Shown: positions 1 through 64,000 of the stretch, piece by piece
How positions within the stretch are numbered: position 1 is the first letter of the stretch
How the letters are laid out: the number at the start of each line of letters is the position of its first letter
DNA from: Antitrichia curtipendula
Lineage: Eukaryota; Streptophyta; Bryopsida; Hypnales; Leucodontaceae
Reading direction: 5' to 3'
DNA: 64,000 nucleotides
Assembly (NCBI GenBank): GCA_951230915.1
Contig: OX579637.1
Span: forward strand, 29,264,001-29,328,000
Translations under genes and position numbers: made by a program
The notes under the pieces: model-generated
What the model saw: the letters and a program-made list of their open reading frames with translations, nothing else
The model's database searches: none
Told to the model about the DNA's origin: nothing

Positions 1-2617
1 AAATGTCATGGAATTTGATTTGGGAAGGCACTTGAACAAAATTGTGGAAGTTGCATATACCCTCAAATATTTAAATCCATGAGAATATTTCATTTAAGCG
101 TAATTTTCATCCATCTCCACGTGAACCAAAAAAAATATGGAATAAACTTGGGCCTGTACTTTGATGGCTCCCTACATCAAATGTCAGGGAATTTGATTTG
201 GGAAGGCACTTGAACAAATTTGTAGAAGTTGCAAATACCCTCAAGTATTTAAATCCATGAGAATATTTCATTTGTGCGTAATTTTCATCCATCTCCACGT
301 GAATAAAAAAAAATGTGGAATAAACTTGGGCCTGTACTTTAATGGCTCCCTACATCAAATGTCATAAAATTTGATTTGGGGAGGCACTTGAACAAATTTG
401 TAGAAGTTGCAAATACCCTCAAATATTTAAATCCATGAAAATATTTCATTGTGCGTAATTTTCATCCATCTCCACGTGAATCAAAAAAAATATGGAATAA
501 ACTTGGGCCTGTACTTTGATGGCTCCGTACATCAAATGTCATGGAATTTGATTTGGGAAGGCACTTGAACAAATTTGTAGAAGTTGCAAATACCCTCAAG
601 TATTTAAATCCATGAGGAGATGTCATTTGTGCGTAACTTCCATCCAGCTCCACGTGAATCAAAAAAACATATGGAATAAACTTGGGCCTGTACTTTAATG
701 GCTCCCTACATCAATTGTCATAAAATTTGATTTGGGGAGGCACTTGAACAAGTTTGTAGAAGTTGCAAATACCCTCAAGTATTTAAATCCATGAGAATAT
801 TTCATTTGTGCGTAATTTCCATCCATCTCCTCATGAATAATAAAAATATGGAATAAGCTTGGGCCTACACTTTAATGGCTCTCTACATCAACTGTCCTGG
901 AATTTGAATTGGGAAGGCACTTGAACATTGTAGAAGTTGCAATAAACCTCAAATTTTTGACTCCATGAGAAGATTTCATTTGCGCATAATTTTCATACAT
1001 CTCCACGAGAATCAAAAATAATATAGAATATACTTGGGCCTGTACTTTAATGACCTCCTACATCAAATGTCATGGAATTTGATTGGGAAGGCACTTGAAC
1101 AAATTTATAGAAGTTGCAAATACCCTCAAATATTTGAATCCATGAGAATATTTCATTTGTGCGTAATTTTCATACATCTCCACGTGAATAAAAAAAAATA
1201 TGGAATAAACTTGGGCCTGTACTTTAATGGCTCCCTACATCAAATGTCATGGAATTTGAATTGGGATGGCACTTGAACAAATTTGCAGAAGTTGCAAATA
1301 CCCTCAAATATTTGACTCCATGAGAATATTTCATTTATGCGTAATTTTTATCCATCTCCACGTGAATCAAGAAAAATATGGAATAAACTCGGGCGTATAC
1401 TTTAATGGCTCCCTACATCAAATGTCATGGAATTTGATTTGGTAAGGCACGTGAATTAATTTGTGCAAGTTGCAAATACCTTCAAATAATTAAAGCCATG
1501 AGAATGTTTCATTTGTGCGTAATTTTCATATATCTCTACGTGAATAAAAAAAAAATGGAATAAATTTGAGCTTCTAGTTAAATGGCTCCTTATATCAAAT
1601 GTCATGGAATTTGATTTTGGGAGGCACTTGAACAAATTTGTAGAAGTTGCAAAGACCCTCAAATATTTGAATCCATGAGAATGTTTCATTTCTGCGTAAT
1701 TTTCATCCATCTCCACGTGAATCAAAAAAAAATATAGAATAAACTTGGGCCTGTATTTTAATGGCTCCCTACATCAAATGTCATGGAATTTGGTTTTGGA
1801 AGGCACTTGAACAAAATTGTGGAAGTTGCAAATACCCTCAAATATTTAAATCCATGAGAAGATTTCATTTGTGCGTAATTTTCATCCATCTCCACGTGAA
1901 TCAAAAAAAATATAGAATAAACTTGGGCCTGCACTTTAATGGCTCTCTACATCAAATGTCATGGAATTTGATTTTGGAAGGCACTTGAACAAAATTGTGG
2001 AAGTTGCAAATGCCCTTAAATATTTAAATCCATGAGAATATTTCATTTGTGCTTAATTTTCATCCATCTCTACGTGAATCAAAAAAAATATAGAATAAAC
2101 TTGGGCCTGTACTTTAATGGCTCCCTACATCAAATGTCATGGAATTTGATTTGGGAAGGCACTCGAACAAATTTATAGACATTGCAAATACCCTCAAGTA
2201 TTTAAATCCATGAGAATATTTCATTTGTGCATAATTTTCATACATCTCCCCATGAATCAAAAAAAATATAGAATAAACTTGGGCCTGCACTTTAATGGCT
2301 CCCTACATCAAATGTCATGGAATTTGATTTTGGAAGGCACTTGAACAAAATTGTGGAAGTTGCAAATACCCTCAAATATTTAAATCCATGAGATTGTTTC
2401 ATTTGTGCGTAATTTTCATACATCTCCACGTGAATCAAAAAGAATATAAAATAAACTTGGGCTTGTACTTTAATGGCTCCCTACATCAAATGTCATGGAA
2501 TTCGATTTGGGGTGGCACTCGAACAAATTTATAGACATTGCAAATACCCTCAAGTATTTAAATCCATGAGAATATTTCATTTGTGCATAATTTTCATACA
2601 TCTCCTCATGAATCAAA
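1..2617. repeat. Satellite A tandem array, about 178-bp monomer
   Basis: The phrase CTTGGGCCTGTACTTTAATG recurs near 147, 326, 504, 682, 859, 1034, 1211, 1389, 1746, 1923, 2101, 2279 and 2457. This gives a period of 175-179 bp and about 14-15 head-to-tail copies. Monomers differ by scattered substitutions and short A-run indels. Each carries a CCATCTCCACGTGAATCAAA block with a CACGTG core. Open frames inside are by-products of the repeat. The array runs off the left edge, so its full length is unknown. The period is close to that of many plant centromeric or heterochromatic satellites, but nothing here shows centromere function. Confidence 0.93.
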
Positions 2618-5600
2618 AAACAGTCGAGGTAACAGTGTTGAAGATGATGTCGTTTGTGACTAAATCAACCTCAGGAATCGAGGGATCATTAGTAATCACA
2701 AGCTCCTGAGGTTGTCTTGCGATGGAAGAGGCCAATGATCGAACCAACAACAAGGCCTTGAACTTCAAAGTCTAGAAATCAAATCAACTTGAAATTAGAG
2801 ACTACAAATGAAAGCTAAGGAAATACAACAAAAATTGAATGAACACAAAAAGTTAAAAGCTTTCATTTACTACTTACATTTTTAGATGGATTCATAGGAT
2901 TTGCCAAGTGTAAGCTGTTAATGATAGTCCATTCGTCCTTGATCTTGAATTTGTAGTTCTTGAAAAATCCTGCCACTTCTTTCTTCACTGTAAGACTGTC
3001 AGGATAAAATAATAGGAACGCTCCGTCATCATGAAGATAAGTAAGAGAAAATGCCATCATTACGTGGAGGAAACTTGGAATGATGGCATTCCAGTGCGGA
3101 ATTTGAGATGGCGGATTTGAAACCCCTGGAACGCAAAGACCATCTGGATATTCTGCAATAATGAGGTCCACAGCAAGTCTCTTTTGCACTTGGCCATCAA
3201 AAAAGAACTCTTTGCCTTCACCAACCTACAAAAATAAATTTCAAGATTTCTAATTCATAACTGAAGATGGCAAAGTTAATATCCATAACAAAATGACATG
3301 AAATAAATAAGAAAAACAATGAAAAGAATGAACTCACCTTTGATAAAAAGGCCACAATCCCGTCATATGGTGTACCAAATGAACCATTTTGCTTCTTCTC
3401 CTCAACAATTCTAACAAAAGAATCATTTAAGATTAAATTTGAAGATGTATGGTTTGTAGACAAAGAAGCCAAATTACTCATCATACCCCTAATCTTAGGA
3501 GGTATCTCAGAAGTAGAAAAATCGGTTGGCACCAAAACCATAGGAGCAAAAGCAGAAGTTGTCTTTTGCCGCTTTGAAGGAGGGAGTATTGCCTCTCCCT
3601 TTGACGAAGAAGGTATAGTAACTGCAAGGTTTTTGACAGTTTCTTGAACCAATACATCTTCATCAGAATCATCAAGATGAACCAATAACTTCTTTGGCTT
3701 TGGCTTTGTTTTCTTGAGCTTCTTGGCTGCTTCTTTATCTACTGTTTTAGGAGCAGCTACAATTGTACCTTTGAGGGCTGGTTCAATAGAATCTCGAAGG
3801 GCAATGTCAGAAGTAGGAGGTCTTTTGAGAGGACAATCCAAATACCACCCACATTGGGCCCAATGCATAGGATCCCAAGCTTTCATGATCCCTTTAGTGA
3901 ACATGCATTCTTCACTTTCTTTGTCTAAGTAATTTGCAAAAAAAGTAGGCAATTTGGAGATGGCTTTAGTAGGGAAAAGCACATACTTGAAGTACCTATA
4001 AAGCACCCTTTGCATAGCTGGTTTGAAATTTAGCTGCTTATCAATCTTGTGATTCTTATGGACCCCCTTGTCCACTGCAAATTCACGAAAGAATGCAGAC
4101 TCCTACAGCAATATGCGCATTGTCTCCACATAATCAAAAATAGTGGGCAAAGGATCCATACCATCTGGAAGATAGTTAACTGACACGCCCAAATCAGCCA
4201 CTGTAGCATCAAAAAGTTTTTCTGTTTCAACAGCCAACTGCCATACACAAAATTTAAATTAGGAGAATGCTATGATTGAATGAAAAGTCTTAAAGAAATA
4301 ACACTAAAATAATAAAATAAGAAAGATAAGTATTCACCTGAGCCCACCATGTAGCTTTATGAAGCCACTCAGGAAAGTCTATATCATTGAATTTTGGTTT
4401 GGGGAATTTGAGAGACTCTCGAAGAGTAGGAGATTTGTTCCACCTCTCAAGCCATTTGATCTTCATAGAAGTATCCATAGCTGAAGTTGCTAGCATCCAT
4501 AGTTTTTCTTGAGTCATTTCTGGGCTTTCATCATGAGTTTCATAGTGCAACTTCACTTGCTCCAAGAAGGCCGTGGTGTGCTTAGGATCCGCAATGGAAA
4601 GTTGTTTCTTCAACTCTAAATGAGAAGCCACCCTCACCCTCTCAACAGCTTTGAAGACCCACTCATCAACTGCACTTGGAGTCCAATCTATTGGATTGGG
4701 ATACTTTTCATAAAATTTTCTTTGTGCAACAGCAGCAGCATCTCTCAACTCTTGCTGCATCAAGTAGAATATTTATAAGGAAATGCAAAATTGCACATGA
4801 TGACAAAATTATTATGCATAGTAGAGCAAGATGGTACTAATTCAAATTAACAACAAGAACAAAAGAATGACTAAAACATTGCAAACAAATATGAAATGAA
4901 AAATAAAACTTTAGAAACGAACCTGGTATAAAACTCCATTTAGAACTTCAATTGTTAATGTGAACCAAGTTCTAAGTTTTGACTTTTGCTTGGCTTCAGC
5001 TGCAGCAAGATCCTCTTTGGAAACAAGTTTTTCAAAGTAAGACAGCGGCTGCCCAACAATACTTTGAATACAATAAAGCTTGTGAACAAGATTTATGGAC
5101 ACATGGGATTTTTGGTTTCTCCTGGCAAAAGAAGATTGATTTTGTTAAACACAATGTGATAAACATCTAATAGAGAAATAAATAAAATAAAATAGTGACA
5201 ATGGCAAGGATCATAATCAAACAAGCTTTAGATACTAAGAAGTCAAATGAAATGAAAATTGCCAAAAAAAAAGAAAAGAAGGAATCACCAGTTGACTTCA
5301 TGTAAAGCTGCCAACATAGTTGCAATGTCCCCCTTGACCTCCAAAATAATGCTTTCAACAGCATAGTGCCATGTGAAGTTGTCTGCGTGATCACGATTGA
5401 TAATAGGCAACCATGCTTGCAAGCGATGGTTACCATCCCATACCATGAACATTTTGCCCGAAAAGACTTTGAGATCATCATCCTTTTCCAATTCTCTTTC
5501 AAATGCATAATTGGCCAGCCTCCAATTGGCACTCCATGATTTAATAACATCATCAGTGACATCTACAGTCTTTCCCTCATTGTTCTCCAAGGCTACATAA

Positions 5601-5885
5601 AAAACTCCATTGCCTTCCATATAACCACAAGTAACAAAATGTGCAGTCAAATTCATCACGTCGTTTTTCAAAAAAGGCCTCACAACCGGCAAAGAAATCA
5701 TACGACATAAAGGAATGTTGATTTTTTGATTTTGCCCTTGGTTGATACCTCAACCGCTCAAGACGAGAAGATGTGTTTACAGTTTCCTTCTTCAAAAAGC
5801 CATGTAATTGTAACTCCAATGGATCTTTAGAAAGAGGCTCAAGTGCAGCAGGTAATCTTTGTGCTTGTGGATCTCCTTGCGTCAA
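2613..5885 (-). pseudogene. ParB/sulfiredoxin-like plus methyltransferase-like gene, decayed, 5' truncated
   Basis: Six exons join in frame with good GT/AG borders: 5885-5289, 5121-4923, 4754-4338, 4237-3338, 3225-2878 and 2771-2613, about 870 codons. Exon 1 encodes a ParB/Srx-type core (VWDGNHRLQAW, with the GNHR signature). Exon 4 has a Lys-rich basic linker. Exon 5 (VDLIIAEYPDG, then a LHDDGAFLLFYP stretch) resembles the second half of a DNA N6/N4 methyltransferase fold with a degenerate catalytic loop. Lesions: a TAG at 4103-4105 (probably from CAG) and a frame change in an A6 run at 5722-5727. Exon 1 begins after an acceptor (TTTTTTCAG), so upstream exons are missing; palindromic repeats lie there instead. 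The stop codon falls in the edge of satellite A, so the 3' end may also be truncated. The ParB assignment rests on the NHR motif; the methyltransferase call is weaker. Confidence 0.62.
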
Positions 5886-6133
5886 TATCTCTGAAAAAAT
5901 ATCAAAATATAATCAATTGCCGTGTACAAATATAATGATTGATGTAATCCTTGAAATAAAATATGAATCATATAAGCTGCAAACAATTTAGTTTGTGTTT
6001 GATGAGTTTTAAAAAATAACCCAGCCGTTAACGGCTAACCAATAATAACAAATAACTTGTATTAGCAAAGCTTCTTTAGAACATAACTCAAACATAAAGG
6101 TCTAGCATGTGATTCCTGCATACAAAAAAATTG
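5886..6133. other. Non-coding spacer with one GCCGTTAACGGC palindrome
   Basis: No gene seen. It holds the intron acceptor tract of the truncated ParB-like gene and, at about 6014, the palindrome GCCGTTAACGGC followed by TAACCAATAATAA. A near-identical stretch occurs at about 13,092. Confidence 0.6.
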
Positions 6134-6765
6134 ATGGCGTATTTAACTACTCTTGGACTATTCAATGAATCCTGGACTAAGCACAATCTACACAAACATC
6201 GGGGGATCTCCCGATGTTTGTATAGATCGGGGGATCCCCCGATGTTTGTATAGATCGTGGGATCCCACGATGTTTGTAGAGATCGTGGGATCCCTTGATG
6301 TTTGTACAGATCGTGGGATCCCACGATGTTTGTATAGATCGTGGGATCCCACGATGTTTGTATAGATCGTGGGATCCCACGATGTTTGTATAGATCGTGG
6401 GATCCCCTGATGTTTGTACAGATCGGGGGATTCCACGATGTTTGTATAGATCGTGGGATCCCCTGATGTTTGTACAGATCGGGGGATCCCACGATGTTTG
6501 TATAGATCGTGGGATCCCCTGATGTTTGTACAGATCGTGGGATCCCACGATGTTTGTAGAGATCGGGGGATCCCACGATGTTTGTATAGATTGGGGGATC
6601 CCACGATGCTTGTATAGATCTCTTGATGTTTTGCATTGATCCCCCGATGAAAATTTAGATTTCCCAGTGATTTAGATAGATCCCCCGATGCTCAATTGAG
6701 AGATCTCTCAATGACTAATATGAATTCTAGACTTTCAGAAGTCCAAAAGTGGTTAAATATGGCAT
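6134..6765. mobile_element. Possible 632-bp inverted-repeat element containing the 28-bp array
   Basis: The left edge (ATGGCGTATTTAACTACTCT, 6134 on) and the right edge (6741-6765) are inverted relative to each other over 25 bp with 4 mismatches. A direct copy of the right edge recurs at 13,883-13,907, exactly where satellite B begins, so this sequence behaves as a terminus. I see no convincing target-site duplication. The ends could belong to this short element or to a 7.8-kb element (6134-13,908) that includes the MULE gene. Confidence 0.42.
6186..6640. repeat. 28-bp palindromic tandem repeat, about 16 copies
   Basis: The unit is GATCGTGGGATCCCACGATG plus TTTGTATA, 28 bp, repeated about 16 times (for example GATCCC at 6261 and 6289). 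The first 20 bases contain a perfect 18-bp palindrome centred on GGATCC; variants carry GGGGGATCCCCC or a TTGAT arm. Because 28 is not a multiple of 3 and the unit has no stop, the minus strand is open in all three frames. None of these frames should be taken as a gene. Confidence 0.93.
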
Positions 6766-6824
6766 ATTGAATTCCATTCGATCTAAAACAAGATAGAACT
6801 GTTCTAGTTTGTATATGTTTATTG

Positions 6825-7500
6825 TAATGAACATAGCAGCCGTTAATGGTTGTCCGTTACGATGTCCAAAGAAATTGCATCATGTAACCAAATCTTATCT
6901 ATTTGGAAAGCAAATTTGAACCTAGAAATTCATGGCCGTTAACGGCTGTCCATTACAAAGTTCCTTGGAAATGCAACATTTTCGCAAATCGTAGCCTATG
7001 CGGAAAACAAATCAGAATCCAAAAATGCATGGCCGTTAACGGCTTTCCATCACGAAGTCCCAAGAAATTGCAGCATATGACCAAATTGTAGCCTATGCGG
7101 AAAGCAAACCATAATCAGAAAATACATGGCCGTTAACGGCTGTCCATTATAAAGCCAAAAAGAATAGCAGCATTTGACCCAACCAAAGCCTATGTAAATC
7201 CTAAACTGGAATCCCAGAAAATGGGGCCATTAACGGCTGTCCATTAGGAAGGCGCAAAAAATTGCAGCATTTGACCATGTTGCAGCTTGTCCATTACCAA
7301 GGCCAAAGAAATTGCTGCATTTGACAACATCATGGACTACATAAACCCTAAACCAGAATCTCCAAAAACGTGGCCGTCAACGGCTGCCCACTATGAAGGC
7401 GCAAGAAGTTGCAGCATTTGACCAAACCGTAGCCTATGCAGAAAACAAACCAATTTCAAGAAGGCCGTGGCCGTTAACGGCTGCCCTCTAAGAAGGCCAA
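6825..7500. repeat. About 97-bp degenerate tandem repeat with GCCGTTAACGGC palindrome
   Basis: The palindrome GCCGTTAACGGC (or a one-base variant) plus TGTCCATTA recurs near 6840, 6933, 7032, 7129, 7209, 7373 and 7471; a degenerate unit lies near 7290. Units also share AAATTGCAGCATTTGACCA and GTAGCCTATG blocks. Short open frames here are repeat by-products. Single copies of the palindrome occur at 6014 and, as GCCGTTAGCGGC, at 13,092. Confidence 0.85.
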
Positions 7501-8169
7501 CCAAAACACAAGCCACGCACCTGTATTTGCTGCACTCTGCGCACTGGAGCCCATCTCGCCGCACAACCTCTGCCCATCTCGCCGCACAACCTCCGCCGCC
7601 GCCTTCGTCGCAGCCTCCGTCGCAGCCTCTCCCTCCTCCATGTTGGTAGCTCCGTCTTCCTCTTCCGTGTGCTCCTGCCGCTACACCTTCAAAAACGGCG
7701 GCCAAAGACAACAAAAGGATTAGGGTGAAAGCTAGTGTCCAAAAAAAACAAAAGAAAACAAGGAAGAGATTGGTAGATATGCCTGAAGAGAATCTTTTGA
7801 ATAACATTTTGAGTTTTTGAAATTTTGAGGCAAATTTTTTTATGCTCATAGATTATATGCTTCAGACTCACTCCAATTTTTTTCAGAATTTTTGGACACA
7901 CTGATGATTTTACAAAAATCGGCAAATTCTGCTGAAAATAAAAGTGGTGGATTTCGCCTAAAAATCAGCGAAATCTGAAGATTTCAGGCCAGATTTCTAA
8001 GATGCTGAATTAGTTTTTAGGCCGTAACTTCTTCAATATGTGTCCGTATTTTACGTGCTATATACCATTGGAATCGCGCTTCCGATGTGAACAAAATGAT
8101 GTAAAGTTGCAAAATGCGCATCTAAGAAAACTTTTCACATACATTCAAATTTAGTATCACTTTGGGTTA
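7501..8169. other. Non-coding; GC-rich CTCGCCGCACAACCTC duplication, then AT-rich DNA
   Basis: 7550-7640 has a direct duplication of CTCGCCGCACAACCTC followed by CCGCCGCCTTCGTCGCAGCC-type repeats, much richer in GC than its surroundings. It could be the remnant of a 5' exon or leader. 7740-8169 is AT-rich with no gene seen. Confidence 0.5.
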
Positions 8170-8571
8170 TTATTTTCTTACCATTTTGTTTGTACTTCCA
8201 AGCTCTTGCTCTTTGTCTTCTCCTCCTCCTTCTTCTTCCTCCACTTTGTTAATATACTGAACTGAGTTATTTTCTTGATCCAAATCACTACAACAAAAAA
8301 CTATATCTGGTTCTAGTTTAGCTTCACATGAAATGGTTTCCACCTCCACGACATCCTCTCCTATTGCTCCACATGAAACAGTACCTCCATATGTTAAATT
8401 CCTTATTGTGCCTGATAGATCAACTGTAGTGATTCGAGGCAACCGTCTAATCATTCTAGCCCTTATCAATTGCCTTCTACTTGAGTAACGAAAGCTACTT
8501 TTCCTCCTTCTTTTCCTACCTTGAACTAGAATGTCCAACGCTAATAATGGAGAAATGATGTTTCCTTGCAT
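8170..8571 (-). CDS. Unrecognised small open frame, basic N-terminal half and acidic tail
   Basis: About 133 codons. The N-terminal half is Arg/Lys-rich (GRKRRRKSSFRYSSRR). The C-terminal part is Glu-rich (KVEEEEGGGEDKEQE). I recognise no domain. The frame opens from an ATG near 8571 and lies divergent from the MULE gene, separated from it by about 620 bp of AT-rich DNA. It may be an exon of a gene I cannot otherwise see, or chance. Confidence 0.3.
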   Translation of the reverse strand: MQGNIISPLLALDILVQGRKRRRKSSFRYSSRRQLIRARMIRRLPRITTVDLSGTIRNLTYGGTVSCGAIGEDVVEVETISCEAKLEPDIVFCCSDLDQENNSVQYINKVEEEEGGGEDKEQELGSTNKMVRK

Positions 8572-9195
8572 CTGAAATAATCAACTAGTAAGGCATTACA
8601 GTATCAACATCCTCTACACTACATCACATACTCTTTAGAGCATGCATTTCTAAATACTACTTCATTCCCTTTCATGGGCTTTTATATTCTATGAGACTCT
8701 TACAACTCCTCTCTAGTAAGCTACAATTCAATTTTCTCTATAATTATTGGCTGTTATTTAAATTGTCATCAACGACTAAATGACGGCTATTTCTTACTGT
8801 TATATGGCCCATCGTCTCTTATTAGTGTTATTTGTAATACTACCAACATTATCTGACACAAATTGGTACATCTATTGTAATATAATCCATTTATTATTGG
8901 TGGTGTGTTAATTCATACCGTCTAAGCCGCCGCCTTATCCACGTATAATTTTTACGTTGCGAGTATATCTTTTTCTATATCAAATCTAGATATGATACGT
9001 ACTAACAAACGTTCAAATCATCAATCCAATTTCAAATTTTGGTGCATCCATGAAAAAGTTCCTTTAATTTTGAATGACACTATTTGTCTCTCCTTCTTTA
9101 TATTTACACCTCCAGCACTTGCAATCAAAAGCTTGATTGCTTCTTCTTCTTTCTTAGTGTTGGTGCTTGTCCGCTATTTTCTTTAGTGCTTCACT
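8572..9195. promoter_or_regulatory. Upstream region of the MULE gene
   Basis: AT-rich and non-coding. A TTTATATTTA stretch near 9097, about 95 bp before the MULE start, is a plausible TATA element. The start is ATGGCTAGT at 9196, with the common plant +4 G. No TIR ending was found here. Confidence 0.35.
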
Positions 9196-12100
9196 ATGGC
9201 TAGTATTGTTGCTAGAGGTCACGAAGTCCCATTGGTTTTACCATTAGGTACTGAAGGTTCTGTACATGTGTCCGTCCATATCCTTCATGTCCGTTTTGGA
9301 TTCTCCCCTTCTTCTATCATCGTAGAGGAAGAAGTCTCAAGCGACTATGGTGTTGTTAAAGAATCTATCTTGCAGTCAAGATATAGCGATCACGAAGGCT
9401 TCTATTGGCTTCTTCATGCAGGACGCTATAGAGTTTATGGTCTATTGCCCGAGCTCTTGTTAGCTTCAACTGAAATGACACATGTTTCTGATACGCCCAA
9501 TATTCAAAGTCCATTATTACGTCCAGTAAAAATGGAGTCTCCAACTAGTGGACGTTCGGAGAATAATATCACGTTCAATGTCAACAATGTTAAGCGTGAG
9601 TTCCTAGGATCACTAATAGAGCTATCTAGTGATTCCGAAGGTGAGACACCAATTCGAGTTAGTCAACATTCCTCCAAGAATGTTGCATTCCCATCCACCT
9701 TAGATTCATCCATTCCTATTGCCTTCCGTACTACCCTTAGTAGTCCTGCATCGTCCGGGTTTTCTCGTCCTCCTCTCCCTCCCAATCCTCGCGAGTCCCA
9801 TAGTGTATTGCAATGCCTTCGTAAATTGTCTTCAGTGCCTGGATCACGGAATGAGCTTGCTCAGATTGATTTTGATGTCGTGGAGTATCAAAAGGTCCAG
9901 TTTATCCCGACTAGATTCGATGGCAACATTCTTTTTGAGTTGCCGCCATGTTCTGGGCCTACATCTGGGGCTAGAAGCATGGAGGGTATGGATAAACGAT
10001 ATGATGGTCACGCATGGTGTCGCAGCATGACGTCTAACATCCACAATGATCTAGGTTTAAAGTTTAGAAAGTCATATTGTGTTGGACATTTCATCTATGA
10101 GAATCCAACATGTGATTACCGCACACGAGCTTTGAAGAATAACAAAACTGAGTGGATTGGGACTACCAAGCATTCTTTTAGCGTAGGTCAGATTCCTCCA
10201 CTAGATTCTACTCTGGTCTATAAAGTTTGTAGACAATCTCCTACTTGCCTCAGTGTATGTGGCTCACGAATTTATTACATACTAAGAGCTGCAGATTTGT
10301 CACGTGCGTGCATCCACTTGGGTGTCCATTCGCATCCAGTTGCTGATGGCCAGTGCAGGGAGTCTCTAGAAGCAATCAATGGATTGATTGCTCATGAAGT
10401 AGCTAGAACTCCAACCGCCAAAACTTCTGCCATTGCCTTGGCAGCAAGCAAAGAGTTCCTCGACACATTCCTTATTCACAATGGACCCGGACCCAAGGAG
10501 ATGCTCCACGGCGATGCGTTAGAGAATGTCATGGATAAGTTCCAGCTCTTTAGCTCGCCCAGTGTACGCAACATGATATCTTCTTTCCGGAGCAACAACA
10601 AGGGTGGTGGCGAGATTGATCGGATTCTTGACATAAAGGGACGTGCCAAAATGGAGTATATCCACGATAGTGTATTTCCAGGACAAGGTCAAGAGAAGGT
10701 CTATTTGTTCAAGATGCTTGTGGATGGACCTGGCAGTGGAGTTGATGTTGTACGACGGATGCAACCTGGCAGCAATCTTGAGAATTGCTTTGTCATGTTT
10801 GATCATGTCAAGAGGGTGAAATCATGGACAACTATTGCTTGTCATGTCTATGACTCTACTTTTTGTAAGGTCATGACTATTGCTGTTTGTGATATGCAAA
10901 GTGAGGGCACTGAAGGCCAGCTCATTTTTTGGCATTGCCTAAATAAGGTCATGGCAAAAAATGGGGTGGCGGATCCAACCTTTAAAGGATTCATGTGTGA
11001 TAGTGCTCAAGCAAACTTTAATGCAGTTCGCATTGTGTATGGATCGGGGGATCCATCCATTCCAATGGTGGACCGTGAAAGGACTTGTTTGTCCCATTGG
11101 GCAACAAGTATGCACAAGCACACAGAGAAGCTAATTGCCAAAGAATTCCAGAACCAGCATATCCGACTTTGCAGGCAGTACAAGGATGCAACATCAATGT
11201 ACGAGGCAGACAAGATGTATCTAGAAATCAGAGCTTGGTGGTATTCCTCTGGAGCTGCATCAGAACCAGCAATTCGTGAACTCGAGGATTGGCTTGCATT
11301 TTGGCACTTTCGATACCGTCAATGGGGCGGATTCATGGAAATGGTATGATCTTTATCCTCATTTTTTTTCTATTTTTTATCTTAAATTTTCAAATCATAA
11401 ACTCAGGAAATAATGATTTCATTCATCATCTTTGCAGAAACTAACAACAACAGAACTAGCGGACATTCCAACATGCAATCTGGCAGAAACGGTGCACAAG
11501 AAATGGATGCAGGCTTCCGGAAAACGCGGATCTGATTTATTTGTTGCCACATGTGATGATTGGGTTCGAGCCTTCAGGCAGATGACCAACTACAGAGCTT
11601 ACTTATGTGGGGGCCCTTCTGGAAAAGGCCCTTCTAAAGAAGATTTGAAATTGAAGAGAGCTATGGCATCTGGAGATGGAAAGAAAATAGCGGATGCACT
11701 CAGTGAAATGCCTGGGGCAGAAGACATCTACACACGAATTCCGCACTTAGAGGGAGAAGAGGTATTTGGGTCCAGCAAAAGAAAATTGGATCTTCCAATT
11801 GGTTCCGAAGGTGATTCTCATCGCCTTGACAAGGTTAACTTTTCTCATCCTCGAGTTCAAACCAGATCAGCCATTGCTAGGGGGCAACTTGGAGTTGCAG
11901 CTGAGGAGTTCAACACGGCCATACTCCATACCCGATCTGTGGTGGAAACGGATTGTGATACATCGGAGTGGCACATAGCAAGAATTTTGCATAAGTCAAG
12001 AAAACGGTGTCATGCCATTCAGAACCACACACAAGCCAAATGCAAGCTATTGGTTGTTAGGCATGGAAAATCCACTACTGCTCCTACTTACAAAGGACAG

Positions 12101-12577
12101 AAGCACAAATATAAGAGGACGGCAGTTCAGACTGAAGATTTCTGGTTCTGTGCAGATCAGAGTGCACGATGTGTCATGGGACCTAAACGTTCCCATGTTC
12201 TTACCCGACCTGAGATCCCCGAAGTCTGGCCTGTTCTTATTGGTACCGATCTTACATGTACCGAAATTATTGAGCTTGAAGAAGCTGGATTTCGCTTGCA
12301 GTCCAGCGTACCAATGTCCCCTCGACGTCTGTTCACCTCATCTAGGATATTTGAGCCTTTACTGTGGACTCATCCTCGACCAGCACATGCTGATAGAATC
12401 CACTCCATTCAAAATGGCCAGCAAGTTCGCCGGAGCAGCAAGGCACCTACCGAAAATCACCGTAATCAGTGGGAGAGTGCAAGGAATGTTACTGCATGTA
12501 TTACTGGGGTAAACTTCCTTCCTTTCCCTGGACTTGGTGCTATTATTACGCTTTTGTCTGGGCCTGAGCCTAACTAG
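9196..12577 (+). CDS. MULE-type (Mutator-like) transposase, intact, two exons
   Basis: Exon 1 is 9196-11,343 and exon 2 is 11,438-12,577. The 94-bp intron (GTATGA...TTTGCAG) splices in phase 0, giving about 1095 residues with no stop or frameshift. Around residues 300-380 a C...C...HxH arrangement (PTCDYRT, SPTCLSVCGS, CIHLGVHSHP) looks like the WRKY/GCM1-type zinc finger of MULE transposases. An RNase-H-like core follows: candidate first Asp in MFDHVK (~536), second Asp in GFMCDSAQAN (~602), then a CLSHW Cys/His motif. Residues ~110-155 hold VKMES and VKRE (sumoylation-type) and LIELSSDSEGE (SUMO-interaction type). The C-terminal exon is Lys/Arg-rich. It is the only undamaged large gene here, so this insertion is probably younger than its neighbours. 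The exact C-terminus is less certain; another intron could begin near 12,509. Confidence 0.72.
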
Positions 12578-13029
12578 AAGATTTACAACATCACACTTTG
12601 TAATTTCCCATCTTGTACTTGTCCCCATTATGGAAGCATGAACGGGACTTCCATTGGAAAGCGCGGCATGTATATAAACTGCAAACACCTCTACTACATC
12701 TTTCGTTACTTCTGCAAACTGGATTATAAAACAAACACATTCATCCATGCCCCTACCCTCAGCTTGGATGAAGTTAAACAAATACTTATTGTTGCTGGAA
12801 TCATCAAGACGTGTGAGTGAGCAAGTTAGGCGATAAATATTAGCATGGTATGAAATAGATATATAGTATCAATATATTATCTTCAGAATCTCTAAACTCC
12901 AGTAGCCTAATATTATATTTCTAGCCCTCTATGTATTCCTTGCAACAATAAATTAATATTTATTATGTAATGATGATCTACATCCTATGATATTTTCACT
13001 GCATTTGTCTCTTTCTCATCTTTAAAACA
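12578..13029. other. Non-coding 3' flank of the MULE gene
   Basis: AT-rich with no gene. Several AATAAA-like sites (for example near 12,949) could serve polyadenylation. Confidence 0.5.
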
Positions 13030-13557
13030 TTAGATGTTTTTTGAGGCCTATGGAAGACTGCAAGTTTCTAATTTCCAAACAGCAGAAAACGCTAGCCGTT
13101 AGCGGCTGACTAATAATAATAATTAAAAATGAAATAAAATTTAAAATTTTAAAATTTTAAAAACTAAAAAGAAAGAAAAAAAAAAGAGCAAATTGCAAGA
13201 CCTGAATTGCTCGAGTCAACTTAATTAGCTCATTATAATAAAAACTTCAAAATAGACAAAAAAATAAATTTAAAAAAAATTATGAAATTACAAAAATTTG
13301 GAAGCTGAAGTAGTACAAAGATTGCCACATCAGCTATATTAATTAATTATTTTAAAATTATTTATTATTATTTTTCTATTATTATTATATTATTTTAATA
13401 ATTTAATTTAATTTTAATTTTTTCTATTATTTTTTATTTTAAAGTTTTTTTTGTTTTTTTATTTTAATAACTAAAAAAATTTGGCCAAGACTGTGCTAGT
13501 TAATAGCTTAGACAACCTCCTTCAAATAGGTCTTAGGAGGCCTCAAAAAACATCTAA
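13030..13557. mobile_element. 528-bp non-autonomous inverted-repeat element
   Basis: A perfect 20-bp terminal inverted repeat, TTAGATGTTTTTTGAGGCCT at 13,030-13,049, is matched by its reverse complement at 13,538-13,557. The interior is very AT-rich, has no coding potential and contains GCCGTTAGCGGC near 13,092. The size, perfect TIRs and AT-rich core fit a MITE. Flanks show no clear target-site duplication, so the family is unassigned. Confidence 0.65.
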
Positions 13558-13882
13558 CGATTGCCTTAAAGTATTTATACTATCACTTCATTCAATCCAC
13601 TTTGGAAAGACCTTCAAGAATATGATATAAATTTCAGATGATGCAAAAGCATCATCTGACAAGGCTTGTGAATCTAAAACACACGGTCATGGGTCTCGTG
13701 GTAATAGGTCCTATTAAAAGTAAAAGTAATAATTTTTGTTGAAAAAATATCAATCTTTTAACTTTTTAACCAAAAATATTTAGAAATTACATCATTTTTA
13801 ATTTTCTAGGCTCTGGGCTCACACAATCCCCGCTCACTGCTCTTAGGCTCATGCTCACACGCTCACATCCTAGCGTCGTTGA
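13558..13882. other. Non-coding spacer between the 528-bp element and satellite B
   Basis: No gene seen. It contains a short inverted GATGATGC/GCATCATC pair near 13,637-13,657 and a CTCACACAATCCC...GCTCACATCC stretch. Confidence 0.5.
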
Positions 13883-13908
13883 GTCCAAAAGTGGTTAAAT
13901 ATGGCATA
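13883..13908 (+). repeat. 26-bp direct copy of the 6741-6766 terminus
   Basis: GTCCAAAAGTGGTTAAATAT followed by GGCATA is identical at 6741-6766 and 13,883-13,908 and diverges on both sides. The right copy ends exactly where satellite B begins. Confidence 0.85.
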
Positions 13909-15999
13909 CGTTTCTAATGTTTGAAAATTCAAATGCCAAAGAGGTCTAAAAAAAGAGGGAGAAGTTGGAAATGTCAATGACAACAGAAATTAATGAATTT
14001 ATGCAACTGAACACTCTTAAGGTTTCATTATAAAACCCCATGCATTTCCATTACTAACTAATCACGGTGCAGGTAAATGCATCGTGGTCTCTTCGGAAAC
14101 CCTCAACTCCAATGTTTGACAATTCAAATGCCAAAGAGTCCTAAAAAAAGAGAGAGAAGCTAGAAATGCCAATGACACCTGAAACTCATGAACATACGCA
14201 ATTGGAGACTCTTAGATTTTCACTATAAAATCCCATGCATTTCTAGTACTAATTAAGTACGGTGCACTTGAGTGAGTCGTGTTCTCCATGGAAACCCACG
14301 TGTCCAGTGTTTGACAACTCAAATGCCAAAGAGGCCTAAAAAAAGTGGGAGAAGCTGGAAATGTCAATGACACTTGAAAGTCATGAACATAAGCAAATGG
14401 AGACTTTTAGATTTGCACTATAAAGCCCCATGCATTCACAGTGTTAACTAAGCACGATGCACTTGAGTGAGTCGTATTCTTCTTGGAAACCCACGTCTTT
14501 AATGTTGAACAATACAAATGCCGAAGAGGCCCAAGAAAAGAGGGAGAAGTTGGAAATGTGAAGGAAACATGAAATTAATGAATTTATGCAAGTAAAGGCT
14601 CTTAAGGTTTCATTATAAAACCCCATGCATTCAAAGTCCTAACTATTCACAGTACAAGTAAGTGCATTGTGGTCTCCTCAAAAACCCACAATTCCAATGT
14701 TTGACAATTCAAATGCCAAAGAGGCCTAAAAAAAGAGGGAGAAGTTGGAAATGTCAATTACACCTGAAATACATGAACATATGCAATTGGAGACTCTTAG
14801 ATTTTCACTATAAAGCCTCATGCATTCTTAGTATTAACTAAGCATGGTGCAATTGAGTGAGTCATGTTCTCCTTGGAAACCCATGTCTCTAATGTTTGAC
14901 AATTCAAATGCCAAAGAGGCCCAAGAAAAAAGGGAGAAGTTGAAAATGTGAAGGAAACTTGAAATTAATGAATTTATGCAATTGAAGACTTTTAAGGTTT
15001 CATTATAAAATCCCATGCATTCACGGTTCTAATTAATCACAGTCCACTTGAGTGAATCGTGGTTTGATTGGAAACTCACATCTTTAATGTTTGACAATTC
15101 AAATGCCAAAGAGGCCTAAAAAAAGAGGGAGAAGCTAGAAATGTCAATGACACCTGAAGTTTATGAACATATGCAATTGGAGACGCTTAGATTTGCACTA
15201 TAATGCCCCATGCATTCTCAGTTTTAACTAAGCACGGTGCACATGAATGAGTCGTGTTCTCCTTGGAAACCCACGTCTCTAATGTTTGACAATTCAAATG
15301 CTAAAGAGGCCCAAGAAAAGAGGGAGAAGTTGGATATGTGAAGGAACATGAAATTAATGAATTTATGCAATTGAAGACTTTTAGATTTTCATTATAAAAC
15401 CCCATGCATTGACAGTATGAACTAATCAAGGTGCACTTCAGAGAATCATGGTCTCCTCGGAAACCCACAATTCCAATGTTTGACAACTCAAATGCCAAAG
15501 AGGCCTAAAAAAGAGGGAGAAGTTGAAAATGTCAATGACACCTGAAATTCATGAAGATATGCAAGTCGAGACTCTTAGATTTTCACTATAAAGGTCCATG
15601 CATTCACAATATTAACTAATCACGGTGCACTTCAGTGAATCGTGGTCTGTTTGGAAATTCACGCCTTTTATGTTTGACAACTCAAATGCCAAAGAGGCCT
15701 AAAAAAAGAGGGAGAAGTTGGAAATGTCAATTACACCTGAAATTCATGAACATATGCAATTGGAGACTCTTAGATTTTCACTATAAAGCCCCATGCATTC
15801 ATAGTATTAATTAAGCACGGTGCACTTCAATGAGTCTTGTTCTCCTTGAAATCCCACGTCTCCAATGTTTGACAACTCAAATGCCAAAGAAGCCTAAGAA
15901 AAGAGGAAGAAGCTGGAAATGCCAATGACACCTGAAATTCATGAACATATGCAATTGGAGACTCTTAGATTTTCACTATAAAGCCCCATGCATTCACAG
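13909..15999. repeat. Satellite B array, part 1 (about 195-bp monomer)
   Basis: About 10.7 head-to-tail copies; the anchor AATGTTTGACAATTCAAATG recurs every 193-197 bp (near 14,109, 14,502, 14,698, 14,894, 15,090, 15,284, 15,477, 15,672, 15,866). Other conserved blocks are CCAAAGAGGCCTAAAAAAAG, CCCCATGCATTCACAGTATT and CACGGTGCACTTGAGTGA. The array is cut within a monomer at CATTCACAG (15,999), and the same register continues at 37,133. Confidence 0.93.
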
Positions 16000-16026
16000 A
16001 AGGCCATATTCATTAAAATAAGACTA
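16000..16026 (+). repeat. Left terminal inverted repeat of the giant element
   Basis: AAGGCCATATTCATTAAAAT then AAGACTA, preceded by the duplicated ACAG at 15,996-15,999. Confidence 0.82.
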
Positions 16027-16517
16027 ACTGGTCAATATGAGAACCTAAGTCCCTCTTTTCAAAGATAAGTTGTTGGAGGCAAAGATAAATATGGATAGCC
16101 TTACCAACAGTTAATGAGGAAATTGCTATTTTAAAATGGTCATGAAGATAAATTTTTATTCCATTTTAGAATTGCTTAGAGCAATCACAAACTCAAACAA
16201 TGCAAAATGGAAATCCACATAGGTGGTAAGTATGTAACATTTACAACAACTGAAGTGGTCAATTTACGTTGAAGAACATGAATCTACTTGAGATGCCATC
16301 TACATATGAACCATTTAACTCGTTTATATATACCGTAATGCCTAGGAAATGAAATCATTCCCGTAATTCTAATGATTGAATGTAATAGTGTAAAATTATG
16401 AAGGCCATGTGCACATGAAGCCTTTGCCTTTTCTAAAATATGTATATGAATGAATATTCTATTAATAGTAAAGGATGCTATACAAAATTCATTGCATTCC
16501 AAAAGGAAACTAATCCA
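16027..16517. other. Subterminal non-coding DNA of the giant element
   Basis: AT-rich, no gene seen. It presumably holds the 3' region of the minus-strand gene that ends at 16,518. Confidence 0.5.
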
Positions 16518-17462
16518 CTAGCCATCATTTTTGGTGGAAGAACAATTTTTTGCTGCCTCATTGGCTGCCTCTACTGCTTTCAACTTGCTCAACCCTTTAA
16601 GGATATCCTCGCGTCGAGAAGGCCTTGGATCTTTACTCGCAGAAAGGACACGGCCAAACATGCCCATCAACATTAGTTCCTTCACTTCTCTTCGTCGCTT
16701 GCGTTCACTTCCGGCTCTGCTATCATTAGAAAGAGATCTGCAACTTTGACAAGGCGGCCTTGGAAATGGTCTATTGGTAGTACTTATGTACGGATCAGCA
16801 GTTGTTGTTGATTGTGTGTAATTTGACCCTTGAAAGTTTTGAAGAGTTGTTCGGTGGAATATAGGTACTCCAGAAGGCGAAGATCCACCTCCCACGGATT
16901 TCAAAGGAATGGAGCCAATAATCTCTGCAATGCGCGGGACTTGACTTGCATTGCATGCACCTAATGGGACCTTCCTCTTGCAACCTCCTCATGTTGAATC
17001 TGTATTGTAATCATTACCCTGTAGAGGGTGATATGCAACCGCTACAAGTGACTTTTGTCCATCCTCAAGGCGAGGATCCACCGCCTGGTGTTCTTCATCT
17101 ACATATAGTTTCCTGTGCGGGGTGTTTGAAGTCCGTAGCGTTGGCAATTGCGAGCGTAATCGACTAGAAATGAAGTCACTCTTATTCACAGGTGAGGGCA
17201 AGCAAATCGGGGTCCTCAATGATCCTCTACTCGGTGGGTTGTCGACCACGCCTTCCTCCACATTCCCCTTCAAGAAGTTGATGGCTGCGGAAGCCGCGTC
17301 GGTTGTAGAGCTGAGAAGAGAAGGCCTAGGATAAGAGAACGGCAAGAAGCTCCCTCCAGCCGACTCGGATTTCCTAGACATGGGTGCATCTGATCCAGAC
17401 AACAAGCTCCTAGTGGTGAGCGGTTGTCTCTGCTGCAACAGGTGCATTACGGACCCTCCGAC
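16518..17462 (-). pseudogene. Unrecognised cargo gene, last exon, one in-frame stop
   Basis: An exon starts at 17,462 after a TTCTTCAG acceptor and runs in one frame to a TAG at 16,518, about 314 codons. It is broken only by a TGA near 17,000 (NTDST*GGCKRK, probably from CGA). The protein is Ser/Pro/Arg-rich and looks low-complexity to disordered. Its C-terminal part has a CQSC pair, a basic ERKRRREVKEL stretch and a helical KGLSKLKAVEAANEAAKNC segment. I recognise no domain. It is the cargo gene nearest the left end and lies downstream of the FCP1-like gene on the same strand. It could be a further exon of that gene or of a polycistron-like series, because an intron could join them. Confidence 0.5.
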
Positions 17463-17772
17463 CTGAAGAAAATGGAGAGTACATAACCCTTACACAATTT
17501 ATCCTTGGTCCAAAGATAACAAACTACTTGCATAGTTAATATCTTCAATTCATTGATAAGACAAAGCCTCCACAACTATTCTCCAACCAAAAACAACAAG
17601 ATCTCAAAGACCAGAACTTATCCTTGACCCAAAGATAACTCAACATAGACAAAACATAGAATCAAAATGAAACTTCAAAATTTTACTAATACACATGAAT
17701 GAAATTTACATAATAATTTGTATTCACAATATGTACAACGCTTTCTACGATCGACGAGTATATGCAGAAGTA
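17463..17772. other. Intron or intergenic spacer with two 21-bp palindromes
   Basis: Contains copies of the 21-bp palindrome at 17,499-17,519 and 17,618-17,638 (TTATCCTTG-GTC/ACC-CAAAGATAA). No coding signal. Confidence 0.6.
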
Positions 17773-18617
17773 CTATTTCTTCCTATGTCTCTCCGGCTCA
17801 ATCACTAGTTTCATCCCCGGCAAGACGAAACGGGATCCAAAATTATTGGCGGACTCCTTCATGGTGCCTAACACTCCATACGCAAGATGGGACTTAGGAG
17901 ACAAGGGGGGCACGCCAATGCGGTTTGCATCAACGAACTCGCGCAAGCAACCAAGTGGACATTCTTCATGAAGTCGCCTCAACCACGGAACCAAACTGCC
18001 CAACAATACATTGTCCCCACGCCTCTCATGATCCCAACTCTAAAGGAATATCGCATTCCCATTCTCATTGAGGATGCTCTTTTGCGGAGAGTCGTCAATG
18101 AAAAGAGTGTTGTCCTTGTTAAAGGACATTGGATCATCCGGGTCTAAGAACAATTGCTCTTCAAGCACTTTGAGAAGCAGGTACTTCCAAGGGCTCCCAA
18201 TCTGTTTAACGTATTGCCCCTTGGACACTTCTATCGTCTTGCACTGTTCTTGGCCTAGGATATCGAAAGGTGCCTTGTTGTTTTGGAACAAGAAACCAGC
18301 GACAGGTTCCACAGTCTTCTTCAACATGGAGCTCCAGACTACAATGCGATTCGTGATCCTAGAAAGCTCGTCTAAGAATTCCCTCATGTTGGGACGAACG
18401 AAGACGGCCTTGGGCTCAATGATAGTGGGGATTCGGTCGGAAAATATATTCTCGTGCACTATGTGATACCGTTGTTTCAAAAATGGCCTTTGAAACAAGC
18501 ACTCACACAGTACTCCGTTCAAATCAAATACGACGTTCAACCACTTCTGCCGCGGTTGAGGAACTAGCATGGACACACTCCGTGGCACTCTCTCTCTCTC
18601 CGCTTCCTTGCTACTTC
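17773..18617 (-). pseudogene. FCP1/NIF-type (HAD) phosphatase-like protein, decayed
   Basis: An exon begins at 18,617 after a TTTGATCAG acceptor. The frame gives about 280 codons interrupted once by TAG at 18,040-18,042 (NAIFL*SWDHE), then continues to a stop at 17,773. HAD motif I is FDLNGVLC: the nucleophile Asp is kept, but the second Asp of DxDx(T/V) is Asn, as in DLNG-type plant relatives. Motif II is VVWSSM. A Lys in the IGSPWKYLLLK region may supply motif III. Motif IV is LFIDDSPQKS. FCP1-type enzymes dephosphorylate phospho-Ser/Thr, for example on the RNA polymerase II tail; whether this form was catalytic is doubtful given the Asn. It lies on the same strand as, and downstream of, the ParB-like gene. 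Confidence 0.75.
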
Positions 18618-19106
18618 CTGATCAAACAAAACAAAAAAGATATATAGTTACCTGTTGAAATGCGGAATCAGGTGACTCATAAAACGGCGAACAGTACTAA
18701 ACCCCACTAAGTGACTGCAGAACCCCTCCAGTAAGAGGTAGTTTGAGTGGCAACGATCGAATCACACTCATATTTTTTTTGCGCTGAGCACAACCATGGT
18801 CAAAATGAATCCATTAGACACGAAATTCACCGAAAGAAGAGTGCCTCGTATATTTATTTCTCAAGTAATTAAGATACATCCGGTCTACCGGTTTTGATGA
18901 GTTACTATCCAATTTGGTTACAGTATTCATCACACTTCGCTCGAGTATGTTCACTATTCTACAAGACGAAGTTACAGAGAGCAGTTTATCGACGCCAAAC
19001 AATCAGAGACTGCCCATTCCCTCCTGTCAATCAGAATGAATCAACATAAGAGATCCCTCATGAGAAACCCACAAGACGAACATCCATTACATTCCAATGG
19101 ACAGAC
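18618..19106. other. Spacer or intron upstream of the FCP1-like exon
   Basis: No supported gene. A minus-strand open stretch at 18,814-19,002 (62 codons) has no recognisable feature. Upstream exons of the FCP1-like gene could lie here but are not visible. Confidence 0.4.
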
Positions 19107-22100
19107 TCATGAATAATTGTAGGGATCTGAAGATGCTGGAGACTGTACCTGACCGAGATCCATGATGGCCGTTTCTTCGTCCATGTAACCCCCGTAGTCC
19201 AAGCTCTCTTCTTCGTCAGGCAGATTCTCAAATTCAACCACCATATTGTGGTTTGGAGAGGCAATGGCAAGCGGTACCGGATCCGCAAGAATCTCACCTT
19301 CCTCTTGCGTCTCCGGCACTGACTCCTCTTGGAGTTTGATATCAACGAGCCGACTTAAGTTATCCTCGCATCAAAGATAACTCGATTCAGCTTCACATCT
19401 TGTTGGTCCGGTTGTAGAGGACGGGATCTCGTCATGCCCCTGTTCCTCCTGTCAAACATCCGGCAGTGCCGGCTCAGCAGGCGTATGTCTAATATTGTCC
19501 TCATCCAAGGTAGGATGAGAGACAACATTATCTGCGACGCGAAGATCCTTAGGGGTATCGGCCGAGGTTGTTTGCCAAACATGGTCCCAAGGTGAAGCCG
19601 CATTATCTTCACCTTGAGGATAATGCTGGGTGTTGGCGGAAGTAGACTTCTGAACGGAGCCTTGTGGAGATCCGGAACTCATCTGTTGAATGGAGCAAGA
19701 GACTGACGGATCCTGCGTCATTGTCTTGAGAGAGTCATTCTCTTTCTTGAGTTTCTCTAGTTCCGCCTTCAGCATGTCCTTCTCCAACTGCTGCTTTGCC
19801 CATCTGGCTTCTTCTTCTACCTGCTTTAGGGCCTTCCTCTCCGCACGCTCCTTCCAGAAGTCCTTGTTCTCTTGTTTCACCGGAAGCAGAACTGCTTGAC
19901 CCTGAACTGGATGCACAACGGACTCCGCAGCAGGCTTAGGTCGCAGCTCCAAAGCTGATTCCACTTCGTTGTTGGCAGTCGATGGCCCCCCTGAGTCAAC
20001 CTCCGCATCGCCGTAGTCAATGTCATTCAGATCCGAGTAGGACTCCTCGAGTTCACTTAGATCATATATGGTTACTAACCCCTCAATGGGCATCTTGCCC
20101 TTCTTTCTGTTCTTCTTCTCTGTCGCTACCATCAGCGCCACCTGCTCCGTGCCCTCTGCCTCTTCCTCAACTCCTAGCGGGGTCGATTCGGGCAACCGAT
20201 TCATTACCTAGACACTGGTTATAATAACCTCCAGGTCGTCGCCGCCGACCATATCGGTGTTCGTCCCGAACTCATTTATCCCGAGTTCCAAGGCACCACC
20301 GTGACCACCTAAGTTGGCTTCCCTCTCTGCAATTTCGATGGGATCCACTAAGGATGGCATGGACTCGGAATCTAGTTCCGGAGTTGATAGGTTGCTTGGA
20401 CGTTCATAACCTGGGAGGTATGGCGAGTTCTCATGGCAGAAGTCGTTGATGTCCAAGGAACTGCCATACTTTGCCATGTTCCGATGTTTCTCGGATATAT
20501 GCCTCTTGGTAATCCCATAATAGAAGAGGCCATACATCTGCAAGACGAACACGACAAGTTAGTACCCAATTCACACCCTAAACTGCAGAGACAAACTCCA
20601 GCACAGTTATCCTCGTGTCGAAGATAAATGTTCAGCAGTCTATGAACAAGATTTGATATATGAAAACAACTACGACATCCGCATTGATATTGAAGTCCTA
20701 TTCCACAACCATTGCTAACTAATGATCATGGATGGTTATCCTCGGGCCGAAGATAACCATTGAACTCAGGGTGTTATCTTCGGCTCGAAGATAATGGGTG
20801 GCAGAAGCTACAATATTACCTTTGTGGCAATCATGAACTTCGACCCCGTGTAGATGCCGATGACGTTCTCTCCCTTCACACAAAAGCTCTGGAGAATGTC
20901 AATGTAGAACTCCATCCTCAGCTTGATGGCGTGGATCCTATACTTGGCCTCCATGTTCTTCTGGAATTCAGTGTAGTACGGAATTTTGCCTATGGAGTAG
21001 ACCCTCTTCACTGCATCCACATTTTTGGGCTCGTTGTCTGTCACTTTCCTCACACGAATACAAACTTCACCACGGAAGGCGTGGCTCATGTCGTGGTGTT
21101 GTCCAACCTCTCAGCTTTGTTGGGCTGGTACGTGAATACCTTGATTTTGTAGTCCTTGAGCTGCAAAGCTGCAAATTTCTTGATTGCCTCCAAGTCGTAT
21201 TGACTTCCCACGATCCATAACCACGCGTCCGGGATAGTAATTCCAGGCTTCAAATGAGCAGCCAAGTAACTGAGCAGTGGAGAACACAAAGGACCATCAG
21301 TGGATCTGGCAGTTGGTCGGGGCAGGATTCAGAAGTCTATGACAGCCAACTGAAGTTTTCTACTGGCATAAGGCCATTGGTGGCTCGTCACAAGAGCCTG
21401 CGGGTAGCACTGGTGGCCCCGGATGTACACATTGCCCCCCTTCTCTATGATTTCCTTCTTCAGCTTCAAGAATCTCTTGAAGATGGGATAGACCACGGAC
21501 AGTTTCGGGTGGTCTTTAAAGTCTACGGCCGTCTTCTTTTTTGCTTCGTTTGTTAGTCGCTTCACAAAAAAGAAATTGGGCGGCGCAATCAGAAGAAAAT
21601 CCCATGAGGCGGAAGTGAACTTGTTCGTGCGCTTCCATCTTCTCTATACCTCATCGATCACTTCTCCCTGTGAGTCCTTGAACTTCAAGGACTTGTCGAT
21701 GGCCATGAACTCCTCCATGACGATTTTCTTGCGCTTCCTATGCTCCACCCAGTGCTCAGCCTTATAGTTGTCCACGCACAAGATCCTTGCAGCAACCACG
21801 GAGACTTTCAGGTAATCACGGGTGCAACCATCAGTTCTTCCAAGCAAATGGTGGACATATTCCTTGAGGTCCTTGTCCGTGAAATGCCCCATGTGTTTGA
21901 AGAACTCTCTCTTCAGCGAGAAGTTCTTGGGGTTGAAGTTCTTTGTGGCCTTGTTGTATTCAGTGCACGTCACCGGATCCACCAGTTCTCCGTCAGTGTG
22001 TTTCTGGAGAAACTCCTCCCACAACTGGTATGTCTCGTCTGCCAACGTAATAATTCTAATTTCATTCTTCACATCCGACGCGAGTTTCACCTTGGCACCT

Positions 22101-23791
22101 TCTTTGTCAGGGTTAATGCTACAATATCTTATTAAGATAGCGTCAACAAATTTCTACATGGCAATATTTTCAATGAAACCACGGTCAGTTCCTAGGCAAT
22201 CAGAGATCTTGGGGGAGAGCAAATTATCCTTGACCCGAGGATAAACATAGTCATGACTCTTGGTGATGCTTCACAAATAAATTACGCGGTAGCAGCAATG
22301 CACAATTTCAAATCAGTACTAGCCACAATTTATCTTCGCCTCGAAGATAAACAGATAGACAATGCTTACCTTGTACACAGCTGGATTGAAGATGGCCTTG
22401 GTCAGTCTTTCCAGTCCTTCACATTCAACATTAGTTGGCCGCTTCAGTTCCTTCCACACCTGCCTGCAAGCTGAAATCTAATTCCCCCATGTCGGTTGAC
22501 TATGACCGAGGTGATTGGAGGAGTTGTACCACTTAGATATTTTGGTCAACTTCCTCGCGTCAAGCATATAGACAATTGTTGCATTCCACGTCTGCAACTC
22601 CACCTTTCGGGACTCGCAACATCCGCCACTTTGCAGCATCTTGGAGGCAATGATGCTATGTTGGCCATTAATAATATAGAAATTTCCGTCCTTAATATCA
22701 TCCCACTTAGAAGGACGTTCCTTGAGGAGCCTTTTGTTGGCGTCAACCAAAGTCAAGCATACTAGTTGCCTTTGTTGGACGGACCCAAGATGGATAAGAG
22801 TCTCCTTCAATTCTTCAACAATCTTCATCTCCAATTTCCGGATGATGTACCTTGGAGGGGCCAGATGGCATTTGGAGATGTTCACCTTGAACGTCATGGG
22901 ATCAAAAATGAAGCAGGACGCGTGCTTCTTCCAGAAATCTTTCTGGTATGCGCCTACCACTTCAAATTTCTGGATGGGCTCATATTCGCCCGTCTTCCCG
23001 TGATGAACGTTTGTTAGTGCGGAGCTTGAACTTCCAACAGTTCTTGCCCGATTGTCTGTCACGGGTTTTAGGCGCTTCTTGGTGGTCTCAACAGTCCCTC
23101 TTTTCGGGTTCTTCCGCTTGGGGAGCTGAGCTTGCGTTGTTCCCCTTCCACTCCCTCTGCTCCCAGTTCGGGCACGCGTCCCGGATACCGGCTTTGTTTC
23201 AGCGTCTGCTTTGTGTCTGACTTGGCCACGACCCTGGCTGTTACGGGATTGCTTGTCTACATGTTCTTTTGCATAGTCCTTTAATCTGCTAAACATGTGC
23301 CCAATCCTTCTCGCCATGAAGATGGCGTTTTTCCGTGTCCATGGATGGAATCTTTTTTGGAATTCATCCGTCAGTTCGTCATGGTTCCCTTCGTGTAAAC
23401 CTCTTATGAGGTTATCCAGGTCGAACGCTCCCACATCGTCTTCTTCATGCAGGACAATGGAGTGGGTGTGTTTTGTATCCTTTCCGGAATGGTCGCATGC
23501 ATGGAGTGTTAGGACAATGAATTTCTCCTGGTGGAGCTCTACGAGGTCGACCTTCTCGTCCAGGTTCCAGTTCACGTAGATTCCTGAATCCTTCACCCTG
23601 TGGCATAGAAGGACGTAGTCCTTTGACCGATTTATTTCGAATGTCCAAGATTCCACAATCGGCTTGAATTGCCAGAGGTCACCGTAGAGCTCCAGCCAGT
23701 CGAATATGAATGGCTCCTCTGACGTCCATTTTGTGAATGGCTCGAGGAACGAGGCGGTCGCTGAGTAGTCGTATTTCTTAACCTCTGCCAT
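19107..23791 (-). pseudogene. ParB-like / methyltransferase-like cargo gene of the giant element
   Basis: The start ATG is at 23,791, just after a TTGCAG acceptor, implying a leader intron. Exons are 23,791-22,370, 22,207-20,820 and 20,537-19,107, all joined in frame. Exon 1: an uncharacterised N-terminal region, a basic low-complexity linker (residues ~200-270), then a ParB/Srx-like FYIINGQHSIIASKML motif. Exon 2 resembles a methyltransferase: IIEKGGNVYIRG, LQLAVIDF, WLWIVGSQYDLE, then CVKGENVIGIYTGS like an FxG motif. Exon 3 adds an acidic, coiled-coil-prone tail (KQVEEEARWAKQQLEKDMLK). Lesions: TAG 22,478, TAG 22,154, TAG 21,644, TGA 21,329, frameshift near 21,088, TAG near 20,205, TGA 19,452, TGA near 19,375. 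The domain order parallels the gene at 2613-5885, but the sequences are clearly different. Confidence 0.6.
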
Positions 23792-24337
23792 ATTCAAGAA
23801 TATCTGCAAGTATTGGTAGATCACGTTAGCATATATTCTTAGGATTATCTTCGGTCTGAGGATATTTCTAGCATCTACCTTCGCATCTGTTTGCCCCGCA
23901 GTTTGTTTTCCATTAGAAACCCAGAACCTACATTGTCCAGGTTTATCTTCGTGTCGAGGATAATCTTTTTCGTGGTTGGTTGTTCATGCATTATGATTAG
24001 TTACCTTAGCTTCTATGTGTCTTTGTTCTTCTACTATTCTTGTAGTTGTTTCAGTGATTTTTGTTTTTTTGGTCGTGTTTTGCGTTGTTGTTTATCTTCG
24101 GTCCAAGGATAATTATCTTCTGTCCGAGGGTAAATATCCACAGCACGATTATATCTGCGATTTTCCTAGTTTATGACGCTCTCATTTGGCTGCTACGGGG
24201 TTGTACTGTTTTGTGTATTTATCTTCGGGTCGAGGATAAACGAAATCGTCTGATATGTTTATTGGAATGTTTTAAAGCTATTTCAGTATGTGTTGTGTGT
24301 GTTGTTATAATTTGTTTTGTGAATAGGGAGAGGTTAA
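23792..24337. other. Leader/intron region with 21-bp palindromes
   Basis: Palindrome copies at 23,845-23,865, 23,943-23,963, 24,092-24,112, 24,113-24,133 (directly abutting) and 24,219-24,239. No credible protein; open frames crossing this area are made by the palindromes. Confidence 0.6.
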
Positions 24338-24523
24338 TTATCCTCGAGCCGAAGATAATTATCCTTGGCTCGAGGATAACCACGCTAGGGCCGGGGACAA
24401 TTATCTTCGGCTCGAGGATAATCACGCTCGACCGGATGATTATCCTTGTACCGATGATAATTGTCCCCGGCCCTTGCGTGGTTATCCTTGAGCCAAGGAT
24501 AATTATCTTTGGCTTGAGGATCA
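24338..24523. repeat. 186-bp near-perfect palindrome built from 21-bp palindromes
   Basis: Six palindromes (24,338, 24,359, 24,401, 24,440, 24,482, 24,503) are arranged symmetrically about ~24,430. The linkers are also mirror images: ACCACGCTAGGGCCGGGGAC (from 24,379) pairs with GTCCCCGGCCCTTGCGTGGT (ending 24,482), with one mismatch. The block could extrude as a cruciform or fold as one long hairpin RNA. Both strands therefore read similar peptides (repeats of IIILGSRI/IIVPGP type), which are not evidence for a gene. Confidence 0.88.
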
Positions 24524-25139
24524 TTTCAGCAGATGTTATTGTGAATATTTTGTTCAAAATCCTAGGTTATACCCTTTTTAGCTAATCATGCATTGCTCTA
24601 GATGTTGCGCATATTCATGTTTAGTGAAAATGTATTGCAACAACTAAGAAAATGAGGAACGTGAAAGGAATGCCTAAACGAGTTTGGATCAAAAAATTTC
24701 TTACCTTCCAGTCCTTCGTCTAGGCAAAATGAAATAGCAGCTCAAGTAGTCTTCAGTACCAAATCTGCACACTACAGGTACTTACAAAGTTAGAAATGAA
24801 GTCACATTGCACCTAAACTTGGACAATTACTACATGAATTCAAGAAACAAGTAACAAAAACTAATGAAAGCAAAACCACAAATTGCAATTACTCAACACA
24901 GTGATGAAACTGGAAATCGTGAAAAGGAAAAACTTTTGAATTTGAAGTAACCTGAATACCGTAGCAATAAACTGAATGAATCCTAGCGGAATTTTGAATG
25001 AAAACTAGTAGGAAATCCCGACACCCTAAGCAAATACTTTCCCCACGATTCTTGTAGAGAAGCGCAAACAAACATAACAAAATCAACACATGAGCATTTC
25101 TACAATTCCAAAACCAATATGACATGAACAATTGCGGTT
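24524..25139. other. Spacer upstream of the ParB-like gene, possible leader exons
   Basis: AT-rich. A minus-strand GTAAGAAATT donor near 24,703 and several GTAAGT/ACTTAC sites suggest untranslated leader exons of the minus-strand gene. A minus-strand open stretch (24,889-25,131) has no recognisable content. Confidence 0.35.
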
Positions 25140-25400
25140 GGCGAACTCACAGCCTAGGAGAAGAAATTGCGCACACACCACGAGATCGCACACACCAATC
25201 ACCTTGAGATCACAAACCACCACCAGTCACACACACACCACAAGATCACAAACCACCACCAGTCACACACACACCACAAGATCACAAACCACCACCAGTC
25301 ACACACACACCACGAGATCACGCACCACCACCAGTCGCAGTACACACCACGAGATCACGGACTACCATCAGTCGCAGCTAACACATGGAGAAGAAATTGC
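25140..25400. repeat. 36-bp minisatellite, about 5 copies
   Basis: GATCACAAACCACCACCAGT plus CACACACACACCACAA recurs with GATCAC at 25,208, 25,244, 25,280, 25,316 and 25,352. GGAGAAGAAATTGC flanks it on both sides (25,157 and 25,387), followed each time by CACACACCA within 30 bp. Since 36 is a multiple of 3, plus-strand frames stay open (HTHH/TTTSH repeats) without being genes. Confidence 0.88.
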
Positions 25401-25684
25401 AGAGGGAAAAGGCACGTCGTGCACACACCAATTGCGAGGAAATCGTAGAATGGGATCGCCGTGGGGGGTCGCAACACGCCGACCAACTGTACACAGACCC
25501 GAAAACCCCAAAACCTAGCAATTATTAAACCCACAAACAACCCCAACACAAGACCAACATAACACAATACAACAATAAGACCGACGTGCTGCAAACTAGA
25601 AAGGAAGAACGAAAGAACGGCAAGCCCAAAATGAAGAACGCCGCGGCTGTCTGCGCCGCCAAACGAGAGTGACGACCTCCCGCA

Positions 25685-25860
25685 CCTGATTCCAACCCTC
25701 TACTCGACCCTCTGCCCAAGCTTGTTTCCGAGCCTCTGCCCGAGCTTGTTCCCGAGCCTCTGCCCAAGCTTGTTCTCGAGCTTGTGTCCGAGCCTGTGTC
25801 CAAGCCTGTACTCGAGCTTGTGTCCGAGCTTGTGCCAGAACCTGTGCCCAAACCTCCCAC
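25685..25860. repeat. 12-bp minisatellite (CGAGCYTSTGYC type)
   Basis: About 14 copies of a 12-base unit such as CGAGCTTGTTCC or CGAGCCTCTGCC. It is open in several frames on both strands (AR(T/E)QA repeats on minus, PSLCPSL on plus). This is repeat-driven coding potential, not a supported gene. Confidence 0.85.
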
Positions 25861-28800
25861 CCAACCTTGTGTTGACTTCCCGGACTAGTTCCGAACCTAT
25901 AGTCCAAAAACCCAAACCTGCAATCCCAACCTCCTCCATACAAATGTTCGGGAATCTTTTTTAGTTTTATTGACTAATTTCCTCCAATTTCCACACTGAA
26001 CCAGTTTTTCAAGTAACAAGTCAAGTTATTTTCTCTTCTTTCCATTCAAAATAAAAAATTAATAGACATTATCACCAATTTTTTGCCAATGTTTTCAAAT
26101 TGCAATCGGGTTTTTTTTAATTCCACCAGCTAACTTTGAACTAGCCGCCGATTCTTCCCGGACAATCTCCACAGTACGCTATGTGTTACTCATTCATGAA
26201 GTGTATTATTTTTAATTTTGGTGTTTGTAATTTTTTAACCATTGAACGACGGGTCGGTCATTTGAAAAACAAATTGTTTTGTCACCTTGCTAATTGTTAA
26301 ATTAAAATAATCTTGGAGCAAAAGCTATGCCACAAAAATTCATTTGAATGACTTAATGGCATTACAGAAATTTAGTATTATTGCATGGATGGAGTCTTTT
26401 CTAGTATGCAATGCTCATGTGATTTTGTAATAGATAAAAGAATTGTTTGTCTTAGATTCTAGATGCATGACAAGTGATTAAATTTCCATAATAATAACAA
26501 TGAAATAGTCAAGTAAATGCAATAATAGATTCATAAAAGGCATTCCATGCATTTCAACATTGTCATTTGATATGAAAATGTGCACTTCATCTAATTTTTA
26601 AATTCATTGCTTTCGGCATTTCAATTATTATCACGTTAGCATGTGAAGTACTACATTGTTTGGAATGCAAAGTGTAATAACATTTTTATGGATGTAAGGA
26701 GATCAAATTCTACAAGAATAAAATTGCATCAAAATCATAAATATTTACAAAAAATTTGGCATGAATAGTGACTTTTAATGAAAATCTATGTTTAATGCTT
26801 GGATTTAATAATATTATTTATTAATAATCAAAATAATAAATTGAAGAGCTTTATGCAACCTCAGGTATGATCTACCGTCGTCCCAAGTCAATGGCTTCCC
26901 CATGATTTTACACTTTTAATATGATGTCTTAATGTATCTTATATAAAATTATTTTGTGAATATATTTAGAATTTAATATGAAAGTGATGAGAGATAATTA
27001 TGAATCTACATAAATAAACTACAAAACATTCAAATATACATATCTTGCCAAAAAATTCAAAACCATATACACCAAGAGATGTAACTTTTTGCAGATGGCA
27101 TAATCAAATTCATGCTAAATTAACAAAACACCATTTTGATTCATAAAAAATGTTTGTTCAATTTTTCTACTATCATTTTTATTTAATTATGGTATAAAAA
27201 TACACATTGAATTTGGAGCTCCCTTGCTTTCTACATATTGAAGATTGAAAATTTTGTGACCCTTTCTAGCTTTGAAGACCTTGGCGGTGGAAATTCGATC
27301 CTCATACAATGACACAAATGTGGTAATCTGAAAAATGGTTGGCAAAATAGATCACCTTCTTGCAAAAATAAGCAATGGAACAATGAACTCAGACAACGCA
27401 CAAACTAAAAATATTTTCTTCACAACTATAAATAAAAGCATTTAAAAAGGAAATTATTGCAAAAGCCATAATAAGATTTTTTCAATTTCTATTCCAAGTC
27501 ATCATCTTAGTAAATTTACTTTTAAAAACTCACTAAGTTTTTGTATTTGTTCAAATACATTCAAATAAATTTGGATTGATGTTTGTTCAAAAGGTATTTA
27601 TTCATTCTATTTTAATTAACTCCATAACTCCTCAAATCCCAAGTGTCTAATTAGGTAACAATTGAAGGTTCCGTGCAATTCTTATTAATATCTCAATTTC
27701 GGGAGTAAGTATTTTTAAACTTTATTTTGTAAATACAGTTTTTAATAAAATTGATTCTCCAATAGCAATAATTATGCTGCACAAAGCTCAAAGTAGTCAA
27801 CCACAAGCAATAAAAAAATCACAATAACTTGAAATAATTTTTCTAAAGTTTATTTCTTGTAGATTACATTTTTGTCCATTAATATAATTATGTAATATAA
27901 AGATTGATTCATTTCATTTGGATTAGTGTTGTAAAAGCTATGGAGCATCTTATTTTAAAGGCATTTATAGCATTTTCTTGGAAAAATAATTTGCTAGATC
28001 CATTTCTAGACTCAATTATACCAATTTAAGAAAGAAAATTTTGCACAAGGATTACTTTCTTTGTTAAAAAATTATTACCATTGGGATTAGTATACTTCAA
28101 GTCTATCTTAAAACTACTATTCATTTAGTTTTTCCTTGAATCTGGTACATGATTCCATTGATTATTTTTTGAAGAATGAATATATTGTTTTCAATTTACT
28201 TTTCTTAACCTCTAAAGGCCCATTGTTCCTTCAAGGGACAAAGTAGATTTTGGAACGGTTCCTATGGCCTCCATTTTTGGTAAAACTTTTCAAAACTTTT
28301 TGATCAAATGGAAAAATTTATTAGCTTTGTGGAAATAAAATTTTTATTTTAACCCCTAAAGCCCCGTTTGTCCCCTCGGGGGACAATTTGGGTCCAGGTA
28401 GGTTCCTGTGACCTCAATTTGTAGAGAAATTTTTTGGGATTTTTTAAAGTTGTGCGGTTCTGCGAGAGCTTTGTGGATATATAACATTAATTTCAATTGG
28501 TGCTCAAGAGAAAAAGTTATTCCAAAAAAAGAGTGTGGCGGGCAGTACAAAAAAATCACAGAAAGTCAACATAAATTTCTTAAATATTTTTTTCAAAATC
28601 TATGTCTTTTTTTATACATTTGAAGCTTTGATTCATTCTATTTGGACTAATAATGAAAAATTTATGGACAATCTTAATTTTTCGGGCAATCTAAGCATCT
28701 TCTTGAAAAAATAACTTTTAGGATTCATTTTTGAATGCAATTTTTACAATTTTCAGAAAAAAATTGTTGGACAAGGTTGAATTTGCTTGCTAGAACAATC

Positions 28801-31667
28801 TCACCGTTGGGATTATGGTATTTCAATTTTGTCTTAGAGCTATTAACAATTTAATTATTCCTTCAATCTTGAACCTACTTTTATTTAACTATTTTTTAAT
28901 GAGTAAAAATTTAGTATTTTTTTCTTGAATTTTTTTTCCTAGGTTTGCAATTGAAGTATTCAACATATAAACTTAGGAAATCAAAATCAACAATACAAAA
29001 AAATTTAAGTTAAATAGCTTCAAAGCCCAAAAATAAAGTCAAGCAAGGTGCAAAAATACTTGTTTTCTTCACTTTGAATGCAAATATCTTGCAATCTATT
29101 TGGTCAAAGTTTTTGAAATTTCTTACACACATTCTCATATTAGTCTAGTATAAGATCCTACGGTTATATATGCAAAAAAACCCTAATTTTATAATTTTTT
29201 GCTCTTTGCAATAGAAGTGGCAGTTTTGAGTGTGTTTTGATGGAGAAAAGGCCTCGGGGCTTTAGGGGTTAATTGGTGCTCAGGAGTAAAAGTCTTACCA
29301 CAGAAAGCCTAGAACTGAACTTAATGGGCAATCGAGAAAAAATTGCAGAAAGTCATAATAATTATGACTTATGTTATATGAATTAGTCATTATATTTTTT
29401 CTAAAATATTATATTCTTTCTTCATATGAAGCTTTGATGTAATCAAATAGGATTAGTGATGAAAAGGTTAAGGACAATCTTGTTTAATCCCTAAAGTCTC
29501 AAGGCCATTTTTTGTCATAAACACTCAAAATTGCCATTTGTGTTGCATTCACTTAAGACAGCAAAAAGACATTTTTTTAGAATCTAAGCATAGGATCTTA
29601 TACTTGAGTTGTCCAAGGTTATATGAGAAAAATTTCAACAAATTTTCCCATTTGGATTGGAAGATGTTAACATTCAAAGTTGGACAAACGGATTTTTATC
29701 AAGAACATAATCTGTTAAGGAGTTTTACATTAATGTATTAACAGTTTTTACATCATCAAAAAAATAATTCAAAAAAATATAATGTGTTAGGAATTTTTTT
29801 TTTAATTATTTTGATTTTTTGTGATTTTGGGGGGGCTTTTTGCCAACCGTCCTCCATTTTTTAATTTTTGTGCAATAACTTTTGCTTCCGGGCACTAATT
29901 GAAATAAAAATCATATTGCCAAAAAACTTGTGTGTTTCTCTAGCTTTACAAAAAAATTTAGTAAATTATGATGAATATTGAAACCGTATGAGCCTAGTAC
30001 TTGAAGTCACATTTTGGCCTCAGTAGGTCCAATGGGATTTCAGGGGTTAAAGGGCAATCTAGGCATCTTCTTCAAAAATTAAGTTAGAGGATTCATTTTG
30101 AATAAAAAAATTTATAATTTTTCAAAAAAATTGTTTAATAAGGTTAAAATTGCTTGTTAAAACAATCTTACCATTGGAATTATTGTGTTTCAATCCCATC
30201 TTTGAGGTATTAATAATTTAGTTTTTCTTTCAATCTTAGACTTCCTCTTATCTAACAATTTTTTAAAGAATGAAATTCAAATGCGTGTTTTTGGAAGAAA
30301 TATTCCAAGACTATCAAATCAATTATTTACCACAATCTTTTTTTAATTCAAAGTTTAGATTCCAAAAAGAAATTCCACAAATAATAGTCAAAGTCATCTA
30401 GAGTTGTAGGTCAGTGTTCAAGAAAACCTTTTTTTCCCAACTTTGAATCCTGATAATTTTCAATTTGTATAGTCAAACTTTATGCAATTTTCACCATACG
30501 ATTTCAAACAAGTGAAGTACAAGATCTTACAATTAGATTTTTTTAAATGTAATTTTTTTTGGATGAAGGCAATAGAAATGACAATTTTGAGTGATTTCGA
30601 CCCAAAAAATGGCCTTGGTCCTTCAGAGGTTAATTTATCAATTCATGTCTCTAGTAAAATAATCTAATTTAAAATCCATATTCATATAAGTTGAAGAGTA
30701 TTCAAAGTCTTATAATTTACTGTAGCAAGATGGAAAAAAAATCTTTTTCACTTTAAATGCAATTATCTTCCAATGTACTTGATATAGGGAGGATAATCCT
30801 TTTAGTTGATATATGGTGATATGTATCAGTATACTACCAAATGTATGGTATACAATTTGTGAAAAAACAAATATACAAGATTAGGCAACGGAATTTTGAG
30901 TCCATTTGACTAAAGCTAGGAAATAAAGACAATCATGGCTTGACTATAAAATTCTGAAGCCAAATGACTAAAGCCATTAAAAGAAACCACAAAATAAATA
31001 AGGAATCAATAGATTCATGATGTCACACAATTGAGGCCAGGAAATGAGGGCACATAAAGTGCCACCACAACTATTGCTTCAAATAATTTGAGTGTCCCTT
31101 CATCCACAATTATAATGTTTTCATAAAAACAAATAATTAAAAATAACTCAACCTTTAAGAGATGAAGATCTATTTCAAGGCACAAATTAATTTATAACTT
31201 ATTATATGTGTACAAATAATTTTTGTGACCATTCATCTAGAATTGTAATTTGTTCATTATTTTATATTTTAATTAAAACAAGCTTTGGTTTTCTTAATTT
31301 ATTACATATGATAATGAGACTGTGAATGCTCAATATCCAATTTTTTCACTATAAACTTTGAATTACTTTAAAAATTATATTGAAGGATTGAATTGAAAGC
31401 TAAAAAATAGATCCAGTATGATGTTTTTCCAAAAAAATGCTATAACTATCCCTAAAGAAAGATGCTCTATACCTTATCCATACTAATCAAAATGAAATGA
31501 ATCAATCTATCCATATATAGTCCAAAATATAATCTATAACAAATTAATTTTTTAATTTTTAATTTCAAATCCTTATGATTATTTTTGTTGCCCAAGCTTC
31601 ACTATTTTGAGGTTTTGGTGGCATAGCTTTTGCTCCTAAATCCTAAACCCTACAAACCCTGAAAAAC
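25861..31667. repeat. AT-rich gene-free interior with diverged copies of dispersed repeat C
   Basis: No gene seen across nearly 6 kb. From about 28,200 to 30,800 there are several diverged units sharing an AACCCCTAAAGCCCC-like block (28,220; 28,350; 29,250; 29,490; 30,040; 30,620), an AAGATCCTACGGTTA-like block (29,150; 30,520; inverted at 29,600) and CACTCAAAATTGCCA. Related sequence occurs outside the element at 52.3-53.3 kb and 63.7-64.0 kb. 25,961-28,200 shows nothing recognisable. Confidence 0.6.
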
Positions 31668-31688
31668 CCCTAAACCCTAAACCCTAAA
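31668..31688 (+). repeat. Interstitial telomere-type repeat (CCCTAAA)3
   Basis: CCCCTAAACCCTAAACCCTA within a longer degenerate tract (31,636-31,720). A shorter copy, ACCCTAAACCCTAAATCC, lies at 36,838-36,855 on the other side of the DUF7869-like gene. Confidence 0.85.
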
Positions 31689-31829
31689 TCCTGAATCTTG
31701 AAACTCTGAATCCTGAATACTAAAGCAATTTTAAAATACTTTAGTGAAATCGGTTTCCAAAATAAGGGATATCCTGAATGTGAGATTCCATTACAAGAAA
31801 TTCTTGCTTTCCGTGACAAATGACATGTG

Positions 31830-33603
31830 GCTATATGTCTGTAAATACCTTATTCCCTAACAAGAGACGACTACCAATAACTCCGCTGGTAAAATTTTGC
31901 CTATTTATAAGAATAGAGGTCGGTGGAACGTTGGATTCCATTTCACCCCTAAACCACCAGTTGCGGGATAGGATTGTCAACGCCCCCAAAGTAGGGAGAT
32001 ACTCCTCCCCTGCTTCCTGAAATTTTGGAACGTTCAAATTTCCCGCTTAGTCATCCCGCCACTTTCTTCATCGTCTCTCTCTCGTGAGCTCCCCATATCG
32101 CCTCATTTTCTTGTTCTCCAGTCTTTTGTTCCTCCTTGGCCTCCTGCATGCATTGTTATGGCGCGGCCTCTGAACGTGTGCATTTTCAAATCATTCTGTG
32201 TTTGCGAAGTTAGTAGTGTCTTGGCGGCTTAGTATCGCTTGAGTTCTCGGAAGTTCCAGGTTCTCTTTACATTACTTCTTGTCAAAGTTTTTGTGTTTGG
32301 TGTCATTCGTTGAGAGCTGTTTGATTATAAACCGAATTGTTGATCAAGGTACAGTTTTTTGTTCTCCATTTGTCAACTGCAAGTGATAGTCTTGAGTGGT
32401 AAGCATTCGGACGGCACAGATTCCAAGGTCTGTGTCGAATTTCACGTGGTTTGAGTTCCCCTATTTCTATGCCAAAGAATCCGGAGAGAACGTAAGAACC
32501 AGCCACGAATGATCATATTTATGCTCGGCTCGAGGATAATCATGAACAACAATCCCTATTGTATTTATCTTCGGGCCGAAAATAAGTGTCATTAGTTTAT
32601 GATGGTGCACATTATGACCCATAGAATAATGTAAAACTTGAAGAGGCCAAAATATTCAATTATCTTCGACACAAAGATAAACAATTTAGAAACTAGTAAT
32701 TACTCGATACACTTGCTCCCAATAGGGACACCCGGCTTCTTCGTCTTCCCTCTCGGAGAGATCCTAGTAATTATTGTACTTTACTTTTTATCTTCAAGCC
32801 GAAGATAAATTGGTGTATATCAGTCCTATCAAATTGATTTCTGTCTGGTTATCTATTTTTGGTATGAAATTTATGCTGAATGCAATCTTAGAATCTTATC
32901 TTGGAGTCGATGATAGAACTAGTATTCCTGGTAGTATTCATTTATATGTATGTTTACAAATTTGTAAAATACATCAGATAGATTTGACTTATATCTTTGT
33001 GTACAATTCATTATTAAATGATCTGTAAATATTTATCCTCGTATCGAGGATAATACTTTTTTTAAGTATTAGTTGGTGTGTTTGGTTTAATTTATGGTAA
33101 GGGAAAATGAAAATAATATTACTTGTCATTTATTGACATTTTAGTTATCTTCAATTCGAAGATAAACTGATCCTTTTTTTGCACTTTGAGTATTTGTAAG
33201 GTGGTTGGATATCATCTTTGGCGTATCATTTCAGACATAGACATTTGAATAGAATCGTATCTCTTGTTCTCTTGATGATTATCTTTGATTAGATGGAAAA
33301 TTTGTAGGCTTCAATTTTTTAGTAATTTGTCTGTGAGATGGTTGATTTGAATGTTTTTTATATTATTATTTATATATATATATCATATATGATTAAAGGA
33401 TTTCAGGGTTTTGGGATAGTCAAGTAACTCACCTTGCATTCCTCTCGCCCTTGTGAGAGACTTCATATCCTTGTACGATGATTTGTATAAAATCATATCT
33501 TTGGCTCGAAGATAATTTGGCAATGAATTTTGTGTTTGATGTATCTTGGACTCATGGATGTGATCTTCCATTATAAACTAATGTCAGTTACATTTCTTGC
33601 AGG
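31830..33603 (+). promoter_or_regulatory. Promoter, leader and leader intron of the DUF7869-like gene
   Basis: A TATTTATAAG at 31,912-31,921 is a possible TATA box. CT-rich sequence (TCGTCTCTCTCTCGTG near 32,070) fits a plant 5' leader. The coding start follows a clear acceptor (TTTCTTGCAG at 33,593-33,602). Nine 21-bp palindromes lie between 32,518 and 33,515, mostly where the leader intron would be. Confidence 0.4.
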
Positions 33604-36447
33604 ATGGATACTCATGATGTCAATGAGTTTACAATTCCGGTGCCAGTTTTGCCCGAGGGTGTTGCACCTTGCGAGGGAATACCACGTGCTTCTTGGTATA
33701 CAAAGTGTGTCATCCTCAGAAATGAAAGGTCGGTGGAAGTGGCTAAAGGGATTTGTCACAACATAGATGCGGATCTTGTCATCGACATGAACGGGGAGTC
33801 ACTTGGTGACGATCGCGTCGCTATTCATATTGCAGAGTCTTTATGCAAAGAAGAAGTTCTTTCGAAGTGGATGTGGTCAATGCACTTTTGGCCCATTTCG
33901 AGACTCTGTTTGAATGGTGCTAGTTTGTATGATCATGAGCAAGCGCATCTCTACAGATCCGCTCTGAATGGGACTGGGCAGCGAAAACGAATTGGAGTTC
34001 GTTCCTATGAAAGCTCGTGAGAGAGGAAGGAACCAAACAGCCTCCCAAGAAAAGATGTCCTTCTCATCCCGCAGTCAGTGGTTGAGGTGTCTAGTAAAGA
34101 GTGTTGCACCAAGAATTGTGTACAACCATTTCCACGTGGTCAGATTGAAGCCATTCGGTCCGTAATGTATGTTGATGGAGGAGTATACACTCGGAAGTCT
34201 TGTTTGCTTGATGTACACGGGCAAATCCACCATGATCAAAATGGGAGGGATATGATCACCTTGTCAAAACATGAAGTTTGTCCCACGGCTTGGTGCCATA
34301 TTCATGGAGTATCAAGGGCTACTTTTTACAGATACAAAGGGAAAGCCAAGAAGGAGGACAAACCAGAGCATCATGGTAATCTGGGGATGAAGAAGCCTCG
34401 GACCTACACTCTACAAGCGACGGCCACTCTTCGATTATTGGTAGACAACGAAGCTGATGCAATGCCGCACAAAACAAAGACCCTTGACTCTAGGGAGAAA
34501 GTTTCCTCCATGGTTTTACCATCTGGATTTCATTGGAAGGACAAGTTACCGGAGATTAACAATGTCAATTCGTCATTTCAATTGCAACATATTTCAGCTA
34601 GTGGATTGAGCAACATTCGACGTCAATCTTTTCCAGAGTTTGCTCCAAAGGCTAGGGGTGATAGTTTTGCACGTTGCAGATATTGCGATAGGTTAAAGGA
34701 GCTGAAGAGTGCTTGCACTCTTGGTTCACGAGCACAACAAGTGTGGGCCTACAAATTGAAGGTGCACCTTGATGGACAGAAGGCGCATAGGGATTTGTAT
34801 TAAGGAAATCGTGGAATGTCAGAGATGTTTCCTGACAAAGTTTTGACCATTATCCATGATAAGATGGATCACTCAAAAACCGCTTCTCCCCATTTCTCTC
34901 ACAAGAGCAAAGGAAACGATTCATTCATGAAGATGCCCGTGGCAGTTACGGGCATGATTGCTCATGGGCATGGAGATGTGCGATATGCGCACTATGGCTT
35001 AGACATCTTCTCCATAGACTCCAACCATACCATAGGATCAATTGCAAAATTGTTAAGAGATTTGGAAGCGCAACCAAAGCATTCATCTCGTAAACTTTTT
35101 GCAGGAGGTAATCGTTCTCAAATTGACAAAGGCTTTGTTATTAGGCTCACAAACTTGTACGGACTCTCTTGGATCACCCCCAGATGAGTTGGTGGAAGCT
35201 AAACCCCTTCCTCCAACATTGACTCTTCAACTTAACAATGCTTCTGGTGACAACAAGAACCGCTGGGTTTTTGCATTTTGCTCTCCACTAGTCTATAGAG
35301 CTATTTTTCGAGAGATTTACATCAATTTCCTCATTGTCGGACACACTCATGAGGACATTGATGCTCTCTTTGGTCAATGGAGTAGCAAATTGAAGACGGA
35401 CGATTACCCTACACTTCCAAGGTTAATGAAGTCTTTCATGGATTGCAAAACACAAGCTGTGATTCCTCATCTCATTGAAGAGGTTCCTGATTTCAAGTGT
35501 TTTGTAGAGGGGTGTTTGCATATAGGTGATGATTCTCTATTGGGCCATTCTCAAGCCTAGCAATTCAAATTTTACAAGGATTCTAGTGGATGGCCTTTGA
35601 TGCAGTACAAGATCTTGTGTAATGATGTGGATTGGCTGCCAAAAGAAGGTGGAGGCATTCGCTTGTGGAAGGAGACAACAAATGGAGGTCCTAAAGTGCC
35701 AAGGGGTACACCTCCACCTTTGGCTCCACAAAAAATGCATTGTTTTGATGAGGTTTGCAAGGGTTTAGAAGGATATATTGCATTATGGGGTGCAATGGCT
35801 AATCAAGACTTGTCTGGAGAGTTTCGAAGGAAGAATGAGCTAATGCGGAAATACTGGGAAGGTGTCAGAAGCGCTTTGAACGCACCCCTCGTGATGCGTG
35901 AAAATTGCGGGATGGATTTTGGCCAAATTCTCAAATCACTGAGGAAGTAGAAGACCAATACCTTGACGATGGTCAAATGCGTGAGGAATTTGCAGAAAAT
36001 GCACCATTTGTTGGTTGTAGGCGTGACCGTCCAGTACCTTCACTTTGTGTTGGCCGTGATGTGTACGCAGGTTATTTTGTTGCAGTGCGACCTGCTGATG
36101 GTGACCTCCGCCCATTTTGGCTTGCTTGTGCACTTACAAATCCTAATCCAGATCCAGGGCATGTCAATTCAATTGAGCTGCAATATTGGACGGCTACATC
36201 TTTTCAACACGTTATGGAGGATACGTACGGAGGTTGGGACACAAAACAAGGGAATTCTTGGTGCAAGGATAAGGCAATTTCTTCGAGCTAAACGCAAACG
36301 GACTGTATCATGACTGCTTGGAAGCCACGTGTGAGAGCAGGGACTTTTGATCCAAGAATCAAAATTCCCAAAAATCAAATTGCTATAATCAAGGCATCTG
36401 TGGAGGCTTATGTGTGTGGGGAAGACAACAATGCATCTTCTGAGTGA
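33604..36447 (+). pseudogene. DUF7869-like protein, candidate DDE transposase of the giant element, decayed
   Basis: ATGGATACTCATGATG at 33,604 opens a frame that continues past TGA 34,018-34,020 and TAA 34,801-34,803. It then shifts near 35,170, passes TAG 35,558-35,560, shifts again near 35,940, and ends with WKPRVRAGTFDPR...SSE at 36,447. Features in order: a Cys-rich N-terminal domain (KECCTKNC, EVCPTAWCHIHGVSRATFYRYK), a CRYCDRLKELKSAC zinc-binding-type pair, then a possible RNase-H-like core: TIIHDKMDHSK, LQLNNASGDNKNR, VGHTHEDIDALFG. I read these as the D, D and E/D positions of a DDE-type fold. In this copy the middle motif is LNN where LDN is expected, a likely inactivating change. 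Family assignment is from memory of the HTHEDID motif. As the only transposase-like gene within the TIRs it is the best candidate for mobilising the element. Confidence 0.6.
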
Positions 36448-37105
36448 AGGTGGATAGATTATAGGCTTAGGAAAAGTGATTAGAAGTTTGTAGTGTATTT
36501 TCCTATATTTTAAGACTGAGAAAAAATGTAACTTAAGTACTTGTAGTAGTGGAGGTGTTTTTCTTAAATATGTTTACATAAAAAAAGAAAAAGTAAGGGG
36601 TTGGAAAAAAGAAATAGATTTAGTCCGCAAATTATTTTAGTCCATTATGTTGATTTATTTTTCTTGGTATTTTAGAATTTAATGTTGTAGGCGGTGTGCA
36701 ATATAATATATATTTAATTTGTTTTATGTTTTATGCATTGTGTATTTTCCAGTTTGTAAATTATATTTTTTCTGTCCATCACCATGGATTTGTAAGACTA
36801 GATGCATTACCACATTGTAAGATGAATTCTTCTATAAACCCTAAACCCTAAATCCTAAGTATATGCTACAAGCACTTGCATTGATCTTAAGTTCAATATT
36901 TATTCTGAACAAATGGTTAGACTTCAAATTAGTTTTAAAATCATCTTTCAAATATCTTTACTCCAAAATTGGTAAGCAATTTCATATACATGCTTAAATT
37001 AATAAGTCTATTGGCATATTCATATCTCAGTTTATTGAATAGTCTCAATTTAATGGATTCTTTTGCATACTAAATTTAGGATCATGAACAAAATGAGAAT
37101 CCAAA
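36448..37105. other. Right subterminal DNA of the giant element
   Basis: AT-rich with no gene. It has a telomere-type stub at 36,838. Near the end, GGCATATTCATATC (37,014) and AATAGTCTCAATTTAATGGA (37,039) mirror or repeat the terminal repeat, giving a subterminal repeat and a possible end hairpin. Confidence 0.6.
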
Positions 37106-37132
37106 TAGTCTCGTTTTAATGAATATGGCCTT
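37106..37132 (-). repeat. Right terminal inverted repeat of the giant element
   Basis: TAGTCTCGTTTTAATGAATA then TGGCCTT on the plus strand, the reverse complement of the left end with two mismatches. The duplicated ACAG follows at 37,133-37,136. Confidence 0.82.
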
Positions 37133-40100
37133 ACAGTATTAACTAATCATGGTGCACCTCAGTGAATCGTGGTCTCTTCAGAAACCCACAACTCCAATGT
37201 TTGTCAACTCAAAGGCCAAAGAGGCCTAAAAAAAGAGGGAGAAGTTGGAATTGTCAATGACACCTGAAATTCATAAACATATGCAATTAGAGACTCTTAA
37301 GGTTTTCACTATAAAGCCCCATGCAATCACAGTAGTAACTTATCACGGCGCACTTGAGTGAGTCGTATTCTCCTTGGAAACCCACATCTCTAAAGTTTAA
37401 CAGTTCAAATGCCAAAGAGGCCTAAGAAGTTGGAAATGTGAAGAAAACTTGAAATTATTGGATTTATGCAATTGAAGACTCTTAAGGTTTCATTAGAAAA
37501 CCCCATGCATTCACAGTACTAACTAACCACGTTGCAGGTAAGTGCATCAAGGTCTCCTCAAAAACCTACAATTCCAATGTTTGACAACTGAAATGCCAAA
37601 GAGGCCTTTGAAAAGAGGGAGAAGTTGGAAATGTCAATGACAACTAAAAGTCATGAACATATACAATTGGAGACTCTTAGATTTGCACTATAATGCCCCA
37701 TGCATTCACAGTATAAACTAAATACGGTGCACTTGAGTGAGTCGTGGTCTCTTTGGAAACCCACGTCTCTAGTGTTTGACAACTCAAATGCCAAAGAGGC
37801 CTAAGCAAAGAGGGAGAATCTGGAAATGTCAATGACACATGAAATTCATGAACATATGCAATTGGAGACTCTTAGATTTGCACTATAAAGCCCCATGCAT
37901 TCATAGTACTAACTAATTACGGTCCACATGAATGAATCATGTTCTCCTTGAAAACACACGTCTCCAATGTTTGACAATTCAAATCCCAAAGAGGCCTAAA
38001 AAAAGAGGGAGAAGCTGGAAATGTCAATGACACCTGAAATTCATGAACAAATGGAATTGGAGACTCCTAAGGTTTTCACTATAAAGCCCCATGCATTCAC
38101 AATATTAACTAAGCACGGTGCACTTGACTGAGTTGTGGTCTCCTAGGAAACCCACGTCTCCAATGTTTGACAGTTCAAATGCCAAAGAAGCCTAAGAAAA
38201 GAGGGAGAAGCTGGAAATGTCAATGACACCTAAAATTCATGAACATATGGGATTGGAGACTCTTAGATTTTCACTATAAAGCCTCATGCATTCACAGTAT
38301 TAACTAAAAACGGTACACTTCAGTGAATCGTGTTCTCCTTGGTAGCCCACATCTCTAATGTGTGACTATTCAACCGCCAATGAGGCCTAAGAAAAGGAAG
38401 AGAAGTTGGAAATGTGAAGGAAACTTGAAATTAATGATTTGATACAATTGGAGACTCTTAGATTTTCACTATAAAATCCCATGCATTCACGGTACTAACT
38501 AATCACGGTCCCCTTGAATGAATCGTGGTCTCTTTGGAAACCCACAACTCCAATGTTTAACAATTCAAATGCCAAAGAGGTCTAAAAAGAGAGGGAGAAG
38601 CTGGAAATGTCAATGACACCTAAAATTCATGAACACATGCAATTGGAGACTATTAGATTTGCACTATAAAGCCCCATGCATTCACAATATTAATTGATCA
38701 CGGTGCATTTGAGTGAGTCGTAGTCTCCTTGGATGCCTACAAGTCTAATGTTTGACAAGTCAAATGCCAAAGAGGCCTAAGAAAAGAGGGAGAAGTTGGA
38801 AATGTGAAGGAAACTTGAAATTAATGTATTTAGGCAATTGAAGACTCTTAAGGTTTCATCATGAAATCCCATGCATTCACGGTACTAACTAATCACGGTG
38901 CAGATAAGTGCATCGTGGTCTCCGCGAAATCCACAACTCCAATGTTTGACAACCCAAATGCCAAAGAGGCCTAAAAAAAGAGGGAGAAGCTAGAAATGTC
39001 AATGACACCTGAAATTCATGAACATATGCAATTGGAGACTCTTAGATTTTCAGTATAAAGCCCCATGCATTCACAGTATTAACTAATCAGGGTGCACTTT
39101 AGTGAATCGTAGTCTGTTCCGAAACCCACAACTCCAATGTTTGACAATTCAAATGCAAAGAGGACTAAAAAAAGAGGGAGAAGTTGGAAATGTCAATGAC
39201 ACCTGAAATTGATGAATTTTGGCAATGATGACTCTTAAGGTTTCATTATAAAACCCCATGCATTCACATTGTTAACTAATCACGGTGCACTTGAGCGAAT
39301 CGTGGTCTCTTTGGAAACACACATTTCCAATGTTTGACAATTCAAATGCCAAAGAGGCCTATGAAAAGAGGGAGAAGTTGGGATTGTGAAGGACATTTGA
39401 AATTGATGAGTTCATGCAATTGAAGACTCTTAAGGTTTCTTTATAAAACACCATGCATTCACAGTACTAATTAATTACGGTGCTCTTGAGTGAATCGTGG
39501 TCTCTTTAGAAACCTACGTCTCCAATGTTTTAAAAATCACGTGCGAAAGGGGCCCCAAAAAAGAGGGAGAAATTCAAAATGTCAAGGACACTTGAAATTC
39601 ATGAACATATACAATTGGAGACTTTTAGATTTTTACTATGAAGCCCCATGCATTTACAATATTAACTAAACACGGTGCACTTGAGTGAATTGTATTCTCC
39701 TTGGAAACCCACGTCTCCAATGTTTGACAATCAAATGCCAAAGAGGCCTAAAACAAGAGGGAGAAGTTGGAAATATGAAGGACACTTGAAATTCTTGAAT
39801 TTATGCAATTGAAGACTCTTAAAGTTTCATTATAAAACCGCATGCATTAACAATACTAACTAATCACAGTCCACTTTAAAGAATCGTGGTCAGTTTGGAA
39901 GCCAACGTCTCCAACGTTTGACAATTCAAATGCCAAAGAGGCCCAAGAAAAGATGGAGAAGTTGGAAATGTAAAGGAAACTTGAAATTAATGAATTTAGG
40001 CAATTGACGACTCTTAAGGTTTCATTATATAACCCCATGCATTAACAATACTAACCAATCACTGAGTGAACATGGTCACTTTGGAAACCCACGTGTCTAA

Positions 40101-40606
40101 TGTTTGACAATTCAAATGCCAAAGAGGCCTAAGAAAAGAGTGAGAAGCTGGAAATGTCAATGCCCCTTGAAATTCATGAACATACACAATTGGGGGGTTT
40201 GGGATTTTCACTATAAAGCCCCATGCATTTACAGTATTAACTAAGCACGGTGCACTTGAGTGAGTCGTGTTCTCCTTGGAAACCCACGTCTTCAATGTTT
40301 GACAATTCAAATGCCAAACATGCCAAAAAAAAGAGGAAGAAGCTAGAAATGTCAAGGACACCTGAAGTTTATGAACATATGTAACTGGGGACTGTTAGAA
40401 TTTTATTATAAAGCCCCCTGCCTTCATAGTATTAACTAAGCACGGTGCACTTGAGTGAGTCATGTTTGCCTTGGAAACCCACGTTTCCAATGTTTGACAA
40501 TTCAAATGCCAAAGAGGCTTAAAAGAGGAGGGAGAAATTGGACATATCAAGAACAGCTGAAATTGATGAACTTATGCAGTTGGGGACTTTTAGGTTTTTA
40601 CTATAA
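37133..40606. repeat. Satellite B array, part 2
   Basis: About 18 head-to-tail copies of the ~195-bp monomer, in the same orientation as 13,909-15,999 and in register with its cut end. Copies are 80-95% alike by eye. It stops abruptly at ACTATAA (about 40,606), where the RING-type gene fragment begins in mid-frame. Confidence 0.93.
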
Positions 40607-42683
40607 GAGACTATCTGTTACAACTAGGTTTGCAGCCAGCATTGCCCTCAAACTTATGGAAGTTGGTGAGGAATTCACCAAATTCGGGCCCGAGTTGGTG
40701 TTTGGTGCCATGTCTTATTTGGATTTCACCACGTCTTTGAAACCATTATTGGAGGAGCGGATCTATAATGATTGCAAGCTGCACATCTTGACTTAAGAGA
40801 ATGATAAATTCAAGATCTTGAAGGTAGAACACAAGCAAATCAAGGTGGAACACAAGCAATTGATGGGTGCATTAAGGAGAGTTGAGAATGCACAGAACCG
40901 CCAATATGACACTCTACTTGCGCAAAGGAAATTTATCGAAAAGTTGGAGTACAAAATTGTAGTGCTCAAGCAAAAGAATTCCAAGGATAGAGAATGTATT
41001 CTTCCAAGCATCGGCAAAGCCGTGCGTATAGAAGCGGTTGGAGAAAACAACCAAAAGGAAGTAATATTTGAAACCGCCATGGATAATCCTCCTCCCACAT
41101 TCCAAGACGCGTCCATGCAAACGGAAGACCGCAAGTTCGAAGAGGTGAAGCGTGAATTAGAGTCGGTAACCCAACAAAATGTCTATTTGGAGGCAGAGTA
41201 TCAATAAATGATGCAAGTAGTGAAGCTGGATAAATACTTGCCAAAGAGCAGCTCCAACACTCATTGGTTGACGTGGGTTCAAAAACTACAAGACAAACCG
41301 TTTGTAGTAACCCGAGCAATGAAAGGGCTTCTCAAATTAGCCATGAAGTCGAGGGAGCAATGCGATGCCATTTCCTCCGACCTCCTATCTATTAGAAGGA
41401 TATTGGAGGTACATCATAGGGGTTCAATTGACATCACATATTGGGGGGACATGGATGCAATGTCTGAGCAGTTAAATGACGCAAAGAAAATTGCGTCGCA
41501 GTCCATCAATTGGACCTTGGAACTAGAAGAAAGTTGTGACCCTTACAGCACACATTCTACGCATTAAAGATTTAGACAAGATAGTAGTGCATGGTGAAAG
41601 TTTGAATAAGGAATTATTGGAGGGTAAATGCAACATTTGTCTAGTTCATTTTGGCCCCAAGGGCGCCTTAATTATGGGCCAATGTTGCCACACTTTTCAT
41701 ATAACGTGTATGGTGAAATCATCCCTCGTTCGTTCGATTTGTCTCGAGTATCGTTCTCCTTTGAGCCTTAGGTTTTACGAAATGGTTGGGCACGAGGAGA
41801 GCATGTCCCCTAGCCATGAATACAATTGATGGACCCTTCCACTTGACCAAAAGCCATTTCTATTCCAAAATTACTTTCATTGGGGGCGACCTCTAATTTG
41901 GAATGCGCAAAAATTCATGCATGATGTTTGTGAGAACTACAATGACGAATTGGATGACTTTGAGTAGATGACGCGCAATAGAGAGGTGGAGTTGCGAGCC
42001 AGGGGTATTGGAGACTTGGAGGCTCGAGAATTGTTTTCTCGTAGTCAGGGGGGCACTAGAGCATCTCACATCAAAAGTTCTTTTGATTTCCTGAAGAAGA
42101 AGTGCGAAAAGGAGCAGATGGCGTCTGGATAGAAGTGCAACCATCTCAAAAGCTCAATGAGCAATACGGAGCATACAATCACAGTTTAATAGGGAGGGCC
42201 TTCTTTTTATCAAAATTGGAAGAAGCTGCGCAAGTTCGTGCTACTTTTAATGTAGATGGGCAAACAAGCACAGAACATGCACTCGTGGAGGTGGCAAGTG
42301 CATTTGATAAGAAGATCACCAACATTATAACAATGTGGAGGACTTTTCTACATGGCACAGGTCAAGCGATTTGGTTGACCCCTCGAGATGATGACAAAGC
42401 GATAAATGCTATGATAAAAAAGATTTATTTGGCTTTGAGAGCGTTGAAGGCAGAGGAAGTAGATTTGTCTCCCACGAAGAAGAATAAACGGAAGATTGAA
42501 GACAAAGATGACTATTCTCCAAAAACCAAACGACAATTATTCGCCGTGGATATGGAAGTCCGATCAAGAGGGGGCACAAGCTCCGGGTTGGGTGGTCTTC
42601 AAACTTGTAGAGCAAGTCAAAGAGTTAAAGAACAAGAGGGTGCTTCTCATATTTCCGCAAATGGTAGCAGTGATGCAAAATAG
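40607..42683 (+). pseudogene. RING-type protein gene (left copy), 5' truncated and decayed
   Basis: The frame enters directly from satellite B (RLSVTTRFAASIALKLMEVG) and continues with Lys/Glu-rich coiled-coil segments (KVEHKQIKVEHKQL; FEEVKRELESVTQQN). A RING-like cluster follows near 41,630-41,770: CNIC, CCHTFHITC, then CLEY where CxxC is expected, so the last zinc ligand is Tyr. Basic sequence follows (PTKKNKRKIEDKDD). Stops at 40,796 and 41,205, frame shifts near 41,560 and 41,830-42,100, and further stops break it. It precedes a hAT transposase on the same strand, the same order as the right-hand copy (56.6-47.0 kb, minus). RING proteins usually act as ubiquitin E3 ligases; here the function is inferred only from the cluster. 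Confidence 0.58.
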
Positions 42684-43574
42684 TATTTGTATTAGGGGGT
42701 TAACCAATGAAATTTGTTTTGTATTTATTTGAATCTCATGAGGATTCAATATTAGTAATGCACAACACTCATGGTATGTCATGAGCTGCTTTTAATTAAT
42801 GTATAAATATTTATACAATACAAATATGTTTGGATTTATTTTTTCATCATGGTAAATTTTGCCTTATTTATTTGTCAAATATGTTTGTTTTGCGTACCTA
42901 TTGTAGAAGATCATAGCTATTGTACATTTGTACAAGATCATTTTATATTATTGTTATGTTATCTTCTATAATCCCGTGCCTACAAATCACCCATTTTCAT
43001 TTGCACATACATTTCTTTTTGCGTAATCCACCTGTCTGCATGTCCGTACACTTCAAACATTTTACTAAAATTGTAAAAACCGCCTGTCCATTATTCTGTC
43101 TGCCTATTTGGTTTTCCGTCAGCCCGTCGGCTAGTCCGCCCATCCGCTGTTCCGACGGCCCAACTGCTTGTCTGCTTTTCCGACGTCTGGTTCGCCCGTC
43201 CGCTGTTCTATTGGCGCAGCTTCTTATTTGCCGTCCACTTGTCCACTGTCTCGTCGGCCCAACTGCCCGTTTGCCATTCGCCCGACCATTATGGGAGGAT
43301 TTTTTTTTCCAATATACAGTTGTCATCAACAGATGATGAATATAAGAGTCATGAAATTGACATTTACAAGCACTCCTAAGAAACTAAACGTTAAGATTTC
43401 CAAAGGCTAGGAGCTACAATTTTTTGTGTCCCTTGCTTGATAATGCATAGTTCAATGGATAGGGGGGCCTTGTTTTCCAAGGCTTTGTGCATAAACATTT
43501 GAACGATTTTATCCAACTGTTACCATTGCGTTCTGAACTTTTGATTCCAATATAAAGAGCCTAAAACAATCACC
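42684..43574. other. Spacer between RING-type and hAT genes, with GTCCGCC-rich block
   Basis: 42,990-43,290 is rich in CCGCCTGTCC, GCCCGTCCGCTG and related words, similar in style to 59,990-60,200. A TATAAAG at 43,551 lies just before the hAT start. No gene seen. Confidence 0.5.
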
Positions 43575-46505
43575 ATGAGCAAGGATTGAAATTCTTGGTA
43601 TAAAACCCTGTCAAATGAAAAGGTAGAATGCAAGGCTTGCAACTTGGTATTTGCCAAGAAGGCAATTTATATGTTTAGCCATTTGAGATATGCAGGCACA
43701 TCGGGGAGTTGTGACAAAGGAATCAGCCTTTGTACTCGAATGACATCTGAAGTTTGAGGTCTATTTGTTCATTGCAATGGAGTGATTCCATAAAGAGGTA
43801 CTCCACACAATCTGGATGGCAGCGATGTCCCTATAGCTATGGTTGTTTGCGCTATGTCAAATGCGAGAGACACTGTGAATTCTACCAAAGAAGACTCATG
43901 CACGGCACCAGAGGAATATGTTAGTGGTTCTTCCCAAAGCGAATCCAAGTACACAAGCATTAGGTGGACATGGAACTTAGCGGACATCAAGTAGTAGGCC
44001 TCAAAGACAGAGTAGGCTAGTAGAGGGATTTGAAGAAGCAAATAAACGCACTTTGAATGCAATGTGGGCCAATTTCTTTTATGCGGCAAACATACCATTC
44101 AATGTAGTCCGAAATTCAGCCTTCAAAGAAGCAGTGAAGAAAATGGCAGAGTTTCACTGACCTTATAGCCGACCATCATACCATGACCTACGTCATAAAT
44201 TGCTTGACCAAGTAAAGGTAGACTTGGAGGTCAATCTCTGTAAGCGGACAGAAACCAGTATTAGGAAGTTTGGAGCCACATTGTCTATTGATGGGTAGAC
44301 CTCAATTTCGAATCCGCCATTGATTAATGTCATGCTTGTGTCATCCGCAGGTGATCAATTCCTAGGATCGGGGGATACAACTGGGAAAACTAAAGATGCT
44401 CCATATTTGGCTTCTATATTAGAGAGTTTTATAGAACAAGTGGGCCTTGCAAACGTAGTGCAGGTGAGTACAGATAATGCGGCTATAAATCCAACAGCAT
44501 AGAATTTGGTATCTACTATCTATCCCCACATTTTCTTTCAAGGTTGCGTGGTGCATGCCTTGAATTTGTTGCTAAAAGATTGGGTGTACAAACAATGGAT
44601 TGATAACGTCGTGAAAGATTTCCAAAAGATAGTCAATTTCTTCAAGAAGAGGCACATGCCGCTTGCGATACTTCGGAAATATCCGACGCAGTACAATTTG
44701 TTGTTGGCAGTAGAAACAAGATTTGCCTCCAATTACAACATGGTTACCCGTATGCTCAAGGTGAAAGCACAATTGCAACAAGCTGTGACGGACATGCAAT
44801 AGGAAGAATATATAAGGAAGCACTCGCGAAAATCCAAAATTCATTTAGAATCCGAACGGGTAAAGAAGACCATTCTAAGTGGGCATTTTTGGCATCGTTG
44901 TCAAAATTTTGAAGATGTAACAGCTCCAATTGTCAATGTTGTTTGTGATTTGGATGCGAAGACACCATGCATGGGCAAGGTGTTACATATTATGAGGAAA
45001 CTAGAGAAGCACATCCTCGCTTTAGACAAAGAGCCTTTTTGTTTGGCTATGGACAAAGCCATCCCATTGGTGAAGTCGTTCTACAAACGACTTGATATGG
45101 TGAAGACCAATTTACATTATGCAAGAACATTTTTGAATCCCTACTTTCTTGAAGACAAAGAACTAGCCAACAACACCGATGCCATGGCTGCATGCAAGCG
45201 CGTTCTAATGCAAATATGTACACCTTTAGAGTACGCAAAGGTTGTGAAGAAATTTGTAGCCTTTCACCATATAGAACCTGCGTTCTACAACATGTTGGAT
45301 TCGGATGAACAACAATTGTCGATGCATGCTTGGTGGGATTTTGAGGGCTCATTGCTCCAATTGCCGAGAGGATTTTGGCCCAACCGGTATCATTGTCTTC
45401 ATGTGAACAAAATTGGAGTAGCTACTCTTTTGTTCACAACAAATATCGAAACAAGTTGAAGCCACAAAGAGCACAGGATTTAGTATATGTGTATACCAAT
45501 TCCAAAGTCCTCGGTGCATCAAAGCAAAATGACGAGAAGAAGTGGTACGATGAGAACCTCGAGTCGGAGGATTCGGCCTTGTTTTCATCGGAAGACAAGG
45601 GTGGTGAATCCGATGAAGAAGTTGATCCCCTCATGGACGATGAAGATGACCACGGCATCCGCAATTTCGTTGATGAATCGCTTCAAAACCCACCTCGTTA
45701 CAATAGAGACATTGAAGACGATTGTGAAGACCTTTACAAGTTCCCGTCGGATGAGGACAACTGTGAATATGACGAAGGTGGACCTTCCATAGCTAAATAC
45801 TTAGATGGAACCGGGTTGTTGCATAGTGAAAACATTCTAGCAAATAGGAAAAATACTCATGCGAAGGTAGCGGAGGAAGATGAGGAAATGTTTATAGGTG
45901 ATGAAACTCCCCAAATGGATGAAGTGATTCAAATTTCCGAGTGTCCATCCATGACAATAGTAGGAACGGAAGAAAATGATCAACACGAAGACATGAGAGA
46001 GTGTGGAGTGAAGTCCCACACAAATGTAGTCAACCAAAGTATTGAATTATCAGGGGCATTGAGAAGTGAAACTATTGGACTTTTTGGCATTCAAAATGTC
46101 CAAGCACCTCGAATAGAGGGAAGTCCAGATCCACGTGTATTGGAGTCTATGTGCCTAATGCCAAACTGCAACGCCAAAGACATGAAGCAACTTGTGCGAG
46201 ATCCTCAATTACCACCACATAGCGGTCCTCGACATGCACTATATACAAGCGGTAGCATGACTTTAAATAGTCCTGGAGACTCACGGTTTAAAAAACAACA
46301 TTTGAGCAATTTGAAAGAATTGCGCATTGGTACTAATCCAAATCCATCTGTTTCATCAGAGAACGATGATGTGCAAACATTGCAGTCTATGTTTCGTCGA
46401 TCTAGCCATGCAAAGCGGGACTTTACAAGGCGCGAACGTCATCGTCAGGGCGGGGACTTTACAAGGCGCAAACAGATTCGTCAGGGCGGGGACGCTACAG
46501 TTTAA
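43575..46505 (+). pseudogene. hAT-superfamily transposase (left copy), decayed
   Basis: ATGAGCAAGGAT at 43,575 opens an N-terminal zf-BED region (WYKTL...VECKACNLVFAKKAIYMFSHLRYAG). The core follows with PFNVVRNSAFKEAV, the catalytic-type SIDG*TS (Trp of DGW replaced by stop) and QVSTDNAA (second Asp kept). The dimerisation-type segment is SCEQNWSSYSFVHNKYRNKL, followed by an acidic, low-complexity tail. Stops: TGA 43,587, TGA ~43,755, TGA 44,157, TAG ~44,298, TAG 44,500, TAG 44,800; frameshift near 45,360. hAT transposases are cut-and-paste DDE enzymes that give 8-bp duplications; no element ends are identified here. The last codons run into the GC-rich GGGCGGGGAC repeat (46,420-46,500). Confidence 0.8.
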
Positions 46506-47039
46506 TTCAGATGAAGTAGAAGTTCTACTTTTCCAGATTCATGTTCAAGACTTTATTTTGAAAAATAGTGGCTATAAGTGTTTCAAATTCATATCCAATG
46601 CAAAGAGACTTCTTTGTAGTCATCTTCAAAAGGGTTGGTTTACAAATTTAAGGGTACAACTATATAAGGGTTTGAAAATCAAATCATATACAAATCTACA
46701 TGCATGGCAAATGTAATAATTTTGCAAACACAATTGGAAATTTGGAGACTTCATTATTTCAGATAACCAATAACATTTATAAATTTCAAGTGATGTTCAG
46801 TACAATAACAAGTTCACAACACAATCAATCTATACTTTCAAGATACGCCTCTGCTTCCATTAGTTATCTCAAACCCTCCTTCTTGTTCTTGTAGATCTTC
46901 ATTACTTCATGTTTCAATTGGTGCAACTGTCTTGAACTAACAATGAATGAAGATCTACAGATGGTGTCGGGTGCTTCTCAATTGTTGAACGACTTGATCT
47001 GCGGACTTCTTGTATACCTAGACCCCCTAATGCAACTTT
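46506..47039. other. Convergent spacer between two hAT genes
   Basis: AT-rich; holds the 3' ends of both convergent transposase genes. Fragments such as AAATCAAATCATATA recur near 51,600. No gene. Confidence 0.5.
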
Positions 47040-50000
47040 TCAAACAACCACATCATCATCTGCTGGTGCCTCATCACAATCAAGGTCTTCTTCATCATCG
47101 CCGCCTTCACTAGCTCCACGTTCATCTCCTTCATTGTCACCATCTATGGTGTAGTGGCCCTCTACTTCAGAGTTCTCATTTCAAAGCTCCACAGCTATTT
47201 CACCATGCCTACGGCTGCGTTTAAATCTCTTATATCGTTGAGCTCCAGGGTCCTCCGCGTCAAAATTTATAGTGGGACCTCTTTGTACTCAAGGAGCAAC
47301 ATACGCTGGAGTGGACAAAGTTGGTCCTGGAACATACGTATTCAAGAATGGCTCTATCACCACGTCCAGGTCTCTGACCCCAATTTCTAGGAGAGGGCGT
47401 TTAGAAGGCCTAGACGATGACGCTTTGTTGTTGATTCGTCCACCTCTAATACCACGACCTCTAATCCCAGCACCATCTTTGGTCTTTATACGACCCCTTG
47501 TTCCTCTATGGACGGTAGTCTTTCCATGTCCTTGTTGATATTCACCCATAGTGTGGTGAACTACGGGTCGAGGAGTGGTAGGGGGTCTACCACCCCTTGT
47601 AACATTTGAAATGCTTTGAGGCATCAATTCAACATTTTCCACTGAACCTAGCCCTTCTTGAGAAGGTTGACGGTGAACGCTCGAAGTTTCGGGAAAAGAA
47701 GGGTTAAGGAAACGTTGCATTGGTGTATTTTGGTTAGAAAGAACAATACCCACTGCAACCGGTGGGGGTATACGATCTTCATCTTCAAGCGGGTCAAAAA
47801 ACGCAAAAACGTCAGTGGGATCTAAACGTTCAGGGTCAAAACGCCTTGCTCCTGCTACAGGCCCCTCCCTGACATTTCCTGCAATCAGTTGTGCCATTCC
47901 TATATTTCCAATGTTCTGGCCATGCCGCCCTTCGACAATTCTATTGCGATTGTGACCACCCACTCTTCTAGGCCCCCAACTACCATCACGATTGCAAACA
48001 GATCCTTCAGTATTCTGAGTTGCATTGTTCCTCAGATTTCTACCGCCATTTCCAGGTCCATTTTCCCCTTTGTTTTCTGGAGGGAGGTCATCGTCGTTGT
48101 TGGAGGGACCATTATCATCATCAACGTCCATCGCCTCCAAGTCATCACTCTCCGAAGGCAGAGGTTGTACTTCCGGAAGAACTAGATTTTGAGGGCCAGG
48201 GGGAGGAGGACTTCGGTGAGGATCGGGCCCCCAAGGGCCCCAACAACCATGGAGGACTTCTTCTTCCACTTCATCATCAGCTCCGTAATAATTTCTAGCT
48301 TCTTCGAAGTGATCGGCCCCCACCCTCTACAAATCTGGATTTGGTCGGTACTCTTGGGGTGCTTGGTTTGCTTCTACATCAGCCTCTTCCTCAGCTACAT
48401 CAAATTCACGATTGCGTTCATCTACCGGAATGGGGCCAAGGGTATCTGGGTCAGAATTCTCCAAGTAGATATTAGCATCATACCAACGAACCGGATCAGC
48501 CCCCGATCTTTGCTGTAGTACACGGCTAGTGGTATAAATATATACCAATGACTCAGCCTTCTTGGAGGCTAACCGATTCCGGACCTTGTTGTGGACAAAG
48601 GAATACATACTTCAATTCCTTTCACACGAGCATGCTGAATACATCAATGCTAGGATACGCACGGCAATCATAGATAGTGCTCAATCTCCAACCTTGTGCC
48701 TCCATTGGTAGGGAAGCATCTGTGTCGCTCGGATGTTGGGTGTCTCCGCAACACTATATGGCCCCGTGCCCTCCTCGAATTCTGTTAATTCCGCCAGCAC
48801 GTCTTTAAATTGTACACCACTACATTTGCCATTTTGTGGATGACTCGGTACAATGCACGGAGGGCAACTCCATCAACCCTAAGCGCCACGTTATCTAAGA
48901 GATATGGATTCAAAAAGGCCCCAGCATAGTGAACATCCGTAAAGACCATATTCCACCTTGTTTGGAAAGACTCCTCCATGGTGGTGGCTATGTCATCTCG
49001 TAAGTTGAAGGGTGGCTCTCTTAAAGAAAACACATGGCTTCTCAAATTGTGCATTACGAGCCACGCCCGACCCATAGTTGGTTCTTTGCCATCAAATATG
49101 TGCAATGCCTTCAACACGTCTTCAGTCATGTGCATGTAATTCACACATCGTTGCCAGAAGCCCACATCTTCAATAGTTGACACCACATTACATGCAATCG
49201 TAGCTGCTTGCGGTCCATTCTGTCTGTTTTGCAGACCATCAAAGTAATTTTGAACGCTCGCATGGTCTTTTAACCGTAGTAGTACTCCTCGGAGTTTCTC
49301 CAGTCGGTGCAACATGAGGAAATTACAAGCAAAGCGAGTTTTGTTTGGCACTACGAGCTGAAGGTTCGGACTCAACTCTCGAAAAGCAGACATGGTCACA
49401 TGATGGTTTCGAATGTACTGGCTCAATCTTCTTGACCTCTCATTTAAATCCTTGAATTCAGGTACTTTAACCCAATCTTCCAATATGAGATCCAAGGCAT
49501 GTGCCATGCAGCCCTGCTTGAAAATGTGGAGGTACGTATGAACAATATTGTCCAATGCTCCAAGCATGTTCCCTGAATTATTCGTACACACCTGCGTCAC
49601 GTGTTTCGAACCTACTTTCTCAATGAATACTTTCATCTGGTCCACTACGTAGCGCATGTCCTTTTTGTTGCCGGTAGTGTCAATGGATCCCAAAAATACA
49701 TCACCTTTAGGGCACGACATCATCACTGCAAAACCAACTTTGGTTTCGATTTGCTTCTCGATTTGCAACCTTCTGGGTTCAATCAACCTAGTCTTGAACT
49801 GATGATAAGAAGGTGGACTGTATTCAAACTTTGCCACTGAGGTTGTCCTCACTGCCTCAATGAAGGCTGGATTCCTTGCCACATTAAATGGCACGTTTTC
49901 CTTGTAAAAGAACGATTCCCACTTGTCATCCAACTCCTTCCTCTTTGCAATGTTAAAAGCATCCTTCATGCATTGCTGAAGTAATATTACAGATCTTGTG

Positions 50001-50419
50001 GAATTTGATGCAGCAAGACTTGGGGACCTTTGTATTGGTTCATCAGGGAGAGTAACCTCTTCAGCTTGGTCCCCACCGGGGCCCCCTCCCGTCACTTTGT
50101 TTTGAGTGGATTGGCTTGAACTTGCAATTGAAATCACTCTCGATGGACCACCCAGAATTGATTCTCTTTCGTACATGTCTTTGAGGCTCAATCGTTGCAG
50201 GATAAAGTTTGCAAAATTTGCAAATCGATGGCGCACAGCTTGCGGCGCACTAAGACAAATTGACCTCTCGGACTTTGTGCCATATCCAAAGTGAGAAAAT
50301 GCGTGCTCGCGTTTATAGCTGAATGTCACATTGCAAAAAACATAGCTCATTTTATTCGCATTATCAAAGAAATTATACCATGGTTCCCATTCTTTTGTTT
50401 GCCTTCGTTGACTTCCCAT
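47040..50419 (-). pseudogene. hAT-superfamily transposase (right copy) with long acidic/RGG tail, decayed
   Basis: The likely start is the ATG at 50,419 (MGSQRRQTKEWEPWYNFF), with a zf-BED-like SYVFCNVTFSYKREHAFSHF. The frame is long and open to 48,785. The core has CPKGDVFLGSIDTTG, QVCTNNSGN (expected TDN, so the second Asp is Asn) and GCMAHALDLILEDW. The segment that should hold the first catalytic Asp (DGWT) is absent between KQIETKVGFAV and MMSCPKGD, an internal deletion of roughly 25 codons. A frameshift near 48,810 precedes the dimerisation region (SMYSFVHNKVRNRLASKKA), which has TGA at 48,681 and 48,612 where Trp is expected. A long tail of acidic and RGG/Arg-Gly sequence runs through TAG 48,324 and TGAs near 47,289 and 47,180 to 47,040. 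Order RING then hAT matches the left copy. Confidence 0.78.
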
Positions 50420-50659
50420 TGCGTTCACAACCAATGGAAATGTGATCTTCGAGGACGTAGAAGAGGCTATCACACCAAATGAAAAGAACAAAATAATAGT
50501 TAGCGCCAATCCACTGCTTGAACTGATTTTTACATCACCTCAATAGCAAACCAGGGCCATTTGCCACCCAAGTAGATTCACAAGGAGCTCAAACTGAATT
50601 TTAGTCCAAGATATGAGGCCAAGATGACAAATGTAGGGAAGTCACAACAGTGCGGTTGC

Positions 50660-50666
50660 CTTTATA
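50660..50666 (-). promoter_or_regulatory. TATA box of the right hAT gene
   Basis: Minus-strand TATAAAG (in GGGTATAAAGGCAACC), about 240 bp upstream of the hAT ATG. The GC-rich repeat block lies immediately upstream of it, as at the RING/kinase promoter. Confidence 0.55.
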
Positions 50667-50683
50667 CCCTGGGAGTGCAGGGG

Positions 50684-50912
50684 CGCGGATGGATTTTGCA
50701 AGGGCGGGGACGTCAGAGAAGGGCAGGTTTGGTGAAAAACGTCATGCTTCTTTCTATCAGGGCGCGGACATCTTGGACAGGCGCGGACGTCTGGATATGG
50801 CGCGGGCGTTAGGACACGGCACGGACATTAGGACACGACACGGACATTAGAACACGGCGTGGACGACATGACGCGGACGCCTAGAAAGGGCGTGGACGTC
50901 CCATTCCTTAGC
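50684..50912. repeat. GC-rich GGCGCGGACGTC repeat block
   Basis: About ten degenerate copies of a GGGCGCGGACGTC-like word (GGGGCGCGGATGG, GGCGGGGACGTCAG, GGCGCGGACATC, GGCGCGGACGTC, GGCACGGACATT, GGCGTGGACG). It stands out in AT-rich surroundings and is shared with 46,420-46,500, 56,745-56,950 and (reverse strand) 59,766-59,910. Confidence 0.8.
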
Positions 50913-53900
50913 CACAATATGGGGGGAAGTTGAAATAGAAGTTGAACTTGGTCATGGGATTTTCTTTTCTATGGAGAGGGGGAACCCATGAGTGTAGCCA
51001 GCCTTTAATTTGATTTCAGAGGAATATCTTCAAGTCAATGGCTGCATTAAGGAGTCAAACCACTTTTTGAGTTCAAAGACAATGTATGGAAGCACGTTGC
51101 TCCCTTCTTGGGCCTGGACCTCTCCTTCTTGCCTTCACCAAGCACTTGAGAACTAGGACCCAACCCGCAAAAGGAAATTTCAGAAAATGAAAATTGACGT
51201 GCTCGCTTCAATTAAAAAAATAAATTGAAAGTAGACGCTAGAGGATTTTGGATTTATAACAAAAGATAAGGTATATATGTTTTTTTAATTCAAGTTGAAG
51301 GATGCATTTATGAATTCTCCAAATAGGAACTAAAAGGGTTATGAGTTCAAAAAACAAATCAAACACGTCTCCTATTTTGTAGATTCTAATTGAGTGGGTT
51401 TATTTTTGGTAATGGAGGCTACAAGGGTTTGGAAATAGGAATTTTCATCATTGACGTATTACAATGTTTCCAAATGTATTTCAAGGATTTCTTTTTGAAA
51501 AAAGAGGCGACAAGGATTTGGAAAGGAAACAAAATGCAAATTTTAATGGTTTTGAAGCAAGTTCAAGGCTTTAGTCTTGTTACTGGATGCTACAAGGGTT
51601 TTGATTTCAAATCATATAGAAGGTATGTTTTATTTAGTTATTGTTGAAGGCTTTATGGTGCTGGTAAATTGTTCTTCTAAGTATTTAAAATTCAAATCAA
51701 ATACAAATTAAATGCTATGTGCTTGTACTTCAAGAGCTTCAAGTTGAAGTACAGGCTATAAGGATTTGGAAATCCATTCAAATACAAGTTAATATTTTTG
51801 GGTTCTACTTCAAAGGTTCATTTGTGTATAGGATGTATTTGAAATTTTTAATAGAAGCGTATCAAAAAGAAGACTACTATGTTTAAAATAGTAGGATGTG
51901 TGGAATTAATTATGAAAGATATTGATCGTTGGATTTTTAGATTTTAACAATTATTGATGCTAAATTATGGAGGCAAAAAATGCAGCTTTTGGAGACGAAA
52001 AATCATAAGAAGATGAATAGTGCTTTTATCCCCTTGGAAAAAAATTATTTTGGAATCTAAGGCAAATGCAGTATTTTTTTATTTTTATAAATGAGAAATA
52101 AAATATTCTCTAGAATTTATACAAATTTGGAAATAGAAGGAATAAAAAGCCAGAATTAACCGAATTGGATCATACCAAAAAAATTTAAATTTATATATAC
52201 AATTCTTTTAAAATTTAATAATTGATAGTTGATAGCATAATGTTTGGAACCGAACAATGGAACATAAGCATAATGTTTGGAACATTCCAAAAGATTTGGA
52301 ATCGATCCAATTATTTTTGTGTTCTTAAGTCTTAACCCCTAAAAGACCAAACATTGTTTGTTGGCAACATAGTTATTTTGGGCCGCTCACTACGAATGAA
52401 ATTTTTGTTTCTTGTCTTTGAAAGTTTAACAAAACATTTTTCCAAGGAGTAGCTTCAACTTTTTAAGGCCCAACAATTTTCATAACTTTTCACTATACGG
52501 TTAAAAAGTTATTGTACAATTTGTAGTTTTCATTACTCAGTGGGCAACCCGGACAACAAATAAAACTTTTTTTAAAATCACTTTTACAAAAAATACAAAA
52601 TTGAAATTGGTTCTCTAGATTTATATATACATGGGAAGCTTTGAATTATTCCATTTTGATTTATGAGATGAAAGTTATGAGGAGTTTTAGTTGAAGGTAG
52701 TTAGTGGAGAGTTATGGAATCTCTCCGCTCTAAAATTAACTTTGAGGTCTTTTATTTAACTCAATTTTCAATTTTTTTGGAAAAAAAAAATAATTTTAGG
52801 TGTAAATAGTTTATTACAACATTACAACCATTGGGATTGGCATTTTTCAATTCTATAACTAAATTGTTACCAATTTAGTATTTTGAATCATTCTCTACTT
52901 CTTTCTACTTACAAATTTTTTCCTATATGTTGTAGAGTTCGAAGTGATCTAAATTTTTTGAAGCATGTAGCCAACTTGCCTTGAAGAATGAATCCAAAGA
53001 AGCACCACCATTTTGGACATTTTTTCAAAAAGGGTGGGACCTTGTGAAGTGCAGCTACCCGGATTTTTGCATGGAAGAAAAGGGATTTTTGTCACTTCAG
53101 ACGCCTATATCTTGCAGTCTATATGGCGGAAATTTCTGAAATTTTTTCTCCATCTTCTCAAACCAATTGACTACAAGATCCTACGGTTACATGTGTCCGA
53201 AAATGTTTTTTTCTCCAAAACTTGGTACTTGTACTAGAAATGGCAGTTTTAGAGTGTTTTTGTTGAAAACATAGTCAGAAACCTTTATGGGGAGAAGGCA
53301 CTAAAACGGCCCAAGCATTTTCAACCATCCAGTAGGGGCTCTGAAATGGACATGTGAATTGTGGAAAATGGAAACGTGACTTACAATGAAGATTATGGAG
53401 CTTGATGAGATTTGTTTTAACTTCTTCAATAGATGGTTTAAGAGCCACATGGGGTTCATTCCTAACTAAGTAGTTAGGTGTCTACTAATTTAATTCAAAA
53501 TTCTTACTAGCATTGAAAACTTTGAAATAATGATTAAATCAAGCATTCATTTCAGATTTTGAAAGGGATGCTTTTAGAAACCATTTCAATTGCTTTATAC
53601 ATGTTACAATGCTAGTTTCCGAATAAGGCCTGATTTTTTTTCAAACTAAAAATTGGATGGGTTTCTGAGGGCCTATGTTCACAAATAGGGACCTATAGCA
53701 TATTGTGTTAAAAAATTTGTAACTAATTCAATAATGCTTCAAAAAATATGAAACATCTTGAGTTAGATTCCTCATCTATTTTTGTTTGACTAAAAACTAA
53801 ATTAAAAATACTTCCATCTGAGGAGATACATGAAAAAGGCAAATCAGCACTTAGATGGTCGCTTTTTGAGCCTCTTACTTTAGGGATTAATTGCACCAAA

Positions 53901-54458
53901 TTAAAATTTCAATTCAAGAACTTCCTCAAAATCCAAATTTGAATTGTTTTTTGGGCTGTAACCACTTTGTTTGTGCAAAATAATGATTAGGGATGTGCAA
54001 GAATATATATTTTGCATCCCTACTATTCCGTTCATTTAAAAAAAAATGTTGTTTGCTTTCTTTTTTCTATTACACTACATTTTATAGTTTTTTTTTAAAT
54101 AGTTAAAATACTTCTCACATTGAAATGTTGATAATCATAAAGTATAATAAGTTTATAAACTTATCACTCAAGAAGTTCTTAGTTAAGGAATTATACATGC
54201 ATCACGCAAAGGAATTCAACAATTCAATAATCATTAATCAATATATGTATTTCATATGCATCATGTAGTACAATATTAGAAAAGCATATAGCGCGTTTTC
54301 CATAAGAAAATATGCATATCCACAAGTCTTTGTCTAATACTATTTAAGAAACCAAACAACCGAAGTAGCAATTCTATAAGCATCGGTAATGGTAAGTGCC
54401 TAAATGTATACACAAAATATGATTTGCTACTTAGTAATTACCACACTAGAAAATGCAC
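50913..54458. other. AT-rich gene-free region with a copy of dispersed repeat C
   Basis: No gene supported. 52,330-53,300 resembles the repeat family at 28-31 kb: AACCCCTAAAAGACC near 52,334, ATCTTGCAGTCTATATGGCG near 53,108 and CAAGATCCTACGGTTACATG near 53,174. The stretch separates the right RING-type gene from its hAT partner (4 kb here, about 0.9 kb in the left copy), so it may be a later insertion. Confidence 0.55.
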
Positions 54459-56609
54459 TCAGTCGATGTTCATTAGACTATTTGCAATGCCACTGGGTCC
54501 AGCCTCATCGTCGTGTGTGCTGTGCTGCATGGAAAAATCTTCATCGGAGCCTACTTGAAGTCTACAAACCGCAGACCAAGTTCTCCTAGCTGGTATGTCT
54601 TCTTTCAAAATGGCCCTCATAATTTGCGAATGCTTGTGTCTCTCTAGCACTTGGTGTGTATCCGGGCTATACTGCTCAAGGAGGAAATCTAGCCCTTCGT
54701 TTTTTAAAGTTTCCCTCCACTTAGATTCCGATAATTGAGCAAGCTCTGCTGGATTGGGCATGTCAGGGTCCTCTCCAATTCCAACCCCGTCGTCATCAGT
54801 GACACGGACTCCATCAACGCCCCACAACCAACGCCTAGGGTGAGGTCCAAATTGAAACTTCTTTCCAACCTCGTCCCAATGTCCATTGAAGCATTGGAAG
54901 AAAAAATTCCGTCGTCTTTGGCTCTGCCTGTCTTTCATTGGAATCAAGTGGTGGTAGACTTGGACAATTTGATCTAGATCACTCTCCCAACCAGTTTCAA
55001 TACCGACTTGTATCTTGTCCAATGATGTCATTTGTAATTTCCAGCTCCACACCAAATCTGTGCCCCACATATTATAGTGATCAGGGGCATTCAAGGCATT
55101 GAAATCCCAATGAGGTGGCATGTATTGGATCAAGCCAAACAATTTGTACAAGCGCTCGTGGAAAGGAGCCTTGCACAATGCGCATTGACGACGGATAATC
55201 ATGGAACTAATGAGGCAAAATGGGTGGTACAAGTGGTTGCACATGCCCAAGTGCATTCCACCTTCAGGACCAAATGGATTCATACAAATGGGACATATAG
55301 TCCCATTGTGGACAAAAATTGAAGGATTTGGCCACTCCAACTACGGCTCCCCTTTGTAATTGAACTTCAACTCAAACTGATTTTTGCAATCCCACCCTTC
55401 TTGGGACCAATCAGTGATTGTTTTTCCACCATCAAGCTCAATGGTTTCCATATTGGTAGTGAAAAGATCATCCACAAGGGGCCATGAAGTCAAGCCAATC
55501 ACCCTTTCTTGATTGTGCTGACTGTAGCTGTGGTTTAACTTCTTAAATTCAGCTACCATTTGTCGGATTTTGTTGACAGTGAACACGCATGCCAACTTCC
55601 ACTTGTAGTACTGCTCCACCAAGATCCTTCTGCGTGTCCTTGTGGATCTTGACCTTTGTTCATCATTTATGCTGCTTGTAGAGATTGCCGAAGCTCCTCT
55701 ATCTCACGTGCTTGTTGAGCAATTACTTCGTCTTTGCACCTGATTTCTTCCCAAAACTTCTCTACATCTTTGTATAGAGCATGCATTTCAGCACCTGTGT
55801 CTTGTAACTGCACCCTCAAGCTCTATATGTCTTCTGCAGTAGTCATGACATCAACAATTCCCATAGTTGGTTCATTAGACGCTTGGACCTAACTCGCAGG
55901 AACTCCACCTCTGATTCCTCAAAGCCATAGAATTGCACATGAGCACCTTGCTCCGGAAGTTCTTCACGAATTGCATGTAGAGCCCTCCGCCTTTTTGCAC
56001 GTTGTTCTCCTCTCTGGGTTAATACCTTTGGTTCATGAGTCCCATCAGAGTCATTGTCCGATGCAGAGTCTGCTGTCTCATAAGTGTCGGGTGGCTCAAT
56101 ACAAATGTTGAACCTGCCTAGCCCTCCTTCAGGATACCTCATAACCCCCTTGCAATTATTCCATTGCATGGTTTTAGTATTATGATTTTAGATGTTGTCT
56201 TCTTCAAGGTGGACCAATCCACCCGCTTGTTTAATTTGACCTTTGCACGTGCACCTTGTGCAATGAAAAGGTGGACTTCATTCCTTCTTACAGTGGGTTT
56301 GTTGTACAACACCTGATATACTTTGATGCATTGTTGTTTGAAGGCCTCATCGATGCAGTATTTCAAGTTTGCTTTATAGAACCGGCGGTGATGGTTGTGC
56401 CGCTCTTCCGGGAAGGCCTTGTCAATGTGGCACCATTCGATGTAAGTGGTGAAAGTCTCAATACTCCATGGATCAGGTACTTCATTTCAACCCCTAAATG
56501 CCAATTTGTTGGGTTTTCGAAGTACGTGTAATCTCTTTGGATGTCTCTTTCCCGGCCTTTCTTGGGGACCGTCTCTTTCTTCTTCGTTAGAGCTCGGTGG
56601 TGCCGCCAT
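54459..56609 (-). pseudogene. RING-H2-type protein gene (right copy), decayed
   Basis: ATGGCGGCACCACCG at 56,609 (127 bp from a TATA box) opens a frame that runs past a TGA (LAFRG*NEVPDPW) to about 56,140. It continues in another frame through an acidic segment (YETADSASDNDSDGTHE) and coiled-coil-prone sequence, and then from 55,622. A TAG near 55,338 (KGEP*LEWPN) interrupts just before an intact RING: CPIC, MCNHLYHPFC, CALC (C-x2-C, C-x-H-x2-H-x2-C, C-x2-C), about 55,295-55,165. The C-terminal half holds NFFFQCFNGHWDEVGKKFQFG and ends at 54,459. It is divergently paired with the kinase-like gene and lies upstream of the right hAT gene on the same strand. An E3 ubiquitin ligase role is plausible from the RING only. 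Confidence 0.65.
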
Positions 56610-57129
56610 CGTGAAAAAAGACGTAAGAAGTCAGTATGTGGAACTAAGTCACCCTGCACAACGCCAACGACCAGCTCAATGAAGAAGTGGAAGATCTAGA
56701 ATATGTAGGGTGGGGATGAATGAGGCGGGGATGCCTTTATATAGTCGGGGATGTCCCCGAGCCAAGGCGCGGACGTGTCCCCGCCCCAATGCGTGGACGC
56801 GAACCACGCGCGGCATGGCATGCGGCCCCGCCTCTACGCAAACGCGTGTCGCCCCGCGTGGGGACACAAAGCACACGTGGGGCGACACGCGTCCCCTGAG
56901 CCGACGCAGGGACGTCCGCGCCCTAACCTAGCCAAGGCGCGGACGTGAAACTATAAAACCTCAATGGGCCCCCATTTCTCTTTGCCAAGTCCACGCCCTA
57001 CGCCTCATACCTTTATTTGCGAAAGCGACCTTTGGACGTGAGTTTGGTGGGTGATTGGGCTTGGCTTACATATAGCACCTATTTTTTTTTATTTTTTCCA
57101 GAGTTTCGGTGGTTCTAAAAGATTGTACA
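56610..57129. promoter_or_regulatory. Bidirectional promoter between RING-type and kinase-like genes
   Basis: Two TATA boxes point outwards: TATATAAA on the minus strand (56,736-56,743) and TATAAAA on the plus strand (56,952-56,958). Between them lies a GC-rich block with a direct repeat AGCCAAGGCGCGGACGTG (56,760-56,777 and 56,930-56,947) and a perfect 14-bp inverted repeat, ACGCGTGTCGCCCC at 56,842-56,855 with its complement at 56,879-56,892. The symmetry suggests shared regulatory or transposase-binding sites. Confidence 0.65.
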
Positions 57130-58711
57130 ATGGCAAGAGAAGGGGGTGAGTCATCGGGTCCCCGGTCAGTATTTGAAAATTTGGATGCAAATTTTGAGGT
57201 GGTACCTCCAATATTGAACGTATCAGTGGCTTCAGGGTCATCCAATCCCTCATCATCCAACAGGTCGAAGCGCAAAAATCAACCTAATCCAAACATGCCC
57301 CCCCATAAATATGTGCTCGAGGCTAGAGCAATAGCGGTAATCTTTTACAAACGACGAAGCTTTGGAATGATGTCTAGAGAATATGTGAACTACAACAAAA
57401 AAGGATACCACAACTTGACTAGTGAAGTGCGGCGAGAGTTGGAGACCAAATTTAGAGCATCAGAGCAATTCAACAATTATCAGGATTACTGGTTGCACTC
57501 TGAGTGGTTGGATAAACAAGTGTCGCAGTTGACCACCAATATTGTGGCAAATTGGTGTTATCACACAAAGAAAAAGGAGGGTGGTAGTGATTGGGACACG
57601 CATGACAAGGAGTTTGCTTTGAGATTGATCCAAATTCAAAAGTTCATCCAACAATATTCTTCTTCCCGTAGAAAGAAACAAGTACTATGGAAAGCAACGC
57701 TTGAAGACCAAATACAAGCTTATTGCATGAGTGGAACATTCAAGTGGATGAAAAATTGCGTGAAAGTGAATCCCATGCCAAATCAGACCGCGACTGGATC
57801 ATATGAGACCGTGAGGAAGGTGGTACTAACAAGACTACAAAGCATTCCCAGTTGGATTTGCTTCGCCGGAAAGACTTTGAAGACCTCAAATGAGAAGGAG
57901 AAGCGCCAAGATATTGTGAATGAGGCGGGGGGGTGTCCAGTGATACATCCTGGTATCATAAGACTTGCGTACATCCATCCCAAAACAATGGAAGGCTACA
58001 CACTATGGTAGAATGGAGGCTCTTTAATTTCTTTTTTAGCCAAGTACAACTCAAAAGTGAGCGAATCATTGGAGGTGGATGACATCACAAGACAACATGA
58101 TACAAGTTTGACGCAAGAAGAACTCGGTTGGGTTGCAACTTATAGCAGAAATCGCGTGAACTTGGCTTTATCATTGCTTGTCACTGTGGGAAAATGCCAT
58201 GAAGTACAATATTTACACAATGACATTACTCCATCCAACGTTTTGCTCCATTTTGATGAATGGAAAGAGAACACAGTGTACATAGGGATTTGCGACTGGG
58301 GGCTTTCTACTCGAGTCGTAGAGGAGGAACCATCAAAGTATGGTTATCAAACCATGGAGGAGCTCGAACGGGAGAAAATTCAATGAAAACATGCAGCCCC
58401 CGAATTGTTTTACGTGTACGGAGAGAAGGGGTCAGAGACCTCGCTTGAAGTCATGCAAAAAAAGAAGGTGTATTCCATGGCTGCTGATGCATATGCAACG
58501 GGGTGGATAGCATATCAAATTTGGAAAGAAGAATGGGATTCCAAGTATTTTACAACCAAAAAACCCAGAGCAGTATCAGAATTTGAGGACTAAGCTGTTG
58601 AGCCTCCAGAAAGTAGATGTAGGCGAGAGGGCATCTGTACCTGATGTTCTAGACACTTTGAGGAAGGCACCTCACTATTGGACTATGCTTGATTGTTGTT
58701 ATTGTATATAG
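57130..58711 (+). pseudogene. Protein kinase-like gene, decayed
   Basis: The start is ATGGCAAGA at 57,130 (context ACAATGGC, good for plants), 172 bp after a TATA box. The N-terminal ~200 residues are unrecognised. The kinase domain begins near residue 220: a GSYETVRKV loop, FAGKTLK (β3 Lys ~247), a possible αC Glu in VNEAGGCP, a YLHNDITPSNVLL catalytic loop (HND for HRD, Asp and Asn kept), IGICDWG (DFG as DWG), HAAPEL (APE), SMAADAYATGWIAYQIW (helix F) and VGERASVPDVLDTLRKAP. Lesions: TAG 58,009-58,011 and TGA near 58,384, both where Trp is likely, and a frame shift near 58,590. All catalytic residues survive, so the ancestor was probably an active Ser/Thr-type kinase. It is divergent from the RING-type gene. 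A kinase carried by a hAT-type element would be unusual. Confidence 0.72.
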
Positions 58712-59765
58712 TATATAGTTTGTACTTTTTCAGGTTTAATATGTGGCAGTTTTATAGGAAGACCACACTTTTGTACTTAGAAGAGTATATGTACTTCGCA
58801 ATTGCTACATAAAGACACAAATGTATGGTAAAAATTTTGTAATATAGAATTTGGTCTTTCTTCCATCATTGCAATTGTATGACTTTTTTGAATTTATGAA
58901 TGTTGAGTAAGCAAACAACTTTGAATGCAAAAAAGCATGGGCATATGGTAGATGCTGTGGGCACCTTAAAATTTTGAAAGAATTGTAGCCCGTAGCCCAT
59001 AAGATGTAGGAAGGAATGACTTTGAAATATATAATACTCTTCAATATGAAAATGAAGTGAATTCCTAACTGTTTTAATTCACCAAGCTTCCTACAAAAAG
59101 CGGGTCTGAGTGAGGGAATGAGTGAGTGAGCAAGCCAATAAGGGCCCCCTTACCTTTACTTTGAAATTCACAATGGAAAAAAATGGTTTGATTGAATAAG
59201 GGCCCCCTTATATTCCCAAAAAAATTACTTGAATTTGTGTCTAATTTAAAAAAATGTGGTTCGCGTGAATAAGGGTCCCTCCTTGTTGGAAGTTATTACT
59301 TATTATTAATTAATTCAAAAGGAATTATTATCTTTTCGTCTACAATGGAAAAAAATATGGTTCAATTGAACGAGGGCCCCTTTAGTGCTCATTAATGGAA
59401 AATGAATTAATTCATTCACCTATAAGGAAAAAAAATACGGGTCCACAGAGCAAGGTTTGTCCTCTTTACTTTTAAATTTACAAAAAATTAGTTTTTCAGC
59501 ACATTGTGCGACTAGATGTTTTGACTTTGAACATTTTAAACTTTAAATTTTTGCACTAATAAGTTTTGAGCTTTAAATCTTTACAATATAAAATTGAATT
59601 GAGAATCTAGCAAAAAAAAAAAATTTGAAGAAGCTTCGTTTTCATTATTAAAAAAAATGTTAAGTAGAAGTAGGTAGGAGATAGTAGGAAAATCTAAAAT
59701 ATTAATGTCTTTTATATGGAATGAAAATGCATTAATTCCAATGGCGAGATTGTTCTAGCAAAAAA
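58712..59765. repeat. Non-coding; degenerate repeat around AAGGGCCCCCTTA
   Basis: 59,130-59,460 holds five degenerate units of about 70-80 bp: an A-rich AAAAAATGGTTTGATTGAAT part, then AAGGGCCCCCTTA (near 59,140, 59,198), AAGGGTCCCTCC (59,272), GAGGGCCCCTTTA (59,373) and a weaker last one. The rest is AT-rich with no gene. Confidence 0.6.
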
Positions 59766-60245
59766 CGTCTGTGCCCTGACTTCTGTCCGAACTCTGGATG
59801 ACGTCCGCACCCTGACTTCCGTCCGTGCCCTGTTTGATGTCCGTGCTTTGACTTCCGTTTGCGCCCTGTCTGGTGTCCGCGCCCCTATCAGTGACGTCCG
59901 TGCCCTAGATCCTACTTGGCAGCCAAGTGGCGTCAAAGTGGCAGCCACATTACCTGTTTTTTCAATGGTAGAAAGTCAACTTAGTGTTGACCTTATCGGA
60001 CGGGCGAACCGGACGTCCGTCCACTATGACAACCCTGCTTGTCAAGCCGGCCGCCTCGTTGACCCACTAGCCTATCCGCCCTGTAAAACCATCGGCCGGT
60101 CCGCCTGTCCGCCTGATGGCTGCCGTCTGATAGACGGTGACCACTTCGTTCGCAGCGTCCACGGCATCGTTTGTGGACGTTGGGTCCTACGTCTGGATGT
60201 CCGGTTTTGGAACGTGATTTGCCTCTGGACGTTCAAATTCATCAA
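59766..60245. repeat. GC-rich block: GACGTCCGCGCCC repeats, then GTCCGCC-rich DNA
   Basis: 59,766-59,910 carries about eight copies of a GTCCGNGCCCTG word, the reverse complement of the GGCGCGGAC motif seen near 46.4, 50.7 and 56.8 kb. 59,990-60,200 is rich in GTCCGCCTGTCCGCC, similar to 42,990-43,290. Open frames here have no recognisable content. The block ends where satellite B resumes, so it may mark an element end. Confidence 0.65.
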
Positions 60246-62990
60246 CTATGCATGCATTCACAGTATTAATTAATCATGATGCACTTGAGTGAGTCATGTT
60301 CTTCTTGGAAACCTGCGTCTCCAATGTTTAACAATTCATGTGCCAAAGAGGCCCAAAAAAAAAGAGGGGAAGTTGGAAATGTCAAGGAAACTTCAAATTA
60401 ATGACTAAATTGAATTGGGGACTCTTAGGTTTCTATTAAAAAACCCATGCATTCACAGTATTTACTAATCATAGTGCACTTGAGTGAGTCGTGTTGTCCT
60501 TGGAAACCCACGTCTCCAATGTTTGTAAGTTAAGGTGCCAAGGAGGCCCAAAAAGAGAGGGAGAAGTAGGAAATGTCAAAGACACTTGAAATTGATGAAC
60601 ACATGCAATTGGAGACTCTTAGGTTTTCATTATAAAAACCCATGCATTCACAGTATTAACTAATCACTACGCGCTCAAGTGAGTCATGTTCTCCTTGGAA
60701 ACCCACGTTTCTAATATTTGACAATTCAAGTGCCAAAGAGGCCCAAAAATGAGGGAGAAGATAGTTAGAAATGTCAAGGAAACTTGATATTTATAAATAT
60801 ATGGAATGGAGACTTTTAGATTTTGATTATAAAATTCCATGCATTCACAGCATTAACTAGACACGGTGCACTTGAATGTGTCATATTCTCCTTGGAAACC
60901 CACGTCTCCAATGTTTGATAATTCACGTGCCAGAGAGGCCCAAAAAAAGAAGGAGAAGATAGTTAGAAATGTCAAGGAAACTTGAAATTCATGACTAAAT
61001 AGAATTGGGGACTCTTAGGTTTTGATTATGAAACATCATGCATTCACAGTATTAAGTAATCACGGTGCACTTGAATGAGTTGTGTTCTCCTTGGAAACCC
61101 ACGTCTCCAATGTCTGACAATTCAAGTACCAAAGAGGCTCAAAAAAGAAGAAGAATATAGTTAGAAATGTCAACAAAACTTGATATTCATGACTAAGTGG
61201 AATTAAAGATTCAACGGTTTTCAATATAAAACCCCATGCATTCATAGTAATATTTAATCACGGTGCACTTGGATGTGTCATGTTTTCTTTGGAAACCCAT
61301 GTCTTGAATATTTCACAATTCACGTGCCATAGAGGCCCAAAAAAGAGGGAGAAGTTGGAAATGTCATGGACACTTGAATTTCATGAACAAATGCACTAGT
61401 AGAAAACGTAAGAATTTTGACAAAATTTTGTTGATTTGGACGTGTTGATCCGGTCACTGTTTTGTTAATTTCAACAGAAATCTGTTACAATTAACAGATT
61501 TTTGTTGAAATCAACAAAACAATGACTAGATCAACACGTCCAAATCAACAAAATTTTGTCAAAATTCCTGCGTTTTCTACTAGTGATGCAATTGGGGGCT
61601 TTTAGGTTTCCATTATAAAGTCCCATGCATTTTTAGTATTGATTATTCACGGTGCACTTCAGTGTGTCGTGTTCTCTTTGGAAACCCACGTCTCCAATGT
61701 TTGACAATTCACTTGCCACAGATGCCCAAGAAAGTAGGGAGAAGTTGGAAATGTCAACGACACTTGAAATTCATGAACATATGCAATTGGGGACTCTTTG
61801 GTTTTCATTATGAAATTCCTTGCATTGATAGTATTAACTAATCACGGTGCACCTGGCTGAGTCTTGTTCTCTTTGGAAACCCACGTTTCCAATGTTTGAC
61901 AATTCACGTGCCAAAAAAGCCCAAAAAAATAGGGAGAAGTTGGAAATTTTAAGGACACTTAAAATTCATGAACAAATAAAATTGGGGACTCTTAGGTTTT
62001 CATTAAAAAAACCTTGCATTCACAGTATTAACTAATCACGGTGCACCTGACTGAGCCGTATTCTCCTTGGAAGCCCACGTCTCCAATGTTTGACAATTCA
62101 CTTGCCAAAGAGGCCCAAAAAAATAGGGAGAAGTTGGAAATGTCAACGACACTTGAAGTTCATGAACATATGCAATTGGAGACTCTTAGGTTTTCATTAT
62201 ACAATCCTATGCATTCACAGTATCAATTATTCACGGTGCACTTGAGTGATTCATGTTTTCTTTGGAAACCCATGTCTCCAATGTTTGACAATTCATGTGC
62301 CAAAGAGGCCCAGAAAAATAGGGAGAAGTTGTGAACATCAAATGCACTTGAAATTTATGAACATATACAAATAAAGACTTTTAGGTTTTGAATATAAAAT
62401 CCCATGCATTCATAGTATTAATTAATCACGATGCACTTGAGTGAGTCATGTTCTCCTTTGAAATCCACGTCTCCAATGTTTGACAATTCATGTGCCAAAG
62501 AGACCTAAAAAAGTAGGGAGAGTTTGGAAATGTCAAGGACACTTGAAATTCATGAACATATGCAATTGGGGACTTCTAGGTTTTGATTATAAAACCCCAT
62601 GCATTCACAATATGAAGTAATTGCGGGGCACTTGAGAGAGTCGTGTTCTCCTTGGAAACCCACGTTTCCTATGTTTGACAATTCACGTGCCAAAGAGGCC
62701 CATAAAAGTAGGAAAAAGTTGGAAATATTAAGGACACTTGAACTTCATGAACATATGCAATTGGAGACTCTTAGATTTTGAACATAAAAAACCATGCATT
62801 CTTAGTATTAATTAATCTTGGTGCACTTGAGTGAGTTGTGTTTTCCTTGGAATCCCATAGCTCCATTGTTTAACAATTTGCGTGCCGAAGAGGCCCAAAA
62901 AAATAGGGAGAAGTTAGAAATGTCAAGGACATTTGAACTTCATGAACATATGCAATTGGGAGTCTTAGGTTTTAACTATAAAATTGCATG
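60246..62990. repeat. Satellite B array, part 3 (diverged subfamily)
   Basis: About 13 copies of the same ~190-195-bp satellite in the same orientation. Subfamily markers are CAATTCACGTGCCAAAGAGG and GGCCCAAAAAA in place of CAATTCAAATGCCAAAGAGG and GGCCTAAAAAA. One copy is split by the CACTA-type element at 61,394-61,585. The array fades out near 62,990. Confidence 0.92.
61394..61585. mobile_element. CACTA-type fold-back MITE, 192 bp
   Basis: It starts CACTAGTAGAAAACG and ends CGTTTTCTACTAGTG, the CACTA/EnSpm terminus, with a 3-bp ATG duplication on both sides (61,391-61,393 and 61,586-61,588). Almost the whole element is one inverted repeat (for example GTTGATTTGGACGTGTTGAT against ATCAACACGTCCAAATCAAC). 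The satellite monomer reads through cleanly if the element and one ATG are removed. It has no coding capacity and would need a transposase in trans. Confidence 0.92.
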
Positions 62991-64000
62991 CGTTATAATT
63001 ATATGCCCTTTTGCTATTTTGATTTTTATTATTTGACTATTTAAGTTTTAAATCATTATGTGTGTCAATTATGTAAGGTTCATTGCATTGACCTCCATTC
63101 ACGTAGATTATGATCTTATGAATGGTTTTATTTGTTATGTGTCTTAAATCGTAAACCCTTAATTACCCCTATGTGATGAATTTAAACTTTAATTTTTTGT
63201 ATTGGAACTTAGTTTTACTTTAGATAGCCTCTGTTTTCATTGTATATTGCATGATTGTACTATCGGCAGTTAAAAACTAAGGATTGTGTAATACGTTTAT
63301 AAACTTGGAGTGGAATGTAATGTATTAATATGAGACTATAAATTAAATTAATGGTAATTTTAGTGTTCATGAGTCCAAAGAGAATTTTGAAATAAGGGTG
63401 TAAAATAAATAATCTCACTGTAATTTCTCAACATTTGACACTAGTATATGAATATAATTATTATGCAGTTGTTCAAGAATAATTATGATACTTTTGAATT
63501 AGGCTTAGGTGTAACTGGGGCTCATGAACCCTCTACTATGTGTAGAGCCGATAATATTTTTAGAGATAATTATTCTTTGATTTAATTTGATCATGATCAT
63601 GGCTAACTTCTACTAACAATAACTTTTTGATTTTAGGCAATCTAAATAATTGATAGTAAGGGCAACTGAAGTGAACCAAATAAATTTTGCTATTTTGTGT
63701 AATTTATTATCTTTGAGGTTAGGGATGATTGTAAGTATGAGCCTCTGACTAAATTTACCCCTAAAGCCCCGAGCATGTTTTTTGCCAAAAACCACTCAAA
63801 ACTACCACTTCTGCTGTATTCACTTAAGGAAACCAATTTTTTGTTTTTGGGGGAATTTAACTGTTGGATCTTGTACTTAACTTGTCTAAGATCATGTAGT
63901 AAAAATTTCATCAAATTTCACCGTACGGGTTGGAAGATATTAGCATTCAAAGCTGAACAAAAAGTTTTTTTCAAGAAGATGCTTAACCCTTTAGTGTCTA
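62991..64000. other. AT-rich DNA, repeat C copy at the right edge
   Basis: No gene. 63,755-64,000 (ACCCCTAAAGCCCCGAGCAT, CACTCAAAACTACCACTTCT, GGATCTTGTACTTAACTTGT) matches 29,490-29,690 in the same orientation, a further copy of dispersed repeat C, cut by the window edge. Confidence 0.6.

Follow-up and report, generated by a model that had tools for sequence, protein, structure and literature searches.

Within the window, by which we mean the whole 64-kb stretch of Antitrichia curtipendula DNA that was analysed, positions 16000-37132 form one TIR element of 21,133 bp. We estimate a probability of about 0.5 that this is a dead, multi-gene cut-and-paste transposon of which one protein binds palindromes in the element's own introns and so opposes silencing. 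The features of the element are listed in Table 1.

The terminal inverted repeats are 27 bp each and differ at 2 positions, and the next best place for an element end, in the whole window and on either strand, has 9 mismatches in 27. The ends read AAGGCCATATTCATTAAAA; the 5' end at 16000, AAGGCCATATTCATTAAAATAAGACTA, matches the end at 37132 once the latter is reverse-complemented. ACAG is present on both sides as a 4-bp duplication. Satellite anchors at 15862 and 37194 lie 21332 bp apart, which is the sum of the element (21133), the duplication (4) and one satellite period (195), and the satellite unit runs on unbroken when the flanks are joined without the element. Both the insertion and its limits are thereby demonstrated, and the inverted ends, the ACAG duplication and the exact register of the satellite, on which the first-pass annotation had based its call, all hold. 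Tandem Repeats Finder reports arrays at 13908-15999 and 37425-40606; by the sequence and the anchor at 37194, the right array begins directly after the element. The inverted ends and the duplication, around a site whose empty state the satellite confirms, fit a TIR (class II) DNA transposon. A candidate second copy at 40607-60250 (20 kb, also flanked by the 195-bp satellite) was dropped, as no matching ends were found.

Table 1. Features of the element and its borders, in window coordinates
Feature	Position	Strand	Basis
Target site duplication ACAG, left copy	15996..15999		read beside element
5' terminal inverted repeat	16000..16026	+	2 mismatches against other end
Downstream open frames of left transcription unit	16518..17460	-	Pfam: none at E<=0.1
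Left palindrome cluster, 21/29	17499..24523		pattern scan, at most 3 mismatches
FCP1/NIF-like exon	17780..18620	-	Pfam PF03031; 38% identity to L012
Coiled-coil, acidic exon(s)	19138..20537	-	position matches L012 coiled-coil exon
Intron, 3 palindromes	20538..20819	-	homologous L012 intron: 3 sites of other type
Methylase-like exon(s), broken	20820..22153	-	28-45% identity to L011/L012 exons
Intron separating ParB-like from methylase-like exons, with 2 palindromes	22154..22369	-	homologous L012 intron: 2 other-type sites
ParB-like exon (GQHS motif), one in-frame stop	22370..23803	-	9 relatives, 39-59% identity; 26% to L012
Predicted first intron of left gene, 11 palindromes	23804..24704	-	palindrome positions
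AT-rich middle, about 28% GC, no palindromes	25900..31700		composition, palindrome scan
Predicted 5'UTR intron of putative transposase gene, 8 palindromes	32492..33602	+	GT...AG and site positions
Right palindrome cluster, 8/29, all in transposase intron	32519..33515		pattern scan
DUF7869 gene, very probably transposase, broken	33604..36441	+	tblastn 70-82% identity to P0001; Pfam PF25273
3' terminal inverted repeat	37106..37132	-	match to 5' end
Target site duplication ACAG, right copy	37133..37136		read beside element

The element contains 29 copies of a 21-bp palindrome, TTATCYTCG-NNN-CGARGATAA (type A), counted as TTATCYTCGNNNCGARGATAA with at most 3 mismatches; at this threshold there are 0 copies in the other 42.9 kb of the window. 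Half-sites, when CpG decay is allowed for, are likewise concentrated (51/55 inside the element, 4 outside). By our gene models 26 of the 29 palindromes are intronic, a bias for which the binomial test treats the sites as independent, some being tandem, and for which the fifth intron is approximate (17461-17770) and 23793 was taken as the end of the left gene's first intron. The first-pass annotation is silent on palindromes.

The right-hand gene had been proposed as the transposase, and the alignment of relatives supports this. Pfam DUF7869 matches the frame 35057-35560(+) with E=2e-32; no other Pfam family exceeds its cut-off in the transposase frames or in the 4 relatives scanned. All of the aligned relatives (58/58) keep three aspartates, the order of which is predicted to be RNase H-like. 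This makes a DDD transposase very probable; the third of the conserved acidic positions is Asp (D587) in every one of the 58. Some relatives represent large clusters, e.g. of 647, 253 and 201 member sequences. The window gene covers residues 1-947 of P0001 (948 aa) in three pieces. It is damaged by two frame breaks and four in-frame stops, and has asparagine in place of the second conserved aspartate. In a Foldseek search with the transposase the top row was Argonaute at E=0.007, and no row reached 0.001.

The names of the left-hand genes differ in standing. FCP1-like is upheld by the Pfam family NIF (E=5e-13 in frame 18040-18621(-)); PF03031 scores 49.5 and 61.3 bits in the window, the latter for a stretch translated with X at one stop, and 53.8 in contig L012, with a cut-off of 21.8. 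No PDB match by sequence was found for this exon, and NIF is the only Pfam family above cut-off in the left-hand exons. ParB-like and methyltransferase-like are, as far as sequence tells, motif-level names: these window exons gave no Pfam match above cut-off, the best weak one being DUF6551 (E=0.089), which spans the GQHS stretch. For the ParB-like exon a PHROG 'ParB-like' match reached E=0.019 in 1 of 10 members, outside the GQHS region, and its structure model is of low confidence (mean pLDDT 48). The best methylase match among the two relatives scanned was N6_N4_Mtase, seen in one of them at E=0.033; its 14.6 bits fall short of the cut-off, 26.7. With prokaryotic proteins that combine ParB-N and a DNA methylase the moss unit would share a GQHS-type motif and, further on, a VYAGSK motif that is methylase-like by its position. 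The moss unit differs from these in showing no significant family match and in that [DNS]PP[YFW] does not occur in the L011 and L012 exons of the methylase-like kind, so that both marks of an N6/N4 DNA methylase, the family match above cut-off and the catalytic motif, were missing. The donor GTAAG of the ParB-like exon, judged by eye, fits relatives that read on.

The view that the genes beside the transposase are cargo was half right. ParB-like, methylase-like and FCP1-like exons stand in the same order and on one strand in the distant contig L012, at 26-45% identity. The coiled-coil exon joins this order weakly, with a pairwise match to L012 at E=0.002 and no tblastn match at 1e-3. With this shared order and strand, and the same kind of intronic palindrome in L012, the left-hand genes appear to belong to the element as a conserved component and not to be random cargo. 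The AT-rich middle is perhaps nested or captured, since its pieces of >100 bp share 67-73% identity with sequence from outside the element.

Palindromes of the same plan were found in relatives, with the frame TT....TCG-NNN-CGA....AA fixed and the four variable bases reading ATCC, TAGC or CAGC. L010 carries the type-A word of the window, L002 carries TTTAGCTCG-NNN-CGAGCTAAA (type B), and L011 and L012 carry TTCAGCTCG-NNN-CGAGCTGAA (the remaining type, C), also in introns homologous to those of the window; the placement of sites in introns of L010-L012 follows our own reading of splice signals. Types B and C are one base per arm apart, and at 4 mismatches each pattern also catches sites of the other, so only type A against B/C is a clear difference. 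The word appears to change slowly, as L010 keeps type A though it is 38-39% identical to P0121. Of the 6 best sites in L002, half fall past the coding region and outside known introns. For types B and C the words put to the shuffle tests had been taken from the same sequences, and the strict-frame count is an independent test for L010-L012, not for L002. The dyad search at 2 mismatches also returned many unrelated dyads, and the control contigs L001 and L003-L005 were retrieved with the palindrome pattern itself. These comparisons suggest that the palindromes are sites coevolving with an element-encoded protein, by which each lineage marks its own DNA.

Other readings of the palindromes have to be weighed. 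They may be binding sites of the transposase, with an HTH-like stretch of the DUF7869 protein building a transposition complex inside the element; accessory binding sites inside the element help this complex in some other DNA transposons. The stretch around GVSRATFYRYK, which matches Pfam HTH_7 weakly (E=0.06), the type-B word around the transposase gene in L002 and three decayed half-sites at 16060-16151, near the element's 5' end, are consistent with this. We nevertheless find it unlikely, as the outer 1.5 kb (left) and 3.6 kb (right) of the element have no full palindromes, these being grouped in introns as far as 8.5 kb from the closer end, and as the inverted ends do not contain the word. 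If the sites instead served a host transcription factor, or as intron enhancers used for expression of the element, their position would be well explained, most of them lying in the first introns of the two units (8 and 11 of 29), and GATAA does stand at each end of the type-A word. Yet different words occupy two introns at homologous places in the window and its relatives, contigs of types A, B and C fall in one bin (which may mix hosts), and the host DNA of the window holds none at 3 mismatches and, at 6, 18 of the 72 sites; we regard this explanation as unlikely.

A partition-like left unit, in which a ParB-like protein spreads from parS-like palindromes and holds, clusters or segregates an extrachromosomal element, would agree with the INGQHS motif, invariant among aligned relatives of the exon, and with the dispersal of the palindromes. 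It is quite improbable, given that comparisons with ParB families, with PDB sequences and by fold gave nothing significant for the ParB-like exon, that no partner gene was recognised in the element, and that the sites are many and intronic, unlike plasmid parS sites, which are few and clustered. Of comparably low probability is a chance enclosure, by a DUF7869 transposon, of a separate element or of host genes: one pair of ends surrounds two halves that both have type-A palindromes in their introns, and the left exon order recurs in L012. For such a capture speak the resemblance of the AT-rich middle to outside DNA and the distribution of the two gene sets, which share one DNA stretch in this window only and sit on different contigs in G001. 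Very improbable, finally, is an action of the repeats as RNA, through short intronic hairpins steering splicing or small-RNA production. The sites do lie in predicted introns, and of the 12 strict sites in L010-L012, 11 have self-complementary bases at the four variable positions, but among 26 window sites (at most 2 mismatches) the variable pair is C/A in 6 and T/G in 7, so that a transcript of one strand would mispair in 13.

We prefer self-recognition against silencing, in which the element would be the dead copy of a cut-and-paste DNA transposon, most likely of mosses. Two transcription units would diverge from its middle, the transposase to the right and the ParB-like/methylase-like/coiled-coil/FCP1-like unit to the left, both bearing many copies of one 21-bp palindrome in their introns. 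An element-encoded protein, most likely the ParB-like/methylase-like product, would attach as a dimer to these palindromes throughout the element and, by opposing host silencing, would keep both units expressed, like VANC for VANDAL21. Protein and palindromes would diverge together, so that each lineage would act on itself only. At less than even odds, and thus tentatively, a family of land-plant DNA transposons may have a recognition of its own, with the ParB-like/methylase-like/FCP1-like unit reading the palindrome, a four-base 'lineage code' diverging along with it, and protection or control limited to self. If true, this would be a second sequence-specific anti-silencing system, unrelated to VANDAL and with a longer palindromic site that has changed in homologous introns among relatives with gene order preserved, suggesting repeated evolution of self-recognition in large plant transposons. 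It would also provide natural protein-site pairs for the study of drift in DNA-binding specificity, and would offer the accessory genes of DUF7869 elements a function open to testing.

By its anatomy the element is probably of the Sola kind. Sola elements have a DDD transposase and a 4-bp duplication, some exceed 15 kb, and they are found in Physcomitrella (PMC10741241); in Sola2 of social amoebae the transposase has 888 aa, the ends measure 12-21 bp, the 4-bp duplications are AT-rich, and Fanzor genes can be present (PMC3627910). As far as the cited excerpts describe them, the moss element resembles Sola in its probable DDD transposase, its 4-bp duplication (ACAG, at one site), its short inverted ends and its size above 15 kb, and differs in its 21 kb, the conserved left-hand unit and the intronic palindromes; from Sola2 it differs in that ACAG is not AT-rich. 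The first-pass annotation knew of no described plant DNA transposon with this gene set. None was found among the matches listed, but the kind of element may be known, as Sola.

In fungi, DNA transposons that encode TET/JBP dioxygenases have this gene in addition, and it likely acts against silencing by methylation (PMC12730594). The moss element would share with them an extra gene, which may oppose silencing, on a DNA transposon; the enzymes and hosts are others, and the excerpts of that report do not mention a palindrome. Sequence-specific anti-silencing has been described for Arabidopsis VANDAL elements (PMC5735166). In VANDAL21/VANC an element-specific short motif is repeated in introns and other non-coding parts and is rare in other elements, and the motif differs between related VANDAL families (PMC5735166, PMC10398659). 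The moss element is like VANDAL/VANC but not a member, because its only Pfam family above cut-off is DUF7869 and not a Mutator-like (MULE) transposase. Judged from the same excerpts, the VANDAL21/VANC motif is 9-base and asymmetric, whereas that of the moss element is a 21-bp palindrome, mostly dispersed and partly tandem; common to both is an element-specific non-coding motif, here with 26/29 copies intronic and 0/29 outside the element in the window.

The element at 16000-37132 is confirmed as a 21.1-kb inverted-repeat transposon inserted in satellite DNA, with boundaries known to the base. The first-pass annotation had claimed inverted ends, a 4-bp duplication and a satellite resuming in register, and these were borne out: the two 27-bp ends differ from each other at 2 positions, ACAG is present on both flanks, and joining the flanks restores the satellite unit. 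Satellite anchors on the left and right lie 21332 bp apart, exactly the element plus 4 bp plus one 195-bp period; the satellite serves as the empty site. Elsewhere in the window, the best match to the 5' end has 9 mismatches. A second long non-satellite stretch (40607-60250) lies within the 195-bp satellite, which restarts near 60251 and, judged by eye, lacks about six bases at that point; inverted ends were looked for in this stretch and none were seen. A 178-bp satellite array and a 28-bp minisatellite, the unit of which includes the palindrome ATCGTGGGATCCCACGAT, were observed at 1-2620 and 6198-6620.

A dispersed dyad was first seen in a repeat search. This 21-bp palindrome (type A, TTATCYTCGNNNCGARGATAA) has 29 sites in the window at up to 3 mismatches, 9 of them perfect; all 29 are inside the element and none in the 42.9 kb outside it, and across 100 first-order shuffles of the element the count averaged 0.02 and never exceeded 1. 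At a looser cut of 6 mismatches, 54 of 72 sites are inside. Five introns, 2.8 kb together, hold 26 of the 29: the transposase 5' intron has eight, the ParB/methylase introns have 11, 2 and 3, and an intron near 17.5 kb, whose start is approximate, has two. The remaining three (19360, 19528 and 19603) are within or adjoining an open frame. The palindromes link the two halves of the element. In the 26 sites that depart from the word by no more than 2 bases, changes cluster at CpG, where C8 has become T in 7 sites and G14 has become A in 6, as expected for methylated, decaying DNA. Three decayed half-sites resembling CAAAGATAA were observed at 16060-16151, about 150 bp or less from the 5' end, with no full site there.

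The source assembly of the window comprises 303 contigs (400 Mb). Transposase relatives numbered 140; of the 120 listed, the majority have no organism on record, and two mosses, Ceratodon purpureus and Physcomitrium patens, are the only ones given for the rest. A moss is therefore the likely host. Sequence continues into the next intron in four of nine ParB relatives (by eye). In that intron stretch, three of these ParB-like proteins (P0121, P0123 and P0129) contain the type-A palindrome without a mismatch, each in a frame of its own, and P0125 has a near match; an exact search of 129 proteins matched only these three (500 shuffles: mean 0.086, maximum 2).

The public contig L002 encodes a transposase with 46% identity to the relative P0001 and lacks type-A sites when 4 mismatches are allowed. 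Its word is type B, TTTAGCTCGNNNCGAGCTAAA, which occurs 6 times with 4 mismatches allowed and 12 times with 6 (against averages of 0.005 and 0.85 in shuffled sequence), always outside the coding region. The frame TT-4-TCG-NNN-CGA-4-AA was derived from types A and B before three further contigs, L010, L011 and L012, were fetched, and these agree with it. Strict counts are 3, 4 and 5, respectively, and 0 in the part of the window beyond the element (42.9 kb). L010, with a ParB 38% identical to P0121, carries type A; L011 and L012 (24-25%) carry type C, TTCAGCTCGNNNCGAGCTGAA, with a single base in each arm setting it apart from type B. Two homologous introns hold 2 + 3 sites in the window and in L012, 1 + 1 in L011, and 1 in L010 (first intron). 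Across the sequences compared, the position and plan of the palindrome are conserved and its arm letters vary between lineages.

Like L010, L011 and L012, L002 is filed under a genome bin (G001) labelled Synechococcales cyanobacterium, which also has three ParB-like loci with open frames. All four contigs are intron-bearing, with bryophyte-like transposon sequence, and the intron-bearing genes of the bin are presumably bryophyte contamination.

Left-hand unit in the window and in contig L012
Feature	Sequence	Position	Strand	Relatives
ParB-like exon	window	22370-23803	-	9 relatives, 39-59% identity
Methylase-like exons	window	20820-22153	-	L012 match 28% + 45%, two pieces
Coiled-coil stretch	window	19138-20537	-	weak L012 match, E=0.002
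FCP1/NIF-like exon	window	17780-18620	-	L012 match 38%
ParB-like open frame	L012	5829-7307	same as other three	26% identity to window
Methylase-like open frame	L012	4291-5793	same as other three	
Coiled-coil open frame	L012	3000-4223	same as other three	
NIF-like open frame	L012	1365-2219	same as other three	

The left-hand genes had been taken for cargo, a view that was only half borne out. All four open frames occur in L012 in the window's order and on a single strand; this order and strand, with the shared identities, argue that the unit is conserved and not casual cargo. The coiled-coil part gave no match between window and L012 in the comparison that matched the other three. L011 has ParB-like, methylase-like and coiled-coil parts, assigned by position.

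Among the proposed gene names, FCP1-like stood and the NIF assignment of this exon is solid, whereas ParB-like and methyltransferase-like reach only the level of motifs or weak matches; both names are weaker than the conservation of the unit itself. The INGQHS motif of the ParB-like exon is invariant across aligned relatives, with a weak DUF6551 match over it (E=0.089), and the exon gave no significant family, PDB-sequence or fold match. A methylase-like match (E=0.033) was found in one of two relatives scanned, and the usual catalytic motif of methylases was absent in both. The FCP1-like exon reads FDLNG (18514-18528, minus strand), as does its L012 relative, at the position where phosphatases have DxDx(T/V), so the domain may lack phosphatase activity.

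The middle of the element (25900-31700) is AT-rich, with about 28% GC. Pieces of more than 100 bp share 67-73% identity with the window near 53.1, 59.5-59.8 and 63.8-64.0 kb, suggesting that this middle may be a nested or captured host repeat.

We hypothesize that a dimeric protein would read the palindrome, protein and word changing together between lineages. A plan kept while letters changed points to such a co-changing dimeric, hence element-encoded, protein. The most likely reader would be the ParB-like/methylase-like product, and its binding might act in anti-silencing of the element. Other readings were rated lower: the palindromes could be accessory sites of the transposase, host enhancers or RNA hairpins, or could serve with the left-hand unit in partition.

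A literature search gave no report of this combination among the matches listed. As a transposon, the element may belong to the Sola superfamily, whose published description it fits: this superfamily is described as having a DDD transposase, 4-bp duplications and ends of 11-1124 bp, with members mostly of 2-9 kb, some above 15 kb, and occurring in Physcomitrella (PMC10741241); for Sola2, an 888-aa transposase and 4-bp duplications are given (PMC3627910). For the palindromes, the nearest described behaviour is that of the Arabidopsis anti-silencing protein VANC21 and its transposon VANDAL21, whose role the proposed reader would resemble. The motif bound by VANC21 is 9 bases long and lies in non-coding regions of VANDAL21, introns among them, where methylation is lost, and it is described as rare in other elements (PMC5735166); VANC targets are reported to diverge rapidly (PMC10398659).
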